From Clostridiales bacterium (lineage in GTDB: Bacteria; Bacillota; Clostridia; Monoglobales; Monoglobaceae): a stretch of DNA of 64,000 bases. Shown piece after piece: positions 1 through 64,000 of this stretch; the first letter of the stretch is position 1; each line of letters starts with the position of its first letter. The position numbers were made by a program, and so were the translations under genes. Where the stretch lies: assembly GCA_019419865.1 (NCBI GenBank), contig JAHZIG010000004.1:62001-126000 (forward strand). Reading direction: 5' to 3'. The notes beneath the pieces were generated by a model, which was not told where the DNA came from, did no database searches, and saw only the letters and a program-made list of their open reading frames with translations.

Positions 1-579
1 GAAATCTTTATCGTCGATATATCTGCGTATGGTATTTTCGGTAAAACTATCCAATCCCGCTTGCTCGGTCAAGCCCTTAAAGAATTCCACCTGACCTATG
101 TCGACTTGAAATCTCTTAAGCCCGGATTTAGAAAGCGTGTCTATAGTTATTTCAATTATCTCCGCGTCCGCTTCCGGGGACGCGTCCCCTATCAGCTCGA
201 CGCCGACCTGGGTAAATTCACGCTGTCTCGCTTGGCTAAAGTTCTCTTCGTTTCTAAAAGCGCTGCCGCAATAAAATAACCTAAGCGGCAGATCTTCCCC
301 TATATTCTTGGCGCCGGCGATTCTCGCGACCGAAGTGGTAATGTCCGGACGCAAAGCCAACATTCTCCCATCCGCGTCGAAGAACTTAAACATATCCTCC
401 GCATGGATCGGAGAAGTAACGTCGTACATATCGTAATATTCAAACATCGGAGTTTGAATCATCCTGTATCCGTATTTTTTAAATACCTCCCGCGCCGCGC
501 TTTCTATAGAGTATTTCAGCTCGCATTCGTCGCATAATACGTCCGCCAAACCGGCCGGCGTATGCGCTATCCTATCCAT
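1..579 (-). CDS. hisZ: ATP phosphoribosyltransferase regulatory subunit HisZ (5' part only)
   Basis: HisZ is the catalytically silent histidyl-tRNA-synthetase paralogue that partners the short form of HisG in the first step of histidine synthesis. The 193 visible codons start MDRIAHTPAGLADVL and contain the class II synthetase-like blocks LRPDITTSVARIAG and RLFYCGSAFRNEE. HisZ carries LRPD(M/I)T where true HisS proteins carry LRPEGT, which favours HisZ. The gene runs off the left edge, so the 3' end and any downstream hisG are not visible. No strong ribosome binding site precedes the ATG at 579. Histidyl-tRNA synthetase is the less likely alternative. Confidence 0.8.
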   Translation of the reverse strand, partial: MDRIAHTPAGLADVLCDECELKYSIESAAREVFKKYGYRMIQTPMFEYYDMYDVTSPIHAEDMFKFFDADGRMLALRPDITTSVARIAGAKNIGEDLPLRLFYCGSAFRNEENFSQARQREFTQVGVELIGDASPEADAEIIEITIDTLSKSGLKRFQVDIGQVEFFKGLTEQAGLDSFTENTIRRYIDDKDF

Positions 580-750
580 ATCCAAAAACAATCACATCCA
601 AATAACTATTATTAAGCGGCCTGTTTTAAAAATAGATACAAGCCGTTTCAAGTAAAATATTTATTATTATAACACCAAGTTAGAGTATAAGTCAATAAAT
701 TTGTCTTAATTTATCGGATACGTACGCAAAAACAAGTAAATAACTCTGAG

Positions 751-2160
751 CTAAGTTCTCCCGGCGCGCCGTTTTAGGCCGCCGAGCCTCGCCGGCAAAA
801 ATCCCACCTTAAAACATACCGTGAAAAAGCATAACGCGGTAGTCAATATATTGCTTCCTAAGATCATTGCAACAATCCCGTAGATCCCGACTACAGGAAT
901 TAGAAAAAACACTACCGCCAGTCTGTACGCAGAGTCTAAAATGTTATATAGCAAAATCTCTTTCTGAAGACCCATTCCGTTTAAAACGGCGACAGAGATC
1001 GATTCGATAAACATAAGCGGCAACAAAAAAGAAAAAATTCTTAAAAAGTATATCATATCGGCGTTATTGTATATCGTCGTGCATAAAAAATCCGCAAATA
1101 TTATGTAACCGAGGGCGACGAACGAACCTATCATAAAACCGACGGAATACAATTTCGATATTAACATTTTTAGTCGAATCCGGCTATCTAACGCGTTCGC
1201 CCTCGATATCTCCGGCACGAGCAGCGCAAATACCGAACCCGTGATCATAAGCGGAAATCCAAGCAGCGGCATAAGCATACCGTCGAAAATTCCCAGCTTT
1301 GAAAGCGCGTCGCCATACTCAAGACCAAATTTCACCAAACCGGATACGACCCAGACTCCCTCCTGCATCACCAAAGTCGACGTAATAAACGAACTAAAAA
1401 GCGTAGGAATCGAAACAGCCATAAGCTTTTTAAACATGACGCTAAAATTTATGTTAAGTATTTTAGCTTTACGTAAATTTGTGTATTTATTTATATCTAA
1501 CCTATAAAAAATAAGCAGATATAAACATGACGAAAACTCTCCGATCGTAAACCCTAAAAACACGGAAACGCACCTTAAAACGATGTTTTCGGAGTAAAAT
1601 TGATTCAAAAAATACGTAATTGTTATAACCTTTACAGCTTGTTCGAGTAATTCAGAGCTGGCAGGTATTTTTACTTTACGGGCTGCATAGAAATATCCCT
1701 TTATACAACTCGCTATTCCCATAAATAAAACAGACGGTATAACAAAAATAATACACGCCTTAGCTCGATTATCGCCTAAAATGTTTTCCGCTATAGTTCC
1801 CGAAAAAATGCTTACAAATATTATAATTAAAGCTCCCATTGAGCATACAATTTTTAAAGACGTATCCATGCATTTTTTTATCATCGCAAAATTTTTCGTC
1901 TCTATATTTTCTGAGACGATTTTGGCGATCGCCGTTCCCAAACCCGCGTTGCACAGCATAACAAATATTCCGCTTAAATCAAACACTAACGAATATAGCC
2001 CCATTCCCTCGGCGCCGAGCTTTCTCGAATAGTACGCTTTAAAAAAGAAATCTATTGATTTGCTGCATATCCCGGAGCACAATAAAATCAACGCGCTTTT
2101 CAGCGCCGTATTCCAAATAAACGTTTTTCTCTTATTTTCGGTTCCTTCCAACTTTATCAC
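751..2160 (-). CDS. SpoVB/MurJ-like polysaccharide flippase
   Basis: Multidrug/oligosaccharidyl-lipid/polysaccharide (MOP) superfamily membrane protein of 469 aa with about 12-14 hydrophobic segments. The N-terminal region (SKSIDFFFKAYYSRKLGAEGMG...) resembles the SpoVB/MurJ branch, which flips lipid-linked cell wall or spore cortex precursors across the membrane. The length is typical of the family. It is transcribed away from rnmV, with only about 60 bp between the two start codons. A cortex role is inferred from the family and from the sporulation genes elsewhere in the window. An O-antigen or teichoic-acid flippase is also possible. Confidence 0.75.
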   Translation of the reverse strand: MIKLEGTENKRKTFIWNTALKSALILLCSGICSKSIDFFFKAYYSRKLGAEGMGLYSLVFDLSGIFVMLCNAGLGTAIAKIVSENIETKNFAMIKKCMDTSLKIVCSMGALIIIFVSIFSGTIAENILGDNRAKACIIFVIPSVLFMGIASCIKGYFYAARKVKIPASSELLEQAVKVITITYFLNQFYSENIVLRCVSVFLGFTIGEFSSCLYLLIFYRLDINKYTNLRKAKILNINFSVMFKKLMAVSIPTLFSSFITSTLVMQEGVWVVSGLVKFGLEYGDALSKLGIFDGMLMPLLGFPLMITGSVFALLVPEISRANALDSRIRLKMLISKLYSVGFMIGSFVALGYIIFADFLCTTIYNNADMIYFLRIFSFLLPLMFIESISVAVLNGMGLQKEILLYNILDSAYRLAVVFFLIPVVGIYGIVAMILGSNILTTALCFFTVCFKVGFLPARLGGLKRRAGRT

Positions 2161-2181
2161 CTCAAAATATTATATGCCCGC

Positions 2182-2210
2182 TTGACATAATATATCTGTT
2201 AACATATAAT
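2182..2210 (+). promoter_or_regulatory. Sigma-A promoter of rnmV
   Basis: TTGACA (2182-2187), a 17-bp spacer and TATAAT (2205-2210) match the vegetative consensus exactly. Transcription should start near 2217, only about 3 nt before the ATG at 2220, so the mRNA may be leaderless. Confidence 0.85.
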
Positions 2211-2219
2211 GAAAATATT

Positions 2220-2822
2220 ATGATACATATAAAAGAAGCGATAATCGTTGAAGGAAAATACGATAAAGAAAAACTTAAAAAGATAACCGACGCGCCGATA
2301 ATCTGTACCAACGGGTTCGATCTATACCGCTCTTCTCAGCTGATGAATTCTATTCGCTTTTTAGCTAAGAGGAATGGAATAATAATTCTAACTGATTCAG
2401 ACAGCGCCGGTTTTAGAATACGCAACTATATCAAGACTTGCGTTGGAAAAGACGGCTCGGTAAAACACGCCTATATTCCCGCTGTAAAAGGAAAGGAAAA
2501 AAGAAAAGAACAAGCCGGTAAAGAGGGCCTTCTCGGCGTAGAGGGTATGAGCGAAGATATATTACTCGATATCCTATCCAAGCTCACTTCTGTCTCGACT
2601 TCAGATTCGCCGGAGCGTCCGGATATCGAAATAACTAAAAAAAATCTTTTCGACGACGGATTTATCGGGAAAGAAAACAGTTCACAGCTTCGCAAAAAGC
2701 TGCTTATTAAACTCGGGCTTCCGGCTAAACTGTCCACCTCCGCTATGCTGGATATAATTAATAAAGCGGGATTGCAGGAGGAATATTTAGATTTTGTCTC
2801 TAAAATCAGAAATAATAAATAA
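2220..2822 (+). CDS. rnmV: Ribonuclease M5 (5S rRNA maturase)
   Basis: RNase M5 cleaves both strands of the 5S rRNA precursor during maturation in Gram-positive bacteria. The 200-aa protein opens with a TOPRIM domain: the conserved Glu lies in IIVEGKYDKEKL and the DxD motif in IIILTDSDSAGFRIR. A C-terminal DUF4093-like region follows (FDDGFIGKENSSQLRKKLLIKLG). The length and the start, a few residues before the TOPRIM glutamate, match the Bacillus protein, so the ATG at 2220 is well supported although no ribosome binding site precedes it. It stands alone between a strong promoter and a terminator. Confidence 0.9.
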   Translation: MIHIKEAIIVEGKYDKEKLKKITDAPIICTNGFDLYRSSQLMNSIRFLAKRNGIIILTDSDSAGFRIRNYIKTCVGKDGSVKHAYIPAVKGKEKRKEQAGKEGLLGVEGMSEDILLDILSKLTSVSTSDSPERPDIEITKKNLFDDGFIGKENSSQLRKKLLIKLGLPAKLSTSAMLDIINKAGLQEEYLDFVSKIRNNK

Positions 2823-2839
2823 TTTTTCAATCCACAATC

Positions 2840-2873
2840 AAAGCCGGGTAAATTTTAAATCGACCCGGCTTTT
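2840..2873. terminator. Bidirectional terminator between rnmV and the fumarase gene
   Basis: AAGCCGGGT (2841-2849) pairs with ACCCGGCTT (2863-2871). T-rich sequence follows on both strands, and the two flanking genes converge here. Confidence 0.8.
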
Positions 2874-2889
2874 AATTCATATATTTCAA

Positions 2890-3423
2890 TTACTCATGTT
2901 CGTTATACAAGTTCTTTCCCGATTTATCTATAACGACTATCGCGGGGAAATCCTTGACCGTCAGTCTTCTGATCGCTTCGGCGCCCAGATCCTCGTACGC
3001 TACGACCTCGGCGGATATTATGCTCTTGGCTATCAGCGCGCCGGCTCCGCCTATCGCTCCGAAATAAACCGCGCCGTATTTTTTCATCGCGTCCACGACC
3101 GCGTCGGAACGACCGCCCTTGCCTATCATCCCGGTAAGGCCGAGCTCTATCAATTTAGGCGCGTACGCGTCCATACGTCCGCTCGTGGTTGGTCCGCACG
3201 AGCCGATAACCGCCCCGGGTTTAGCCGGAGTCGGTCCGGCGTAATAGATCGTCGAATCTTTTATATCAAAAGGCAACTCTTCTCCGTTTTCAAGACTTTC
3301 GATCATACGCTTGTGCGCGGCGTCGCGCGCCGTATAGATTATTCCGCTTATCAACACGCTGTCTCCTGTTTTCAGCTTTTCGAGCTTTTCGTGAGTAAGC
3401 GGAAGCTCAAGTTTTATAGCCAT
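2890..3423 (-). CDS. fumB: Fumarate hydratase class I, beta subunit
   Basis: This is the C-terminal (beta) half of the iron-sulfur fumarase/tartrate dehydratase family, 177 aa. In two-subunit fumarases it pairs with an alpha subunit that holds the 4Fe-4S cluster. Family blocks are visible in GDSVLISGIIYTARDAAHKR, YAGPTPAKPGAVIGSCGPTT, GMIGKGG and FPAIVVIDKSGKNLY. A GAGGG ribosome binding site lies upstream. No alpha subunit is found in this window: the gene directly upstream encodes a HAD phosphatase 60 bp away. The true substrate could be fumarate or a related hydroxy acid. The symbol is used for the beta subunit in general. Confidence 0.85.
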   Translation of the reverse strand: MAIKLELPLTHEKLEKLKTGDSVLISGIIYTARDAAHKRMIESLENGEELPFDIKDSTIYYAGPTPAKPGAVIGSCGPTTSGRMDAYAPKLIELGLTGMIGKGGRSDAVVDAMKKYGAVYFGAIGGAGALIAKSIISAEVVAYEDLGAEAIRRLTVKDFPAIVVIDKSGKNLYNEHE

Positions 3424-3484
3424 ACTCTTAACCCTCTTTTATTTTAATTTTACCGCCGTGTTTAAAACGCGGTTTAAAAAGCGC

Positions 3485-4516
3485 TCATACCATATATGTA
3501 ATATCGTCGAATATATAATCCGCGCCGCTCTCTCTAAAATACTTCTTTGCCGACTCTTTATCGACGCCGCTTAAGACGCCGAAAAACTTCATACCGGCGG
3601 CCTTTGCGGCCATCAGATCGCTGGGCGCGTCGCCGACGACCAACGCTTTGGACATATCGCAGCCGGAAGTCATCCCGCCTAAAATCTGTTTATCAGTCAG
3701 CTTTTCGCAAAACGCCGCTTTGATAAATACGTACGGGTGCGGTTTCGCGATCGGAAGTTCCGGATTCAGCGCCTTCTCCGCTCTTAACACGTCGTCGTAG
3801 GTAGCGATCATACCGGGTTCAAAATATCCCTCGATACCCCATTTTTTAAGCGGAGTCATTATTTCGGCGCGTGGTCGGCCGGTCCCTATCCCAAGACGCG
3901 CGCCTAACTTCTTCAGCGATCCAAGCGTCTTTTTTATATCGTTTAGCTCCAGCAGCGGCGTTTCGTAGGCGTTCAATCCTTCTAAGTCCGTATCGCCCAA
4001 AAACCAGCGCTGAAAAGTATCCACAAGCTCTTTCCAAAGTCCGTCTCCGCCTCTAATAAAATATTCCTTAGGACGCGAAGTCCCGAGCGACGCAAGCTCC
4101 GCGGCTAAATCGTATAACTCTGGCGCTTTGGTCTCTATATTTTCAATAAACATTCTGACCGACTCAAAATGCCATTCGTCCATATTTTCAAGCTCATGAT
4201 TTTTATAGATCGACACGCAAAAAATTATATACGCCAGATCCCAGTTCGTATTAACGCCAAGAGCCTTGACGGCGGCGACCGTTTTTCTATGGCACAGGAT
4301 CGCGTTGACCAGGTCGGCGCGGTTTTTTAGGCAATATTCCCTGTCGATATCGCGCCTTCCGAATTTCTCGTAGCTGAATAAAAGCTCGTACACAGTAAGC
4401 GCCGCCGCTTCCCAGTACATATATTCGCTGGTTATTACGCCGTCCATGTCGAATATTATCTTATCGAACTTCTCAAGACGAGGCCTAAGTCTGTCGTTTT
4501 TTACATTTTCACTCAT
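3485..4516 (-). CDS. HAD-superfamily phosphatase, translationally linked to hisB
   Basis: HAD hydrolase of 343 aa with all four motifs visible: nucleophile motif I IIFDMDGVITS (Asp23, Asp25), motif II GIGTGRP, motif III lysine in AKPHPY and motif IV VVGDAPSDLMAAKAAG. A large helical cap of about 170 residues sits between motifs I and II. The start ATG lies one base after the hisB stop codon, and its ribosome binding site lies inside hisB, so the two genes are co-translated. No other histidinol-phosphate phosphatase is visible nearby, so this protein is a candidate for that step. The role is inferred from position and from the HAD-HisB fusions known in enterobacteria, not from its own sequence. 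Confidence 0.75.
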   Translation of the reverse strand: MSENVKNDRLRPRLEKFDKIIFDMDGVITSEYMYWEAAALTVYELLFSYEKFGRRDIDREYCLKNRADLVNAILCHRKTVAAVKALGVNTNWDLAYIIFCVSIYKNHELENMDEWHFESVRMFIENIETKAPELYDLAAELASLGTSRPKEYFIRGGDGLWKELVDTFQRWFLGDTDLEGLNAYETPLLELNDIKKTLGSLKKLGARLGIGTGRPRAEIMTPLKKWGIEGYFEPGMIATYDDVLRAEKALNPELPIAKPHPYVFIKAAFCEKLTDKQILGGMTSGCDMSKALVVGDAPSDLMAAKAAGMKFFGVLSGVDKESAKKYFRESGADYIFDDITYMV

Positions 4517-4517
4517 A

Positions 4518-5141
4518 CTACTCTCCGACTTCCACCTCGTATACGACCTTGCCGGCGACTCCCGAAGTAAGCCCGCTCCGTTCGGGATCGAACGTAAGCG
4601 CCTGCCCGAGAGCTATACCGACCGCGCGGTATACGGCTTCCCAAATATGATGTCCGTTTTCGCCGCGTATAAGGTCTACGCTTAAAGTACATCTTGCGCC
4701 CTGGGCAAACCCGTCTAAAAAGGTGAGAAGTTCCTCGCTCGGCATACCCTCCACATTTTCGGGATAGGCGATCTTTGAATCAAACGCAAACAGCGAACGA
4801 TCTTCAAACGAGATCGCGGCTTCGGCTTTCGCCTCGTCTATTATGCCGACCGCGAATCCATAGCCGGGAACGTCGCTGCGTTTTATATATTCGCCCACGG
4901 CGCGCCCGAGAGTCATCCCGACGTCCTCGCAGACTAAATGCGCAAGCTCGAACTCGTCAAGCTCCATATCGATTTGAATATTTAAAGCCGCCCGCCAAGC
5001 TATGTGCTCTATCATATGATTCAAAAAAGGCAGGGGCGTCTTAATCAATTTTCTATAATCCGCTCTGAGAGCGCCTTTTTCTATCTCGACTGCAATTGCG
5101 GACTCGGTCGTCTTTCGCGTAACTTTAATTTTATCCGTCAT
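4518..5141 (-). CDS. hisB: Divergent imidazoleglycerol-phosphate dehydratase (HisB)
   Basis: The 207-aa protein follows the HisB plan (about 195 aa): two repeated half domains, an opening RKTTES, PFLNHMIEHIAW where HisB has the FxDHM metal loop, CEDVGMTLGRAVGEY, and the second metal motif HHIWEAVYRAVGIALGQAL. It is odd: the first-half metal motif HHxxE is reduced to A-H-L-V-C-E (His68, Glu72), with one of two adjacent histidines lost, and the usual C-terminal PSTKG is absent. The ATG at 5141 is chosen over one ten codons upstream because AGGAGGAG precedes it. It is followed at once by the HAD phosphatase. Either it is a divergent active HisB or it has a changed reaction. Confidence 0.7.
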   Translation of the reverse strand: MTDKIKVTRKTTESAIAVEIEKGALRADYRKLIKTPLPFLNHMIEHIAWRAALNIQIDMELDEFELAHLVCEDVGMTLGRAVGEYIKRSDVPGYGFAVGIIDEAKAEAAISFEDRSLFAFDSKIAYPENVEGMPSEELLTFLDGFAQGARCTLSVDLIRGENGHHIWEAVYRAVGIALGQALTFDPERSGLTSGVAGKVVYEVEVGE

Positions 5142-5225
5142 ATCCGCGTCTCCTCCTAATGTATTCGTCATTGTTAAAGACGTTAGTTTATATAGTCGCT
5201 CAAAACTTAATAAATAAAACCAAAA

Positions 5226-5259
5226 CGCCCGCCGCTAAATAAAGTCTATCCGGCGGGCG
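5226..5259 (-). terminator. Terminator downstream of hisD
   Basis: Perfect 9-bp stem CGCCCGCCG (5226-5234) / CGGCGGGCG (5251-5259), followed on the minus strand by TTTTGGTTTTATT. It lies between hisD and hisB, so the hisB-HAD-fumarase group depends on readthrough or on its own promoter. Confidence 0.85.
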
Positions 5260-5274
5260 ACTTATGGTTATATA

Positions 5275-6573
5275 TTAATCTACTTTTCTTTCTTTTACAG
5301 CCAAGCCGTGAGTCTCAAACCCCTCGACCTGAGCGATTTTATAAGCGTAATCCCTTACCATCTTAAAGCCGTCTTTACTTGCGAAGCCTACGGAAGAACG
5401 CTTTAAGAAATCGTTTACCGATACGCTGGAATACGTCTTCGCAAACTGTCCGGTCGGCAGTATAGCGTTTGGCCCCAGGACAAAATTACAGAGCGTTACC
5501 GGCGTATAATCACCAAGGAGTATTTCGCCGGCGTTCTTTATTTTAGGCAGTACGACGAACGGATCCTTCGTCATGACCTCCATGTGCTCGGGAGCGTAAT
5601 CGTTTACAAATTCTATGCTCTGCTCCAAGCTGTCCGTTATTATCGCGCCGCCGTATGTATTATAATTTATCGTGATAAACTCTCTGCGCTTATCGGAAAT
5701 TTTTGTAAGCTGGACCTCGACGATCTTTCTCGCCTTTTCAACAAGCTCCGCGTCGTGAGTTACCAGCAAGGCCGCCGAATCCGGTCCGTGCTCCGCCTCG
5801 ATCAACCAATCGAGAGCCACTTTCTCAGGATCTGCGTTCTCGTCCGCAAGTATTATGCACTCGCTCGGTCCAGCGGGCAGTCCGCCGTCTATGTGATTTG
5901 CGAGTACGCGCTTTGCCGCGGTCGCATATGAGTTCCCGGGACCGATTATTTTATGACACTTGGGAATAGTCTCGGTTCCGTAAGCGACCGCCGCGACCGC
6001 CTGGATACCGCCGACTTTATAGATCTCGCTAACGCCTATTATTTTTGCCGCGGCAAGTATAGCGTCGTCTACGCCGCCCTTCTCGTTAGGAGGGGTGACT
6101 ACGACTATTTTCTCAACTCCTGCGACTACCGCGGGAGTCGCGAGCATACAGAGCACCGACGGGAAACTTCCCTTGCCTCGCGGCACGTACAGGCACACGT
6201 CGACGATAGGCGTGGTCTTCTCGCCGACCATCAAGCCCTTGTCCACCTCGGTAAACCACATTTCCTCCGGCATCTGCTTAGAGTGAAAATCTCTTATGTT
6301 CTTAACGGCGTATTCAAGAGCCTCTCTGGTCTCGATATCCAAATTGTTATATCCCGCCTCGATCTCCTCGGGTTTTACCTTCATAGAATCAGGCGTAAGC
6401 TCTACATGGTCGAATTTAGCCGTATACTCCAATACCGCCTCGTCGCCGCGATCGCGTATATCGTCCGACACCTCTTTAGCGAGCTTCATCTGTTCCGAAA
6501 TATCCAATTCCGCTCTCTTCAAAACAAAAGCCTTTTGTTCGGGCGTCATCTCAGATAATTTATAAATGTTCAT
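5275..6573 (-). CDS. hisD: Histidinol dehydrogenase
   Basis: Zinc enzyme that oxidises L-histidinol to L-histidine in two NAD-dependent steps. The 432 aa match the family length. Recognisable blocks are GKGSFPSVLCMLATPAVVAG, VGGIQAVAAVAYGT, KIIGPGNSYATAAKR, the catalytic YAPEHMEV and a C-terminal His in THGLAVKER. Against the E. coli enzyme recalled from memory, the zinc ligand Gln of SQAEHGPDS is Glu here (IEAEHGPDS), and the His of the NH(V/I)LPTG loop is Ala (NAILPTG). It therefore belongs to a divergent subgroup, as does the neighbouring hisB. AAGGAG precedes the ATG. A strong terminator follows it. Confidence 0.85.
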   Translation of the reverse strand: MNIYKLSEMTPEQKAFVLKRAELDISEQMKLAKEVSDDIRDRGDEAVLEYTAKFDHVELTPDSMKVKPEEIEAGYNNLDIETREALEYAVKNIRDFHSKQMPEEMWFTEVDKGLMVGEKTTPIVDVCLYVPRGKGSFPSVLCMLATPAVVAGVEKIVVVTPPNEKGGVDDAILAAAKIIGVSEIYKVGGIQAVAAVAYGTETIPKCHKIIGPGNSYATAAKRVLANHIDGGLPAGPSECIILADENADPEKVALDWLIEAEHGPDSAALLVTHDAELVEKARKIVEVQLTKISDKRREFITINYNTYGGAIITDSLEQSIEFVNDYAPEHMEVMTKDPFVVLPKIKNAGEILLGDYTPVTLCNFVLGPNAILPTGQFAKTYSSVSVNDFLKRSSVGFASKDGFKMVRDYAYKIAQVEGFETHGLAVKERKVD

Positions 6574-6851
6574 TGCGTTACAACACTCCTTATTATAAAT
6601 GTGGAATATAAAATGCTCCCTGTAAATAGGTTTTAATATATTACATTAAAATACAACTAATTTATTATATCTTAAAATATATAAAATAGCAAGTCTTAAC
6701 ATCAATTATTTGAAAATAAACGCCGTGCGCGTCAAATATTTGGTCGCCCTGATTTATAAAAATTATTCAAAAATTTTAGGCGCATAAGCAATATGATTTT
6801 TTAAGTTGTGACCAAAAAGCGCGCGTCAATCATAATATTCTCAAAAAACGC

Positions 6852-6881
6852 TTGCAAATCAAAAACGCAATGTGATATAAT
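6852..6881 (+). promoter_or_regulatory. Sigma-A promoter of the MATE exporter gene
   Basis: TTGCAA (6852-6857), an 18-bp spacer and TATAAT (6876-6881). It lies in the 448-bp gap between hisD and the exporter. Apart from this promoter and the hairpin downstream, the gap is AT-rich and shows nothing else. Confidence 0.7.
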
Positions 6882-6924
6882 TAATCGAACAAAAAAATTA
6901 AATATTTTTATCAATCGAGTTGTG

Positions 6925-6963
6925 AAAGCGTAAATCCGGATTGTTGGATTTGCGCTTTTTTCA
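6925..6963 (+). terminator. Leader hairpin with terminator features before the MATE gene
   Basis: AAAGCGTAAATCC (6925-6937) pairs with GGATTTGCGCTTT (6946-6958), giving 13 bp with one G-U pair. A run of T follows. It sits about 40 nt after the predicted start of transcription and 60 nt before the exporter gene, so it may act as an attenuator. No known riboswitch core was recognised before it. Confidence 0.75.
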
Positions 6964-7021
6964 ATTAGGTTATGGCAGCTTTCCTTTAAAAGTCTCCGAA
7001 AAAACAGTTTAGGAGGACATT

Positions 7022-8413
7022 ATGGAAAAACAAAAATCAATCGATAAAATGGGGACGGCGCCTGTCGGAAAACTAATTCTCACGACCGGGATACCTATGA
7101 TAATCTCAATGAAATTACAGGCTCTCTACAATATCGTCGACAGCGCTTTCGTCTCTAACATGGACGAGGGCGGCGAGGCGGCGCTAAACGCTCTTACGCT
7201 CGCTTTCCCGATACAGATGCTGATGGTGGCCATAAGCATAGGAACCGGGGTCGGCGCAAACGCGCTGCTATCTAAAAGTCTTGGCCAAGGCGACGCCCAA
7301 AAAGCGGCGAAGACCTCGGGTAACGCGATCTTTTTAGGAATTATAATCTATATTGTATATCTGCTGTTCGGGTTCTTCGGAGCCGAAGCCTATATCAGAA
7401 CTCAAACTGCAAACGAACAAATATTAGAAATGGCGGTATGCTATTTGAGGATATGCTGTATCGTATCTTTTGGTATAGTATTCTTCTCAATATTTGAAAA
7501 ACTGCTGCAAGCGACCGGACTATCGCTATACTCCACGATCGCGCAGATCGCGGGCGCGGTCGTAAACATTGTTTTGGACCCGATCATGATCTACGGATAT
7601 TTCGGCTGCCCGGAGATGGGCGTGAGCGGAGCGGCGTACGCCACTGTAATAGGTCAAATCGCTTCGTTTTTGTTAGCCCTAATTTTTCACCTCAAATTTA
7701 ATAAAAGCGTAAAAAACGGCTTGAAATATTTAAAGCCGTCGTTTAAAATAATAAAGGCGACATATTCGATCGGATTCCCCGCTATTGTAGCGCAAGCGCT
7801 TATGTCTTTCATGACGTACGGACTTAACGTAATCCTTGTAAGGGTCGGCGAAAATCTTGTTACCGCGTACGGACTTTATTATAAGATACAGCAGTTCATC
7901 CTATTCGCCGCTTTTGGATTAAGGGACGCTATTACGCCCATAATCTCTTTCAATCACGGAATGAGAAACCAAAAGCGCATAAAGGAAGGCGTAAAATATG
8001 GGATTATTTATACGCTGATAATTATGGTTATCGGTCTCGCAGTATTGGAAATATTTGCAGAACCTTTATCAAGATTGTTCGGACTGACGGACGTTACGTT
8101 TGAATACTGCATAAGCGCGATAAGAATTATATCGATAAGCTTTATCTTCGCGGGACTCAATATAGCTTTTCAGGGAATATTCCAAGCGCTGGACGGCGGC
8201 TTTGAATCGCTGATCGTCTCGCTTCTCAGGCAGTTAGTTTTTGTGCTTCCTGTCGCGTGGGCGTTCTCGTCGTTGGCTATCCGCTCGCCGGAATCGTATC
8301 CGCTTATCTGGCTTACGTTCCCGATAGCTGAATTTGTAACCGCGATTATCGCATGCTTGATCATGAAGAAAAAATTCAATACTGTAGTAGCCAAACAGCC
8401 GCAACTAAAGTAA
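7022..8413 (+). CDS. MATE-family multidrug exporter
   Basis: Multidrug and toxic compound extrusion transporter of 463 aa with 12 predicted membrane helices. It uses a Na+ or H+ gradient to export cationic compounds. The N-terminus ([36 protein letters not shown]) is typical of the clostridial branch, and the two repeated halves are visible. AGGAGG lies 5 nt before the ATG. The gene is preceded by a terminator-like hairpin and followed 27 bp later by a cytidylate-kinase-like gene, probably in the same transcript. The substrate is unknown. Confidence 0.85.
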
Positions 8414-8440
8414 TAAAAATATATTTAAAGGAGAGGAAAA

Positions 8441-9022
8441 ATGAGCGTAAATATCATCACTATCAGCCGCGAATTTGGCAGCGGCGGCAGACATATCGGA
8501 GAATTAACCGCTAAAAGACTGGGTTATGATTATTACGATAAGACCATAATCCAAAAAATTGCTGAAGAGAGCGGTTTATCCGAGGAGTTTATTGAAAGAT
8601 CCGGCGAAAGCGCGCCTTCAAAAAACATTTTCGCTTACGCTTTTGTCGGAAGAGACAACACCGGATTCTCCGTTAACGATTATCTAAATTCGGTACAAAG
8701 CAAGATCATTTTGGATATAGCTAAAAAAGGTTCTTGCGTGATCGTCGGCCGCTGCGCCGATTATATTCTTAAAGACAGAACCGATTGCGTGAATATATTC
8801 GTACACGGCGATATGGACAAAAAAATCGAGAGGATCTCAAAGCTTCATAATATCTCAAACGAAGAAGCCAAAAAACTCATAAAAGACACCGACAAAAAAC
8901 GCAGGATCAATTACAATTATTACACAGACAGAGAATGGGGAAAGATGCAGAACTACACCATGACCCTAAACAGCAGCGAACTGGGCTACGACAAATGCGT
9001 CGATATAATAACAAGCCTATAG
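8441..9022 (+). CDS. Cytidylate-kinase-like P-loop protein
   Basis: 193-aa member of the cytidylate kinase-like (AAA_26) family. The glycine-rich loop is SREFGSGGRHIGELTAKRLG near residues 9-28. It has a downstream RCADYIL block and a lid-like stretch DKKRRINYNYYTDREWG. Family members are common in Firmicutes and often sit beside transporters or regulators. Their substrate is not settled. It is too short and too divergent to be the housekeeping Cmk. GGAGAGG precedes the ATG. It probably shares a transcript with the MATE exporter and ends at a strong terminator. Confidence 0.75.
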   Translation: MSVNIITISREFGSGGRHIGELTAKRLGYDYYDKTIIQKIAEESGLSEEFIERSGESAPSKNIFAYAFVGRDNTGFSVNDYLNSVQSKIILDIAKKGSCVIVGRCADYILKDRTDCVNIFVHGDMDKKIERISKLHNISNEEAKKLIKDTDKKRRINYNYYTDREWGKMQNYTMTLNSSELGYDKCVDIITSL

Positions 9023-9049
9023 CTCTGATAAATTATACATAAATCCAAA

Positions 9050-9084
9050 GCGTCCATGCTCTATCTGAACATGGACGCCGTTTT
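9050..9084. terminator. Terminator between converging genes
   Basis: GCGTCCATG (9050-9058) pairs with CATGGACGC (9070-9078), followed by CGTTTTTGTTT on the plus strand. It ends the MATE/kinase-like transcript and may also serve the converging S-layer gene. Confidence 0.8.
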
Positions 9085-9101
9085 TGTTTAAAAATCAAAT
9101 A

Positions 9102-12047
9102 CTATTTTGTCACGGGCGCGTTAACGTCGTTTAGATAATAGTGCATCTGGTTCTTACCGTCTCCGGTGTAATGATGCGAAGTCATATTATTTACCAAGAC
9201 CGTCGAAAAGTCGGCGTTGTCTATCCAAATTGTCGGTTTGCCTTCCGCCTCGCTCGTATTTGATATGATGCAATTTTCGGCGTTAAGCCGCGGCTCCGTC
9301 TCGACTCCCGATCCTTTAGAGACCTCTATGCCTCCGAAGCTGTTGTCGGATACGTCTATATTTCCTCCGAGAGTGACGACCGAACCGTTGACCAGGATCC
9401 CCGCGTTGCCGTTTTTAGCCGTAACGTTATTTAGCGTTACGTCGTTTGATCTATAGATCTGTATCGCGTACGCGCTCTGCCAATCCGACGGCGCCGCTTC
9501 GCTGAACGCCACGTTTATATTTCGAAGCTCCGCTCCCTGAGGGTATCCGTCGGCGCCTTCGGTATTGATTATTATTATTTTCTTTACCGATAAAGGCGCG
9601 GTAACGGCGCGGCCTTGTCCGTCTATAACTACGTTTCTGTTGATATTAAGCGTTTCGCTGAGCGATATATCCTCGCTTAGTAAAATGTTTCTTATATTGT
9701 TATTCGCCAAAGCGGCCTTTAAGCTATCTGCGTCGTTTACGGTGGCCGAAGCGTTTTCAGGGTTTATAAAGAAGTGATTCTGATTGGTTTTAGCGTTTTC
9801 TACCGCGGTAAGACCGGTAACGTTTACCCTGTCCGCTCCGACGTCCGCTCCGTCCGTCCAAACCGTCGGCTTGGAAACGGCTTCTGAATCATTTTTAAAA
9901 TTAGAAACGTCTCCGCTGATATACGGCGCTTCCGTTACGTCTACGCCCTTAGAAACCTCGATACCGCCGAAGGTATTGTTAGAAACGTCCACGACTCCCT
10001 CGAGCGTAACCGACGAACCGTTTATAAGAACGCCCGCGTTTCCGTTCGAAACGCTTATATCTCTGAGCTTAACGTTTGCCGCTCTGTAAAGATTTATACC
10101 GTAAGCGCCTCGCCAATCAACCGGAGCTTCTCCGGTAAAAGTAATATTTATATTACTGATACTTATCTCGCCGTCGGCTCTGGTCGTATCGGCCGCGTTT
10201 ATAACAATAGCGTTTTTGTTTGAAGCGTCGACCGTAAGAGTATTCCCCTGACCGTCGATCGATACGTCCCTGGTTATATTTAAAGCTTCGGTCGTCTCGA
10301 TGTCTCCCGACAGCTTGATCAATTGGACCTCTTCGTTAGCGACCGCGTTTTTTATATCTTCATAATTATCCGTAACCGCTACCGATTCGTCCTGAGGCAG
10401 GTTATCCTCGCTCAGATAGAAATGTCTTTGCAGCTTTCCGTTTGCCGCCACAAGCTCTTTTTCAAACAAACCGGTTATATCCATCGACGCCGGAGTCGTA
10501 TCCGAGCTATCTACCCAAATCGTGGGCTTTCCCGCTTCTTCGGTCGTGTTAACTATATCGCTCGCCGCGCCTTTGATCGCGGGATTATTCGTCGCCTCGG
10601 CGCCTCTTGAGAGCTCTATACCTCCGAACTCGTTGCCGCTCACGTCCAAACTTCCGTTTACGCTTACGTCCGCCCCGTTTACCAATACGCCGGCGTCCGC
10701 TCCGGAAACGGTTATATCGCTAAGCTTAGCGGCCGTCTCGTATAACTGGATCGCATACGAACCTTTCCAGCCGTTTTCCGCCTCGCTCATGCTGATCCTA
10801 AGATTTTTAATTTCTACGTCCTCTCCTTCGACAAATTGGAATCCGTCTTTTTTAAAGTCCTGAGAGGCCGTCACCGTAACGGTATGATTGCCGCCGTCGA
10901 AAACTATTTCCGGAACGTTAACTACGACCGTATTCTCTATAGTCATATCAGCCGTCAATGTGATCGTTGATTTTTGTCCAAGTTCTTCTACTTTGTTTAC
11001 GGCCTCTTGGATCGTTCCGAACGCGTTGGTCCCATAAGTGTATCTGCGTCTGTTTACTACGACGTTACCCTCTCTTCCGGCGTAATCGCCGTTTACAATA
11101 ATACTGTTTTTAGACGCGACGACTACTGCTGTTCCGCCGCCTGAGCTTCCCCAGCCGCCTCCGCCGGATCCGCCGCTTCCGTTATTATTGTTATTATTGT
11201 TATTGTCGTTATTATCGCCCGGATTTTCTTCTCCCACATCTCCGGAGCCTTCATTATCCACTGAACCGGCCAATATTATCGGCGTCGATTCGACGCTCGT
11301 CGTTCCCGTAAGCGTGACCTTACCGTCGCCTACGCCCTGCGTGAGAAGCAGTTCTTTGATCTGCATATTGTTCAATGTTACTCCGGACGTATTTATGACC
11401 ACAAGTCCGTCCGCCGTCTCCGAATAGGTTCCCGGCTTATTATAAAATCCTTTGATTATATTATCGATAAGTTTTACCGCGTACGCTTTTGTCATATGCG
11501 CGTCGGGTCTAAACGAGCCGTCCTCGAATCCGCTTATATAACCTTTCTGGTACATTGAATACACATAACCTTTAGCCCAATCCGATATATCGGCGTCGTC
11601 GGTAAAATCAGTGTCGCCGTCCGACGGATCTATCCTAAGCGCCCTCGCAAGCATTACAAACGCTTCTTCGCGGGTCACCGGATCGTTCGGACGCGCGTAT
11701 CCCTCGTATCCTATTATTACGTTATCCGCCGCGGCTTTTAATACCGCTTCCTTGTACCAGTCGTCGGTCAAATCTAAAAATACGTTTTCGCTGGCGGTTT
11801 GATAATTCATTATCCTATTAATGATGGTCGCCGTTTCCGCGCGCGTTATTTCAGCGTCGGGCTCAAATCTGCCCTCGTTTCCTACTATTATTTCTTTTTC
11901 GCTCCATTTATTGATCTCGTTTTCCGCCCAATGCCCTCCGACGTCGCTAAACGCCGAATCCGCAAGAGCGTTAAATGAAAAAGTCGAAGCCGTCAACGCG
12001 ACGCCGACCGCTCCGCATAATAAATAGTACCTTATACCTCTGTTCAT
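9102..12047 (-). CDS. S-layer-anchored right-handed beta-helix protein
   Basis: Exported surface protein of 981 aa. A signal peptide is followed by three S-layer homology domains (about residues 30-200; FSDVGGHWAENEI, FLDLTDDWYKEAV, FTDDADISDWAKG), which bind pyruvylated wall polysaccharide. Next come a spacer and a flexible Asn/Gly-rich linker (about residues 275-305), then three tandem modules of about 190 aa. Each module carries the motif series 'DGQGNTLTV ... AYGINLYRAANVKLRDISVSNGNAGVLINGS ... FGGIEVSKG ... KPTIWTD' in close variants, read here as parallel beta-helix coils. It may bind or cleave a polysaccharide, but no catalytic motif was recognised. GGAGGGG precedes the ATG. Confidence 0.8.
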   Translation of the reverse strand: MNRGIRYYLLCGAVGVALTASTFSFNALADSAFSDVGGHWAENEINKWSEKEIIVGNEGRFEPDAEITRAETATIINRIMNYQTASENVFLDLTDDWYKEAVLKAAADNVIIGYEGYARPNDPVTREEAFVMLARALRIDPSDGDTDFTDDADISDWAKGYVYSMYQKGYISGFEDGSFRPDAHMTKAYAVKLIDNIIKGFYNKPGTYSETADGLVVINTSGVTLNNMQIKELLLTQGVGDGKVTLTGTTSVESTPIILAGSVDNEGSGDVGEENPGDNNDNNNNNNNNGSGGSGGGGWGSSGGGTAVVVASKNSIIVNGDYAGREGNVVVNRRRYTYGTNAFGTIQEAVNKVEELGQKSTITLTADMTIENTVVVNVPEIVFDGGNHTVTVTASQDFKKDGFQFVEGEDVEIKNLRISMSEAENGWKGSYAIQLYETAAKLSDITVSGADAGVLVNGADVSVNGSLDVSGNEFGGIELSRGAEATNNPAIKGAASDIVNTTEEAGKPTIWVDSSDTTPASMDITGLFEKELVAANGKLQRHFYLSEDNLPQDESVAVTDNYEDIKNAVANEEVQLIKLSGDIETTEALNITRDVSIDGQGNTLTVDASNKNAIVINAADTTRADGEISISNINITFTGEAPVDWRGAYGINLYRAANVKLRDISVSNGNAGVLINGSSVTLEGVVDVSNNTFGGIEVSKGVDVTEAPYISGDVSNFKNDSEAVSKPTVWTDGADVGADRVNVTGLTAVENAKTNQNHFFINPENASATVNDADSLKAALANNNIRNILLSEDISLSETLNINRNVVIDGQGRAVTAPLSVKKIIIINTEGADGYPQGAELRNINVAFSEAAPSDWQSAYAIQIYRSNDVTLNNVTAKNGNAGILVNGSVVTLGGNIDVSDNSFGGIEVSKGSGVETEPRLNAENCIISNTSEAEGKPTIWIDNADFSTVLVNNMTSHHYTGDGKNQMHYYLNDVNAPVTK

Positions 12048-12261
12048 TTTCCCCTCCGATTTTATTAGCTGCGCTAATTTAATTTGATACTCCGACCTCT
12101 CTCCGCAGTATCATAAGTCACATAAAATTACAGTAATTAAATTTGGTCTTTCATTTTATATACTCGGATACTTTTAATTTAAACATTTTTGAATTTTTCA
12201 TTATACAAAATTATCGGTTTTTCTGTCACTATTTGTTCGTTTGTTTTTAAGCTTAAACTTA

Positions 12262-12280
12262 ATTTACATTTTATGTAAAT
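12262..12280. repeat. Inverted repeat in the gap before the 69-aa gene
   Basis: ATTTACAT and ATGTAAAT are separated by 3 bp: a possible operator in the 347-bp AT-rich gap between two divergent genes. Nothing else besides the promoter at 12322-12349 was recognised in that gap. Confidence 0.4.
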
Positions 12281-12321
12281 AATTACCATATTTTATTATC
12301 AAATATTATTTAATTTTGCCA

Positions 12322-12349
12322 TTGAAATTTTCAAGTATCTGTGTATAAT
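12322..12349 (+). promoter_or_regulatory. Promoter of the 69-aa gene
   Basis: TTGAAA (12322-12327), a 16-bp spacer and TATAAT (12344-12349), about 45 bp before the ATG at 12395. Confidence 0.6.
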
Positions 12350-12394
12350 AATTACATGGTTGACATAATTATGCATAATTAGGAGCGTGATAAA

Positions 12395-12604
12395 ATGTAT
12401 TATAAGCTTAAAAAGAATAAAGAGTTTGGGATATGTATGATAAACGAGAAAAATGAAGTTATAATTATGCGGGACTGCCTAAGCATGGACGATTCGACTG
12501 TCGACGAACTGGTACGTTTGTTAAACGACGAGGAATGCGATCCGATACATTTAGATAATGTTATCGAAGATTTCAGCTATACATATGGCGGCGTCAATGT
12601 CTAA
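12395..12604 (+). CDS. Small acidic protein of unknown function
   Basis: 69-aa protein (MYYKLKKNKEFGICMINE...) without signal peptide or membrane segment. The N-terminal 30 residues look like a beta sheet, and the rest is acidic and helical (DDSTVDELVRLLNDEECD). I do not recognise the family. It has its own promoter, an AGGAG ribosome binding site and a terminator-like hairpin downstream, so it looks like a real single gene. Its neighbours, a surface protein and a flavodoxin-fold enzyme, do not suggest a function. Confidence 0.6.
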   Translation: MYYKLKKNKEFGICMINEKNEVIIMRDCLSMDDSTVDELVRLLNDEECDPIHLDNVIEDFSYTYGGVNV

Positions 12605-12704
12605 AGTAAACTTAATTTAAAATTAATGATTTCATTTTTTATGTCAATCAAACTATCGATCCATATTATGTGTTTGGTTTTTTAATAATATGGCCTTTTT
12701 TCTT

Positions 12705-12733
12705 AGCTCTGTTCAAACGGCAGAGCTCTTTTT
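12705..12733 (+). terminator. Intrinsic terminator
   Basis: AGCTCTG (12705-12711) pairs with CAGAGCT (12721-12727), followed by CTTTTTT. It ends the transcript of the 69-aa gene. Confidence 0.8.
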
Positions 12734-12874
12734 TATATCGAAGGCGTAAATTTGGAACTTGATATAATTGACTAATTTGATTTTTAAGTATATCATGTGA
12801 ATATATAAAATTTAATAACATATATTTTACGCAGCCGTCTATATAGCGGCGTAAACAATGAGGAGTGTAATAAA

Positions 12875-13456
12875 TTGAAAAAAATACTGTTTGTCAACGC
12901 CTGCGTGCGTCCGGATTCCAGAACATACCGTATAGCGAAAGAATTGCTGAATAAATTAAACGGAACGGTAGAAGAAGTTAATTTATCAAATGAGAATATT
13001 CAGCCCCTTAACTGGGAATCATTGCAAAAAAGAGACGAATACATAAGCTTAGGCGACTTTTCGTCGCCGATCTTCAAATACGCAAAGCAATTTGCGGACG
13101 CCGACGAAATAGTGATAGCGGCGCCATATTGGGATCTAAGCTTTCCGTCCATCGTTAAGATATACTTAGAAGCTATAACAGTAACGGGTATAACGTTTAA
13201 ATATACGTCCGAAGGTATACCTGTCGGACTTTGTAAAGCAAAAAGAATTTTCTACGTCACTACTGCCGGAGGCGCGATCGGCAATTCAAATTGGGGGCTT
13301 GAATATATTAAAAGTTTAGCCGAAAACTTCTATGGGATCGATCAAACGATATACTTTAAGGCTGAAAATCTTGATATTATAGGTAACGATCCGGATGAAA
13401 TTGTCGGTCGCGAGATCGATAAAATCAGAAGTATAGACGTCAATAATATTAAATAG
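12875..13456 (+). CDS. Flavodoxin-fold NAD(P)H oxidoreductase (FMN-dependent, azoreductase type)
   Basis: 193-aa protein of the flavodoxin-like NADH:quinone/azoreductase family. The N-terminal strand and phosphate loop KKILFVNACVRPDSRTYRIAKELL fit FMN binding. The block ADEIVIAAPYWDLSFPSIVKIYLE is the usual 'P-x-(Y/M)-N-x-(S/G)-x-P' flavin region with W-D in place of the common N. YVTTAGGAIG is the third flavin contact. The start is TTG at 12875, preceded by AGGAG. It probably reduces quinones, nitro- or azo-compounds in the cytoplasm. The physiological substrate is unknown. Confidence 0.75.
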   Translation: MKKILFVNACVRPDSRTYRIAKELLNKLNGTVEEVNLSNENIQPLNWESLQKRDEYISLGDFSSPIFKYAKQFADADEIVIAAPYWDLSFPSIVKIYLEAITVTGITFKYTSEGIPVGLCKAKRIFYVTTAGGAIGNSNWGLEYIKSLAENFYGIDQTIYFKAENLDIIGNDPDEIVGREIDKIRSIDVNNIK

Positions 13457-13689
13457 ATAACGTCTTATTTTTAATATAGACTTAGTGGGAAGCGGATTTC
13501 ATTTTATGATTTACGCTTCTTTTTGCCGCGCTCAATAAACTGTTTGTAAATTTTGCTAAAGTGGAAAATAAAATTCCGCCGGGATTTCGTATTCTTATTA
13601 ATTCTATTTAATTGCCGCTCAAGAGTCAATTTTATTACTTGTCCCGAATAGATATATACTACACCGCAAAGTAAGGAGGATAAATAAAA

Positions 13690-14121
13690 TTGAATAAAAA
13701 CGAAGTGAGCGCAAATCAAAGAATGCGAAACGCGTCCGCAAACAAGAGTAAAGACGTTCAACGAACAAATCTATTAAACGAATGTAAGGATATACAACTG
13801 CCTCCGGGCTGTACATACGACATGCCGGGGCTCAGCAGTCGGCTTCGCGGGCAGGAGCAGTTATTTTCAGTACCGCACTCCGAATCCGGAAACTGCGAGG
13901 CCGCGAACATGCAGCAATATTTAAGGAAGTTCTTGGGGAAGAGAGTTTATATCGATTTTTGGACGACTAATTTAAGAGGAAACCGGTTTCATATATCCGG
14001 AATATTAAAGGACGTTGGTAATAACTTCATATCCATAACCGAAAAACAGGCAGGCTCCAATCCCTCAAAACTGACCGTAGTAGATCTTTCTAACATAAAG
14101 TATATCAGCATATTCTGGTGA
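13690..14121 (+). CDS. GerQ-like spore coat protein
   Basis: 143-aa protein. The C-terminal 65 residues (YLRKFLGKRVYIDFWTTN...HISGILKDVGNNFISITEKQ) resemble the GerQ core, a small beta-barrel-like domain of the inner coat protein that is cross-linked by transglutaminase and needed for the cortex-lytic enzyme CwlJ. The N-terminal 75 residues are polar and low in complexity. The start is TTG at 13690 with AAGGAGG upstream. The assignment rests on pattern similarity and on the sporulation content of the window. A non-sporulation protein with the same barrel is possible. Confidence 0.6.
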   Translation: MNKNEVSANQRMRNASANKSKDVQRTNLLNECKDIQLPPGCTYDMPGLSSRLRGQEQLFSVPHSESGNCEAANMQQYLRKFLGKRVYIDFWTTNLRGNRFHISGILKDVGNNFISITEKQAGSNPSKLTVVDLSNIKYISIFW

Positions 14122-14126
14122 GATTC

Positions 14127-14159
14127 AAAAAAGGGATTAGGCTAATACAACCTAATCCC
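14127..14159 (-). terminator. Terminator of the clpE-like gene
   Basis: GGGATTAGG (14133-14141) pairs with CCTAATCCC (14151-14159). On the minus strand a TTTTTT run follows. Confidence 0.85.
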
Positions 14160-14191
14160 ATAACGCTTTATAAAATGCATCGTCAGCGGCG

Positions 14192-16579
14192 CTAAACGAC
14201 GTCGATCTTAAGCGCGTCGTCGACGACGTATACCTTCGCGGTATCGCCGCTGTTTATCTTATTGGTAATCAGCATTTGCGCCAGCTCGTCCTCGATATAT
14301 CTCTCTATATATCTGCGCATAGGTCTGGCTCCGTAAAGCCTGTCGTACGACTTTTCGAGGATCAACTCCTTAGCCTCGTCGGTTACTTCAAGAGATATAT
14401 CTTTTTCATGTAATCCTTCGGCCAGATCGCCTAACATCAGACCTATGATCTGAATAAGTTCGTCCTTCTTAAGTTCTTTGAAGATCACTATTTCATCGAC
14501 TCGGTTTAAGAACTCGGGTCTGAACATCCTCTTAAGTTCCCGCTCGACCTTGATCTTTATCGCCACCTCGTCTTCGTTAAAGCCTACGATATTCGATTTC
14601 TGATCGCTTCCGGCGTTCGACGTCATGATAATTATCGTATTTTCAAAGGACACCGTCTTGCCGTGACTGTCGGTTATCCTGCCGTCGTCCAGTATTTGCA
14701 GCAATAGGTTGAACACGTCCGGATGCGCCTTTTCTATCTCGTCAAGCAGAATAACGCTGTACGGCTTTCTTCTGATTTTTTCGGTAAGCTGTCCCGCTTC
14801 GTCGTATCCAACGTAGCCCGGAGGCGATCCGATGATCTTTGATACGGAGTGTTTCTCCATATACTCCGACATATCGAGCCTTATCAGCGAATCCATACCG
14901 TCGAAAACTTCAGTCGCTATTCTTTTAACAAGCTCGGTCTTACCAACGCCGGTAGGTCCGACAAAGATGAACGAAACCGGACGGCGTTTTAAGCTTATAC
15001 CCGCGCGTTTTCTGCGGATAGCCCTTGTAACGGCCTCTACCGCCTCGTCCTGACCTATCAGCTTCTCATGGAGCCGCTCCTCCAAATTAACAAGCTTGGC
15101 TCTCTCGTACTCGGTTATATGCTTTACCGGGATCTTAGTCCAGCTCTCGATAACTGCGGCTATATCGTCGGCGGTCAAGTATTTCACGCTTTTCTTTTCA
15201 AGCTCTTTTATCTCGTCCTCGATCTGACATGCCCTTATTTTCAAATCCGCGGCCTTTTGATAGTTATCGCTTTCTCCCGCTTCTTCTTCCTCCGCTTTTA
15301 AAAGCTCCAATTCCTTCTTGAGCTCTTCAATTTGATATAAGCTGTCGTTTTCAAGATTAGCCTTTGACGCGGCCTCGTCGATAACGTCGATCGCCTTATC
15401 GGGCATAAACCTGTCTTGGATATATCGTTCCGACAAAACGACCGCCGTCCTTATAATATCGTCAGTTATCTTTACTTTATGGTGATCCTCATAGTATCCC
15501 TTGATTCCTTTAAGTATATCGATGGTCTCGTCGATATTCGGTTCGTCGACCATAACGGTCTGGAAACGGCGCTCGAGCGCGCTGTCTTTTTCGATATGCT
15601 TTCTGTATTCCTCTATCGTAGTCGCTCCGATGACCTGGATCTCGCCTTTTGATAGCGCGGGTTTGAGTATATTTCCGGCGTTCATACCGCCCTCGGCGTC
15701 TCCAGCCGAAGCGATCGTATGGATCTCGTCTATGGCCAGAATGATATTGCCGGCTTTCTTTACCTCTTCGATTATATTCCTGAGCCTTGATTCAAACTGA
15801 CCTCTAAACTGCGTTCCCGCGACGACGGAGGTCATGTCCAACAGATATATCTCGTACGGCAAAAGCTTGACGGGAACGTCGCCCTTTACTACCTTAAGCG
15901 CGAGTCCCTCCGCTATAGCGGTTTTACCGACGCCCGGCTCGCCTATCAAACAGGGATTGTTTTTGGTTCTCCTGTTTAATATCTGGATCGTGCGCTGTAT
16001 CTCGCGTTCGCGGCCTATTACTTCGTCGATCTCGCCGTTCCTCGCCTTATCGGTCAAATTTATCCCGTATGTGTCGAGCAATTTCTTTTTTGCTCTTTTC
16101 TCATTCTTTCTCTTCACATTATTATCGGTTTTCTCGTTTTCGCCCTGCTTACCGCCAAAATTGCCGTTTGCGGGATTAAAACGGTTGAGAAAATCAAACG
16201 GATTTTTCTGACGGCTGCGGCTCATATTTTCATTATTATTTTCTTCACCGTCGTTGTCGTCCTCTCCGCTTTCCGCGTCCGGATCCTCAAGCGAAACAAT
16301 ATCCGCGTCTCCGCTCAACTCGTTTCTTAGAGCCTCGACGCCGTCGGCAAGATTAAAGTTTTCTCCGCCCATCTCTTCCATCATTTCCGCCATTTCGGCG
16401 TTAAGCCTATCCATTTCTTCCGGCTCTATGCCCATCTTCTGCATTACGTCGTTGATAGGTCCTAAATTCAACTCTCTTGCGCACGACAGACAATATCCTT
16501 CGTTCTTGGAACTTCCGTCTGGCTCAAATTTTGTTATATATACAACCGCAAGGTTTTTATGACACTTACAACATAACAT
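14192..16579 (-). CDS. clpE: ClpE-type AAA+ chaperone of the Clp protease
   Basis: Hsp100 unfoldase of 795 aa that feeds proteins to ClpP. The N-terminus is a four-cysteine zinc finger (Cys3, Cys6, Cys30, Cys33) in place of the usual double Clp_N domain, the hallmark of ClpE. An acidic, low-complexity linker follows. The first AAA module has Walker A GEPGVGKT at about 213-220 and AIDEIH. A UVR-like coiled region (YQKAADLKIRACQIEDEI) lies near 440. The second AAA module has GPTGVGKT at about 541-548 and LLDEIEKAHPDVF. SNIVGFNED fits a ClpP-docking loop. The ATG at 16579 has AGGAGG 8 nt upstream and is preferred to one 13 codons earlier. A structured leader precedes it. Confidence 0.88.
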   Translation of the reverse strand: MLCCKCHKNLAVVYITKFEPDGSSKNEGYCLSCARELNLGPINDVMQKMGIEPEEMDRLNAEMAEMMEEMGGENFNLADGVEALRNELSGDADIVSLEDPDAESGEDDNDGEENNNENMSRSRQKNPFDFLNRFNPANGNFGGKQGENEKTDNNVKRKNEKRAKKKLLDTYGINLTDKARNGEIDEVIGREREIQRTIQILNRRTKNNPCLIGEPGVGKTAIAEGLALKVVKGDVPVKLLPYEIYLLDMTSVVAGTQFRGQFESRLRNIIEEVKKAGNIILAIDEIHTIASAGDAEGGMNAGNILKPALSKGEIQVIGATTIEEYRKHIEKDSALERRFQTVMVDEPNIDETIDILKGIKGYYEDHHKVKITDDIIRTAVVLSERYIQDRFMPDKAIDVIDEAASKANLENDSLYQIEELKKELELLKAEEEEAGESDNYQKAADLKIRACQIEDEIKELEKKSVKYLTADDIAAVIESWTKIPVKHITEYERAKLVNLEERLHEKLIGQDEAVEAVTRAIRRKRAGISLKRRPVSFIFVGPTGVGKTELVKRIATEVFDGMDSLIRLDMSEYMEKHSVSKIIGSPPGYVGYDEAGQLTEKIRRKPYSVILLDEIEKAHPDVFNLLLQILDDGRITDSHGKTVSFENTIIIMTSNAGSDQKSNIVGFNEDEVAIKIKVERELKRMFRPEFLNRVDEIVIFKELKKDELIQIIGLMLGDLAEGLHEKDISLEVTDEAKELILEKSYDRLYGARPMRRYIERYIEDELAQMLITNKINSGDTAKVYVVDDALKIDVV

Positions 16580-16675
16580 TTTCACTATCCTCCTATTAAA
16601 CGTCTCGTATATATCCAAATTGCATACGTTTTATGCAAAACAGCTATCAATAAATTAATCGATTATTAAAAGCCC

Positions 16676-16735
16676 TATATTTCAGGGTCGTCTAAAACTC
16701 GTTTAGGGCGCAATACGCCTATGACCCCAAATATA
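16676..16735 (-). ncRNA. Three-way-junction leader RNA of the clpE-like gene
   Basis: The arms 16676-16689 (TATATTTCAGGGTC on the plus strand) and 16723-16735 (GACCCCAAATATA) pair. They enclose two hairpins: CTAAA/TTTAG (16692-16706) and GGCG/CGCC (16707-16719). The predicted transcription start lies at about 16736, so the RNA would begin with the closing stem. I recognise no known riboswitch. It could also serve as a DNA operator. Confidence 0.55.
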
Positions 16736-16742
16736 ATATCAT

Positions 16743-16771
16743 ATTATAGCACAAGAATATCGCTTTAGCAA
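16743..16771 (-). promoter_or_regulatory. Sigma-A promoter of the clpE-like gene
   Basis: On the minus strand, TTGCTA (16766-16771), a 17-bp spacer and TATAAT (16743-16748). No clear CIRCE sequence or CtsR heptad repeat was found close to it. Confidence 0.75.
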
Positions 16772-16861
16772 GTAGCGGGATGTGAATATATTATGAACAA
16801 TTGCGGCGCTGAAAAATGATATTACTTCACGCCGCGGCGTCGGCCTATGCGGCTCGTTTAA

Positions 16862-16891
16862 ATAGATAAAGCGGACGCGCCGCGCGTCCGC
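16862..16891 (-). terminator. Terminator of the NSS/antiporter operon
   Basis: GCGGACGCG (16871-16879) pairs with CGCGTCCGC (16883-16891), followed on the minus strand by TTTATCTATTT. Confidence 0.65.
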
Positions 16892-16898
16892 CGATCTC

Positions 16899-18227
16899 TT
16901 AAATCAAATTCGTAATCAAAATAATTATCATAAATATCGGAGCGATATATTTGATCATAACGTTAAATATTTTCTCACGCTTAAACTGCGAGCTGAGCTT
17001 GACCTCGTCGGCAATAACTTTAACTCCAAATCCAAAACCAACCGCCAAACATATCGACAGCGCAGTGACCGGAAGCAGGACGTTGTTTGCGATAAAATCG
17101 ACGAAGTCGAGTAAGTTGTAGCCCATTATCTCGATAAAGCTCCATATTCCGTGACCAAGCGAGTAAGGTATTCCCGCAAGCAGGATTACGACCGAGATTA
17201 CCACAACGACCGCTTTACGGTTCCATTTGAATATATCGCATATCGTCGAGACCAACACCTCTACGATAGAGATCATCGACGTAAGCGCGGCGAACAGAAC
17301 CAGTATAAAGAATAACGCTCCAATAACGGTTCCGCCCGATATGCTATTAAATACTTTCGGCAGCGTCACAAACATGAGCCCCGCGCCAACGTTCAATTGC
17401 TCCGGATCTCCTCCGGAAAACGAAAATATCGCCGGGATTATCATAAACGCCGCCAATATCGCTATAGAAGTATCGAACAACTCTACGTGCTTAACGCAGG
17501 ACTCTATATCTTCCTTTTTGCTCATATACGAACCATAGGTTATCATTATTCCCATAGCCAGCGACATCGAGTAAAACATCTGCCCCATCGCGGATACTAT
17601 CGTATCGGCGCTGAATCTGCTGAAATCGGGTATAAGTATATATTTTACGCCTTCTATAGCGCCCGGAAGCGTCACCGAATATATCGCTATCGCTATCGAA
17701 AGAACCAAGAGGATAGGCATCATTATTTTACTCGCCCGCTCCACTCCGTTTTTTATCCCGCCTATAAGAGCTACGGCGTTCAGCAGTATAAATATGAACA
17801 GATATATTATCGGTTCAAATTCTTCCGCTATAAAATTATTAAAGTAAGCGTCTCCCGCCGCCGCCTCTGCTTGTCCGGTGAGATATACGGCGATATACTT
17901 CACTACCCAACCGCCTATAACTCCATAGTAGGTCGAGATCAGCAATACCGTTATCGTTGCAAGAACGCCTATAAAGGTGTATTTATTTCCTAATTTTCTA
18001 AAGGCTCCGATAGGACTAAGTCCCGTCTTTCTTCCGATCGCTATCTCGGCCACCATAAGCGAGTATCCGAAAGTCACTACAAGTATTAAGTAAACCAGAA
18101 GAAATATCCCTCCGCCCTGCTCGGCGACAAGATATGGAAATCTCCATAAATTTCCAAGTCCTACCGCGCTTCCGGCGGCAGTTAATATAAATCCTAACTT
18201 TCCTGAAAAACTCCCTCTTTTTTCCAA
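16899..18227 (-). CDS. Neurotransmitter:sodium symporter family transporter
   Basis: Sodium-dependent amino acid or amine transporter of 442 aa with 11-12 membrane helices. The N-terminal signature GFILTAAGSAVGLGNLWRFP is the conserved TM1 region that forms the Na+ and substrate sites, and GGGIFLLVYL belongs to TM2. The length matches the bacterial LeuT/TnaT/MhsT type. The start is TTG with GGAGG about 9 nt upstream. It lies 31 bp after the Kef-type antiporter and is probably transcribed with it, which suggests linked sodium or pH homeostasis. The substrate cannot be read from sequence. Confidence 0.88.
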   Translation of the reverse strand: MEKRGSFSGKLGFILTAAGSAVGLGNLWRFPYLVAEQGGGIFLLVYLILVVTFGYSLMVAEIAIGRKTGLSPIGAFRKLGNKYTFIGVLATITVLLISTYYGVIGGWVVKYIAVYLTGQAEAAAGDAYFNNFIAEEFEPIIYLFIFILLNAVALIGGIKNGVERASKIMMPILLVLSIAIAIYSVTLPGAIEGVKYILIPDFSRFSADTIVSAMGQMFYSMSLAMGIMITYGSYMSKKEDIESCVKHVELFDTSIAILAAFMIIPAIFSFSGGDPEQLNVGAGLMFVTLPKVFNSISGGTVIGALFFILVLFAALTSMISIVEVLVSTICDIFKWNRKAVVVVISVVILLAGIPYSLGHGIWSFIEIMGYNLLDFVDFIANNVLLPVTALSICLAVGFGFGVKVIADEVKLSSQFKREKIFNVMIKYIAPIFMIIILITNLI

Positions 18228-18258
18228 ATCATAACCTCCATCTCAATCAACTTTCTAT

Positions 18259-19566
18259 TTAGTTTTTTTGTTTGCTTTTAACCTCGATATCTTTTCTTAA
18301 CTCTTCGTGCATATTAAGAGCGTTCTGAGTCAGCATCTCGATCTCATGCTTCTCCCTGTAACGGTCTACCAGAGAACTGTCGATGACCGGATCGCCGACA
18401 TGCGCCGCTTGATACCTGTATATCAGTTTTAGCAATACCGGCGTTATTATCGTCGTCACCACGACGACTATCAATATCGGTCCGAAAAATTCCGGAACCA
18501 TCAATCCCACGGCGGCGCCTTTATTGGCGACGATCAACGCGACCTCGCCTCTCGATATCATTCCGACGCCTATCTTGGTCGCCTGTAAATTCGTATATCC
18601 GCATACTTTAGCTCCAAGTCCGCAGCCTATGATCTTTGTCAAAACCGCCGCTAATAGGATCAACAGCGTAAACCACAATACGTTCGCTGAGATCGAATCC
18701 ATTGTCACGTTAAGACCGACGCTTGCAAAAAATACCGGCGAGAGCATCATAAACGACAACACGTCGAACCTTGAGATCATATAGGACGTTCTCTTTGTCC
18801 CGGACAACAGCAATCCGGCGACAAACGCTCCCGTAATATCCGATACGCCAAACACGACTTCGGCCACATACGCCATTAACAAGCAAAATACAAAACCAAA
18901 AACGCTGAAACGCCGCAAGTCTTTTTTGTAACTGTTCATCCACGGATGCACTATTTTTACAAATATTATCGCAAGGACTCCGCATAATGCGAAGAAACCT
19001 AATATTTTCAATAAAACGATCGGTATGCTGACGCTCGAATCGGCGAAACTTGTTATAATAGTGAGCGCGATTATTCCCAAAACGTCGTCTATCAACGCGG
19101 CTCCGAGTATCGCGTTACCCGATCTTGTAGACAACTTGCCGAGCTCTTTAAGCGTCTCCACCGTTATACTTACCGACGTGGCTGTCAAGACCACTCCGAT
19201 AAATATATTTTGAAGCATGATCCGCGGGTCGTCGCCTTTATTAAACAACGAAGCCACAAGCCAACCGCCGAGCAGCGGCAATATAACGCCGAATAACGCT
19301 ATAACGGACGACGCGATACCGCACTTCTTCAGTTCCTTGATATCGGTCTCCATTCCCGCGTTAAACATCAATACTATGACGCCTATTTCCGATATAGCCT
19401 TTATCAAATCATTACCCTGAATCAACCCTAAACACGCCGGTCCTAAAATAAGACCCGCTAAAAGGGATCCCACAACCTGAGGCATTTGGATCCTTCTCGT
19501 AAGCATACTCAGCAGCTTGGTCGATAAAAGGATCAACGCCAGTTCTAATAAATATTGTACGTCCAC
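18259..19566 (-). CDS. CPA2-type cation:proton antiporter (Kef/NapA-like)
   Basis: Monovalent cation:proton antiporter-2 membrane protein, 435 aa from the GTG at 19566 (an ATG lies 10 codons upstream without a ribosome binding site, whereas CGGAGGT stands 7 nt before the GTG). It has 12-13 membrane helices with the family blocks LLAGLILGPACLG, LIDDVLGIIAL (the conserved DD ion site) and ITGAFVAGLLLSGT. A short charged cytoplasmic tail replaces the RCK/TrkA-N domain of Kef proteins, so it is a plain antiporter. It probably exchanges Na+ or K+ for H+. Confidence 0.85.
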   Translation of the reverse strand: MDVQYLLELALILLSTKLLSMLTRRIQMPQVVGSLLAGLILGPACLGLIQGNDLIKAISEIGVIVLMFNAGMETDIKELKKCGIASSVIALFGVILPLLGGWLVASLFNKGDDPRIMLQNIFIGVVLTATSVSITVETLKELGKLSTRSGNAILGAALIDDVLGIIALTIITSFADSSVSIPIVLLKILGFFALCGVLAIIFVKIVHPWMNSYKKDLRRFSVFGFVFCLLMAYVAEVVFGVSDITGAFVAGLLLSGTKRTSYMISRFDVLSFMMLSPVFFASVGLNVTMDSISANVLWFTLLILLAAVLTKIIGCGLGAKVCGYTNLQATKIGVGMISRGEVALIVANKGAAVGLMVPEFFGPILIVVVVTTIITPVLLKLIYRYQAAHVGDPVIDSSLVDRYREKHEIEMLTQNALNMHEELRKDIEVKSKQKN

Positions 19567-19833
19567 GCTGTTACCTCCGACTATTAGCGTCTCCATATTT
19601 TAAATTATTTTTTTCATTTCTCATAATAAATTATTTTAGCGCAAAGGCCGTTTATTATTATACATTACTCAGTATACAACATTTGTTAAAAAAGTCTATA
19701 TATTTGTCAAAAATAATAGGCTCAATACAACATTTTCAACATAATCACCAATTTAATTCATTATAATTGGCAATAATCTATAAAAATATGTGCAGTTTTT
19801 CTCATCATATTTTTATTATAAAATTTTTCTAAA

Positions 19834-20715
19834 CTAACCGTCCAGATATCTAACGCTTTCCTTTCTGTATTTATTCGGCGTCATGCCAACGACGGATTTA
19901 AACTGTCCTATAAAGTTGCTCTCGCTGAAATACCCGACTTCTTTTGCGATCTGCGATACGGAGTTAATGGTATTTCTAAGCAAGAACTTCGCCTTATTTA
20001 TTCTAAAATGAACGAGGTAATCGTACGGCGTGGTCCCCATCTGCTGTTTAAAAAGCCTGATAAAGTGATATTTTGATATGTTGACCTTATTTATCATATC
20101 GTCGATATTGATCTGGTTCTTATAATTATTTTCGATATAATTTATCACGCTCTTTATATCTTTATAGTGAGTTATCACCCTATTAGTCTCGCCTTTCAAC
20201 TTACTTATCAGCTTTTGAGTCAATATTAAAGTAAGCAGAGACGACAATTCGTCGCTCATCCTCGCATACGAGATAACGTCGCTTCGGGAAGAGAATGAAA
20301 GCAGCCTTGTTATTATATCCTGAGCCTCGCGGTTTCCTTTCATATCGACGGTCAAATACCTATTGTCGTTTATGAGGCTCTCATATGAAGATACTCCCTC
20401 TCCGTCCATATGTATCCACATAAAATTCCAGTGATCGGAAGAAGTCGAATACCTATGAATATTATCGCATTTAATTATGAGAACTCTATTAGGAGTAAGC
20501 CGTATATACTGCTCGTCGATCAATATTTCACCCTCGCCGCTAACAGTATACATCAGATAATATCCCGATCTTCCGCTTCTCTCCGTATAGTAATTGGAAC
20601 GCGCATAGAATTCCCCGATCTCCGTAATATAAAACGGCATGCTATGAGCGATATCGTTTTCCGTTACGATTATCCATTTCGAGTCCTCGCTTATGTCCAT
20701 ATTATACGATAACAT
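19834..20715 (-). CDS. AraC-family transcriptional regulator
   Basis: A sensing domain of about 150 aa (cupin-like AraC arm: YYLMYTVSGEGEILIDEQYIRL, PNRVLIIKCDNIHRY) is followed by the two helix-turn-helix motifs of the AraC/XylS DNA-binding domain (INIDDMINKVNISKYHFIRLFKQ and SVSQIAKEVGYFSESNFIGQFK) near the C-terminus. These proteins usually activate sugar-use genes. The ATG at 20715 is preferred because GGAGGG lies 12 nt upstream, rather than the in-frame ATG at 20739. No sugar operon lies beside it, so its target is unknown. Confidence 0.85.
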   Translation of the reverse strand: MLSYNMDISEDSKWIIVTENDIAHSMPFYITEIGEFYARSNYYTERSGRSGYYLMYTVSGEGEILIDEQYIRLTPNRVLIIKCDNIHRYSTSSDHWNFMWIHMDGEGVSSYESLINDNRYLTVDMKGNREAQDIITRLLSFSSRSDVISYARMSDELSSLLTLILTQKLISKLKGETNRVITHYKDIKSVINYIENNYKNQINIDDMINKVNISKYHFIRLFKQQMGTTPYDYLVHFRINKAKFLLRNTINSVSQIAKEVGYFSESNFIGQFKSVVGMTPNKYRKESVRYLDG

Positions 20716-20930
20716 AACTCTGTTTCTCCCTCCAAACATTACGCTTACGAGCGCATAATCCGCCTAAAAACGCTTATAACGCATCTATGCAAAAAATACG
20801 CTATTTAACCCGAAATAAACAAGCGCATTTTTATAGTTATAAAAAATAATGCAAAAAAACCTATAATATTATACACCCAAAACATAGAAAATTCAACCGC
20901 TATAGCGGTAATAATTAAAATTAATTTTAA

Positions 20931-20995
20931 ATAGCCGACGGGCATACGGAAAACACTGCCGCCGTTTAAACGGCGTGCAGCGTCGCTATTCGGAT
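20931..20995 (-). terminator. Probable sigK terminator
   Basis: A compound hairpin. The outer arms AATAGCGACG and CGTCGGCTATT (minus strand) enclose a long stem around CGCCGTTTAAACGGCG. AT-rich sequence follows on the minus strand, downstream of the sigK 3' part. Confidence 0.45.
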
Positions 20996-21013
20996 ATTTT
21001 AAATCATTTCGAC

Positions 21014-21371
21014 TTAGACGATCCCCTTTCGGAGTTTAGATATAGCTTTCTTTTCAATTCTCGAAACGTACGACCTCGAAATATTCATCATTTTTGCAAT
21101 TTCCCGCTGAGTCAAGCAACGCCCGTCGCCGAGTCCGTAGCGCAGTATCACGATCTCTCTTTCCCTTGGATCGAGTTCGTTTTTTATATTTTCATAAAGC
21201 TTTTTGGTCTGTTCGGATAATTGAAATTCCTCAAATACGCCTTCGCCGTCGGCGCTTATTATATCCATAAGTAAAATGGCGTTGCCCTCTTTATCCGTAC
21301 CGATAGATTCGTTTAACGATACGTCATTTTGACGCTTTTTTTGGTTTCTGATAAGCATTAGGATTTCGTTT
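21014..21371 (-). CDS. sigK: RNA polymerase sigma-K, 3' part (interrupted gene)
   Basis: This is the C-terminal half of the late mother-cell sigma factor. From the core (21369-21371) it encodes NEILMLIRNQKK..., the rest of region 2, then region 4 with ILRYGLGDGRCLTQREIAKMMNISRSYVSRIEKKAISKL, which recognises the -35 element. On its own it lacks regions 1-2 and has no sensible start. An open frame upstream (to 21454) lies inside the recombinase gene and is not sigma-like. Joined to the 5' part at 34312-34640, it gives a 227-aa protein in exact frame. Bacillus names for the two halves are spoIVCB and spoIIIC. Confidence 0.92.
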
Positions 21372-23081
21372 GCTACCCCCTCGTAGCGGCTCTTCGTCGC
21401 CATTGATTTCAGGATACTCGATATTGTCTGAATCTGTGCCAAATAAATACACATGGGCGTTCTTTCCGTCCCATATTACTTTTTTCACAAAGGTACGCAA
21501 TGCCGCACGTTTTTCTTCGATATTCATTGTTCCAAATGAACCTGCAAAAGAACACAGCATATCCCGCAATACGTCAAACTCTTTATCGGACAACTGGTGA
21601 TTTTGCGTCAGGCATTTCAATTCTTCAATCCGATTCTCAATCCCTATCTTTTTCTGGTGCAATTCTTCAATTTGCTGATTAACATATTCATAGGTGGTCG
21701 TACCGTCTGATTGTGCCAATGCCGAAACCAATGCTTTAATCTGTTTTTCAACATCTGCTAATTCTTTTTTACAATTCTCAAGCTGGTTGTCATACTCCTG
21801 TCCGCTTTCGTTCATTTGCTTTTTTGCCCTTTCCAACTGGCGGATAAAGTCGGAGGAATCGTTTGACAGCTTTTTAATATGCTCACATACCAAAGCGTCT
21901 AAAATGTTCCCGTTAGGATTTTTACTGTCACAAAGCTGCATTCTGCTTTTCTCTTTGGTCTGACAAAGATAGCTGTAAATTTGTTCGCCGTCTTTGTTGA
22001 CTCGTTTTGATAACTTCGGGCGCATATAATCGCCGCACTTCCCGCAAAACAGCAAACCCGACAATAAGGCTACATTGCTCCGTGGCTTGCGGTAGGATTT
22101 GGACTTGTTCTGTCCCAGCATTTTTTGCACCTTTACCCAATCCGCCCCGCTGATGATGGGCTTGTGTTTCCCAACGGCAACAATCCATTCTTCCATATCG
22201 TTGATTTGGTTTGCCCGTCCAATGGTCTGTGATGTTTTGTTATAAGCCATAATGCCGCAGGTACCGTCAAATTCGGATTGCTCTGCATAAATTTCAATAT
22301 CTGCCTGCCGGAAATACTCCCATGCGTCCATATCAGCCGCCATGTAGACAGGATTTAGCAGAATGGATTTAATCGTAAATCTTGTAAAGTTCTTTCCGTT
22401 CTTTGTAGTGATATGGTTAACAAGCAAGTATGTTTCTGTTTTGGTAAGCGAGTTTGTCTCTAAAAACTTGCTGAAAATCAATCGAATCAGTTCTGCTTCT
22501 GGTTCGATAATATCTAATTTATATAGTGAACGTGTTTTCCCGTCCGTTGTGGTTTTTTCAACTTTCTCGCTCTTGTAGCCTGTTGGCGTGTTCCCTCCGA
22601 GCCATCTGCCGGTTTTAGCGAGTTCGTGCATATTGTCCCGTATACGCTCTGCAATCGTTTCCCGCTCCAACTGGGAAAATACAGATACCATCATCATCAT
22701 AGCCCTGCCCGTGGGACTTGTGGTATCGAAATTATCCCGAATGGAAATAAATTCAACTTTTCGTTTATCCAGTTCGTCAATGAGTTTTGCAAAATCGCCT
22801 GTGTTACGGCTGATACGGTCTAACCGATAACAGATGATAGTACGGATATTTCCCTCACGCACCTTTTTCATCATGTTAATAAACTGCGGTCTTTGCGTGT
22901 TACCGCCGGAAAAACCCTCGTCTTCATAAATATAAATATCGTCCCCGCCAATCTCGGGGAAATGAAGCGCAATGTACTGACGGCACAACTCAATCTGATT
23001 TTCGATACTTTCACCCTTGCCTGTAAATTTGGATTTTCGGGAGTATATCGCCACACTCCTTTTCTCTTGATTACTTGCCAT
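21324..23081 (-). CDS. Large serine recombinase of the sigK intervening element (SpoIVCA type)
   Basis: Site-specific recombinase of 585 aa in the integrated state. The resolvase domain has the catalytic Ser17 in VAIYSRKS, plus RTIICYRLDRISRN and REGNIRT. A recombinase domain follows (GGNTPTGYKSE...TRFTIKSILLNPVYM), then a zinc ribbon (LLFCGKCGDYM ... YLCQ ... C) and a coiled coil (QLENCKKELADVEKQIKALV). The ATG at 23081 has GGAGG upstream. It reads in the same direction as sigK, and its last 16 codons cross the attachment core and overlap the sigK 3' part in another frame. Its position makes it the enzyme that excises the element to rebuild sigK. Large serine recombinases usually need a directionality factor to excise. 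Confidence 0.9.
   Translation of the reverse strand: MASNQEKRSVAIYSRKSKFTGKGESIENQIELCRQYIALHFPEIGGDDIYIYEDEGFSGGNTQRPQFINMMKKVREGNIRTIICYRLDRISRNTGDFAKLIDELDKRKVEFISIRDNFDTTSPTGRAMMMMVSVFSQLERETIAERIRDNMHELAKTGRWLGGNTPTGYKSEKVEKTTTDGKTRSLYKLDIIEPEAELIRLIFSKFLETNSLTKTETYLLVNHITTKNGKNFTRFTIKSILLNPVYMAADMDAWEYFRQADIEIYAEQSEFDGTCGIMAYNKTSQTIGRANQINDMEEWIVAVGKHKPIISGADWVKVQKMLGQNKSKSYRKPRSNVALLSGLLFCGKCGDYMRPKLSKRVNKDGEQIYSYLCQTKEKSRMQLCDSKNPNGNILDALVCEHIKKLSNDSSDFIRQLERAKKQMNESGQEYDNQLENCKKELADVEKQIKALVSALAQSDGTTTYEYVNQQIEELHQKKIGIENRIEELKCLTQNHQLSDKEFDVLRDMLCSFAGSFGTMNIEEKRAALRTFVKKVIWDGKNAHVYLFGTDSDNIEYPEINGDEEPLRGGSKRNPNAYQKPKKASK
21369..21371 (-). other. Attachment core at the sigK 3' part
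   Basis: The AAA core (TTT on the plus strand) lies in context GTAGC-AAA-CGAAATC on the minus strand. With the core at 34312-34314, exchange here restores codons V-E-N-E-I of sigK. The core is inferred from alignment of the two sigK halves. The exact cut dinucleotide is not known. Confidence 0.75.
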
Positions 23082-23116
23082 ATTGCTTCCTCCAAATATA
23101 ATCACTATTTTTATAA

Positions 23117-23129
23117 CACTATCATAGTG
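23117..23129. promoter_or_regulatory. Palindrome downstream of the recombinase promoter
   Basis: CACTAT-C-ATAGTG is a perfect 6-bp inverted repeat in the leader just after the predicted start of recombinase transcription. It may be an operator for one of the element's HTH proteins. Confidence 0.5.
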
Positions 23130-23140
23130 GCTCTATTTAT

Positions 23141-23169
23141 ATTATAGCAAATAATCTGAGAAAAAGCAA
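23141..23169 (-). promoter_or_regulatory. Sigma-A-like promoter of the recombinase
   Basis: Minus-strand TTGCTT (23164-23169), a 17-bp spacer and TATAAT (23141-23146). It looks vegetative and not SigE-like, so cell-type control of excision may rest on another factor. Confidence 0.65.
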
Positions 23170-23191
23170 AAACTTTTTTGCGAATTCGCAT

Positions 23192-23228
23192 AAAAAATGC
23201 CATGAGAACGGTTTGAATTCTCATGGCA
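23192..23228 (-). terminator. Terminator of the reverse transcriptase gene
   Basis: TGCCATGAGAA (23198-23208) pairs with TTCTCATGGCA (23218-23228), followed on the minus strand by TTTTTTATG. It separates the reverse transcriptase transcript from the recombinase. Confidence 0.9.
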
Positions 23229-23239
23229 AGTATAAAAAA

Positions 23240-24751
23240 CTATGATATACTGTTGTCAAAAGGCTTAATAAATGTTATATGTTTTCTCTTTAAGTTTTTC
23301 CATTCATTTTTTAATTTGCTTTGCGGTAAGACTTCATAAATAAACAACCAATTTCTATTAAAATCACTCTCATTTTTTGAAAGATTTTCAGCATGTTCCT
23401 TATATTTTTTAATATCCGTTCTGTTATCTGTATGAATCGCTGACAAATAGGCAAGCAAAAGAAAAATACAACTATTACTTTTTAAAACATCCTCTATTTT
23501 TACATTATCAAGTTTAAATTTATACTTCAAGCTAAAATATACGGCATAACTTGTAGCTTCATAATTTTGTGTTCTTATTCCATTATTATAAATCATTTGT
23601 GAAATATCAGAAATTTCTGATATTGATACATGAAATGGTGCAAACACATACTCATCCAATAAAGGTATTAAATAAGGATATAGCAATAATAAATGGAAAA
23701 TAGTTTTCACACAATAATTTTTAGCGTTAGATGTTAATTTCTGTTTTCCAAGCACCTTTATTGCATAGTTCAGTATAGCTGAATTCTTTTTATTCTCTTG
23801 CATTAATTCTATTGCTAAGTCTAAATATGCTCTCACTTCTTTGTAATTTAGGTATTCCTTATCTCTAAATATAGAAAATGCATTTATTCTCCGTACCCAT
23901 TGTTCTACAGCCGCTTTTGGCAATTCAACTACTTCTGTCTTTTTATGATTAAGCGTCAACCCATATGCACGTAACTGCTCAGACAATTCCAGTAAAAACG
24001 ATTGTGTATCTTCATATGCAGAAACATAACATGTGTAATCATCAATATTTCTTATATAATCCCACTTCGTACTTAGTTGTGAATCAATTTTAGTTAATAT
24101 TATTTCGGACAATAGATTTGAAGTATGAGGACCTATCAGCAAACCATGAGTTTCGCCATTTGTTGTATTTCGGGTATAGAAATCAATTTGATTATACCAT
24201 AACCTCTCATCTCTTTGATTGTTTTTTGCCTCTTGTTCACCAACCAATGCCCATGCCAACGCATGAGTATATATACTAGGAAAACAGGTTGAAATATCGG
24301 CTTTAACCATATATCGTTTTCCTATTATTAAATCTTCTTCCGGAGAACCATCTATTCTGTAATTATCATAGTTCATTACAAATAAACTATTCTTATTAGC
24401 CATTTTACGAATATGTATTCTACTAACTTTATGTTTTTCATTCGCTGTCATATTTGTAAAGTGTGATTGTAATCGTTCCCAATTATCTTCTAAACATTTG
24501 CATAGTTGCTGATATGAGAACGGATTTGGTATTCCCAATGGTCTTGGAATATTAATATTACGCATATTTTCATAATAAATATATTCATTTGGCTTTTTGG
24601 CAAATTGATGATTAACACTCTTACTATAATTATAAAATTGTTCAGACGTTAAAAATGGGGGTAATTTCTCAGAAAAAAGCCCATGTGCTAATAATCCCTT
24701 ATATAATTCTTCGGAAGAAATATTATTTATCAATCTGCTATATATACTCAT
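23240..24751 (-). CDS. Abi/UG-class reverse transcriptase, candidate anti-phage protein
   Basis: 503-aa protein with a reverse transcriptase core of about residues 60-280. Visible are the motif A-type block KADISTCFPSIYTHALAWAL (Asp152), the B-type block GETHGLLIGPHTSNLLSEIIL (about 199-219), the catalytic pair in YIRNIDDYTCYV (Asp237, Asp238; Y-x-D-D variant N-I-D-D) and GLTLNHKKTEVVEL. The C-terminal 220 residues are helical and match no group II intron maturase (X, D or En) domain. This architecture is that of the Abi and 'unknown group' bacterial reverse transcriptases, several of which defend against phage. It has its own promoter and terminator. Defence is inferred from the family. A retron is unlikely because no typical retron RNA was seen. 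Confidence 0.8.
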   Translation of the reverse strand: MSIYSRLINNISSEELYKGLLAHGLFSEKLPPFLTSEQFYNYSKSVNHQFAKKPNEYIYYENMRNINIPRPLGIPNPFSYQQLCKCLEDNWERLQSHFTNMTANEKHKVSRIHIRKMANKNSLFVMNYDNYRIDGSPEEDLIIGKRYMVKADISTCFPSIYTHALAWALVGEQEAKNNQRDERLWYNQIDFYTRNTTNGETHGLLIGPHTSNLLSEIILTKIDSQLSTKWDYIRNIDDYTCYVSAYEDTQSFLLELSEQLRAYGLTLNHKKTEVVELPKAAVEQWVRRINAFSIFRDKEYLNYKEVRAYLDLAIELMQENKKNSAILNYAIKVLGKQKLTSNAKNYCVKTIFHLLLLYPYLIPLLDEYVFAPFHVSISEISDISQMIYNNGIRTQNYEATSYAVYFSLKYKFKLDNVKIEDVLKSNSCIFLLLAYLSAIHTDNRTDIKKYKEHAENLSKNESDFNRNWLFIYEVLPQSKLKNEWKNLKRKHITFIKPFDNSIS

Positions 24752-24763
24752 ATTACTAACTCC

Positions 24764-24793
24764 GCTATAATAGTTTTAAAAATATATTATAGC
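24764..24793. promoter_or_regulatory. Inverted repeat overlapping the reverse transcriptase promoter
   Basis: GCTATAATA (24764-24772) and TATTATAGC (24785-24793) form a perfect 9-bp inverted repeat that covers the -10 box, as expected for a repressor site. Confidence 0.5.
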
Positions 24794-24814
24794 AGATTTT
24801 GGATTAAAAATCAA
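24786..24814 (-). promoter_or_regulatory. Promoter of the reverse transcriptase gene
   Basis: Minus-strand TTGATT (24809-24814), a 17-bp spacer and TATAAT (24786-24791). The start codon is at 24751, so the leader is short. Confidence 0.7.
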
Positions 24815-24872
24815 TATACAGACGAATTCTGCCGCCTATATCAAAATTTGAACAATAGTGAAAATGTTGTTT

Positions 24873-25082
24873 TTACAATACCTGTTTTCTGATTTTTGCA
24901 ATCTTTCTACGACATGATTCTAATTCTACTGCAATAGAGCCATCTTCTGAATCGGGCTGAAAAAACTGTCTGAGCATTGCCAGTCCATCAGCAACCATAG
25001 CAAGATTAGCCGCTATGACTTCATCAGCAGACAGAGCTTTATTAGTTTGTGGTTTTTCAATTACTTGTATCATTTCATTCAA
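24873..25082 (-). CDS. Small helical protein, first of a related pair
   Basis: 69-aa protein MNEMIQVIEKPQTNKALS... with a helical middle (ANLAMVADGLAMLRQFF) and a basic C-terminus (CRRKIAKIRKQVL). It overlaps the 3' end of the upstream small gene by 8 bp, so the two are translationally coupled. The opening I-x-I-V-E-K-P motif and the helical spacing resemble the neighbour, suggesting an old tandem duplication. The family is not recognised. It lies between the surface operon and the reverse transcriptase and could be a small DNA-binding or directionality factor, but nothing in the sequence proves that. Confidence 0.6.
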   Translation of the reverse strand: MNEMIQVIEKPQTNKALSADEVIAANLAMVADGLAMLRQFFQPDSEDGSIAVELESCRRKIAKIRKQVL

Positions 25083-25314
25083 CAGCCTTTCTCACTTTTG
25101 GATTTGTAGATATAATGAGATTGATTTTCTCTATACAATCATTTAATACATCTGTCATTATACTTTCACTATGGAGTTCAATAACAAGATTTTTTGCTTC
25201 TATCAGACAGTCCAACGCTATTTGAAGATTTACTAATATAATGTCTGTCATATCATTTACATTAGCTGATACTTTTACCTCGACATTTTCAGGCTTTTCA
25301 ACAATAGATATCAT
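25075..25314 (-). CDS. Small helical protein, second of a related pair
   Basis: 79-aa protein MISIVEKPENVEVKVSANVNDM... followed by two predicted helices (IILVNLQIALDCLIEAKNLVIEL and VLNDCIEKINLIIS) and a basic end. A good AAGGAG ribosome binding site precedes the ATG. It resembles the following 69-aa protein in its first ten residues and in helix placement. Function unknown. It starts a two-gene unit that reads towards the reverse transcriptase, which has its own promoter. Confidence 0.6.
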   Translation of the reverse strand: MISIVEKPENVEVKVSANVNDMTDIILVNLQIALDCLIEAKNLVIELHSESIMTDVLNDCIEKINLIISTNPKVRKAVE

Positions 25315-25451
25315 TTTAACATCTCCTTCCGTTCATAACTTCATTTATTCAGGCAGAAATCATTTACATTTTTATAGAGATAATAAGAACCCGACCCGCA
25401 ACGAAATCAAAAATTACGGGCGGGTGCCCCGAAACCTTGTTGCTCCGCAAT

Positions 25452-25481
25452 AAAAAAGTGCCCTGCAACTTGGCAAGGCAC
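25452..25481 (-). terminator. Terminator of the surface-protein operon
   Basis: GTGCCCTGC (25458-25466) pairs with GCAAGGCAC (25473-25481) with one G-U pair, followed on the minus strand by TTTTTTA. Confidence 0.85.
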
Positions 25482-25558
25482 CTATCATCATGTTATTTAC
25501 GTCGATTTTGTCCTGTGGACGTTGATTTTCTATTCAGCGGGCAAGGGCAAGAATATCT

Positions 25559-27307
25559 TTAAATATTCTTTTCAAGGATTCTTAACGCTCCCATATCTAA
25601 ATCATAAAAAATCATAGTATCATCATCTACTACCAAAAAACGTTCATCAATATTATTCATGTTGCCCATATCTGCAAATTCTACATTATCTGACTTAGTA
25701 CTTATATCAAGTGTCGTGGTTTTTCCAGTCTGAACTGATATTTTGTAAATCGAGCCATCACTGTTCCAAAAATAGTAGGAGTCCCCTTTAGAGGCATAGG
25801 AATCAAACTCTAATCCTGTTGCAATCTCGATATAATCGCTTTCGTTAAAATCATACTTGTTCAAGCTATTATTTGTAAGACAGAATAAATCACTGCCAGT
25901 TTTCAGAACTTCATCACCTACACCATTGTTTATTCGTGCTTCTCCGCTTGTTATATCTAAGTCTACCCCTCTATAATGCCAAGAGTTAAGACGTAACTGT
26001 GCCTTTTGAGAGCTTAAAACAGCACCAAAACGTACACTTGCTCGACCATACTCTGTATTACCAATGTCACTAAATACATTAGCAGTTCCGTTTGTTATAT
26101 CATAGATTACATTATATATTTGGTCTTGTTCTGGTGTTTTGAATGCCTCTGTTATCGTATCATAATAACCAATAAGAAGTATTTTATTATTTACATTATC
26201 ATAATAAACTTGCACTGGAACATAAGAAGAATATTCTGCAACTGCTGAGGATTCTTCATTTTCCTGTTCTGCTGGCTTTTCTAATATCAATTCTGTTGGG
26301 TCAAAATATTTCATATTGCTTCCGTTTTCAATGTTGATTCTATAGATACAGCTATCAGAAGCATCTATATAATATATATTTTTGTCATTATCAATCGTTG
26401 CCCAGGTTAATCCGCCAGAAGTTTGTGAAGAAGAATTAAATTGTTGGCTTATGTTTATTGAAGCCAGTGTTTTCATTATGTAAGGTTTCTTTTCTTCTGG
26501 TGTATCAGTTGATTGTGGCTCTTCTGGTTTTGCCGTTTCTTCAGGTTCATTTATGGGTGTTTGCGTTGGCTCGGCAGGTTGCTCTGTAACTTGCGAGGGT
26601 GTTTGCGTAGGTGTAGTGTCATCATAAGTTTTATTGTTATTACCATACTGATATGCACGCCATAATAACGTAGCGGCTTCCGCCCGTGTAATACTCTGCT
26701 GTCCTCTGAATGTTCCATCATCATAACCAGAAATCAAGCCATTTTCAACAGCAGAAGCAACATACTTCTGTGCTTCAGAAGAAATGGATTGATAATCAGA
26801 AAACATACGAGCAAGCATTGTTATATCTGCACCTACAACGGAATATCCTTTTAATTTTACCATTGCCACGGCTATATCTTCTCGAAGTGCGGGCATATCA
26901 GGTAAATAATAACTACCACCATTTTGATTGTATGCGCTCAGATATGATTTTGCAGTATGGATATACGGCGCATACCATTCGTTGACAGCAACATCATTAA
27001 AAATCTGCATAGTAGGTTGTTCTATTTTCAATCCTGCTGCCATGGTCATAATTTTTGCAAACTCTGCTCTTGTAACCTGTGAATCAGGATAAAACTTACC
27101 GTCTGGATAACCGTTTAACACACCGCGTTCTTCCATTTCCCCAATATAAGAAAACGCCCAAAAGTCCTCTGGCACATCTGAAAACTTTTGCATATAGGTT
27201 TTTGACGGTTGATTTTTTAATTCTTCGCCATACTCAACAGCCCCAGCGCTAATTGATACGCTTAAAACCATTGTTAGCATAAGAATAATTGATATTAGTT
27301 TTTTCAT
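25559..27307 (-). CDS. S-layer homology surface protein carried by the element
   Basis: 582-aa exported protein. The signal peptide (MKKLISIILMLTMVLSVSISAGA) is followed by three S-layer homology domains (about 40-215; FSDVPEDFWAFSYI, NGYPDGKFYPDSQVTRAEFA, SGYDDGTFRGQQSITRAEAA), a Pro/Thr/Glu-rich linker (about 220-275) and a 300-aa C-terminal part rich in beta strands. That part has repeated 'NIYYIDASDSCIYRIN / YYFWNSDGSIYKIS' elements like a beta-propeller of the DUF5050 kind. It is the last gene of a four-gene operon. Wall binding is known for S-layer domains. The role of the propeller-like part is unknown. An S-layer protein is unusual cargo for a sigK element. Confidence 0.8.
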   Translation of the reverse strand: MKKLISIILMLTMVLSVSISAGAVEYGEELKNQPSKTYMQKFSDVPEDFWAFSYIGEMEERGVLNGYPDGKFYPDSQVTRAEFAKIMTMAAGLKIEQPTMQIFNDVAVNEWYAPYIHTAKSYLSAYNQNGGSYYLPDMPALREDIAVAMVKLKGYSVVGADITMLARMFSDYQSISSEAQKYVASAVENGLISGYDDGTFRGQQSITRAEAATLLWRAYQYGNNNKTYDDTTPTQTPSQVTEQPAEPTQTPINEPEETAKPEEPQSTDTPEEKKPYIMKTLASINISQQFNSSSQTSGGLTWATIDNDKNIYYIDASDSCIYRINIENGSNMKYFDPTELILEKPAEQENEESSAVAEYSSYVPVQVYYDNVNNKILLIGYYDTITEAFKTPEQDQIYNVIYDITNGTANVFSDIGNTEYGRASVRFGAVLSSQKAQLRLNSWHYRGVDLDITSGEARINNGVGDEVLKTGSDLFCLTNNSLNKYDFNESDYIEIATGLEFDSYASKGDSYYFWNSDGSIYKISVQTGKTTTLDISTKSDNVEFADMGNMNNIDERFLVVDDDTMIFYDLDMGALRILEKNI

Positions 27308-27332
27308 AGTGATACCTCCATTTTTCGTTTTG

Positions 27333-28436
27333 TTAATTTTTAAGCGGACTTACTGCAAATAACTGAAATGTTGCTGGGTCTCCCTGTCTATCTTCCGGCT
27401 CGTGAGACAATCGAAATGTCTGTCCGGGTTTTAATGTTATTTTAGTATTTGCACCGGCGCTCGATTTCTTTGAATTTGTTTCAATATAGACAAAATCATA
27501 ACTCATAGAAAAATGCTCACACTTTACAATATAAATACCTGCTGGCACATCTATCCCTGCTGTGTAATTACCCTCGCTTAGATCATATTTTTCTATTTCC
27601 GTAAGTTTCAATTCAGCAAGGTTATCTTCTAAAGAAGAGCCTCTGAAAAACAATGTAGTACCATCAGCTAAAAATCTTATACAATCCTCTCCTTTTCTAT
27701 ACTTTGAACCAGGTCCCATAATTTTGCCATCAACTGGATTGCTGCCATAAATAGTGCACTCTCCGCTAGTGGAAGTTACAAGGTAATATCCCTCTGGAAT
27801 ACTTTCTCCGATTTTTACCGGAGTTGCCTCTTGTTGCTTACATAATTCAGCATCTTCTTTAAAAACATAGGACTTTTTTTCTTTTACATATGTCCATTGT
27901 TTGCTGCCTACATTAGAATTAGTATTTTTTGAGGAATTTGGTTCCGTTTTCTCTATAGTTTTATCTACCGCAATATTATTATCAGTTTTGGTTATATTAT
28001 TATTTGAATAATTATTGAAATTTGTAAAAATTCCAATCGCAACTACTGCAATTATGCCTATAGCAATTACTGCACGATACCGTTTTAGTTTTGCAAACAG
28101 CCCTGTACGCTTTTCGAACTCCGAATTTTCTATCTTTTTATCAATTTCCATTTCTTTAACGGAATTCGCAGCAGATGATACAGTTTCCTTTGTTTTCTCA
28201 ACCGCAGTTTTAGCGTGTTTTTCAACATTGTCATTCAAATCTGCTAATTTTTTATCTAACTCCATTTCCTTTACTTTTTCAGCAGTAGCAGACATCGTTT
28301 TCTGAGTTTGTTCTTTCAGATTATCTAATTTTTTGTCTAATTCCATATCTTGCAATTTATCCTGTGCTATATTTTTTGCATTCTGTAATTTCTCTTTTGC
28401 CTTATCAGCATATCTCTTAAAATCATCATTTTTCAT
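27333..28436 (-). CDS. Coiled-coil, single-pass membrane protein with two 'PAGxY' modules
   Basis: 367 aa. Residues 1-110 form an amphipathic coiled coil with three similar repeats around 'MELDKKLDNL', 'MELDKKLADL' and 'MEIDKKIENS'. One transmembrane segment lies near 120-138 (VIAIGIIAVVAIGIFT). Then come an Asn/Thr-rich spacer and an outer domain with two related beta modules (IPEGYYLVTSTSGECTIYG and VPAGIYIVKCEHFSM). Such modules occur in many Gram-positive exported proteins of unknown function. It sits 25 bp before the S-layer protein gene, so both products probably act at the cell envelope. The N-terminus faces the cytoplasm if the positive-inside rule holds. Confidence 0.65.
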   Translation of the reverse strand: MKNDDFKRYADKAKEKLQNAKNIAQDKLQDMELDKKLDNLKEQTQKTMSATAEKVKEMELDKKLADLNDNVEKHAKTAVEKTKETVSSAANSVKEMEIDKKIENSEFEKRTGLFAKLKRYRAVIAIGIIAVVAIGIFTNFNNYSNNNITKTDNNIAVDKTIEKTEPNSSKNTNSNVGSKQWTYVKEKKSYVFKEDAELCKQQEATPVKIGESIPEGYYLVTSTSGECTIYGSNPVDGKIMGPGSKYRKGEDCIRFLADGTTLFFRGSSLEDNLAELKLTEIEKYDLSEGNYTAGIDVPAGIYIVKCEHFSMSYDFVYIETNSKKSSAGANTKITLKPGQTFRLSHEPEDRQGDPATFQLFAVSPLKN

Positions 28437-28450
28437 TGATAGCTATCCCC

Positions 28451-28615
28451 CTAAATTGTTTTCTTTCGTGTATGACCGCATGATAGACAACGGTCATATT
28501 TAAATTGCTGATTTCTACACCCATCACGAGTACAACCAATTTTGCCGCATTTTTCGCATTTCCAAAGCTGAGAATAGCATTTTCCAAACCCTTTGTTTTC
28601 GTTACAATTTGCCAT
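28451..28615 (-). CDS. 54-aa zinc-ribbon protein
   Basis: A short gene that starts at 28615 (MANCNENKGF) and stops at 28451. It holds three Cys pairs or singles: CEKCGKIGC, DGC and CLSCGH, typical of a small zinc ribbon. It overlaps the upstream zinc-ribbon gene by 14 bp and ends 15 bp before the coiled-coil protein gene, so it sits inside the operon. Function unknown. Possibly a nucleic-acid-binding or chaperone-like zinc protein. Confidence 0.65.
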   Translation of the reverse strand: MANCNENKGFGKCYSQLWKCEKCGKIGCTRDGCRNQQFKYDRCLSCGHTRKKTI

Positions 28616-28910
28616 TTACATCATTCCTTTCGTTACTCATATCTCTATACTCATGCCGTACTACCGTTTCTCCACATCGTTTGCATAGGTAGGTTACTTC
28701 ATAATAAGTACGGATAACGGGAATACTTCTATCATATCTACATTTTAGCAATTTGCGTTTTTCCACCATCATATTGCAACTCCCTGTTTCCTCTCGTTTC
28801 ACTTCTGATAGAGAACACCATGACTTACACCGTGGGCATTCAATATCAAAAATCTTTGGTACTGCATGGAGTGCAACAAGACCAAGAATGGCTATTGTGC
28901 TTGATTTCAT
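28602..28910 (-). CDS. Zinc-ribbon protein, first gene of the surface operon
   Basis: 102-aa protein with a short hydrophobic N-terminus (TIAILGLVALHAVP), then two CxxC pairs (IECPRCKSWC and YLCKRCGETV) about 45 residues apart, making one probable zinc ribbon, and a charged tail. It begins a minus-strand operon of four genes and is divergent from the HTH regulator at 29117, with about 200 bp between them that contains an inverted repeat. The family is not recognised. The hydrophobic start could anchor it in the membrane. Confidence 0.6.
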   Translation of the reverse strand: MKSSTIAILGLVALHAVPKIFDIECPRCKSWCSLSEVKREETGSCNMMVEKRKLLKCRYDRSIPVIRTYYEVTYLCKRCGETVVRHEYRDMSNERNDVNGKL

Positions 28911-29054
28911 GCGAATTCACCTCCTTCAAGAAATGAATTCGTGTAGCAATTACGTTTTCCTGCTTTTACCAGATGTTATTTTATAAAAGATAAAAACACG
29001 TAATCACAGTACCATTATAATGTACTTCTATTACATTGTCAAGTTATAACATCT

Positions 29055-29076
29055 AAATGATAAAGAAATATCATTT
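29055..29076. promoter_or_regulatory. Probable operator between the HTH gene and the surface operon
   Basis: AAATGATA and TATCATTT form a perfect 8-bp inverted repeat with a 6-bp gap. A TTGTCA/GATAAA promoter-like pair reads rightwards across it. This is the expected site for the divergent HTH regulator. Confidence 0.55.
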
Positions 29077-29116
29077 TGACTATAGTAAAATTATTACATA
29101 GAGATGAGGTGATGTC

Positions 29117-29428
29117 ATGGCAAAGGAATTGTTTCTATTAGCCGAAAAAATCAAAACCATTCGTGAACAACTGGGAATGACACAAGCGGAACTCGCTCGA
29201 AAACTGGGATTGACCCGCTCCAGTATAAACGGTTGGGAAATGGGCTTGTCTGTTCCATCTACTCAATATATAGTTGAATTGGCGAAACTGTTTCGTGTAT
29301 CTACCGATTATCTGCTCGGCATGGAACAAGGAGCGGTATTAAATATAGATGATTTAACCGAAAAGGAAGTATCTGTTTTACTTGACGTAGCAAACTGTTT
29401 TCGTGCAAGACATACAAATGATGAATAA
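29117..29428 (+). CDS. XRE/Cro-type transcriptional regulator
   Basis: 103-aa protein with one helix-turn-helix domain at about residues 10-65 (IKTIREQLGMTQAELARKLGLTRSSINGWEMGLSVPS) and a short acidic tail. It resembles repressors of phage and integrative elements. The ATG has GAGGTG upstream. It is divergent from the zinc-ribbon/S-layer operon and separated from it by an inverted repeat, so it probably represses that operon and itself. Confidence 0.85.
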   Translation: MAKELFLLAEKIKTIREQLGMTQAELARKLGLTRSSINGWEMGLSVPSTQYIVELAKLFRVSTDYLLGMEQGAVLNIDDLTEKEVSVLLDVANCFRARHTNDE

Positions 29429-29548
29429 CCTTTATTTTGTCCTCTAAACCGTCTACCACTTATATACGGCAACCTGCCCGATGAAATAGATTACAACGGT
29501 TTAACGTCCTCTTAACACGTCAAGAGCAGGACAATACATAGGCATAAG

Positions 29549-29578
29549 AAAACGCCTCACAATGAAGTGGGGCGTTTT
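29549..29578. terminator. Bidirectional terminator
   Basis: AAAACGCCTCAC (29549-29560) pairs with GTGGGGCGTTTT (29567-29578). It lies between the converging HTH and DUF6076-like genes. Confidence 0.85.
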
Positions 29579-29579
29579 A

Positions 29580-30737
29580 CTATTTATACTGGCTTTTTGG
29601 TTTTTTATATTGCTGTTTTCTTGCTTTCGTATTATCTTTGACTTCTTCCCAATATATATCCATCCAGTTTATATATTCTTGTTCTGTTATTTTCTCTTTG
29701 GCAACTAAAGAACGTTTCTTTTTAGCTTGTTGCTTGAAGTTTTCAAGGTCTTTTTCACGTCTGTTTAATTCTCTTTGAGTAATGTAAGTTCCGCTTATTC
29801 GATTAGATAACATTGTATAGATGGTTTTATATTTTCGTCTACTTGCTTTAGACCTATCCCCGGATAATTTTTGTTCATGTTTTACCTGGAGCTTACAAGT
29901 TCTATTATAATTTTCTGGGCTGGGATTTTCACAATATTTTTGTTTTGCATTCATTGCTACAAAATAATTATTACAATGTTGACACACTTTGATATGATAC
30001 CTATCATAAAATATTTCCTGTAGTGAAGCAAACAATAATTCTTCAATGCTATTTATATGGTAACTGACATTACACAAATATTCTGATTGATCAGAAGTTT
30101 TTTCTAACTTATCACATAATTGTGATTGGTTGTATTTTCTGATTTCTGAAAATTGTATGCTTTTAAAACCATTTAATTGAACGCCAAGAATGCTTGAAAC
30201 ACTATACAAAGTATTCATAGTGCAATATTTATTTTCCGAAACACAAATTTTTATAAAATTTACACAATTCTCCATTCTGCTATATATATCTAAGCGTTTC
30301 GGCATATCTCTGTGGGGAGGATTATTCGAAAATAAAAGTTGTTTTACAACACAAAAGGTTAAAAAATACAATATATCCTTGTTCAAAGGAAAATGTTGTT
30401 TTTTAAAAAAGTGTTCTGTAAATAAACATTTATCTACATTTTGAAAAGGAAAATTATCATACTCATGTTCAAAAACTTCAAAACAAAGTTCATAAGCAGC
30501 ACTTTGATTTGCTCTTATAAAGCCAATCATAGCTGGTACTAAATGCATACAAGCTGAAAGAATTGTTCCAATAGGATAAGTTGTGTCTTTAAACTCAATA
30601 CCAGTTTTATCAGCCATATATGAAAAGTACATTTCTATTTCTTCCGATGGTACATCATCAGGAATAACCACCAAATTTTCTCTATTATTAATTCTATCTA
30701 CAACGTAATATAATTGCTTTTCTTGCATAAATCTCAC
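29580..30737 (-). CDS. DUF6076-like zinc protein of mobile elements
   Basis: 385-aa protein, mostly helical, with a C-terminal zinc-finger-like stretch (Cys252, Cys255, Cys269, Cys281: VCQHCNNYFVA ... QKYCE ... RTC) followed by a very basic helical region. The pattern recalls the DUF6076 family found in Firmicutes integrative elements, whose function is not known. The Cys-rich part and basic tail suggest nucleic acid binding. It is transcribed alone, away from the replication module. The family name is given from memory of the C-terminal motif and could be wrong. Confidence 0.6.
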   Translation of the reverse strand: MRFMQEKQLYYVVDRINNRENLVVIPDDVPSEEIEMYFSYMADKTGIEFKDTTYPIGTILSACMHLVPAMIGFIRANQSAAYELCFEVFEHEYDNFPFQNVDKCLFTEHFFKKQHFPLNKDILYFLTFCVVKQLLFSNNPPHRDMPKRLDIYSRMENCVNFIKICVSENKYCTMNTLYSVSSILGVQLNGFKSIQFSEIRKYNQSQLCDKLEKTSDQSEYLCNVSYHINSIEELLFASLQEIFYDRYHIKVCQHCNNYFVAMNAKQKYCENPSPENYNRTCKLQVKHEQKLSGDRSKASRRKYKTIYTMLSNRISGTYITQRELNRREKDLENFKQQAKKKRSLVAKEKITEQEYINWMDIYWEEVKDNTKARKQQYKKPKSQYK

Positions 30738-30953
30738 CTCAAAATTTCATTGTTCCCCTTATAATTATAATATAAAAGCGAATAACTGTCAATAGTAAGT
30801 CGATTAAGTGTATGCTATACTAATTCCAGAATCGATTCAAACCTTTACGGTAAGTGCTTATCGTTAAAAGAAACGGAGGTATGTGGTATAAACAACTATT
30901 TTTGTGAAAGCAAGTATCTATCTGTATCAGCAATTTTATAGGAGGATTTTAAA

Positions 30954-31172
30954 ATGAGTAAAAACTTTGAGTTTTACAACTATTCAGACGAAAGATCTGA
31001 TGAGCTTGAATTTTCAAAAATGCTTAGGATAGAGATGAAAGTGATGGATTTCTTCGTTAAAGAAGCACAAGATGCATTGACAAATCATGAAATTTCTTTA
31101 GCAGATGAAATGCTATCATTTATTAAAGAAGTCATTAAACGAGACATGGAGATCATAGAATCTTCCCTATAA
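30954..31172 (+). CDS. 72-aa acidic helical protein
   Basis: Small, strongly charged protein (MSKNFEFYNYSDERSDELEFSKMLRIEMKVMDFFVKEAQ...) predicted to form two helices. AGGAGG lies 9 nt before the ATG. It is the first gene of the rightward replication module, before the hairpin region and the primase gene. The family is not recognised. It is one of several small proteins here that could act as the excision (directionality) factor or as a replication accessory. Confidence 0.55.
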   Translation: MSKNFEFYNYSDERSDELEFSKMLRIEMKVMDFFVKEAQDALTNHEISLADEMLSFIKEVIKRDMEIIESSL

Positions 31173-31192
31173 TTTCTATATTTTAAAATCAA

Positions 31193-31242
31193 GGCTCTGC
31201 TATAAGGAGCCGATTGTTCTTTGACAACTGAATAGCAGAGCC
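31193..31242 (+). promoter_or_regulatory. Alternative hairpins before the primase gene
   Basis: GGCTCTGCTA (31193-31202) pairs with TAGCAGAGCC (31233-31242). Alternatively its first five bases pair with GAGCC at 31207-31211. An inner TTGT/ACAA pair lies between. Only one long hairpin can form at a time, which suggests attenuation. A replication-origin role is also possible. Confidence 0.5.
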
Positions 31243-31257
31243 AGAAAGAGGTGTATC

Positions 31258-32685
31258 ATGACGCAAGATGAAATCATGCGGTCAAAATGGGTGGCAAGGA
31301 ATGCAGACGGTAAGGTATATATCGTAACGCAGGAGCTTTATAAATATCTCCACGATTTTGTCCATCTAATTACAACAGATAGCGGTAACATATACCTTTA
31401 TGACGGCAGCGGGGTTTGGAAACGAATTACACCCAACACATGCAAAGGTATCATCAAAGAGTTTCTCCCCATTAGATATCGAACGTATAGGCATTGGAAT
31501 TCCATTTTTGAGGAATTTATGACGGATTTGTCTGATGTTGAAGAAAAAGACTTCAACTCCGACGAAAACATCATTAACTTCCAAAACGGAATTCTGGATT
31601 TGAGGACAATGGAATTAAATCCACACAGTCCAAAGTGCCTATCAACAATTCAAATACCTTGTGCATACAATCCAGATTTAACTTGGGATAATGCACCGGT
31701 ATTCAAGAAGTATCTGACGGATTTACTTGGTGATGATGAAGTTACTAAAGTATTTTTACTGGAATTCCTCGGTGCTATTATTTCCAATATCTATGGCTGG
31801 CGATACAAGAAAATGTTGCTTATGGTTGGTGATGGAAACACAGGCAAGTCAGTTCTTCGAGAATTGGCAATGCACTTGGTAGGATTGGATAATTGTGTAT
31901 CAATCGAGCTAAAAAGGCTTGGCGAACGGTTTGGCAGTTCTGCCCTATACGGAAAGCGCTGCTCAGGCAGTGGAGATCTCGGATTTGTTGAGTTACCAGA
32001 AGTTAACATTATCAAGCAACTAACTGGCGGAGATGAATTATACGCTGAGTTTAAAGGTAAAGATAGCTTCACCTTTAGATATGACGGTTTTTTATGGTGT
32101 AACTGCAATCGTTTACCATATTTCCGTTCAGACCGTGGGCAATGGGTGTATAACCGTTTCTGCATTGTGAGATGTGATAATGTCATTCCACCAGAAAGGC
32201 AGGATAAACAGCTAATCGACAAGCTGATAGCTGAAAAAGAAGCTATCGTAAATATAGCACTTCAACACTTCCGCAAGACAATCGAGCGTGGTTATCGTTT
32301 TACCGAAAGCGAAAGCATGAGGATAGAACGAGAACGGTACACCATTGAAAATAATTCGTTATTAACATTTGTTAAGGAGCGTTGCATACTGTTGAAAGGC
32401 TATACAAAACGTTCAGAATTTAACGAATCATATGTAAAATGGTGTCAGCAAAATCTTGTTAAACCAGAACGTCAACGAGATGTTGGTCGTCAACTGGAAG
32501 AAACATTTGGCATTACAGCTACTAAGAGAAACGGTTATTTTATATATAATCTAAGCATTCCCGATGAAGATTATGAAGCTATGGCAGAATACAGTTATAA
32601 TCAACTAAAAGCCATCACGAAAAGCAAAGAAAATCAAAACAACTCCTCGGGTTCTAACGAACCCTCAGAGGGAAAAGAGCGGTAA
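31258..32685 (+). CDS. P4-type primase-helicase C-terminal protein
   Basis: 475-aa replication protein of the phage/plasmid primase P4 family. It has a D5_N-like region (about 60-170; NIINFQNGILDLRTMEL) and a superfamily 3 helicase core with Walker A GDGNTGKS at 191-198, Walker B-like SGDLGFVELPEVN and FLWCNCNRLPYF. A winged-helix-like tail follows. The N-terminal primase domain of full-length members is missing or very short. Such proteins start replication of plasmids and satellite phages, so the excised circle may replicate. A ribosome binding site (AAGAGGTG) precedes the ATG. Confidence 0.85.
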   Translation: MTQDEIMRSKWVARNADGKVYIVTQELYKYLHDFVHLITTDSGNIYLYDGSGVWKRITPNTCKGIIKEFLPIRYRTYRHWNSIFEEFMTDLSDVEEKDFNSDENIINFQNGILDLRTMELNPHSPKCLSTIQIPCAYNPDLTWDNAPVFKKYLTDLLGDDEVTKVFLLEFLGAIISNIYGWRYKKMLLMVGDGNTGKSVLRELAMHLVGLDNCVSIELKRLGERFGSSALYGKRCSGSGDLGFVELPEVNIIKQLTGGDELYAEFKGKDSFTFRYDGFLWCNCNRLPYFRSDRGQWVYNRFCIVRCDNVIPPERQDKQLIDKLIAEKEAIVNIALQHFRKTIERGYRFTESESMRIERERYTIENNSLLTFVKERCILLKGYTKRSEFNESYVKWCQQNLVKPERQRDVGRQLEETFGITATKRNGYFIYNLSIPDEDYEAMAEYSYNQLKAITKSKENQNNSSGSNEPSEGKER

Positions 32686-32807
32686 CAAAGACACAAGGGC
32701 GTAAAGGGCGAGTGTAACAGACTTTGGAACGAGTTTTGAAAAAGCTGAAGCGAAAAGATGACAGAACTCGCCCCAACGCCCCTAACACAAAGAAAGGCGG
32801 AATTAAC

Positions 32808-33080
32808 ATGCCAATAACAGTATTGGGAAAAAAGAGCGTCAACGGTATAAGTCAAAAAACAGGAAATCGCTATCAGGGTACAATCATTCAGTATTCCTAT
32901 GATGATGCCAATAGTGAACGTGGTAAATCCGTTGGTTCAGCTTATGTTAGTGAGATACTGCATTTTGGGGACAACATCAACATTTTTAGTGATTACGAAT
33001 TAGAATTAGACCCAGTTAAAAAATATGCTACACGATTTGAACTTGTGGAACTGGATAGCTATTTTAAACAATTAAAATAA
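32808..33080 (+). CDS. 90-aa protein of the replication module
   Basis: Starts at the ATG at 32808 (MPITVLGKKSVNGISQKTGN) with AAAGGCGGA upstream. An in-frame start 28 codons earlier lacks a ribosome binding site. The protein is beta-rich with no membrane segment. Similar small proteins follow replication genes in Firmicutes conjugative and integrative elements, where single-strand binding or relaxosome roles have been guessed. The family is not certain. It is followed 16 bp later by another small gene. Confidence 0.6.
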   Translation: MPITVLGKKSVNGISQKTGNRYQGTIIQYSYDDANSERGKSVGSAYVSEILHFGDNINIFSDYELELDPVKKYATRFELVELDSYFKQLK

Positions 33081-33096
33081 AAAGGAGGTAATTATC

Positions 33097-33354
33097 TTGA
33101 AGAAAACAGTGCAAATTAAAGTACTCAATGCTGAGGTCAGAACGAAAGGTCGCAGACATGATAATATTATAACATTTAAAAAATTCCCTTTTGGAATTAA
33201 AAAGCGCACAACCTGGGTAGGTGGTTATGTCATCCGCCCCGTTGAACTTGTTGTTGGTGGAATCTATTGCTTTGAGTATGCACCATCTGGGCATATCAGT
33301 AAGATGGAACTTCTCGAAAAAAGAAATCGGAAGACTTCTTTTTGGCAGTCATAA
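33097..33354 (+). CDS. 85-aa basic protein of the replication module
   Basis: TTG start at 33097 with a strong AAAGGAGGT. The protein is basic and beta-rich (QIKVLNAEVRTKGRRHDN, YVIRPVELVVGGIYCFEY) and looks like a small nucleic-acid-binding barrel. It lies 16 bp after the 90-aa gene, in the same transcript. The family is not recognised. The TTG start and short length make it easy to miss, but the ribosome binding site and operon spacing support it. Confidence 0.6.
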   Translation: MKKTVQIKVLNAEVRTKGRRHDNIITFKKFPFGIKKRTTWVGGYVIRPVELVVGGIYCFEYAPSGHISKMELLEKRNRKTSFWQS

Positions 33355-33457
33355 ATGATATTGTAAACGGGATAAATGAGGTCTTTGTTTAAACTGACAT
33401 ATGGTACAAGTTATCTTGAATATAAATAACATAGCAAGAAAGGGGGTAGAGCCAATT

Positions 33458-33640
33458 TTGGAAGTGATTGTTCACTACCCTAAACAAGAATCAGATAAAC
33501 AAGCCTTGCGGCAAAAAGTATCCGAAGTTCAAGCCGAGGCAGTCACAAAATACATTTCAAAATTGACTTGCCCCCTTGAACAAAAACGAAAACTGGTGCA
33601 AGCCATCCAAGAGAAAACGAGAAACGGTCAGAAAAATTGA
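33458..33640 (+). CDS. 60-aa protein common near element recombinases
   Basis: Chosen start TTG at 33458 (M-E-V-I-V-H-Y-P-K), preceded by AAGGGGGT. An open frame extends 19 codons upstream from an ATG without a ribosome binding site. It has a 'VIVHYPK' strand and then helices with KLTCPLEQKRKLVQAIQEK. Short proteins with this layout occur beside recombinases in Firmicutes elements, so it is a candidate directionality factor. Its last codons overlap the terminator hairpin. Confidence 0.55.
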   Translation: MEVIVHYPKQESDKQALRQKVSEVQAEAVTKYISKLTCPLEQKRKLVQAIQEKTRNGQKN

Positions 33641-33656
33641 CCGTTTCTTTTTCTAT
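33621..33656 (+). terminator. Terminator of the replication module
   Basis: GAAACGGTCA (33621-33630) pairs perfectly with TGACCGTTTC (33638-33647), followed by TTTTTC. Confidence 0.9.
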
Positions 33657-33678
33657 TTTCGGCTATTATATAAACTTT

Positions 33679-34227
33679 TTATAAATTAGCCGAAGTTTTG
33701 ACATTGAGTTTTAACAATTTCTCCCATGTTCCCTTAAACATACGCACCTTATCCTGCTCCCAGCGTTTGACCTTGTATAAATCAACATTCATCATAGCGG
33801 CAAGCTGTTTCTGTGTGATATGCAAACGTTTGCGAATAGCTTTTATCTGCTGACCTTGCCCGTCATACAGAAAACGATTGTAATCGTCCAGCAGTTCATA
33901 GACGTCAATGTGATACAACGCCGCCAGCTTATCCACCATAGCGGCTGGGTAAAAATCCCGTTGGTTATCTTCATAATCGCCATACGTCCCTCTATCCATT
34001 CCGATATACGCCGCAACGTCCTTTTGGTGCATGGCTTTTTGATAGCGGTAGTATTTCAGCTTGTCCGATATATTGGTAATATCCGCCGGATTGGTATAGA
34101 GCAGATTGAACTTTTCACCCTCTCTATTGGTGGACGGTTTCAGTAGTCGAATGGTATGGATATACATGGGCATGAAAATCGTTCCGTTTGCCCGATGGCT
34201 GTACAACAGATACATTTGACCGTTCAT
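33679..34227 (-). CDS. Double helix-turn-helix protein at the element end
   Basis: 182-aa protein. An N-terminal 60-residue beta-rich part (MNGQMYLLYSHRANGTIFMP) is followed by two XRE-type helix-turn-helix domains (about 65-115, YRYQKAMHQKDVAAYIGMDRGTYGDYE; and about 130-175, IRKRLHITQKQLAAMMNVDLYKVKRWE). No good ribosome binding site precedes the ATG. The frame is open upstream to the attachment core. On an excised circle it would be joined in frame to the recombinase. It may control the element's promoters or bind its ends. Confidence 0.75.
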   Translation of the reverse strand: MNGQMYLLYSHRANGTIFMPMYIHTIRLLKPSTNREGEKFNLLYTNPADITNISDKLKYYRYQKAMHQKDVAAYIGMDRGTYGDYEDNQRDFYPAAMVDKLAALYHIDVYELLDDYNRFLYDGQGQQIKAIRKRLHITQKQLAAMMNVDLYKVKRWEQDKVRMFKGTWEKLLKLNVKTSANL

Positions 34228-34311
34228 TTTGGTTAAAATCCGCCAGTTTCTAAAATAGGGGGCTGAATTTCCCTCTTTTTGTTCAAAAAGAGCCGCTGCG
34301 AGCGTATTGTT

Positions 34312-34314
34312 TTT
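34312..34314 (-). other. Attachment core at the sigK 5' part
   Basis: The AAA core lies in a run of six A, context GTTGA-AAA-AACAATAC on the minus strand. It is the partner of the core at 21369-21371. Because of the A run, the exchange point is fixed mainly by the need to restore V-E-N-E-I in sigK. Confidence 0.75.
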
Positions 34315-34640
34315 TCAACGCATCTTGCCGCATACGTGGCGAGCCGCGTTCCTTTCGACGGATCGAAACTGTTGATCCCCTTTATCAATCCTATGGTTCC
34401 TATCGAGATCAAATCCTCGCTGTCCCTTGTGGACTGAGAATATTTTTTCGCTATATGCGCGACCAATCTCAAGTTGTGCTCTATCAGTTTGTTTCCGGCT
34501 TCAACGCTGCCGTTCATAAATTCGTCGATGCATTTCTTTTCCTCCTCCGGCGGCAGCGGTTTGGGGAACGAGTTGTTGTTCGATATATATGAGAGCAGCG
34601 CGACGAGAGATTGAAGCAACGCGTCGAAAAAAAATAACAT
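34312..34640 (-). CDS. sigK: RNA polymerase sigma-K, 5' part (interrupted gene)
   Basis: Codes for the N-terminal 109 residues of sigma-K. A hydrophobic pro-sequence (MLFFFDALLQSLVALLSYIS) is followed by FPKPLPPEEEKK and the core-binding and -10 recognition region 2 (LIEHNLRLVAHIAKKYS, DLISIGTIGLIKGINSFDPSKGTRLATYAARCVE). In the integrated state the frame runs on for 26 element-coded codons to a stop at 34233, giving a truncated product. GGAGGT precedes the ATG. The pro-sequence implies removal by SpoIVFB, as in Bacillus; C. difficile sigma-K is recalled to lack one. Confidence 0.93.
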
Positions 34641-34667
34641 ATAATTACCTCCGTTAATCAGTCTGGT

Positions 34668-34677
34668 AATTTATATG
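34668..34677 (-). promoter_or_regulatory. Possible SigE-type -10 of sigK
   Basis: CATATAAATT on the minus strand is close to the SigE -10 (CATACAnT) and identical to the -10 before spoIIID. No convincing -35 was found at 14-15 bp, so the call is tentative. Confidence 0.4.
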
Positions 34678-34744
34678 CTAAATATCTTTCTTCTTTGCAA
34701 GTCCTAATTTATTTTGAGTTATTTTCAATTATGAAATGATCAAA

Positions 34745-34872
34745 GGTGCATCTTTAAGAATAAAAAATATTCTCTGAATATTTAAGCAGGCCAGCCAAGC
34801 TAAAGATGCACAACCGGTCAGGTCTCCAACCTTTTGGCTTATTGAAAGATTTTGGGAAGAAATCTTCTTTTT
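34745..34872 (+). ncRNA. Candidate structured RNA ending in a terminator
   Basis: GTGCATCTTTA (34746-34756) pairs perfectly with TAAAGATGCAC (34801-34811) and encloses the hairpin AGAATA/TATTCT (34757-34773). AGCCAA near 34795 can pair with TTGGCT near 34835. A terminator (AAGATTT/AAATCTT, 34846-34866, then CTTTTT) ends it. No open frame follows on the plus strand. I recognise no known RNA family. It lies in the 403-bp gap upstream of sigK. Confidence 0.5.
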
Positions 34873-34996
34873 ATACTACATATTATAAATTATAAATTTC
34901 TAAATTTCAATTAATATTTTGTATACAAAGATTTTTTGTCTAAAATATCTATATAATTTATAAATTTTTTATGCAATTATACCAAAACGCTTATCA

Positions 34997-35037
34997 AAAA
35001 TCAAAAGCCCCGGGCGCGACGCTAACGGTCCGGAGCT
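34997..35037 (-). terminator. Terminator of trpB2
   Basis: AGCCCCGG (35006-35013) pairs with CCGGAGCT (35030-35037) with one G-U pair, followed on the minus strand by TTTTGATTTTTGA. Confidence 0.75.
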
Positions 35038-35043
35038 AAAATA

Positions 35044-36435
35044 CTAATCGATCTGCGGCAATGAATCAAAACCTTTTTGCAAGTCCTCGTCCGTCGGAAT
35101 ATAGTCGGTCATCGCTCCGTCATGATACGCGGTATACGCCGACATATCGAAATATCCCGTACCGGTCAGGCCGAACAGAATATTTTTCGCCTCTCCCGTT
35201 TCCTTGCATTTTAAAGCTTCGTCTATAGCGACCTTGATCGCGTGAGACGACTCGGGCGCGGGCAGCGTTCCTTCGGTTTTGGCAAATTCTATAGCGGCGT
35301 CGAACACCTTTGTCTGTTCTACGCTTCTTGCGGTTATATAACCGTCGTGATACAGCTTAGACACGATAGGAGACATGCCGTGGTATCTGAGTCCGCCGGC
35401 ATGGTTCGGCGAGGGGATGAAACCGCTTCCTAAAGTATACATTCTCATAAGCGGCGTGGTCTTGCCTGTATCTCCAAAGTCGTACGCGTACCTGCCTCTC
35501 GTCAAAGACGGACACGAAGCGGGTTCGACGGCTATAAACTCGATATCGTTTTTGTTTAATATTTTTCCTTCCATAAACGGCGAGATCAATCCGCCCAAAT
35601 TAGAACCGCCGCCCGCGCAGCCGATTATGATATCCGGCTCCACGCCGTATTTATCGAGCGCCGTTTTAGCCTCTAAACCTATCACCGTTTGATGGAGCAG
35701 TACGTGGTTCAAAACGCTTCCCAAAACATAACGGCAATTCTCCGTCTTTAAAGCCAGTTCCATCGCTTCGGATATGGCGCAGCCCAACGAACCGCCGGTA
35801 TTGGGATTCTCAGCGAGTATCTTGCGTCCGACCTCGGTAGTATCCGACGGCGACGCTATCACTTTTCCGCCGTAGGTCTGGATCACAGCGCGTCTGTGCG
35901 GCTTTTGCTCGGCGGATACCTTGACCATGAAAACGGTCAGATCGACGTTATAGAACGCGCAAGCCATCGCGAGCGCCGTTCCCCATTGTCCCGCTCCGGT
36001 CTCGGTCGTAAGATGCGTAAGCCCCTGCTTCTTAGCGTAATAGACCTGAGCGACCGCCGAATTCAACTTATGCGAACCGGACGTGTTCTGCCCTTCAAAT
36101 TTATAGTATATCCTCGCGGGAGTGTCGAGCGCTTTCTCCAAATTATACGCTCTGACCACCGGCGAAGGTCTGTACATTCTGTAAAAATCCCGTATCTCCT
36201 CGGGGATGTCTATATATAGATCCGTAGTATTCAATTCCTGAGCGATCAGATCGTCGCAAAATACCGGCCTTAGGTCGTCGGCCGTGCAGGGCTGACGCGT
36301 AGCCGGGTTTATAAACGGATCCGGCAGTTCTTTCATTACTGCGCGCACGTTATGCCACTGCTTCGGAAGCTCTTCCTCGGTCAAAAATATCTTATATGGG
36401 ATATCATATTTCATACTGCGATTCCTCCTCGTCAT
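35044..36435 (-). CDS. trpB2: Tryptophan synthase beta-like enzyme, TrpB2 type
   Basis: PLP-dependent enzyme of 463 aa, longer than TrpB1 (about 400), as is usual for TrpB2. The PLP lysine is in GSHKLNSAVAQVYYAK, and substrate-binding TETGAGQWGTALA and the phosphate-binding GCAGGGSNLGG are clear. TrpB2 makes tryptophan from indole and serine, often without the alpha subunit. No trpA or other trp gene lies here, so indole salvage is likely. It may be transcribed with the small HTH gene 130 bp upstream. Confidence 0.88.
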   Translation of the reverse strand: MTRRNRSMKYDIPYKIFLTEEELPKQWHNVRAVMKELPDPFINPATRQPCTADDLRPVFCDDLIAQELNTTDLYIDIPEEIRDFYRMYRPSPVVRAYNLEKALDTPARIYYKFEGQNTSGSHKLNSAVAQVYYAKKQGLTHLTTETGAGQWGTALAMACAFYNVDLTVFMVKVSAEQKPHRRAVIQTYGGKVIASPSDTTEVGRKILAENPNTGGSLGCAISEAMELALKTENCRYVLGSVLNHVLLHQTVIGLEAKTALDKYGVEPDIIIGCAGGGSNLGGLISPFMEGKILNKNDIEFIAVEPASCPSLTRGRYAYDFGDTGKTTPLMRMYTLGSGFIPSPNHAGGLRYHGMSPIVSKLYHDGYITARSVEQTKVFDAAIEFAKTEGTLPAPESSHAIKVAIDEALKCKETGEAKNILFGLTGTGYFDMSAYTAYHDGAMTDYIPTDEDLQKGFDSLPQID

Positions 36436-36567
36436 ATAAAAGGTCTATATTGATCCCAAAATGTCGTTCAAGCTATAAAATAAGCGAACGGACTTTATGA
36501 TTCCATATTATATCCAAATTCTTAAATTATGTCAAGGATCTACGGCCGCGCGTTTACAAAGCGCTTG

Positions 36568-36747
36568 TCAGTCGCCGCAGAGTTCGTCAAGCGACACGGA
36601 AAGCTCCTCGGCAAGCTTTTTGGCGGTCGAAACCTTACAGTCGCCGCGGCGTTCTATATCTTCTATAGTCCGTATCGGGACCTCGGACAGTTTTGACAGC
36701 TCCGGAACGCTCAGCCCTTTATCTTTTCTTATAATTCTAAGTTTCAA
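36568..36747 (-). CDS. 59-aa XRE-type HTH protein
   Basis: A short gene starting at TTG 36747 with GAGGAGG 10 nt upstream. It encodes almost only a helix-turn-helix domain (RIIRKDKGLSVPELSKLSEVPIRTIEDIERRGD...STAKKLAEELSVSLDELC). The domain is complete. It may be a small repressor for itself or for trpB2, which follows on the same strand. The alternative is a phage-derived leftover, but its base usage fits the host. Confidence 0.7.
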   Translation of the reverse strand: MKLRIIRKDKGLSVPELSKLSEVPIRTIEDIERRGDCKVSTAKKLAEELSVSLDELCGD

Positions 36748-36919
36748 TTTTACGCCTCCTCTTTTATAACGATCAAATTCAATAAAACTCGTATTTATGC
36801 GCAGACGTCCGCTCTATAAATATACCGTAACGCGCAAAATTTATCAAGAGTTATTTACGAATACTTCTGCGTCCTGGGAGCGGCTCGCTCAATTTATCCG
36901 GTTCAGAACGCCGCGCCCG

Positions 36920-36949
36920 GAATATATAGCGGCGGCCGCGCATATAAAT
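36920..36949 (+). promoter_or_regulatory. SigE-type promoter of spoIIID
   Basis: GAATATA (36920-36926), a 14-bp spacer and CATATAAAT (36941-36949) fit the SigE consensus (kmATAtt, 14-15 bp, CATACAnT) well. spoIIID is a known SigE-regulated gene in Bacillus and Clostridia. Confidence 0.6.
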
Positions 36950-36983
36950 TGAGTAAAATGTAAAATATAGGGAGGCTGTTTAT

Positions 36984-37433
36984 GTGAATATGAATGGCGT
37001 ATTCGACGATTTAAACAACAACGACCGCCAAAACGACGCGGCAAGCGACCTTTTCCGTCAAGATACGAGCGTCCGTGAAAGTAATACATACGGCGGCGTC
37101 TATGCCGATAAGGATAAATTGGATAGGCTGAAAAACGCGGCGTATAAATATACTCGAGAGGGAAGACCGAGGGACATTGAATACAGAACAGTCTGCTTGG
37201 CGAATTATATAGTCGAAAACAAATGCACGGTCAGAGACGCCGCCAAAGCCTTCGGCGTTTCCAAATCCACCGTACATAAGGACGTTACTCAGAGACTCGG
37301 CAAAATTAACAGGCGGCTCGCGGAAGAAGTCGGCGCCGTTTTGCTGAAGAACAAAAGCGAAAGACATATACGCGGCGGCTGCGCGACGAGAGAAAAATAT
37401 AAACAAAGACGGAAAACTCCGGCCGCAGGATAG
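36984..37433 (+). CDS. spoIIID: Sporulation regulator SpoIIID with an N-terminal extension
   Basis: SpoIIID is the mother-cell DNA-binding switch protein acting between SigE and SigK, including activation of sigK. The core at about residues 60-140 (YRTVCLANYIVENKCTVRDAAKAFGVSKSTVHKDVTQRLGKIN...EVGAVLLKNKSERHIRGGCATREKYK) matches the family over its whole length. The usual protein has 80-95 residues; this one has 149 because of about 55 polar N-terminal residues. The start is GTG at 36984 with GGGAGG upstream. A later start would restore normal length, but no ribosome binding site supports one. Confidence 0.88.
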   Translation: MNMNGVFDDLNNNDRQNDAASDLFRQDTSVRESNTYGGVYADKDKLDRLKNAAYKYTREGRPRDIEYRTVCLANYIVENKCTVRDAAKAFGVSKSTVHKDVTQRLGKINRRLAEEVGAVLLKNKSERHIRGGCATREKYKQRRKTPAAG

Positions 37434-37493
37434 GCATATATATCGATCCAAATATTTATAAACCAATATAGGAATTTCTTCCCGATCTAAATA

Positions 37494-37519
37494 GCCCGCC
37501 GCAAATAAACGCGGCGGGC
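37494..37519. terminator. Hairpin between spoIIID and the MATE gene
   Basis: GCCCGCCGC (37494-37502) pairs with GCGGCGGGC (37511-37519) between converging genes. The T tracts are weak on both sides. Confidence 0.6.
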
Positions 37520-37534
37520 GCAACTATTAAATTT

Positions 37535-38935
37535 CTATTTTGCAGTCTTGGCTTTTCTTATACCCAACGTATCCTTCTCCCAGCCGCGGAGACGGTATAA
37601 CACGTAGAGTACTGCCGCCGAAATACCGTTGCTCACCACTACCGAATACCATATGCTTTCAACTCCCATATGCAATATATTCTGGCAGAAGAATATCGTC
37701 GCGAACCTAAACACCCACAGTCTCGCCGCTTCTACGAGCATCGTAGCCTTCGTCTTGCCCGAACCGTTCAAGAGACCTATTGTGCAGTTGTACACGCCGT
37801 TGGTGAAGCACCATGTAGCCATAATGGCGATGAAATCGACCGCCATAGGAACTACCGCGTCGTCGCTCGTAAATATATTTACCATCAGCGTTGCAACCGG
37901 CTCTCGAGCCAGGATCATCCCAAGAACAAACAGGAATACGACCGCGAAGTTTCTCGCGTATTTATAACCCCTTTCCGCTCTGTCCAGCTGTCCCGCTCCG
38001 AGGTTCTGTCCGACTATCGTTGACGTCGCGGAGCCGAGCGCGTTCGCGGGAAGGGTGACTACAGAGTTGATCTTATTCCCCACCCCGTACGCCGCCATAG
38101 CCTCGGCGCCGAATACGTAGACGTTCTTCGACATGAGCACAAATCCGAATTGCATCGCGCTGTTGCCTACGGCCGTCGGGAAGCCAACCGTGATTATCTT
38201 TTTTATTTTCTTCCAATCCGGTCTCATACTCCTAAGGTCGAGATGTATATAGTTCTTTTTATTGAGCAGCGAGATCAGGCCTATCGCCGCGCACGGGATC
38301 TTAGCGCCCAGCGTTGCCAGCGCGGCTCCCGCTATCCCCATATCGAGACCGAACATCAGAAGCGGATCGAGGCACATATTTATAAATATTCCTAAAAAGT
38401 TGACCAGCATCGGCGATATGGTATTTCCCTGAGCCTGATTTACCGCCGAGTAGATGTTCATTATAAACAAAAATGGCATATCCAGAACCACTATTCTAAG
38501 ATATGTGTTGCTCGGCGCCATGAGCTCGGCGTCGGCGCCCATCCAGCCGATTATGAGCGGAGAGGCGGCGCATAAAACCGCGGCGCACACTATTGAAAAT
38601 ATCATGGAACACAGAAATATCTGGTTCGCCATTCCTTTTCCGTTTTTCTCGTCGCCCGCGCCTATGTACTGCGAGATCAATATAGACCCCGCCATCGTTA
38701 TGCCCTGCCCAAAGCTCATTACCGTGCTTTGCACGGGCGACACAAGAGAGATGGCCGCCTGAGGGATCGTGCCTATCTTCCCCAGCCAAAATGTGTCGGT
38801 CAAATTATACATGCTCTGCAGAAAATTAGTAATGATTATCGGTACGGCCAGCATTATCAAGGCCTTAGATATCTTACCGTTTAGTATCAGTTCCTTATTG
38901 TTCTTAACTGTAAATATACTTTTTAGTCCGCCCAT
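37535..38935 (-). CDS. MATE-family exporter
   Basis: 466-aa multidrug and toxin extrusion protein with 12 membrane helices. The N-terminus ISKALIMLAVPIIITNFLQSMYNLTDTFWLG is the typical TM1 block, repeated in the second half. It belongs to the NorM/DinF-like clostridial branch and is only distantly like the exporter at 7022-8413. It is divergent from an AraC regulator about 200 bp away, which may control it. The substrate is unknown. Confidence 0.87.
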   Translation of the reverse strand: MGGLKSIFTVKNNKELILNGKISKALIMLAVPIIITNFLQSMYNLTDTFWLGKIGTIPQAAISLVSPVQSTVMSFGQGITMAGSILISQYIGAGDEKNGKGMANQIFLCSMIFSIVCAAVLCAASPLIIGWMGADAELMAPSNTYLRIVVLDMPFLFIMNIYSAVNQAQGNTISPMLVNFLGIFINMCLDPLLMFGLDMGIAGAALATLGAKIPCAAIGLISLLNKKNYIHLDLRSMRPDWKKIKKIITVGFPTAVGNSAMQFGFVLMSKNVYVFGAEAMAAYGVGNKINSVVTLPANALGSATSTIVGQNLGAGQLDRAERGYKYARNFAVVFLFVLGMILAREPVATLMVNIFTSDDAVVPMAVDFIAIMATWCFTNGVYNCTIGLLNGSGKTKATMLVEAARLWVFRFATIFFCQNILHMGVESIWYSVVVSNGISAAVLYVLYRLRGWEKDTLGIRKAKTAK

Positions 38936-39138
38936 ACGTACCGCCTTCCAATCTGTTTTTAAGATAGACTAAGTATACGGCAAAAAAAGAATAAATACCT
39001 CTAATTATTTATCCAATTTATCTAAAACTTAATTTTTTTGTCTATATTCACTATATACTTTTAATTTATTTGTGCTATACTTATCTCAAAGGTCGATCTA
39101 AGTTTACTAAAATATATTATTTTATGAGGCGATAGGTT

Positions 39139-39972
39139 ATGAAAACGGCGCAACTTCCCAAAATCAAAGTCTCGCGTACGCTGCGGCTCGGCAATTACAG
39201 CATGCACGAGTCGCACTACCACGACGATTACGAGCTGTATTATCTCGAAGAAGGGCGGAGCCGACTGTTTCTCGACAACAAGATATATACGCTGAGAGAG
39301 GGCGACTTGGCGCTGATCCCGCGCGGGATGATACACCGGGTCACTTCGATAAAAAATATCAGTCATACCCGCGTTGTGGCGATGATACCGTACGACTTTA
39401 TCGTATCCGTATTGGAGTCGCTGGGCGCCGAAGACAAAGACGAGTACCTCTCGGCCAAGGTAATATCTATCCCGGACAGCAAGATACACGAGTTTCAGGA
39501 ACTTATCGACAATATACTTTTTGAAGAAGAACACAACGATAATATTTCGGGAATGATGATCGAGAGCTATATCCGTATTCTGCTCCTTACCATGTTCCGC
39601 TATTATCAGCTTGAAAACGAGACCGCGCTGAAGTCGCCCAATACGACCGACGAGATCATACAACTTATGGCGCGGTTTATAAGTAAGAACTATCAGAAAA
39701 ATATAACCTTGAATATGGCGGCGGAAATGGCGAATCTGAGTCCGACGTATTTTTCAAAAAAGTTTAAGCAGAAAACCGGGTTTGGATTTAAGGATTATCT
39801 GGTCAAGGTGCGGCTGATGGAAGCCGCAAAAATGCTGAAAAACTCCGACAAGTCGGTGACCGAAGTGGCTCTCGAATGCGGATTCAACGACAGCAATTAC
39901 TTTGGCACAATGTTTAAAAAAGAGTTTAGCATACCTCCCGCAAAATTTAAGCGTACCAGCAAGTTGATCTGA
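39139..39972 (+). CDS. AraC-family regulator with cupin sensor
   Basis: 277 aa. The N-terminal cupin (HYHDDYELYYLEEGRSRLFLDNKIYTLREGDLALIPRGMIHR) holds the His-rich barrel typical of ligand-sensing AraC proteins. The C-terminal DNA-binding domain has two helix-turn-helix motifs (LNMAAEMANLSPTYFSKKFKQ and VTEVALECGFNDSNYFGTMFKK). GAGGCGATAGG precedes the ATG. It is divergent from a MATE gene and converges with the fructose operon. Carbohydrate sensing is likely for the family, but the ligand is unknown. Confidence 0.87.
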   Translation: MKTAQLPKIKVSRTLRLGNYSMHESHYHDDYELYYLEEGRSRLFLDNKIYTLREGDLALIPRGMIHRVTSIKNISHTRVVAMIPYDFIVSVLESLGAEDKDEYLSAKVISIPDSKIHEFQELIDNILFEEEHNDNISGMMIESYIRILLLTMFRYYQLENETALKSPNTTDEIIQLMARFISKNYQKNITLNMAAEMANLSPTYFSKKFKQKTGFGFKDYLVKVRLMEAAKMLKNSDKSVTEVALECGFNDSNYFGTMFKKEFSIPPAKFKRTSKLI

Positions 39973-39983
39973 CATATAAAAAC

Positions 39984-40020
39984 GCCGCAGAAACAGTGTA
40001 TAATCTGCTTCTGCGGCTTT
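39984..40020. terminator. Bidirectional terminator between the AraC gene and fruA
   Basis: GCCGCAGAA (39984-39992) pairs with TTCTGCGGC (40009-40017), between converging genes. Confidence 0.8.
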
Positions 40021-40053
40021 GCGTTTGATTTATATCTCTATCAATAATAGATA

Positions 40054-41994
40054 TTAATTTTCTTTCTTAGGCTTTTTGAGGATCGCCAGCAATAACATTC
40101 CCACTACTGAGCCGGCTATAAGCGAGATTATATATCCGCCTACGTTTCCGACGACCGGGAATACGAATATCCCGCCGTGAGGAGCCATAAGCGTACAGCC
40201 GAACGCCATCGACAACGCTCCCGAGACCGCGCTTCCGATTATACAGGACGGCAGCACGCGAAGAGGATCCGACGCCGCGAACGGGATAGCGCCCTCGCTT
40301 ATAAAGCAAAGACCCATGATATAGTTTACTACGCCCGACTTTCTCTCGTTGGCGGTGAATCTGTTCTTGAAGAAGGTCGTAGCCAGCGCGATAGCGAGCG
40401 GCGGAACCATGCCTCCGACCATTACGGCCGCCATTATATCATAGTTGCCCTCGGATATCGCCGCGGTGCCGAATACGTACGCCGCCTTATTGAACGGACC
40501 GCCCATATCTATCGACATCATGCCGCCCAGAACCATGCCCAAAACTATCTTACTCGCTCCGTTCATCGCGTGCAGTCCGTTGCTGAGCAGAGTATTGAGC
40601 CATGCTATTATCGGGTTGAATATACACATCACGACGCCCATGATAAGTATGCCGATAAGCGGATACAGAAGCACCGGTTTGATCCCTTCGAGACTCTGCG
40701 GCAATTTTGCAAACAACTTTTCAAGACCTAATGTGATATAGCCGCCTACAAAACCGGCGAACAACGCTCCGAGGAAGCCCGCAGTAACTCCGCCCGACGG
40801 TTCCGCGAACGTCATGCCCGAAACCGCTAAGGCGCCGCCTACGAAACCTACCGCAAGACCGGGTCTGTCCGCGATACTCATCGCTATGAATCCCGCGAGT
40901 ATCGGGAGCATAAATCCAAACGCCGTATCTCCTACCGTTTTAAAGAACGCGGCGAGAGGGGTATTGGTACCGAAGTTGCTCGGATCTATCGAATAGTCGT
41001 CCAACAGAAAGGCCAGCGCTATCAAGATACCTCCGCCTGTGACGAACGGCAGCATATGAGATACGCCGTTCATCAAATGCTTATATATCGTATGACCTAC
41101 TCCGTCGCCGCCTTTGCTTTCGGACGAAGCCGCCGCGCCGCCGCCTTTATGGTTATATACCCCGGCGGAGCCGCTCGTTATTTTCTCTATAAGCTCTTTG
41201 GGTTTATGGATACCGTCCGAGACCTTTGTCTGGACCATTCTCTTGCCGTTGAATCTCGCCATCTCGACGTTTTTATCCGCCGCGATTATGACGCCGTCGG
41301 CTTCGGCGATCTCCTTGCTTGTCAGCTCGTTCTTGGTTCCGCCGCTGCCGTTTGTTTCGACCTTGATCTCGACTCCCATTTCAGCGGCCGCCTGTTCGAG
41401 CGCCTCCGCCGCCATAAAAGTATGGGCTATTCCGGTCGGACATGCGGTGACGGCTACTATCTTTACGTTCTTTTTCGCCGCGGCGCCTGCCGGAGCGGAG
41501 CTCTTCGCTTCGCTTTGACCGCCTTCGTCGCCGTACTTTTCCTTTTCTTTTTTATCGATCAGCTCAAGGAATTCCTTAGGAGATTTCGCCGCCAAAAGAC
41601 TGGCTCTGAAGTCCTCGTTCATAAGCATTACCGTAAGTCTCGACAATACCTCGAGATGCGTATCGGCTCCCGACGCGGGCGCGGCTATCATAAATATCAG
41701 GTTCGACTTTTCGCCGTCCAGCGCGTCAAGGTCTATCCCGCCGGGAACGGTTACCGCCGCGAGACCGGGTCTCCTTACGGCTCCGCTCTTGGCGTGCGGT
41801 ATCGCTACTCCGTCGCCTATAGCCGTAGGCCCCTCTTCTTCTCTCTTTAAAATATCCGCCTTAAACTGTTTCTTATCCGAAATCGTTCCGGCTCCGTCGT
41901 GCAGTGAGATCAACTTGTCGTATAGCTGTTCTTTAGATCCCGGAGCGTAATTTAACGCTATTGAGTTGGGTTTCAGCAAGTCGATGATCTTCAT
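40054..41994 (-). CDS. fruA: Fructose PTS permease, IIA-IIB-IIC fusion
   Basis: 646-aa phosphotransferase transporter that imports fructose as fructose-1-phosphate. EIIA occupies residues 1-145 with the phosphorylated His in AIPHAKS. EIIB (about 175-275) has the active Cys in VTACPTGIAHTFMAAEAL. EIIC has about 8-10 membrane helices with FVTGGGILIALAFLLDD and the conserved GAIPFAASDP. Domain order and length are as in clostridial FruA. It follows fruK by 87 bp in the operon fruR-fruK-fruA. Confidence 0.92.
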   Translation of the reverse strand: MKIIDLLKPNSIALNYAPGSKEQLYDKLISLHDGAGTISDKKQFKADILKREEEGPTAIGDGVAIPHAKSGAVRRPGLAAVTVPGGIDLDALDGEKSNLIFMIAAPASGADTHLEVLSRLTVMLMNEDFRASLLAAKSPKEFLELIDKKEKEKYGDEGGQSEAKSSAPAGAAAKKNVKIVAVTACPTGIAHTFMAAEALEQAAAEMGVEIKVETNGSGGTKNELTSKEIAEADGVIIAADKNVEMARFNGKRMVQTKVSDGIHKPKELIEKITSGSAGVYNHKGGGAAASSESKGGDGVGHTIYKHLMNGVSHMLPFVTGGGILIALAFLLDDYSIDPSNFGTNTPLAAFFKTVGDTAFGFMLPILAGFIAMSIADRPGLAVGFVGGALAVSGMTFAEPSGGVTAGFLGALFAGFVGGYITLGLEKLFAKLPQSLEGIKPVLLYPLIGILIMGVVMCIFNPIIAWLNTLLSNGLHAMNGASKIVLGMVLGGMMSIDMGGPFNKAAYVFGTAAISEGNYDIMAAVMVGGMVPPLAIALATTFFKNRFTANERKSGVVNYIMGLCFISEGAIPFAASDPLRVLPSCIIGSAVSGALSMAFGCTLMAPHGGIFVFPVVGNVGGYIISLIAGSVVGMLLLAILKKPKKEN

Positions 41995-42081
41995 GGAAAT
42001 ACTCTCCCTTCATATATATTTTTATAATAATTAAAATAATTTCCGCATACGTCTGTTTCCGCTTTGATCAAATTAATCGGG

Positions 42082-42984
42082 CTACAGAGTTTTAAGCAGC
42101 TCCTCGACCAGATCCTTTTCCGCCAAACCGGGCGAGAACGCGGTCGCGCTGCCGCAGGCCGTGCCGAGCTTTAAAGCTTCGCCGTAGTCGCCGGACTTCA
42201 TATATCCCATCACAAAACCCGCTACCATCGAGTCTCCGGAGCCGACGGAATTTACGACCTTGCCTTTGGGCGCCCCGCTCTTTAAAGGCTCGCCCTTTTC
42301 CGGAACGAGTATCGCGCCGTCTCCGGCTCTTGAAATCAATACGTTCCTCGCTCCCTTATCCTGGAGCTTTTTCGCGTATTCGATAAGTTCGTCCTCGGTC
42401 TTTATCTCTATCCCGAATATCTCGCTAAGCTCGTGATTATTGGGCTTAATCAGGAAAGGCCGATACTTGAGAACGTTTACCAAAAGATTTCCCGTAGCGT
42501 CTACGACTATTTCGACGCCCTTACCTTCAAGCCTGCTCATTATCCTCTCGTATATGTCGTCCGGTAAACTCTTCGGCACGCTGCCCGCGAGGATCAGCGT
42601 ATCTCCGGCGCCTAATCCGTCTATCTTATCCATCAGCGCCCCGATAGCTTCGTCCGATATTTCCGGACCCTGACCGTTTATCTCGGTCTCTTCTCCGGCC
42701 TTTATCTTGACGTTAATCCTGCTTATACCCGTATTTAATTTTATAAAATCAGTTTTAACGCCCGACTTTGTCAGATATTTCTCGATCGCGTCGCCGGTAA
42801 ATCCGGCTATAAATCCGAGCGCGGTATTTTCAACGCCCATATTCCTCATTACTACCGAAACGTTGATCCCCTTGCCTCCGTAGAACACTTCCTCGCCGCG
42901 GGTTCTGTTCACGGCTCCCGGTATTATCTCGTCCATGCGAACGACGTAATCTATCGCCGGATTAAAAGTAACAGTGTAAATCAT
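42082..42984 (-). CDS. fruK: 1-phosphofructokinase
   Basis: 300-aa PfkB-family kinase that converts fructose-1-phosphate to fructose-1,6-bisphosphate. The PfkB signatures are clear: GGKGINVSVVMRNMG near residue 37 and NSVGSGDSMVAGFVMGY with the catalytic Asp near residue 250. The ATG overlaps the stop codon of fruR by 4 bp, so translation is coupled. It works directly downstream of the PTS enzyme FruA encoded next. Length is normal. Confidence 0.92.
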   Translation of the reverse strand: MIYTVTFNPAIDYVVRMDEIIPGAVNRTRGEEVFYGGKGINVSVVMRNMGVENTALGFIAGFTGDAIEKYLTKSGVKTDFIKLNTGISRINVKIKAGEETEINGQGPEISDEAIGALMDKIDGLGAGDTLILAGSVPKSLPDDIYERIMSRLEGKGVEIVVDATGNLLVNVLKYRPFLIKPNNHELSEIFGIEIKTEDELIEYAKKLQDKGARNVLISRAGDGAILVPEKGEPLKSGAPKGKVVNSVGSGDSMVAGFVMGYMKSGDYGEALKLGTACGSATAFSPGLAEKDLVEELLKTL

Positions 42985-43733
42985 AGCATGACCTCCTTTA
43001 TAACAGTCTTTTCTTTAAACTCGCCGCTTGGCGCTCTGTCGGTTATGATACAGCATTGATTAAGTTCGGCGAAAGTGACGGCCGAGGTTTTTTCAAACTT
43101 ACTGCCGTCGGATAAAATATAGGTCACGAAGGCTCTTCCGACAGCCTCCGACTTGACCAGCGCCTCCTCGACGTCCGGCGTCGTAAAACCGAAACTGAGA
43201 TCGATCCCGTTCGTTCCGATAAACGCCTTGGTAAAATTATACTTCCTCATGTTATTTATACATTCGGCGCCGACGACCGCCTCGGTGGTCAGCTTGATCC
43301 GGCCGCCCACGATATACGCCTTAAAACCCATCTGCAAGAGCTTTTTGGCGTGGGCGATACCGTTCGTCACAAACGTCGCCTGAGTCCGCTCCGGGATAAA
43401 ATCTATCATCGCGGCGGTCGTGGTGCCCGCGTCTATAAACACGAAATCCGAATCCTGTATAAACTGCGCCGCGTATTTGCCGATCGTCCGCTTCTCCTCG
43501 ATATGCAGCAGCGATTTAGTGTTAAAATCCGGCTCGAATATGTTGCCCTCTTCGGTCAGCGCGGTCGCCCCGCCGTGCACCTTTTTAAGCTTTCCCATCT
43601 TCGACAGCGCGATGAGATCCCTCCGCACAGTGGATTCGGAAACCTTCAAAGCGTCCGTGAGCTCGTGGACGTCTACGGTATTCTGTATCTTTATCAATTC
43701 AAGTATCTTTTTATGCCTCTCTTCCGTAATCAT
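42981..43733 (-). CDS. fruR: DeoR-family regulator of the fructose operon
   Basis: 250-aa repressor. The N-terminal DeoR helix-turn-helix (RHKKILELIKIQNTVDVHELTDALKVSESTVRRDLIALSKMGKLKKVHGGA) is textbook. The C-terminal DeoRC sensor (FIDAGTTTAAMIDFI, GGRIKLTTEAVVG) binds sugar phosphates, probably fructose-1-phosphate, which would relieve repression. It is the first gene of the operon and thus autoregulated. Confidence 0.9.
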   Translation of the reverse strand: MITEERHKKILELIKIQNTVDVHELTDALKVSESTVRRDLIALSKMGKLKKVHGGATALTEEGNIFEPDFNTKSLLHIEEKRTIGKYAAQFIQDSDFVFIDAGTTTAAMIDFIPERTQATFVTNGIAHAKKLLQMGFKAYIVGGRIKLTTEAVVGAECINNMRKYNFTKAFIGTNGIDLSFGFTTPDVEEALVKSEAVGRAFVTYILSDGSKFEKTSAVTFAELNQCCIITDRAPSGEFKEKTVIKEVML

Positions 43734-43877
43734 ATTTTTCCACCGCCTTTCACGATTAAAAACGCTGCGATTCTTAATTCCCGTCCGCTCAACCTGAATT
43801 TAGGATTGTATATTATTATTATCTCTATCCAGATGTTATATGTGCGTTTAAAAAATTTATCTCCTTGATTTAATTAT

Positions 43878-43906
43878 ATAATACATTCACGCTCAGTCAT
43901 TGTCAA
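43878..43906 (-). promoter_or_regulatory. Sigma-A promoter of fruR-fruK-fruA
   Basis: Minus-strand TTGACA (43901-43906), a 17-bp spacer and TATTAT (43878-43883), about 145 bp before fruR. The rest of the 358-bp gap 43734-44091 is AT-rich. A FruR operator is likely but could not be fixed. Confidence 0.75.
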
Positions 43907-44069
43907 GCACAATTTTATAGATTTTATTCATTTTAAATCATAATACTTCAATTTCGTGCATTTGCATAATATTAGTCTTGAAATTTATGCATTATATACA
44001 TATCCCTAAACGCATATATGATTTCAAACGGTCGAGTCCTACGCTTTAAAATCGGATTCGACGCACGCT

Positions 44070-44100
44070 AAAAAGACGGCGGGCGTATCGCTCACCGTCT
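44070..44100 (-). terminator. Terminator of the transglutaminase operon
   Basis: AGACGG (44074-44079) pairs with CCGTCT (44095-44100), with TTTTT following on the minus strand. It overlaps the last codons of the transglutaminase gene. Confidence 0.65.
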
Positions 44101-46419
44101 TATACTGCGAATAAAACTTAACCAGTTATTTTCAAAAAATATCTTGATATAAAGCTTTCTATACCATTTGGAATTTTTATAGATAAAGTCTAAAATTTTC
44201 TTATAAACCGTATCTACAAATTCGTTTTCGGCCTGCGTCGGCGGGACCGACCCGTACGCCGCTTTATTTACAATATCGACCGTTTTTGCGGCTTCCTCGT
44301 ATGATACCGCCGCGATCGAATTTGAAAGTTCTTTTGCAAATTCGCGCTCGGATCCGTCATATTCGAGCATATATCCCGAAAAGTGCAAAAACTCTATCAG
44401 CTGTGAAAATACTACGCGGCACGGAGCCGTATCGCGTTTTCGGTTTTTTCTGAGTCTGACAAGCAAAACCGGGATCAATACGGCCAATACGCAGACGCAA
44501 ATAATAAATATTAGCGTATCCGCATTATCCGGGGCGTCGATATCCGTCCGGCTATATTCGCCGTCCGTTTCAGTTTCTTCGGGCGCCGCCGTCTCGGGCG
44601 CGGCCTCGTCGGCCTGAGCTTGTTGTCCTTCCTCTCCCGCGAGTCCGGATATATTTACGTTCCAGCCGTGCTCTGCGACCAGATTGTTTATATCGAAGTT
44701 ACTGAGACCCGGATAGATATCCGTTTCCTGTTCGCCGGACGAAGGCGTTACTTCGATAGGCGTCCAGCCGTAATTATCTATAAATATCTCCGTCCAGGCA
44801 TGAGCGTATTCGTCTGTCACGCTCGCGCTGTATATCCTGTATTCCTGCCGCTCAAATTCGGACGGCTCTATCATATATCCGGTAGCATATCTCGCCGGGA
44901 TCCCGTAAAGCCTGTACATCAAAGTCGCGGCTGACGCAAAATGAACGCAGTAACCGCTCTTTCTTTCGAACAGGAAGTCCTCCACCACGTCGCCGTTTAA
45001 CGCCGACCATCCCGGAGTCTGGGAATATACGGCGTTGCTGTTTAGCGTATATAAAATAAACGCCGTTATGTCCTCGAGATTATTGAGCGGATTCTCCTCG
45101 CAAAGTTTTACAAGACGAGGCAGCCGCTCCTCGGGAACGCTTGTGTACAGCTTCTCGGCTTCTGCTTTATACAGCTCCTGAAGTTCGTAATACCTGTCCC
45201 TTCTCTGAGTAAAACCGTTCGATACGTTGTTCCAGTCAATATTCATCTCGCCTTGTTCAAAGTACTGATACCTATATCCGCCGTATACTCTGGCGTTTTC
45301 ATATTGGCTGTAATACGGGATATAATAATTCTTATTATCGATATTACTGTATCTTATAAAAATATCTCTCGGAGTCTGTCTGTATTCCTTCTGCATGCTG
45401 TTGTTCATAACAAAATACATTCTCGCATACATATTGTCTATACCGATCATACCCCAGTTATTCCTGGTTTTAGCCTCGATCTCGTCAAGCGCGTCGTCGT
45501 CGTTTGCGGGCGACCACCTGTTTCCCAAGTAATCTCCTCCGGCAAACCCGCGCAAATACAGCGGCTCGTTAGGCTGCCTTGTAAGGTTTACAACAAGCTG
45601 TTCGTTTCCTGTCTGATAGTTGTTGAACTGGCTCACGCGGGCGCCCTGGACAAAGTCGTCGGGCGAATTCGTCGCATTGCCGACTATTCTATACACTTGC
45701 CCCTCTATGTTATATAAAAAACCATACATACTATCCGCGTTAAAATATACGATCGGAGCGGCTATAGCAAGAACTATCGCCGACATTATTATGGTAATAA
45801 CTCCGCACTTCACCGCAAGACGGGAACGTCCGTCTATATGAAACGATTTTCTTCTGAATTTAGCTCCCGTAGCCCGGTACGCCAAAAACGCCGTCTGAAA
45901 CGCCGCTAAGAATATCACGGCTCCGGTTTCGGATTCGACGCCCAACAGCGGCCCCGACAGGAGCAGACCGGTAGTCAGCAGATACAGCGCAAAATGGTTT
46001 TTAATAACCGCTTCAAGGAAAAAGATAATAAAAACCAGAAACGGCAGCAGTACTATTACCAAATATGTGATCGAAACGGTTTCTTCGCTCTCTATCCCTC
46101 TGAAACCGTCTGTCAGCGCCGTCAGCTGAGGATACGTCGCGCCATATCCCGCCGCTCCTACCAAGACGCATACCAAGAACGTTATTATTACCGTTCTGTA
46201 AAATATGCTTCGCTTATATGAATATATATACCATATCGCGCCGCAAAAAGCCGCGGCGACGGGATAGACCAGCCAGCGGTTTATCTCGGTCCCTCTAAAT
46301 CCGCTTATCAGCATAATAACGCCGTATACGCCGGACAGCAAAAACAACAACATAAATACAGAGCGCTCGCCGTCTTGGGTCTTTGGTTTCTCAGCTACTG
46401 AAATTTTTATATTTCCAAT
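44092..46419 (-). CDS. Transglutaminase-like membrane protein (TgpA/YebA type)
   Basis: About 775 aa. Six or so N-terminal membrane helices are followed by an outer transglutaminase-like domain with the catalytic triad pieces RKSGYCVHFASAATLMYRLYGIPARYATGY (Cys), EYAHAWTEIFI (His) and a downstream Asp region (GWTPIEVTPS). A Glu/Ala-rich stretch, one more membrane helix and a DUF4129-like tail follow. It is the last gene of a MoxR-DUF58-transglutaminase operon, a common trio for envelope assembly. The first ATG (46353) has no ribosome binding site. GGAGG stands 8 nt before an in-frame ATT at 46419, taken here as the start. Confidence 0.8.
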   Translation of the reverse strand: MGNIKISVAEKPKTQDGERSVFMLLFLLSGVYGVIMLISGFRGTEINRWLVYPVAAAFCGAIWYIYSYKRSIFYRTVIITFLVCVLVGAAGYGATYPQLTALTDGFRGIESEETVSITYLVIVLLPFLVFIIFFLEAVIKNHFALYLLTTGLLLSGPLLGVESETGAVIFLAAFQTAFLAYRATGAKFRRKSFHIDGRSRLAVKCGVITIIMSAIVLAIAAPIVYFNADSMYGFLYNIEGQVYRIVGNATNSPDDFVQGARVSQFNNYQTGNEQLVVNLTRQPNEPLYLRGFAGGDYLGNRWSPANDDDALDEIEAKTRNNWGMIGIDNMYARMYFVMNNSMQKEYRQTPRDIFIRYSNIDNKNYYIPYYSQYENARVYGGYRYQYFEQGEMNIDWNNVSNGFTQRRDRYYELQELYKAEAEKLYTSVPEERLPRLVKLCEENPLNNLEDITAFILYTLNSNAVYSQTPGWSALNGDVVEDFLFERKSGYCVHFASAATLMYRLYGIPARYATGYMIEPSEFERQEYRIYSASVTDEYAHAWTEIFIDNYGWTPIEVTPSSGEQETDIYPGLSNFDINNLVAEHGWNVNISGLAGEEGQQAQADEAAPETAAPEETETDGEYSRTDIDAPDNADTLIFIICVCVLAVLIPVLLVRLRKNRKRDTAPCRVVFSQLIEFLHFSGYMLEYDGSEREFAKELSNSIAAVSYEEAAKTVDIVNKAAYGSVPPTQAENEFVDTVYKKILDFIYKNSKWYRKLYIKIFFENNWLSFIRSIRR

Positions 46420-46473
46420 CGCCCGCGCCTCCTTTCAGTATCAATATAATAAAATCGTCTCGGACTTCGATCT

Positions 46474-47568
46474 CTATATGGTTAACCTCAGTTCTTCTAT
46501 TTCGTCAAACAGCCTATCTCTGTCGAAACTATATATCAAATTATTGTTATAATAGAGCTCTAAGTCCGTATTTAATCTTAAAAAATCCCTTTCCGCGCCG
46601 AAAAATTCGCCGCTTTCCTCGTCGGGTTCGGACTCTTTCGCGTTTAGTTTATACAGTCTAAACAGCATATTTTCACAGTCCTTTACCCCTGTTATATCCG
46701 CCGACTCGAATCCGTTTTTTTCATAGTCGTACCAATGCGTCTTTACCTCTGATACGCTTCTCAGCAGTCCCAGAACCAGCGCGGACAGAACCTCGTAAAA
46801 GGCGTCGAGCGTCTCGACGGTCGGTTGCTCCTCCTCGCCCGAAGGCTTAAACTCCAATAACAGATCTATCGAACGTTCGGACTCCTTTTCAAACTCCTTG
46901 ATCCAAAGCTTATCCGTCTTCGCGCTCTGATTCCAGTGCACGTACCTTGCCGAATCCCCGGTCCGGTATTCCCTGAGCTGTCTGACCTCGCGGCTGTCGC
47001 TGTCGGCGCTCGAAAGAGAACGCGTCCACTCAAAACCGTCGGCGTCGTACGCGTAGGACGGCAGTTCGACCGCTATCGCCTTGCTCCGCGGGAAAACCGC
47101 CATATCGAGTCTTAAGCCGTCATCGTCTTTCTTCTTAGCCGTAAACAACGACAGATAATCGCTTACGTATACGCGGTCTATTCGTATTGAGACTATACCG
47201 CAATACGGAGCCTTAACGGTAAATTTCAATTCGCTCTCGCTTTTTCCGTCTATGGCGCCGTATATTACTTTGCCGGTTTTGACCGAGTTTCCGTACCCGT
47301 ATGTAAAACGCGCCCCAAACCTGCCGATAGGAAACGCTCCTCCGTTTACCGCTGTCAAACTGCAAAGCTGCTCCTCGTTTTTTATCATCGAACCGTCGTT
47401 CTTTTTAAAAACGAGTTTAAGTCTTCGCTTAAAGTGTCTGGACAGTATAAACATGCCTATAAACAGCGCCGCTTCGATCAAAAATAATATCATCAGCGGC
47501 ATGGACTGATACATACTCGCAACATAGTAGGTGAGCGCGGCGATAATTAAGAACACAGCCTTTCTCAT
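46474..47568 (-). CDS. DUF58 protein
   Basis: 364 aa with two N-terminal membrane helices (AALTYYVASMYQSMPLMILFLIEAALFIGMFIL) and the DUF58 core (REVRQLREYRTGDSARYVHWNQSAKTDKLWIKEFEKE), which belongs to the von Willebrand A-like group. DUF58 proteins work with MoxR ATPases in assembling envelope complexes. The ATG overlaps the end of moxR by 4 bp (ATGA), showing translational coupling. A 55-bp gap leads to the transglutaminase gene. Confidence 0.88.
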   Translation of the reverse strand: MRKAVFLIIAALTYYVASMYQSMPLMILFLIEAALFIGMFILSRHFKRRLKLVFKKNDGSMIKNEEQLCSLTAVNGGAFPIGRFGARFTYGYGNSVKTGKVIYGAIDGKSESELKFTVKAPYCGIVSIRIDRVYVSDYLSLFTAKKKDDDGLRLDMAVFPRSKAIAVELPSYAYDADGFEWTRSLSSADSDSREVRQLREYRTGDSARYVHWNQSAKTDKLWIKEFEKESERSIDLLLEFKPSGEEEQPTVETLDAFYEVLSALVLGLLRSVSEVKTHWYDYEKNGFESADITGVKDCENMLFRLYKLNAKESEPDEESGEFFGAERDFLRLNTDLELYYNNNLIYSFDRDRLFDEIEELRLTI

Positions 47569-48518
47569 CGCCCGCTATCCCCCATCGGAGGCTTTTCTAC
47601 GCTCTGTATTATGTCGTAGATAGCCTGCTCTTTCGATACGCTCTCCATCCTTGCGGTCATGTTCATAGAAAGCCTGTGCGAGACCACATAGGGAAATCTC
47701 TCCATTACATCGTTCGGAGTCGCGAACTCTCTGCCCTCGTACCACGCCGCGGCCTTCGCCAGCTTGACGAGCGCAATAGTCGCCCTCGGGCTGACGCCCC
47801 TCTCGAAATACCTGTACTCTCTGGTGGCGCTTATCAGATCCAATATGTATCTGTATACGCTCTCTTTGATATATACGCCGTGGATCTCGCTCTGCATTTC
47901 AATAAGCGCGTTCTTATCGACTATCGGCTCTATCGTATCCAGCCTGTTTCGCTCCTCTATCGACATTGCCATCTTAAGCTCGCTCTCGTAGTCGGGATAG
48001 CCGAGCGACATAGACGCCATAAACCTGTCGAGCTGAGCCTCGGGCAGATACTGCGTTCCGGCGGCGCCGTACGGGTTCTGCGTAGCTATTACCAAAAACG
48101 GTTTCGGGACGTCTCTGGTCGTACCCTCTACCGACACCTTCCTCTCCTCCATTACCTCAAGGAGCGCGGACTGCGTTTTAGGAGAGGTGCGGTTTATCTC
48201 GTCCGCGAGCAGCAGATTACAAAAAACGCTGCCCGGCTGGTAGACGAACTTTTCCTCGTCCTTTCTGTACACAGAAAATCCGGTCAGATCGGACGGCATA
48301 ACGTCGGGCGTAAACTGCACCCTTCTGCAATCCAAGCCGAGCGTCTTTGAAAACGCGAGCGCCAGGGTCGTCTTGCCCACTCCGGGTATGTCCTCAAGCA
48401 ATATATGCCCATTTGCCAAAAACGCCAGCATTATCTCCTTTACGATCTCTTCCTTGCCTATGATGATCTTATTCACCTGCTCGACCACTTCGCGGGCTTT
48501 TTTTACGTGCGCGTCCAC
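47565..48518 (-). CDS. MoxR-type AAA+ ATPase
   Basis: 317-aa AAA+ chaperone-like ATPase. Walker A is GVGKTT in LLEDIPGVGKTTLALAFSKTLG, Walker B is LLADEINRTSPKTQSALLEVMEE, and sensor 1 is in PFLVIATQNPYG. MoxR proteins help to assemble or activate membrane and enzyme complexes, here with the DUF58 and transglutaminase-like partners. The start is GTG with AAAGGAGG upstream. It is the first gene of the operon. Confidence 0.92.
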   Translation of the reverse strand: MDAHVKKAREVVEQVNKIIIGKEEIVKEIMLAFLANGHILLEDIPGVGKTTLALAFSKTLGLDCRRVQFTPDVMPSDLTGFSVYRKDEEKFVYQPGSVFCNLLLADEINRTSPKTQSALLEVMEERKVSVEGTTRDVPKPFLVIATQNPYGAAGTQYLPEAQLDRFMASMSLGYPDYESELKMAMSIEERNRLDTIEPIVDKNALIEMQSEIHGVYIKESVYRYILDLISATREYRYFERGVSPRATIALVKLAKAAAWYEGREFATPNDVMERFPYVVSHRLSMNMTARMESVSKEQAIYDIIQSVEKPPMGDSGR

Positions 48519-48690
48519 TGTAATACCTCCTTTCTCTTAAATACTTATATATTTAAAATACCTGCGTATAGCTCCCTCGCTCTATTGCGTCGTAATATTA
48601 CTCTCTAAGCTCTTTGACTTTAGCTGTTATTTACAAAAAATGTCTTTATGCAGCGCGATAAAATAAGTAATATTAACAACGCTTTCTTAA

Positions 48691-48721
48691 ATTATAACAC
48701 TTAAAGTTTACTATAAGTCAA
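48691..48721 (-). promoter_or_regulatory. Promoter of the MoxR operon
   Basis: Minus-strand TTGACT (48716-48721), a 19-bp spacer and TATAAT (48691-48696). The wide spacing lowers confidence. Nothing else except the terminator at 48783-48810 was recognised in the 307-bp gap. Confidence 0.5.
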
Positions 48722-48782
48722 GAGTATAATGTTACGTTACTGTAAACATTTATATCCTATGTAAATAAAATTATTTATAAAT

Positions 48783-48810
48783 AATCCCGCCCTGATAAAC
48801 AAAGGCGGGA
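48783..48810 (-). terminator. Terminator of the acyl-CoA synthetase gene
   Basis: TCCCGCC and GGCGGGA flank a short loop. On the minus strand a T-rich tail (TTATTTATAAATAATTTT) follows. Confidence 0.7.
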
Positions 48811-48825
48811 GTATGTATTGTTAAC

Positions 48826-51135
48826 TTATTTATTATCTTGTTCTCTTATCTCGACTCTTCTTATCTTACCGCTGATAGTCTTGGGAAGCTCGTCGACGAA
48901 CTCGACTATTCTCGGATATTTATAGGGCGCGGTGTGGGTCTTGACGTAGTTCTGGATCTCCTTCTTCAGATCGTCTGATTTCTCCGTTCCTTTTACAAGC
49001 ACGATCGTCGCCTTTACGACCTGACCCCTGATCGGATCCGGCGCCGGGGTTATAGCGCATTCGAGCACGTACGGAAGCTCCATGATAACGCTCTCTATCT
49101 CGAACGGGCCGATCCTGTAGCCCGAAGATTTGATAACGTCGTCGGTCCTGCCCACGTACCAGAAATATCCGTCCTCGTCGTACCACGCGGTATCTCCGGT
49201 ATGATATACGCCGTCGTGCCACGCCTCTTTTGTAAGCTCCTCGTTGTTATAGTATCCGGCGAACAGTCCGCACGGTACTTTCTTATCGGTGCGTATAACG
49301 ATCTCGCCTACTTCGCCCGGCTTAGCCTTCTGTCCGTCCGGCATGATTATGTCGACGTCGTACAGCGGGCTCGGTCTTCCCATAGAACCCGGCTTGGGAT
49401 TTGTTCCGACCAGATTCGCCACTATGAGCGTGGTCTCCGTCTGACCGAAGCCCTCCATCAATTTACATCCGGTGTGCTTATAGAACTGCTGGAACACCTC
49501 GGGGTTAAGCGCTTCGCCCGCGACCGTGCAGTATTCGAGCGAGCTGAGGTCGTATTTACCGAGATCCTCTTTTATAAAGAACCTGTACATCGTCGGCGGC
49601 GCGCAGAACGTCGTTATACGGTACTTAGCGAACAGCGGCAATATATCGTCGGCTTTGAATTTATCGAAGTCATACGTAAACAGCGGCGCTTCGCACATCC
49701 ACTGACCGTACAGCTTGCCCCAGAGCGCCTTCGCCCAGCCTGTATCCGAGATCGTCAGATGCAGGCCGTTCGGGTTAACGTTATGCCAGTATTTTGCGGT
49801 TATAAAATGTCCGAGCGGGTATTTATGATTATGCATAGCTATTTTGGGATAGCCCGTCGTTCCCGAAGTGAAGAACATCACCATCGGCTCGTCTCCGCAG
49901 GCGGTCTCGTCGCCCGAAGGTCTCGGGAACTCGTCGCTGCATTCCTCTATCCCCTTATCAAAGTCGAGCCAGCCCTCTCGCTCGCCTCCGACCATGATCT
50001 TCTTTATATCGAAGTCGCAGTTGCCCGCGCCCAGCTCGGCCTGATGCGCCGCGTCGCCGTCGGCGGTGCATACTATTGCCGAAACCCCCGCCGATTTAAA
50101 TCTATAATCAAAATCGTGTTCGACCAATAAGTCGGTCGCCGGGATCGCGATCGCGCCTATCTTATGAAGCGCGAGCATCGAGAACCAGAACTGGTAGTGA
50201 CGCTTGAGGACCAGCATGACCTTGTCGCCCTTTTTTATACCGATAGACTTGAAATAGTTCGCGGTCTTTGCGGAATATCTCTTCATATCCCCGAACGTGA
50301 ATCTGCGCTCGTCCTTGTTATGCGAAAGATGCAGCATAGCGAGCTTGTCCGGCTCCTTCTCCGCGATCTTGTCCACGATATCGAACGCAAAATTAAATTT
50401 ATCATCGTTTAAAAATTCTATACTCTTTAATACTCCGTTCTCGTCCGTTTCGGTTTTCACAAACTGCTCGTACACTCTTCCCTTTTCGTCGTCGCGCAGC
50501 TTGCTCGTCTCAACCTTCTCCGGCTGTACGTCGCCCGAATAATCCGCTTTCTTACCCGGCGGGGGCAGAACTATAGCGTAAAACTTACAGGCCTCGCCGC
50601 CCACGGCGATCATCCCGTGCGGGGTGAGACTGTCGTAGTATATAGAATCGCCCGCGTTTAAGACCTCGACGTTTTCGCCTATCTGTACCTTGAGCTGACC
50701 GCTCAGCACTATATCGAGTTCCTGACCTCTGTGGCGCGCCATCTTTATCTCTGCGTTCTGCTCATCCTCAGAATAGGGCGCGGTTACCAAAAACGGCTCC
50801 GCGGTTCTGTTTTTGAACCTGGACGCAAGGCTGTTATATATGAACTCCTTGCGCCTTACCATCTTGGTACCCTCGCCGCTTCGCGTAAGTTCGTAAGCGG
50901 ACAGCGTAGGGCTCGAGCCTTCGAGTATATCCGTAACGTCTACGCCTAAGCTATGCGCGCATAAATATATAAACGAAAAGCTAAAATCCTTCTTTCCGCT
51001 CTCGATCGCCTTATATTCATCCAACGTGACGGACGTATTATTCGCCATCTCCTCCTCGGACAGCCCTACTATCTCGCGCAGCGTCTTTATGCGCTCCGAT
51101 ACCACTTTCAGTCTTCCTTCTAACAACTCGTTCAT
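48826..51135 (-). CDS. HTH-cupin-acyl-CoA synthetase fusion
   Basis: 769-aa, three-part protein. An XRE helix-turn-helix (about 10-70; IKTLREIVGLSEEEMANNTSVTLDEYKAIESGK) is followed by a cupin (about 125-200; GQELDIVLSGQLKVQIGENVEVLNAGDSIYYDSLTPHGM), the layout of XRE-cupin regulators. An AMP-forming acyl-CoA synthetase domain (about 240-769) follows with MVMFFTSGTTGYPKIA, EGFGQTETT, YHTGDTAWYDEDGYFWYVGRTDDVIKSSGYRIGPFE and a C-terminal KTISGKIRR lysine. It probably activates a fatty or aromatic acid and may itself sense it at DNA. The ATG at 51135 has GGAG 8 nt upstream. Confidence 0.85.
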   Translation of the reverse strand: MNELLEGRLKVVSERIKTLREIVGLSEEEMANNTSVTLDEYKAIESGKKDFSFSFIYLCAHSLGVDVTDILEGSSPTLSAYELTRSGEGTKMVRRKEFIYNSLASRFKNRTAEPFLVTAPYSEDEQNAEIKMARHRGQELDIVLSGQLKVQIGENVEVLNAGDSIYYDSLTPHGMIAVGGEACKFYAIVLPPPGKKADYSGDVQPEKVETSKLRDDEKGRVYEQFVKTETDENGVLKSIEFLNDDKFNFAFDIVDKIAEKEPDKLAMLHLSHNKDERRFTFGDMKRYSAKTANYFKSIGIKKGDKVMLVLKRHYQFWFSMLALHKIGAIAIPATDLLVEHDFDYRFKSAGVSAIVCTADGDAAHQAELGAGNCDFDIKKIMVGGEREGWLDFDKGIEECSDEFPRPSGDETACGDEPMVMFFTSGTTGYPKIAMHNHKYPLGHFITAKYWHNVNPNGLHLTISDTGWAKALWGKLYGQWMCEAPLFTYDFDKFKADDILPLFAKYRITTFCAPPTMYRFFIKEDLGKYDLSSLEYCTVAGEALNPEVFQQFYKHTGCKLMEGFGQTETTLIVANLVGTNPKPGSMGRPSPLYDVDIIMPDGQKAKPGEVGEIVIRTDKKVPCGLFAGYYNNEELTKEAWHDGVYHTGDTAWYDEDGYFWYVGRTDDVIKSSGYRIGPFEIESVIMELPYVLECAITPAPDPIRGQVVKATIVLVKGTEKSDDLKKEIQNYVKTHTAPYKYPRIVEFVDELPKTISGKIRRVEIREQDNK

Positions 51136-51361
51136 CGCCAATTCTCCTTTACTCTCGGTTTCGTTTACAACAATTTTATTTAGATACTTTTTAAGTTATA
51201 TAAACAAACTTTACTAACAAGTATATCAGTTTGAACAAATCTTGTCAACGAAATCCGTCTATTTTTTTGCAGTTTTTAAACATAGACGGCCTGTAAGAAG
51301 ATCTGTATATCAATATGTTAGCCATACTATCGACGCCCGGAGCCTCGGCGCTCCCGGCCGC

Positions 51362-51402
51362 AAAAAAGCCGCCGCCCCAAGGAAATTCCCGCAGGCGGCG
51401 GC
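51362..51402 (-). terminator. Terminator of the dockerin protein gene
   Basis: GCCGCCGCC (51368-51376) pairs with GGCGGCGGC (51394-51402), with TTTTTT on the minus strand. The remainder of the 316-bp gap 51142-51457 shows nothing else. Confidence 0.9.
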
Positions 51403-51457
51403 CTAATATTCAACTTTTATCTATAAGTCCGAGCTATTTGCAAAGCGTTTTATAAAA

Positions 51458-54151
51458 CTATTTTCCCCAGGATACGAGTACCATAGCAACGTCCTTAGAG
51501 TCTATCTTGCCGTCGCGGTTTAGGTCGTACTTCGCGTAGCCTTCGTTATAGGTTTCACCTTCAACGTTCAGATCAATTTCACCGAAGTAGGATACTACCG
51601 CCGACAGATCGTAGATATCTATCTTGTTATTCATAACTATATCGCCCGCAAGATAGGTCACGTTCGCCTCGCTGTCGTCGTTACCCATTTCGATCGCTAC
51701 TGCCGCGTCCTTAACGTTGTTCCAGAAGCTCAGCGTCTTGTCCTCGTTTAAGTTGACAGTATAGCGCGCGGTTCTGTAGCCCTCGCCCTCGATCGTCACA
51801 TTATAGGTAAGGTTCTTGACGAAGGCGCCTGTGTAAGTATACGTGCAGGTATCCGGGTCAAAGCTGAACGTTTCGGTTTCAGGATCCGTAACGGCTGCGT
51901 CCGTACCAAACGCTATCACTCTCGGCTCAGTCAGCGTTCCGCCGGATATGGTAGCTCTCATCTGCTGATAAGCCGCCGGGTTGTTCTCGATCGCGTTCGG
52001 GAAGTTCACGTTTATCGTAAGAGCGCTCGTCTCGGGCTGTAAGTTGAGCTCGATAGCTTCGCCGAATGTCAACAATCCCGTATCTGTACCGTCGCCGGTC
52101 GGGATATACGTATCGACAATATTATCGCTGTACTCCGCGGTATTCACCTTAGCGTCAGGATACTCGACGCACGCGAACGTACCCGAGCCGTAGCCGGTGA
52201 ATACGACGCTGCCGACGCATAAGGACTGGCCCGTAGCGTCCGCTTCGTTTATTCCGTCGAAATAGAAACCGTAAATATTCTCTCCCAGATCTACGATATT
52301 TATATTTGCGGCGGGGACGATCTCATAGTCCACGGCGCCCTCTGTCAAGGTAAGCGCAAACTTAAGCTCCGCGGATGAGAGACGGTTGATATATCTCCCA
52401 TCCTCGGCTACCAGCATAAGGTCGTATGTATTCGCGTCCGCTCCCGGCGTAAGCTCGACGGAGATCTCGCTCGTGATAGCGCTGTCGCCCGAGCCTTCCA
52501 ATACGACGTTAGTTCCGTCGCTGTTTTGAACCATAGTATAGCCCTCCGCGACATATGCGGATATGTCGTCTGTAAAGCTTCCCGCTGTGATCGCTATAGA
52601 CGGATCGTTAGCTTCCGCGGTAATATTATTAAACTCGCCCTCAAAAGTACCGCCGTTGATGTTCAACTGCAGTAAATTAGACAGATTGTCTTCTGTATCG
52701 CTATACGTACTGATCTCGACGTCGCCGTCTATCACGCCCGTCATGCTCTCGTCCACCGTTACCGAAACGCCGCTCGAATATGTAGAGTTGGGCCAGTAAC
52801 ACACGTCGAACGCCACGTTACGCGCCTTGATATTTGTATTTCCTTTAAGCGTAATATTACCGTAATTGTTGCTCAGGACATAGCTGCATAAGAATGGAGA
52901 ATTTCCTGTAGTTCCGTCCAGGGTCATGTCCTCGAGAGTCAAATTACTGTAATTTTGGATCAATATATAAGCGGACAATGCGCCGCGCTCAATCGTACCG
53001 TTCTTAAAAGTAAGATTGGAATCCTTAAGCAGCTGCATACCGTTAGTTTTCGTACCCGTCGATCCCACAGTATTCAAGATCCAATACGAATGTCCGCCAA
53101 AATCGATCGTAAAATCACTGCCCTCGGGTACGACTATACCGTCTCCCCTGGCATCCTTTAAAAGCAGTATAGTCTCGCCGTCTTCTACTTCCGCAATAGC
53201 GTCTACAAGAGAATTATAGTAATAAGTAAGTCCATCCCTCTCGATAGAAGTCATAGCGTTCTCCTGAGAGATCGGAGTTACGACTCCGGTATCCGGATCG
53301 TAAGCGGCCGCCTTGGATACATAATCCGATACGTCGGCGACAAAGCTGCCCGCCATGATCGTTATATCCGGGTTTTTATCAGCCGAAATATAACTTGTGA
53401 ACTCGCCCTCAAAAGTACCGCCGTTGATGCTCAGCTGCACTTTTTCCGACAGATCCTCAGCCGTCGTATCGCTCGTAGCAATCTCAATATCGCCGTCTAT
53501 CGTGCCGGTCATGCTCGAATCTATCGTGACGGAAACGCCGTCCGCATATGAAGGCGGCCAATAATACACGTCGAAAGCTACGCCGGTAGCATTGATGTTT
53601 GTATCTCCTTTAAGAGTAATATCGCCGTAGTTATTGCTCAGGACATAGGCGCACGAATTCGCGCTTTCTCCCGTAGTTCCATCGAGCGTTATATTTTCAA
53701 GAGTCAGATTACTGTAATTTTGGATAAGAATTTGTATGCCTGCTGCAGCGCGCTCTATCGTACCGTTCTTAAATATCAGGTTAGAATCCCTAAGCAGTTG
53801 CATACCGTTAGTTTCCGTACCGGTAGATCCCACAGTAGTCAAGATCCGATACGTATGTCCGCCAAAGTCGATCGTAAAATCACTGCCCGAGGGAACAACT
53901 ATTCCGTCTCCCTCAGTATCCTTTAAAAGCGTAATAGTCTCGCCGTTTTGCACGTCCGCAACAGCGTCTACAAGAGAATCATAGTAAACAACCCCGTCAG
54001 CCCTTGTAATGGAAACCGCGTCATCCTCTGCGAGAGCTACATTCGAGTCGATTTCCGTTCCCGCGCCGTCTAACCCCTCCGCGCTCGCCGTGACCGCCGT
54101 AAGCGTCAGCAAAAGCGTCAGCATAGCGATACTTAAAATAATTTTTTTCAT
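51458..54151 (-). CDS. Exported beta-helix protein with C-terminal dockerin-like domain
   Basis: 897 aa. A signal peptide (MKKIILSIAMLTLLLTLTAVTASA) is followed by two near-identical modules of about 250 aa (about 45-285 and 300-550), each with 'GETITLLKDTEGDGIVVPSG', 'FTIDFGGHTY', 'GTIERAAAGIQILIQNYSNLTLE' in close variants, probably beta-helical. Next come an Ig/cohesin-like beta domain (about 560-680; SEISVELTPGADANTYDLMLVAED) and a carbohydrate-protein-like stretch. A dockerin-type end has two calcium-loop repeats (AGDIVMNNKIDIYDLSAV and YDLNRDGKIDSKDVAMVL). It may attach to a cohesin-bearing scaffold. No catalytic motif was recognised. Confidence 0.8.
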   Translation of the reverse strand: MKKIILSIAMLTLLLTLTAVTASAEGLDGAGTEIDSNVALAEDDAVSITRADGVVYYDSLVDAVADVQNGETITLLKDTEGDGIVVPSGSDFTIDFGGHTYRILTTVGSTGTETNGMQLLRDSNLIFKNGTIERAAAGIQILIQNYSNLTLENITLDGTTGESANSCAYVLSNNYGDITLKGDTNINATGVAFDVYYWPPSYADGVSVTIDSSMTGTIDGDIEIATSDTTAEDLSEKVQLSINGGTFEGEFTSYISADKNPDITIMAGSFVADVSDYVSKAAAYDPDTGVVTPISQENAMTSIERDGLTYYYNSLVDAIAEVEDGETILLLKDARGDGIVVPEGSDFTIDFGGHSYWILNTVGSTGTKTNGMQLLKDSNLTFKNGTIERGALSAYILIQNYSNLTLEDMTLDGTTGNSPFLCSYVLSNNYGNITLKGNTNIKARNVAFDVCYWPNSTYSSGVSVTVDESMTGVIDGDVEISTYSDTEDNLSNLLQLNINGGTFEGEFNNITAEANDPSIAITAGSFTDDISAYVAEGYTMVQNSDGTNVVLEGSGDSAITSEISVELTPGADANTYDLMLVAEDGRYINRLSSAELKFALTLTEGAVDYEIVPAANINIVDLGENIYGFYFDGINEADATGQSLCVGSVVFTGYGSGTFACVEYPDAKVNTAEYSDNIVDTYIPTGDGTDTGLLTFGEAIELNLQPETSALTINVNFPNAIENNPAAYQQMRATISGGTLTEPRVIAFGTDAAVTDPETETFSFDPDTCTYTYTGAFVKNLTYNVTIEGEGYRTARYTVNLNEDKTLSFWNNVKDAAVAIEMGNDDSEANVTYLAGDIVMNNKIDIYDLSAVVSYFGEIDLNVEGETYNEGYAKYDLNRDGKIDSKDVAMVLVSWGK

Positions 54152-54163
54152 TTGTTGATATCC

Positions 54164-54193
54164 CCCTTACATTATTATATTATTATATTATTA
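54164..54193. repeat. Short TTATTATA-type tandem repeat
   Basis: A simple ATTATTATATT-like run lies in the leader before the dockerin gene. It is low complexity, with no coding or repeat-family features. Confidence 0.5.
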
Positions 54194-54372
54194 TAATTTT
54201 TAATTTTTTCTGTTTAAATTGTCTAAATATTCGCAGATCAGAAGACTTTGGGCGATAATTCTCCCTATTCCATTTTGTGATTATAAAGATATTCTATTTT
54301 ACCTTTTATCCAACTCTTCTGCGCGCACGATCCATGCCCGCGCGAATCGATTAAAATTTTGTCATTTTTTTC

Positions 54373-54401
54373 ATTATACACAACCTCTCGCGCTTTGTCA
54401 A
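54373..54401 (-). promoter_or_regulatory. Consensus sigma-A promoter of the dockerin protein gene
   Basis: Minus-strand TTGACA (54396-54401), a 17-bp spacer and TATAAT (54373-54378) match the consensus exactly. The start codon at 54151 leaves a leader of more than 200 nt. This is the main content of the 417-bp gap 54152-54568. Confidence 0.85.
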
Positions 54402-54568
54402 TAAAAAACAAATTAAATGCGAAAGCCGTAAATATTATAACAGAGATCGCTTTAAAAAGTCTGATATTGCCGATAAATTTTATCCAAAAACAGCAAAAAG
54501 CGATACGCCATAAAGACATACCGCTTTCCGTAAATATTGATCCGTTATAAATCTTAAGCCGATCCGAC

Positions 54569-55486
54569 TTATTTTATCATCGAAGCCACTTCGTCCGCAA
54601 AATCGTCCTGCTTCTTCTCAATGCCTTCGCCCGTCTCGAAACGTACAAAGCTCTTTAAAACGATATCGGAACCGATCTCTTTAGAAACCTGCTTAACATA
54701 CTGCTCTACGGTCTCCTTGTTAGTAGCCTTAACGTATTCTTGCTCGAGCAGGCAAACTTCTTTGAGCTCTTTTGCAAGACGGCCGGTTATCATCTTCTCT
54801 ATGATATTATCCGGCTTGCTCGCGTTCTTGGGATCGTTCTTAGCCTGAGCCATGAGGATCTCTTTTTCGTGGTTCTTGTACTCTTCCGAAACGTCCGCAC
54901 TCGAGAGATACTTAGGATTGAGCGCCGCTATCTGCATAGCTACGTTCTTGAGACACTCTCTTACCTGATCGTTGTCGGGAGCCGAAGCCTCGACCAAAAC
55001 GCCGATCTTGCCTGCGGCGTGGATATAGTCTACAACAACGCCGTCGGTGTCGATCCTTGCGAAACGTCTGATGTTCATGTTCTCGCCGATCGTAGCGATC
55101 TTCTCGGTAAGCGCCTCGCCTACGGTATTAGATCCGCCGCTGATCGTCATAGCCTTAAGATCCTCGACGTCGGCCGGAGCTCCGTCAGCGATCGTCTTAG
55201 CGACGTCGGAAACGAAGTTCTGGAAATCGTTGTTCTTAGCGACAAAGTCGGTCTCCGAGTTGACCTCTACCACAACGCCTACGCCGCCGTTTATATAGGA
55301 TTTAACGATACCCTCCGCAGCTATTCTGCCCGCTTTCTTAGCGGCCTTGGAAAGACCTTTTTCTCTCAAATATTCAACGGCCTTGTCCATATCTCCGTCC
55401 GTTTCCTGAAGAGCCTTTTTGCAGTCCATCATTCCGCAGCCGGTCATTTCTCTGAGCGATTTTACATCTTGTGCTGTAAATGCCAT
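54569..55486 (-). CDS. tsf: Elongation factor Ts
   Basis: 305-aa guanine nucleotide exchange factor for EF-Tu. The N-terminal UBA-like domain (VKSLREMTGCGMMDCKKALQETDGDMDKAVEYLREKG) carries the conserved TGxGMMDCKKAL motif. The TDFVAKN block (VEVNSETDFVAKNNDF) contacts EF-Tu. Length is normal. It lies 63 bp after rpsB in the usual rpsB-tsf order. Confidence 0.97.
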   Translation of the reverse strand: MAFTAQDVKSLREMTGCGMMDCKKALQETDGDMDKAVEYLREKGLSKAAKKAGRIAAEGIVKSYINGGVGVVVEVNSETDFVAKNNDFQNFVSDVAKTIADGAPADVEDLKAMTISGGSNTVGEALTEKIATIGENMNIRRFARIDTDGVVVDYIHAAGKIGVLVEASAPDNDQVRECLKNVAMQIAALNPKYLSSADVSEEYKNHEKEILMAQAKNDPKNASKPDNIIEKMITGRLAKELKEVCLLEQEYVKATNKETVEQYVKQVSKEIGSDIVLKSFVRFETGEGIEKKQDDFADEVASMIK

Positions 55487-55549
55487 TATCTGATACTCCC
55501 TTTCATGTTTTAGCTTATCAAACGTAACTTTAAGTTTATTGTCCCGAAA

Positions 55550-56293
55550 TTATTCGTCTATCATGTCGAGGTTTACGTCCTCGTCTTCAGCGGCCGAATC
55601 TTCCATCTGCTCGCCCTGTTTTCCTTCCAAGATAGCGTTGCCTATAGTATTTACTATAAGTTTTACCGCGCGGATAGCGTCGTCGTTGCCCGGTATCGGG
55701 AAATCCGCTTCCTCAGGATCGCAGTTGGTATCTACTATTGCGATTACGGGTATGCCCAGCTTGTGAGCCTCAGCTATAGCGTTCTTCTCTTTTCTCGGGT
55801 CTACTACGAACATAGCCTGCGGCAGATCCTGCATGTTCTTGATACCGCCGAGGAACTTCTCGAGCTTCTCTTTTTCAAGGTTGAGCTTGATGACTTCCTT
55901 CTTGGGAAGAAGATCCATCGTGCCGTCCTCAGCCATTTTCTCAAGCTGGAACAGTCTGTTTATTCTTTGCTTGATGGTCTTGAAGTTTGTGAGCATACCG
56001 CCGAGCCATCTTGCGTTGACGTAGAACATTCCCGTTCTCTCAGCCTCTTCCTTGATAGCTTCCTGAGCCTGCTTCTTGGTTCCGACGAACAGAACCGAAC
56101 CGCCCTCCGCCGCGATGTCGCGCACGAAGTAGTAAGCCTCTTCTATCTTCTTAACCGTCTTCTGCAGATCGATTATATAGATGCCGTTCCTTTCCGTAAA
56201 AATGTACTCCGCCATTTTGGGGTTCCAGCGACGCGTCTGATGACCGAAGTGAACGCCCGATTCAAGCAGTTGTTTCATTTGAATTACTCCCAT
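55550..56293 (-). CDS. rpsB: 30S ribosomal protein S2
   Basis: 247-aa ribosomal protein with the full family pattern: [100 protein letters not shown] precedes the ATG. It is the first gene of the rpsB-tsf operon. Confidence 0.98.
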
Positions 56294-56420
56294 GATTTAC
56301 ACCTCCATTTTGTTTATACCTCCGCCCGTACTCAACTCCCACAAGAACCGACATGGGACGCGGCACATCCTGTAAGATCGTACGGCGTGCGTATTTTTTA
56401 TTCGCGGCAAAGCCGCATAC
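56294..56420 (-). promoter_or_regulatory. Leader of rpsB-tsf
   Basis: Untranslated leader of about 125 nt. It starts with the hairpin GCGGC-TTT-GCCGC (56404-56416), and further pairing is likely around CCCATG...TGTGGG. S2 leaders in other bacteria bind S2 for feedback. This one was not matched to a known family. Confidence 0.4.
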
Positions 56421-56426
56421 TGATAT

Positions 56427-56455
56427 AGTTTACCACAGCAAAACCGAGAATGCAA
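56427..56455 (-). promoter_or_regulatory. Sigma-A promoter of rpsB-tsf
   Basis: Minus-strand TTGCAT (56450-56455), a 17-bp spacer and TAAACT (56427-56432). Confidence 0.7.
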
Positions 56456-56612
56456 GGATTATTTTTATAACTTAATACAAATTTTTCAGGTTTGTACAAT
56501 TTGCACACCCTAAAGCAAAATTAAAGCGGCCGGCATAAGGAAATGCATAATATATCCCTAAAAATCCGTCCGCTTTTTATTGCGTCCAAGCGCGCTTAGA
56601 TGTCTTGCGCGA

Positions 56613-57710
56613 TCAATATTCGTTCCAGGCGCCGATATATTCTTTCTCGCCGCCCTCAATCGGGACGCGGTAGTAATACGTATCGTACTCCTTTTCCGCC
56701 GCGCCGTCGGCCGCTTCTTTATAGTATAAATACTCGCCCGCTACCATAAACGAATACGCTTCTATATTATCCTCGTCCATATTCGCCAGCAGGCGCTCGT
56801 CAACTCCGTCGATATTGGCGCTGTACACGTCCGACCCCGCGTTGAAATATATGCGTCCGTCCAAGACGTCAAACGAATCCGAGGGGCACTCAAATACATA
56901 CTCGTCAATGTATCCGTCCCCGTTTTTCGGCGAACGGTATATCTTAAAGCACTTATCAGCCTGACTGTAAGCCGAAAAGAAAATGTAATCCCCATCTACA
57001 ACAATCGAGTTTGAATTAGTGGAATACTCCAAGACAGTAGATATATCCCCGCCGTCGAAATTCATCCTTTTAAGGTGCAGAGTATTCGACGTACTCTCCT
57101 CTTCTTCCACGTAATATATATAGTTCTCGTCGTAGCCGTATATATGATATCTGCCGGACGCCACCCTCTCCGGGAAGTCGGTCCCGAGCCTTACCCGGCA
57201 GATGCAGGAATTATCCTCGGCGTCCTCGCCGTCGTCGTAATACGCGGCGATTATATAATCTCCGACTATCGCCGGGGAGCCGACGTTCGAGGCGTATTCG
57301 CTGACTAAGCTGTCGTCCTCGCCGTCGTAGCCGCACCTGCGTATCTCATACGGAAACTCGGACGACCCGTCCTCGGACTCCGCTATATAATATATCCCGT
57401 CTTCGGTCGGACAAAACAGCTCGGCGTCTACAGGGATCTCGGTAAACTCGTCGATATCCTCCGAATTATCGGCGATCGTCGGACTTACGTATATTCTGTC
57501 CTCAAAGCTCGCCGCCTGGGAAAACGGATATATTTTAAACTCGACCGCCTCGTCCTCGGTCGGCGAAACGCCCGTCTGGGTCTCGGTATTGTTCGACGTA
57601 TCCTGCGTCCTGTTTATATTGATCTCGACCGCGCATATTATCAATACGGCGGTTATGCAAACTATCAAGGAAACGACCAGCTTTTGCCAAAATTTTAATC
57701 TGTACGGCAT
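56613..57710 (-). CDS. Membrane-anchored beta-propeller-like protein (DUF5050 type)
   Basis: 365 aa. One N-terminal membrane segment (LVVSLIVCITAVLIICAVEI), a Thr/Asn-rich spacer and an outer domain of repeats such as 'DGIYYIAESEDGSSEFPYEIRRCGYDGEDD', 'YDENYIYYVEEEE...LHLKRMNFDG' and 'DGYIDEY...RIYFNAGSDVYSANIDG'. These match the DUF5050 propeller that repeats 'Y-x-x-x-x-D-G'. Such proteins are common in Clostridia and have no known enzyme function. GAGGTGAG precedes the ATG. It is probably transcribed with the GtrA gene 39 bp upstream. Confidence 0.75.
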   Translation of the reverse strand: MPYRLKFWQKLVVSLIVCITAVLIICAVEININRTQDTSNNTETQTGVSPTEDEAVEFKIYPFSQAASFEDRIYVSPTIADNSEDIDEFTEIPVDAELFCPTEDGIYYIAESEDGSSEFPYEIRRCGYDGEDDSLVSEYASNVGSPAIVGDYIIAAYYDDGEDAEDNSCICRVRLGTDFPERVASGRYHIYGYDENYIYYVEEEESTSNTLHLKRMNFDGGDISTVLEYSTNSNSIVVDGDYIFFSAYSQADKCFKIYRSPKNGDGYIDEYVFECPSDSFDVLDGRIYFNAGSDVYSANIDGVDERLLANMDEDNIEAYSFMVAGEYLYYKEAADGAAEKEYDTYYYRVPIEGGEKEYIGAWNEY

Positions 57711-57749
57711 AATATCTCACCTCGCGCTAAATAACATTCCCATTCATTT

Positions 57750-58214
57750 TTATTTGTCGGTATCCTTCGGCTTAGTATTGAATATCCACAGCTTACTGAA
57801 AACGTAGTTCAGTATTATCACGATCACGTTCGAAACAAGCTTTACAATAACTTGATCGATCCCCATCACCGTCGCGCCCAGCCACATCAGAACTATCGCC
57901 AAGATCAGAGTCAGCGCGCGCGCCGAGAAAAAGCTGAGCATCTCGCGTATAACGCCCTTTGTAGTGGTCGCCGTGTTCTCGAAAACAAACATGCGGTTGG
58001 TTATATATGCGAATATGATCGCCAAAACGGTCGCTCCGATATTGCAGACCTGCAGCAGGACCGGGTTGTTGTCCAAGTCCAGCAGAAGATCCATGATCGC
58101 GAACGATCCCGTATCCACGCAGAATGTCAAAAATCCGAATATACAGTATAATATCAGTTCTTTATATTTTATTATCAGTTCCTTTATAGTTTTAAAAAAC
58201 ATCGCCGTTATCAC
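57750..58214 (-). CDS. GtrA-family membrane protein
   Basis: 154-aa protein with four membrane helices (LILYCIFGFLTFCVDTGSFAIMDLL, VCNIGATVLAIIFAYITNRMFVF, FFSARALTLILAIVLMWL, LVSNVIVIILNYVFSKLWIF), the GtrA fold. GtrA proteins help move undecaprenyl-linked sugars for wall polysaccharide glycosylation. No glycosyltransferase lies nearby. Length and helix count are typical. Confidence 0.88.
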   Translation of the reverse strand: MITAMFFKTIKELIIKYKELILYCIFGFLTFCVDTGSFAIMDLLLDLDNNPVLLQVCNIGATVLAIIFAYITNRMFVFENTATTTKGVIREMLSFFSARALTLILAIVLMWLGATVMGIDQVIVKLVSNVIVIILNYVFSKLWIFNTKPKDTDK

Positions 58215-58472
58215 TGCCTTTCTTTCGTAGCTTAAACCTTTCGCTTTATCGAGAGCCGGTCGTCGTACGACAAAACCGCGCTTTTAGTAACCGTTCTCCG
58301 CCTAATACCTATACGTACACTGATGATAATATACCGAAAAATATTTGTCAAGAAGTTAGGCGAACTTGTTGATTAAATTTAATATAACTCGCTTTTTAAA
58401 GCGGTTATTGTATTCATTCTTCAAAAGCGCTATAATATTATCGAAAACTATATCAAAAGGACGTGATACATC

Positions 58473-58997
58473 ATGATAGAAAACCTAAAGATCGAAAAGG
58501 CCGAAAGCGATAAGGACTACAAAGACGTCGCCGCGCTCGCGGAAACCGTCTGGCATTTCGCTTACGACGGACTTGTAAAGACCGGCGGAGTTAAGCCGGG
58601 ACAGGTCGAATATATGATAGATAAATTCCAGAGCGAGGACGCTCTAAAGCGGGATACCAAAAATAACGGTTACATATACTACTTAGCCCGGCTCGGCGAT
58701 AAGCTCGCGGGCTACTGCGGCGTGCGCCCGGAAGATAAAAGGCTGTTCGTCAGCAAGGTCTACGTATCGCCCGAGTACTTCAGAAACGGCATAGCCAAAC
58801 GCTTCATGCATATGCTCGCGGAGGAGTTCTCAGGCAAAGACGACTTCTACCTCACTGTAAATAAACAAAACGAAAGGGCCGTATCCGCGTACACGGCGCT
58901 CGGCTTCAAAAAGATCGACGAAGCCGTTTCGGATATAGGAAACAGTTACGTCATGGACGACTATATCATGTCGGTCGAGCCGTCGGCGCTGAAATAG
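58473..58997 (+). CDS. GNAT-family N-acetyltransferase
   Basis: 174 aa with the GNAT core: the acetyl-CoA pyrophosphate loop in VYVSPEYFRNGIAKRFMHML (R/Q-x-x-G-x-G/A) and the C-terminal NKQNERAVSAYTALGFKKIDE. The start has AAAGGACGTG upstream. It is a stand-alone gene between two minus-strand groups. The substrate is not predictable (small molecule, peptide or protein N-terminus). Confidence 0.87.
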   Translation: MIENLKIEKAESDKDYKDVAALAETVWHFAYDGLVKTGGVKPGQVEYMIDKFQSEDALKRDTKNNGYIYYLARLGDKLAGYCGVRPEDKRLFVSKVYVSPEYFRNGIAKRFMHMLAEEFSGKDDFYLTVNKQNERAVSAYTALGFKKIDEAVSDIGNSYVMDDYIMSVEPSALK

Positions 58998-59202
58998 GTC
59001 GCTCGCGCCTTACGCCAAATATACCGCCCTGCAAGATATTAAACCTTCGCGTTAAAGCGCCGCGCCGACTGACGGCTCAAAGCCGCCGGCGCATGGGTTT
59101 CTTTTTAGGCCCCGGAAATAAACTTTCGCTTATTTCGGCTTAAGGAATAATTTTTCCGGCGCCTCGGTCGCGTTTTCGCGGTTACCGGCGGTACCGCCGC
59201 TT

Positions 59203-59931
59203 TCAGCCGCGCATCAGCTTATTCAGGTCGGCGCGAAGTCTGCCGATTATGCGTTTTTCCAGCCTTGAGATATACGACTGGGATATACCGAGCATATCGG
59301 CGACTTCCTTTTGGGTGAGCTCCTCGCCGTCCTTTGCGTCGATCCCAAACCTCAGCTTGATTATCTTCTGTTCCCGCGTCGAGAGATTCTCCATCGCAGC
59401 TCTGAGCAGCTGGCGGTCGGTCTCCTCCTCTATCCCTTTCTGCGTGACGTCCTCGTCCGTGCCGAGGATATCCGAGAGCAGCAGCTCGTTGCCGTCCCAA
59501 TCTACGTTTAAAGGCTCGTCGAACGAGACGTTCGTCTTCCCGGAGCCGTTCTTTCTAAGACACATCAATATCTCGTTTTCTATACACCTCGAGGCGTATG
59601 TGGCAAGCTTGATCTTCTTCTCCGGCTTAAATGTGTTTATCGCCTTTATAAGTCCGATGGCGCCTATCGATATAAGATCCTCGACGCCTATCCCGGTATT
59701 CTCAAACTTCCTCGCTATATACACCACGAGCCTTAAGTTGCGCTCGATCAATACCTCTCTCGCCTTTTTGCGTTCGGACTCTATGCCGAGCGCCCGAATC
59801 CAGCGCTCCTCTTCCTCTTTATCCAGCGGAGGCGGCAGCCTGTCTCCGCCGCTTATGTAATTTACATGCTTGGCCCTGAGCTTTAAAAAACGGGCGTATA
59901 TGCCGACGACAAACTTCTTGAACCGATTCAC
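59203..59931 (-). CDS. sigE: Sporulation sigma factor SigE
   Basis: 242-aa early mother-cell sigma factor. It has a pro-sequence of about 27 residues ([21 protein letters not shown]), region 2 ([41 protein letters not shown]...[19 protein letters not shown]) and region 4 ([28 protein letters not shown]). The start GTG overlaps the spoIIGA stop by 4 bp, as in other endospore formers. It is a useful control: its [14 protein letters not shown] is unbroken at the point where sigK is cut. Confidence 0.95.
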
Positions 59932-60893
59932 CTTTTCATTACCTCCATACCTTTATTTTTATCGCGATCGACCCCGATCCTTCTAAGCGCGCGATCTACA
60001 AATCTTGACTCGCTTAGCCGTTTAAGACGGCCGCTCCGGCGGCGAGGTTCCTCCTCCAAAATATCCGGATTCAACACCGCGTTATACAGCCCGTCGCCGC
60101 AAAACTCGGCGTCGATAAGCCCCACGTAACACTCGCCCGCGATCTTATACCCTTTAGCCGAGATCTCATCCGGCCCCGCCCGAAACGCCTTTATGACCGC
60201 GCCGCCTGACGCGGTGTTCATATATACGCTTCGGTATTTTAAGGAAGCGGCCGCGCTTTTAAAATCGTCCCCCGCCGCGCCCAAACTCGCAAGCATAACG
60301 GGCAGTCCGCTGAGCGGCTCGGTGAGCTCGCAGCCGGTGTCTATCAGCGCCGAAAGCTTCAGCTCCACGCCGTTCTTCTCGATCGTCGTTTCAACGATCA
60401 ATCTGTCCTTAGAATAATTACCGACGCAGGTCTTGGCCGTAAGACGAGCGGCGAACAATCCGATAATCGCCGCGATAAGCAGGAATTTTATATCTATATT
60501 GAAATAGAACACCCCGTTCGAGATCACGGCGCCGGTCGCCGAACCGAGCCCGGTCGTGAAGAACGTCAAGAATATAACGCCGCCGAACATTGCCGATACC
60601 GCCGCGAACACGACGGCGCGCTTTATTATTTTCACAAAGCCGAAGCCCTTGTATGTAAACGCGGCGAGCGCTACCGTAAACGCCGCCTTAGCGGGATAAG
60701 AACTCAGGAATTTTAAGTCCGGTTCGAACGCGAATACCGCGTACAGCGCGGAGACCGCCGCCGCGGCGGCAAGCCTGAAACAGCCGAGCCTCTGCCTTAA
60801 TATCAAGGCCGTTACGTATATAACGACCCCGTTCATCAGAAAGTTTACCATAAATAACAGATCTGCGTACACGACCGCGGTCAATCCGATCAC
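59928..60893 (-). CDS. spoIIGA: Sigma-E processing peptidase SpoIIGA
   Basis: 321-aa membrane aspartic protease that removes the SigE pro-sequence after septation. Five N-terminal membrane helices are followed by a soluble domain with the catalytic motif [19 protein letters not shown] (Asp185-Thr-Gly). The start is GTG with GGGAGA upstream. It overlaps sigE, its substrate. Confidence 0.93.
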
Positions 60894-60985
60894 TCTCCCA
60901 AACCGCCCGCACGAACGAACCCCGGCGATATAACGCGGCGGCTCCGCTCGATTCGTCTCAGTTTAAACTTGTTTCTCTATCAGAA

Positions 60986-61019
60986 ATTATACACCCGCGC
61001 CGCTTAGAAGTTTGTCAAA
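60986..61019 (-). promoter_or_regulatory. spoIIG promoter with Spo0A box
   Basis: Minus-strand TTGACA (61013-61018) and TATAAT (60986-60991) are separated by 21 bp, longer than the usual 17, as in the Bacillus spoIIG promoter (22 bp). TTTGTCAAA (61011-61019), a match to the Spo0A box, overlaps the -35. Spo0A activates that promoter. The rest of gap 60894-61206 holds only a terminator. Confidence 0.75.
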
Positions 61020-61147
61020 ACCGGTAGACAGCGGCAAAGATAAAAAATTTAATTCATAGATCAAGATACAGATAAATATTTAGATTAAACCGCCGCCGTT
61101 TTAACCGCTCGCGGCGCGCCCGGTATATGCCGAACTTGTGCGAACGC

Positions 61148-61183
61148 AAAAAGAGGGCGAGCGCGAAGCCCGATCCCCTCTTT
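61148..61183 (-). terminator. Terminator of the lysine operon
   Basis: AAAGAGGG (61150-61157) pairs with CCCTCTTT (61176-61183), followed on the minus strand by TTGCG. Confidence 0.75.
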
Positions 61184-61206
61184 GGTTTCTGAATATTATG
61201 TACTTT

Positions 61207-61662
61207 TTATTTCTCCAATATCTCTTTGGCTTTCTGAACGTCCTTGATATCGATCAGGCAGGAGATCTCAGTCTCGGCGGTCGTTATCAGCTTGACGCGG
61301 ATATTCTCCTTGGCAAAAAGCGAGAACAGCTCGGCCGCGACGCCCGATTCGTGTCTCATCCCCGCGCCGGATAACAGGATCTTGGTGTTGTTGCCGTTAA
61401 TGTCGGCCGTTATGCTCGGGTCGAGTTTTTTGAACTCGGAAGTCAGTCCTATCACGTCGCCGAGGTCGTCCTGGTAGATGGTAAACGACAGGTTTATATG
61501 ATTCTTATACGGCGCCGTCTGGCTGATCATGTCTATGCTTATGTTCTTATCCGCGATTATATTGAGTATCTTTGAAATATTTGCGGGGTCGTTGGGTATC
61601 TTGTTAAGCGTTACCAGAGTGACCTCCGGGAAAAAGTCTATGCTTGTAATTGTTTTTATCAC
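61207..61662 (-). CDS. ACT-domain protein, stand-alone aspartokinase regulatory part
   Basis: 151 aa with two ACT domains (TITSIDFFPEVTLVTLNKIPNDPANISKILNIIADKNI and ILLSGAGMRHESGVAAELFSLFAKENIRVKLITTAETEISCLI), like the regulatory C-terminus of LysC. In some Clostridia this domain is encoded separately and binds amino acids such as lysine or threonine. No kinase domain is present. It is the last gene of asd-dapA-dapB-ACT. The start is GTG with AAGGAGG upstream. Confidence 0.82.
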   Translation of the reverse strand: MIKTITSIDFFPEVTLVTLNKIPNDPANISKILNIIADKNISIDMISQTAPYKNHINLSFTIYQDDLGDVIGLTSEFKKLDPSITADINGNNTKILLSGAGMRHESGVAAELFSLFAKENIRVKLITTAETEISCLIDIKDVQKAKEILEK

Positions 61663-61693
61663 AGCTCGTCGCCTCCTTTTTATAGAAACAAGA

Positions 61694-62455
61694 TCATTCC
61701 GCGGCGTCTATAACGTCGCTCATATTGTACATCCCGTTTGGTTTGCCTACGATAAATTTCGCCGCTTTGACCGCGCCTACCGCGAAGATCTCTTTTGAGT
61801 TGGCCTGATGTTTTACCTCAAGAACTTCGTCCGTACCGGCGAAAATAACCGAATGTTCGCCGACGATAGTTCCGCCTCTTACGGCGTGTATGCCGATCTC
61901 GTTTTTATCCCTCTTGCGGCGCACGCTGTGCCGGTCGTAAGTGTATTCGGGATTATATGAGACCGACTCGGATATAGCGTCCGCTATAGCGAGAGCCGTG
62001 CCGCTCGGAGCGTCTATCTTTTGATTGTGATGCTTCTCGATTATCTCTATATCGAAGTTGCTCTCGAGTATCTTCGCCGCGCGGGAGACCAGGTCTATCA
62101 TAAGGTTCACGCCTATCGACATATTGGCCGAGAAAAATACGGGTATCTTCTCCGAAGCGCTCTTAAGCTTTTGAGTCTGCTCGGCGGATAAGCCGGTCGT
62201 GCAGATTATTACCGGAACGCCCTTCTCCTGGGCGTACTCCATAAGCCCGTCGAACACCGCCGGGTTTGAGAAATCGATCACCGCGTCGATCTCCTCCTTG
62301 ATCTCGCTGAAATCCGCGTATACGGGATAGCCCCCCGCCTGAGTGGTGTTTATATCGTATCCGGCGGCGATCCGCACGTCGGGAGACTCCGCCGCAGCCT
62401 TTGTTACGGCGCGGCCCATCTTTCCGTTAGCGCCGCATAAAAGTATATTTATCAT
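61694..62455 (-). CDS. dapB: 4-hydroxy-tetrahydrodipicolinate reductase
   Basis: 253-aa NAD(P)H-dependent reductase of the diaminopimelate pathway. The Rossmann opening INILLCGANGKMGRAVTKAA, DFSNPAVFDGLM, the ANMSIGVNLMIDL substrate block and EKHHNQKIDAPSGTAL are all canonical. The ATG has GGAGGTC upstream. It acts directly on the DapA product. The pathway feeds lysine, wall diaminopimelate and spore dipicolinate. Confidence 0.95.
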   Translation of the reverse strand: MINILLCGANGKMGRAVTKAAAESPDVRIAAGYDINTTQAGGYPVYADFSEIKEEIDAVIDFSNPAVFDGLMEYAQEKGVPVIICTTGLSAEQTQKLKSASEKIPVFFSANMSIGVNLMIDLVSRAAKILESNFDIEIIEKHHNQKIDAPSGTALAIADAISESVSYNPEYTYDRHSVRRKRDKNEIGIHAVRGGTIVGEHSVIFAGTDEVLEVKHQANSKEIFAVGAVKAAKFIVGKPNGMYNMSDVIDAAE

Positions 62456-62517
62456 TAGAATGACCTCCGTATCGTAGAATTATTAAGCCCTTTTTATCTT
62501 AAACAAAAGCTCCTGCG

Positions 62518-63405
62518 CTATTTTATAAGGCCGTGCTTTTGCATAGCCTTCTTAAGTATCTCGAGGTTCTTCTCTTCCATATCGCAGAGAGGCGCCCTTA
62601 AATTGCCTACGTTATAGCCCATTAATCTCAGCGCGGTCTTTACCGGAACCGGGTTGACCTCGACGAACAGCGCGTTTATAAGATCCAAAAGCTCAAGCTG
62701 CAGAGCCGCGGATTTTTCTACCTCGCCGCTAAGATACAGACTGCACATATCGTGCGTCTGCTTTGGCGCGACGTTTGCGAGCACGCTGATTACGCCCTTT
62801 CCGCCGAGCGACATTATAGGTACGATTATATCGTCGTTGCCCGAATAGATATATATATCCGGAACGTTCGCCGCCACCTCGGCAGTATACGAAATGTTTC
62901 CGCTCGCTTCTTTTATCGCGACTATGTTTTCGATCTTGCTCAGCTCTTTCAGAGCCGCAACCGAAATATTCATTCCCGTTCTCGAAGGAACGTTATACAA
63001 TATCACCGGTATATCGACAGAGTTCGCGATCGTCCCAAAGTGGGAGACCAAACCTTTCTGCGTGGTCTTGTTGTAGTACGGGGTGACGGTCAGTATCCCG
63101 TCCGCGCCCAGCTCGGCGGCTTTTTTGGACAGCTCCACCGCATGCGCGGTGTCGTTAGAGCCGGTCCCCGCGATGACCGGGATACGCTTCGCGGTCTTGT
63201 TCACCGCGTATTCTATCGCGCTGAGATGCTCCTGATCCGGCATCGTGGACGCTTCCCCGGTCGTGCCGCAGATAATTATAGCGTCGGTGTCGTTTGCGAT
63301 CTGCATCTCGATCAATTCTCCAAGCGCGTCGTAATTTGTTTTGTTTCCATCAAACGGCGTGACGATCGCCACGCCCGAACCTGTAAAAGGCAGAATTTTA
63401 GACAT
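62518..63405 (-). CDS. dapA: 4-hydroxy-tetrahydrodipicolinate synthase
   Basis: 295-aa class I aldolase that condenses pyruvate with aspartate semialdehyde. The Schiff-base lysine is in [11 protein letters not shown] (KEASG), with [19 protein letters not shown] and YNVPSRTG canonical. AAGGAGG precedes the ATG. It lies between asd and dapB in the operon. Confidence 0.95.
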
Positions 63406-63451
63406 ATCAGCGCCTCCTTATAATAGGAAAATAATATACTCTCAGTTTGTT

Positions 63452-64000
63452 TTAGTCAAAATATCCTTTAGCCGCGAGCAGCTCCGCCATCAGCACCGCG
63501 CCTCCGGCCGCGCCTCTGAGCGTGTTGTGCGAAAGGCATACGAATTTGTAGTCGTACTGCTTATCTTCTCTGAGACGGCCTATGGACACGGCCATACCGC
63601 CTTCAAGGTCTCTGTCGAGCTTGGTCTGAGGACGGTTATCCTCTTCGAAATAGTTCAAGAACTGCTTCGGAGCCGACGGAAGCTCAAGCTCCTGCGGAAC
63701 TCCGCTGAAGTTTTTCCAGTCTTCCTTGATCTGCTCTATCGACGGCTTATCTTTAAACTTCACGAACACCGCGGCCATATGTCCGTCCGACGCCGCGACT
63801 CTCAGGCACTGGGTCGTGATATTCGGACCGTCCGCGTCCACTATCTTATCGCCATCGATCTTTCCCCAGATCTTAAGCGGCTCTATCTCGCTCTTCTCCT
63901 CCTCGCCGCCGATGTAGGGGATAACGTTATCCACCATCTCCGGCCAGGTCTCGAAAGTCTTGCCCGCGCCCGATATAGCCTGGTACGTGCAGGCTAAGAC
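63452..64000 (-). CDS. asd: Aspartate-semialdehyde dehydrogenase (3' part only)
   Basis: The C-terminal 182 codons are visible. The frame enters from the right edge (VLACTYQAISGAGKTFETWPEM) and continues with DNVIPYIGGEEEKSEIEPLKIWGK, ATQCLRVAASDGHMAAVFVKF (GHMxA substrate loop) and LRGAAGGAVLMAELL. The sequence resembles the fungal/archaeal-type Asd. It supplies the DapA substrate as the first gene of the visible operon. The catalytic Cys lies just beyond or at the window edge. Confidence 0.88.
   Translation of the reverse strand, partial: VLACTYQAISGAGKTFETWPEMVDNVIPYIGGEEEKSEIEPLKIWGKIDGDKIVDADGPNITTQCLRVAASDGHMAAVFVKFKDKPSIEQIKEDWKNFSGVPQELELPSAPKQFLNYFEEDNRPQTKLDRDLEGGMAVSIGRLREDKQYDYKFVCLSHNTLRGAAGGAVLMAELLAAKGYFD

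What the first reader, a model, noticed from the sequence alone, without database searches (positions are those of the whole stretch)
21014..34640. sigK is split by a 12.9 kb recombinase-bearing element (skin-like)
The two sigma-K halves lie on the same strand with a large serine recombinase between them, next to the 3' half. Joining them at a shared AAA core gives 684 nt, exactly 228 codons, and the sequence ATYAARCVE-NEILMLIR, the canonical region 2 seen unbroken in sigE. sigK interruption with excision during sporulation is known in Bacillus subtilis and Clostridioides difficile. The content here differs from both as far as I recall.
Basis: partly seen in the sequence, partly recalled or inferred. 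Interest (0 to 1): 0.9.

Follow-up and report, generated by a model that had tools for sequence, protein, structure and literature searches.

The report
Split sigK gene with excisable element
A bacterium, probably from an animal gut, has its late spore-making gene sigK cut in two by a mobile DNA element that must cut itself out exactly for the gene to work; related bacteria carry similar elements at the same spot, some only two genes long.

Summary
Confirmed. sigK (minus strand) is split into 34640-34314 and 21370-21014 by a 12,943-bp element with a large serine recombinase (LSR) beside the 3' half. A close relative, Candidatus Roslinia caecavium (92-93% DNA identity on both flanks), has exactly the predicted joined gene: a natural empty site. 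Of 391 sampled Clostridia genomes, 39 hold this LSR at E<=1e-100; in 25 it lies beside a sigK half. Seventeen bounded elements of 1.6-27.2 kb share an AA core in the same codons. Five hold little but the LSR and a 62-82-aa protein; relatives of that protein occur in 16 of 18 elements tested, the window's included, making it my candidate excision factor. Split sigK is under strong purifying selection where both genomes compared carry the element. In the excised circle the LSR would read in frame through attP into a double-HTH protein; one natural protein, P0075, has this make-up. Cargo includes a DRT4-like reverse transcriptase. Excision was not observed. Verdict: skin-like, new variant.

The parts
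34314..34640 (-). sigK 5' half, 109 codons
   Evidence: TIGR02846 E 1.4e-46; join; 100 of these codons compared with L005
21014..21370 (-). sigK 3' half from the core AA to the stop
   Evidence: NF004471 E 1.6e-43; joined gene intact in L005
21371..34313 (.). sigK-intervening element, 12,943 bp (one core copy counted)
   Evidence: absent from L005, where the two flank matches meet inside sigK
34288..34313 (-). attL side: core AA 34313-34312 and inverted-repeat arm 34288-34302
21369..21394 (-). attR side: core AA 21370-21369 and inverted-repeat arm 21380-21394
21324..23081 (-). large serine recombinase, 585 aa; its last codons after the core are host sigK DNA read in another frame
   Evidence: PF00239, PF07508, PF13408; tail; start codon by inspection
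33679..34227 (-). double-HTH protein, 182 aa, directly behind the sigK 5' half; in frame with the LSR in the circle
   Evidence: HTH_3, HTH_19, HTH_31
33458..33640 (+). 60-aa protein (ORF opens at 33401), candidate recombination directionality factor
   Evidence: E 8.7e-6 to an HMM of five small proteins from two-gene elements; alignment A1; 59 relatives
31258..32685 (+). P4-type primase/helicase
   Evidence: TIGR01613 E 7e-47, over cut-off; PHROG 864
29580..30737 (-). DUF6076 protein
   Evidence: PF19553 E 7.3e-13
29117..29428 (+). repressor-like HTH protein, 92% identical in G032
25559..27307 (-). SLH-domain protein
   Evidence: PF00395 E 2.5e-29
24873..25314 (-). pair of small ORFs (79 and 69 aa) shared with G032 at 82% DNA identity
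   Evidence: no Pfam match
23240..24751 (-). DRT4-like reverse transcriptase (anti-phage cargo)
   Evidence: PADLOC Drt4 E 2.4e-219; NCBIfam Drt4 419 bits, below its cut-off of 450

Best explanation
A site-specific mobile element entered sigK by attP x attB recombination at an AA core in the codons for E-N-E of sigma region 2. Its LSR, with a directionality factor that is most likely the 60-aa protein at 33458-33640, later recombines attL with attR, which releases a 12.9-kb circle and rebuilds a 227-codon sigK. By analogy with B. subtilis and C. difficile this should happen in the mother cell during sporulation, while the spore keeps the element. Shown here: the structure, the exact empty site in a close relative, sibling elements at the same codons, selection on split sigK. 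Inferred: excision, its timing, and which protein is the directionality factor.
For: Joined frame of 227 aa. Intact sigK with the predicted joint in L005, both flanks collinear. LSR domains complete and paired inverted att arms. Same codons and AA at both ends in 17 of 17 bounded elements. LSR beside a sigK half in 25 of 39 genomes that hold it at E<=1e-100. 13 of 13 split genomes showed no other SigK at E<=1e-15. dN/dS of the halves 0-0.077 in the five pairs of carriers where both halves gave a value.
Against: No excision product of the window's own element was seen, and its genome could not be searched. The insertion could be recent, so selection in window against L005 (28 silent, 3 replacement changes in 215 codons) may mostly predate it. 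The small-protein family was not found in 2 of 18 elements (G228, G080), nor in the partly held sigK elements of G066 and G081 (L151, L147). No sigma-E-type promoter was convincingly found.
Confidence: 0.87

Rival explanations
1. The HTH protein, not the 60-aa protein, is the key partner, through an integration-dependent switch: attP lies inside one gene for an LSR fused to a double-HTH regulator. Integration cuts that gene as well as sigK; the integrated state makes a free LSR and puts the HTH protein behind the sigK 5' half, in reach of the sigK promoter. Excision fuses the two again. The HTH part would act as trigger, excision partner or lock.
For: In-frame reading of 202-216 codons beyond attP in window, G032, G336 and G174; natural protein P0075 of the same make-up; alignable peptide across the junction.
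Against: Six of the eleven elements in which the reading could be tested stop within 15 codons of attP, and the two-gene forms have no HTH gene. In the search with the tail of P0075 no second fusion was found among 573 candidates. P0075 could be a lasting fusion and not a circle.
Confidence: 0.25
2. The insertion is a dead end: sigK is simply broken and the host no longer makes spores by sigma-K.
For: No excision was seen; the window's genome cannot be searched for other losses.
Against: Both halves are open, the LSR and att sites look complete; carriers keep both sigK halves under strong purifying selection; SpoIIID-like, SigE and SpoIIGA-like ORFs are still in the window.
Confidence: 0.06
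3. It is mainly a mobile defence island or phage satellite that uses sigK as a harmless dock, and excision serves its own spread and is not tied to sporulation.
For: P4-type primase, repressor-like HTH proteins, DRT4-like cargo; a sibling has a phage-type replication protein instead; modules shared with G032 at 82-87% DNA identity while the sigK halves are 68-69% identical as proteins.
Against: Among the ten element ORFs scanned against PHROGs none matched a structural or packaging family. Some two-gene forms look vertically kept with their hosts. It is compatible with the best explanation.
Confidence: 0.25

Closest known systems
skinCd of Clostridioides difficile (PMC5025042; abstract, passages and one methods section read)
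   Same: Element in sigK with an LSR and a small directionality factor (CD1231 and CD1234, 72 aa).
   Different: [quoted passage not shown] 14.6 kb (PMC10745906 passage). The window's SigK has an N-terminal extension that I read as a pro-sequence (recalled criterion). LSR and small protein were not compared with CD1231 and CD1234.
skin of Bacillus subtilis (PMC10745906 passages)
   Same: sigK split and rebuilt by a recombinase encoded in the element; short core (AATGA), which from recall lies in the same E-N-E codons.
   Different: 48 kb, phage-like, recombinase gene beside the 5' half and facing it; here 12.9 kb, LSR beside the 3' half and co-directed.
gin element in gerE of Bacillus cereus ATCC10987 (PMC5595907; abstract and outline seen)
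   Same: Gene-intervening element without phage genes, excised in sporulation by a recombinase plus an extra factor.
   Different: Other target gene; three recombinase genes.
Integration-dependent immunity of mycobacteriophage BPs (PMC4557955; abstract and outline seen)
   Same: attP inside a regulator gene, so that integration changes the protein made.
   Different: There attP shortens a phage repressor; here it would separate a serine recombinase from an HTH protein in an element lodged in a sporulation gene.
sigK prophages of Clostridium tetani and Alicyclobacillus (PMC5553647, PMC13141910; passages read)
   Same: Integration in sigK.
   Different: Those are prophages with structural genes; none was matched in the window's element.

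Membership tests
sigK-intervening (skin-like) element | Interrupts the sigK coding sequence, halves on one strand | tested here: met
sigK-intervening (skin-like) element | Encodes its own site-specific recombinase between the halves | tested here: met
sigK-intervening (skin-like) element | Removal at the core restores an in-frame sigK, and an empty site exists | tested here: met
sigK-intervening (skin-like) element | Excised during sporulation in the mother cell | not testable with these tools
   needs sporulating cells
sigK-intervening (skin-like) element | Homology to skin of B. subtilis or C. difficile | not tested
   those elements were not at hand by name
Prophage | Structural or packaging genes | tested here: not met
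   none among ten element ORFs scanned with PHROGs or those scanned with Pfam
Large serine recombinase | Resolvase + Recombinase + zinc-ribbon domains | tested here: met
   PF00239, PF07508, PF13408 over cut-off
DRT4 reverse transcriptase | Match to Drt4 models | tested here: inconclusive
   PADLOC E 2.4e-219, but NCBIfam Drt4 419.2 bits, below its cut-off of 450
Recombination directionality factor | Small protein regularly present with its LSR | tested here: met
   16 of 18 sigK elements; only companion gene of the LSR in the two-gene forms
Recombination directionality factor | Needed for attL x attR, not for attP x attB | not testable with these tools
   needs an assay
Integration-dependent switch | attP lies inside a coding frame that integration splits | tested here: met
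   in silico; P0075 natural
Integration-dependent switch | The two protein forms act differently | not testable with these tools
   needs an assay

The most novel reading that the evidence does not exclude
The E-N-E codons of sigK are a standing dock for LSR elements across Clostridia. In some lineages the element has shrunk to a self-removing insert of about 1.64 kb with two genes (directionality factor and LSR) that is inherited with the host and serves as an obligate DNA switch for sigma-K. In others, as in the window, it stays mobile with defence cargo and carries a mirror-image switch: attP lies inside an LSR-HTH gene, so each recombination event splits one gene and mends the other.
Probability: 0.5. 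Interest if true: 0.82.

Novelty: new variant of a known kind. Interest (0 to 1): 0.66.

Why it matters
A 2013 paper (PMC3789822, passages read) says that among Clostridia a skin element in sigK is found only in C. difficile strains; C. tetani prophages and a C. perfringens phage are described elsewhere (PMC5553647, PMC13141910, passages). Here one LSR family alone lies beside a sigK half in 25 of 391 sampled Clostridia genomes. By letter-identical small protein these include cultured species such as Ruminiclostridium cellulolyticum, R. hungatei and Lutispora thermophila. The two-gene forms make it directly testable whether DNA rearrangement can be a permanent step of a developmental pathway, and offer compact recombinase and partner pairs for study.

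Tried and rejected
Viral contigs: LSR, P0075, HTH protein and primase gave no relative. Phage records: no DNA match and only LSRs below 60% identity. Rfam at gathering threshold and ARAGORN: nothing in the window. The pair at 24873-25314 was my first directionality candidate because G032 shares it; I dropped it when the two-gene elements pointed to the 60-aa protein. A loose sigma-E motif scan gave a few matches that I did not use. Two earlier runs of the circle reading placed the junction off by some bases and showed G032 and G336 stopping at attP, in which both ends read AA in 17 of 17, replaces them. Six of the 17 rows do not bear on the fusion: in G332, G223 and G398 the LSR stop lies before the junction, G228 and G080 have the LSR reversed, and the G019 row is a failed frame pick (its LSR lies 1.1 kb from the 3' half). 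A single-sequence model of the 60-aa protein is a two-helix hairpin of middling confidence (pLDDT 74.2); no fold search was run. G242 (a 34-residue SigK match about 1 kb from the LSR) was left out of the count of 25.
Full report
What is there. On the minus strand, 34640-34314 encodes the first 109 codons of SigK and 21370-21014 the rest; 12,943 bp lie between. Joined, they give 227 aa and a stop. A spoIIID-like ORF (36984-37433), a sigE-like ORF (59203-59931) and a spoIIGA-like ORF (59928-60893) lie in the same window (named by recall from their sequences, not scanned). The element is richer in A+T than its flanks. Its genes, from the sigK 5' side: double-HTH protein, 60-aa protein on the other strand, small ORFs, P4-type primase, DUF6076 protein, repressor-like HTH protein, 102- and 367-aa proteins, SLH protein, a pair of 79 and 69 aa, DRT4-like reverse transcriptase, LSR.

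Empty site. A search of the genome collection with the joined SigK found Candidatus Roslinia caecavium (chicken MAG, L005) at 99% over all 227 residues. Its DNA matches the window on both sides, 92.3% over 10.4 kb and 93.2% over 7.2 kb, and the two matches meet within sigK. The sequence at the joint is the predicted one. All 79 loci returned by that search have one continuous SigK match; the search keeps the best matches and so favours intact genes.

Siblings. No whole genome is held for the window. Of 51 genomes in the order of L005's genome, 4 hold the LSR at E<=1e-60, and 2 of these, G032 and G019, have split sigK. Of 391 genomes sampled across the class, 39 hold it at E<=1e-100, G032 and G019 among them. 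In 25 of the 39 the LSR lies beside a sigK half: within 0.1 kb in 24, and 1.1 kb away in G019. In 20 it is beside the 3' half and co-directed; in 5 (G080, G081, G158, G228, G342) it is beside the 5' half and faces it. For G347 the 3' half was read from the DNA, since the contig ends there. The other 14 have other or undetermined sites; in four of them an ABC-transporter-like frame follows the LSR (recalled motif). A tree of 47 LSRs puts the window with ten other sigK LSRs and one of unknown site (12 rows, support 98/93); ten more co-directed sigK LSRs form a second group (100/98), so the sigK label needs two changes.

One site. In 17 of 17 elements whose two ends were read, AA stands at both ends in the same codons, and removal restores (V/I)-(E/D)-N-E; the joined protein was spelled out for 16. 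Sizes: 1,634, 1,638, 1,645, 1,648, 2,133, 2,681, 2,945, 4,200, 5,806, 6,595, 6,638, 10,940, 12,943, 13,865, 15,559, 16,393 and 27,235 bp. Two arm types are seen by eye, gagccg/cggctc and ttcc/ggaa; the right arm is degenerate in G071, G223 and G398.

Two-gene elements. G071, G223, G398 and G104 (about 1.64 kb) and G332 (2.1 kb) hold one ORF of 62-82 aa and the LSR, both in the direction of sigK; further ORFs there overlap these or the ends. By letter-identical small protein, G104 is Lutispora thermophila, G398 a Lutispora sp., G332 Ruminiclostridium hungatei, G183 R. cellulolyticum and G400 R. josui. An HMM of the five small proteins, built without the window, hits the window's ORF at 33401-33640 with E 8.7e-6; reversed sequences reach 0.3 at best. 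After iteration the family is found at E<1e-3 in 16 of 18 sigK elements, not in G228 and G080, and in 3 of 30 other LSR loci (L149, which is at sigK with one end only, and L092 and L093, which are not at sigK). It was not found in L151 and L147, which hold long parts of the sigK elements of G066 and G081. A profile search lists 59 proteins of 290 candidates, none with a Pfam domain. In a two-gene element there is no other candidate for a directionality factor; that step is inference.

Is split sigK still used? In 13 of 13 split genomes no full-length SigK was found besides the halves at E<=1e-15; 12 show one full-length match of 42-45% identity, which I read as SigE, and G071 shows none, so it may be incomplete. 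Between genomes that both carry elements, dN/dS of the halves is 0-0.016 (three pairs of G283, G183, G400), 0.015 and 0.040 (G071-G223) and 0.039 and 0.077 (G228-G080). In the other Lutispora-type pairs dS is partly saturated and dN is 0.03-0.09; pairs of more distant carriers, the window with G032 and with G019 among them, are saturated and say nothing. LSR dS is near sigK dS in G071-G223 (0.88 against 0.84 and 0.70) and equal or somewhat higher in the G283 set, which fits joint descent, and the neighbourhoods of L140, L142, L143 and L144 are collinear as far as the cut listing shows.

Mobile too. The window's element and that of G032 share stretches at 82-87% DNA identity while the sigK halves are 68-69% identical as proteins. 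G174 has the same backbone (HTH, primase, DUF6076, HTH, SLH, LSR) with other cargo, of which two proteins match defence models (PDC-S49 1.8e-50, AbiGii 4.9e-13). The window's own cargo is the DRT4-like reverse transcriptase.

The mirror switch. In the circle the LSR frame does not stop at attP. It runs on in frame through the HTH protein in the window (+211 codons), G032 (+207), G336 (+216) and G174 (+202), and for 53 codons into a short HTH-like ORF in G347; in G284, G400, G283, G183, G104 and G071 it stops within 15 codons; the other six rows do not bear on it. P0075 (773 aa, contig of 11,234 bp) is a natural protein of this make-up, the only one with HTH domains among the 120 listed of 7,988, and it aligns with the four through the junction. 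A search with its tail found no other among 573 candidates. So in these elements integration would cut an LSR-HTH gene and place the HTH part right behind the sigK 5' half. Four of four in frame would be about 1 in 81 by chance if independent, which related elements are not. What the HTH part does is unknown. BPs phage is a precedent for attP within a regulator gene (PMC4557955, abstract).

Literature. In the listings, and in what I read, I saw no description of two-gene sigK elements, of split sigK in Ruminiclostridium or Lutispora, or of an LSR-HTH fusion across attP. The library lacks most subscription papers, Lutispora was not a search term, and no search combined DRT4 with skin elements (one search was on DRT4 alone). 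Read as passages: PMC5025042 (also abstract and one section), PMC10745906, PMC13141910, PMC10747680, PMC5553647, PMC3533761, PMC3789822; as abstract and outline: PMC5595907, PMC4557955.

Judgement. The element itself is a new member of a known kind. The family around it, with two-gene forms and the reading frame across attP, makes it a new variant worth bench work.

Noticed in passing
L098/L099 (G019), element of 27.2 kb: The sigK element carries a run of ORFs that look like a contractile phage tail (sheath, tube, baseplate, fibre, holin, lysin by recall) with no capsid seen: tailocin-like cargo. Not scanned against libraries.
   Followed up: partly
L094, NZ_CP149669.1 2372-23986: A circular 24-kb record called a C. 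difficile plasmid consists mainly of the ethanolamine (eut) cluster plus a related LSR (38.6%): perhaps an excised chromosomal element.
   Followed up: no
L152 (G284); L157-L160 (G400, G244, G283, G183): sigK elements with cargo that looks metabolic: an alpha-galactosidase-like ORF in G284, ABC-transporter-like ORFs in the Ruminiclostridium-type elements (named by recall).
   Followed up: no
L112 3152-3244 (G244): The 3' half of sigK matches for only 31 residues beside the LSR; a second disruption or an assembly fault.
   Followed up: no
L110, L119, L125, L127: Related LSRs sit before another reading frame that looks like an ABC-transporter ATPase: a second preferred target.
   Followed up: no
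L097 7313-8278 (G032): The sibling element has a phage-type replication protein (PF23343, 2.6e-15) and no match to the window's primase, so replication modules seem to be swapped.
   Followed up: partly
window 25315-25488 and L097 11849-11955: The leader upstream of the 79/69-aa pair is unusually conserved with G032, 97.5% over 40 bp in one block.
   Followed up: no
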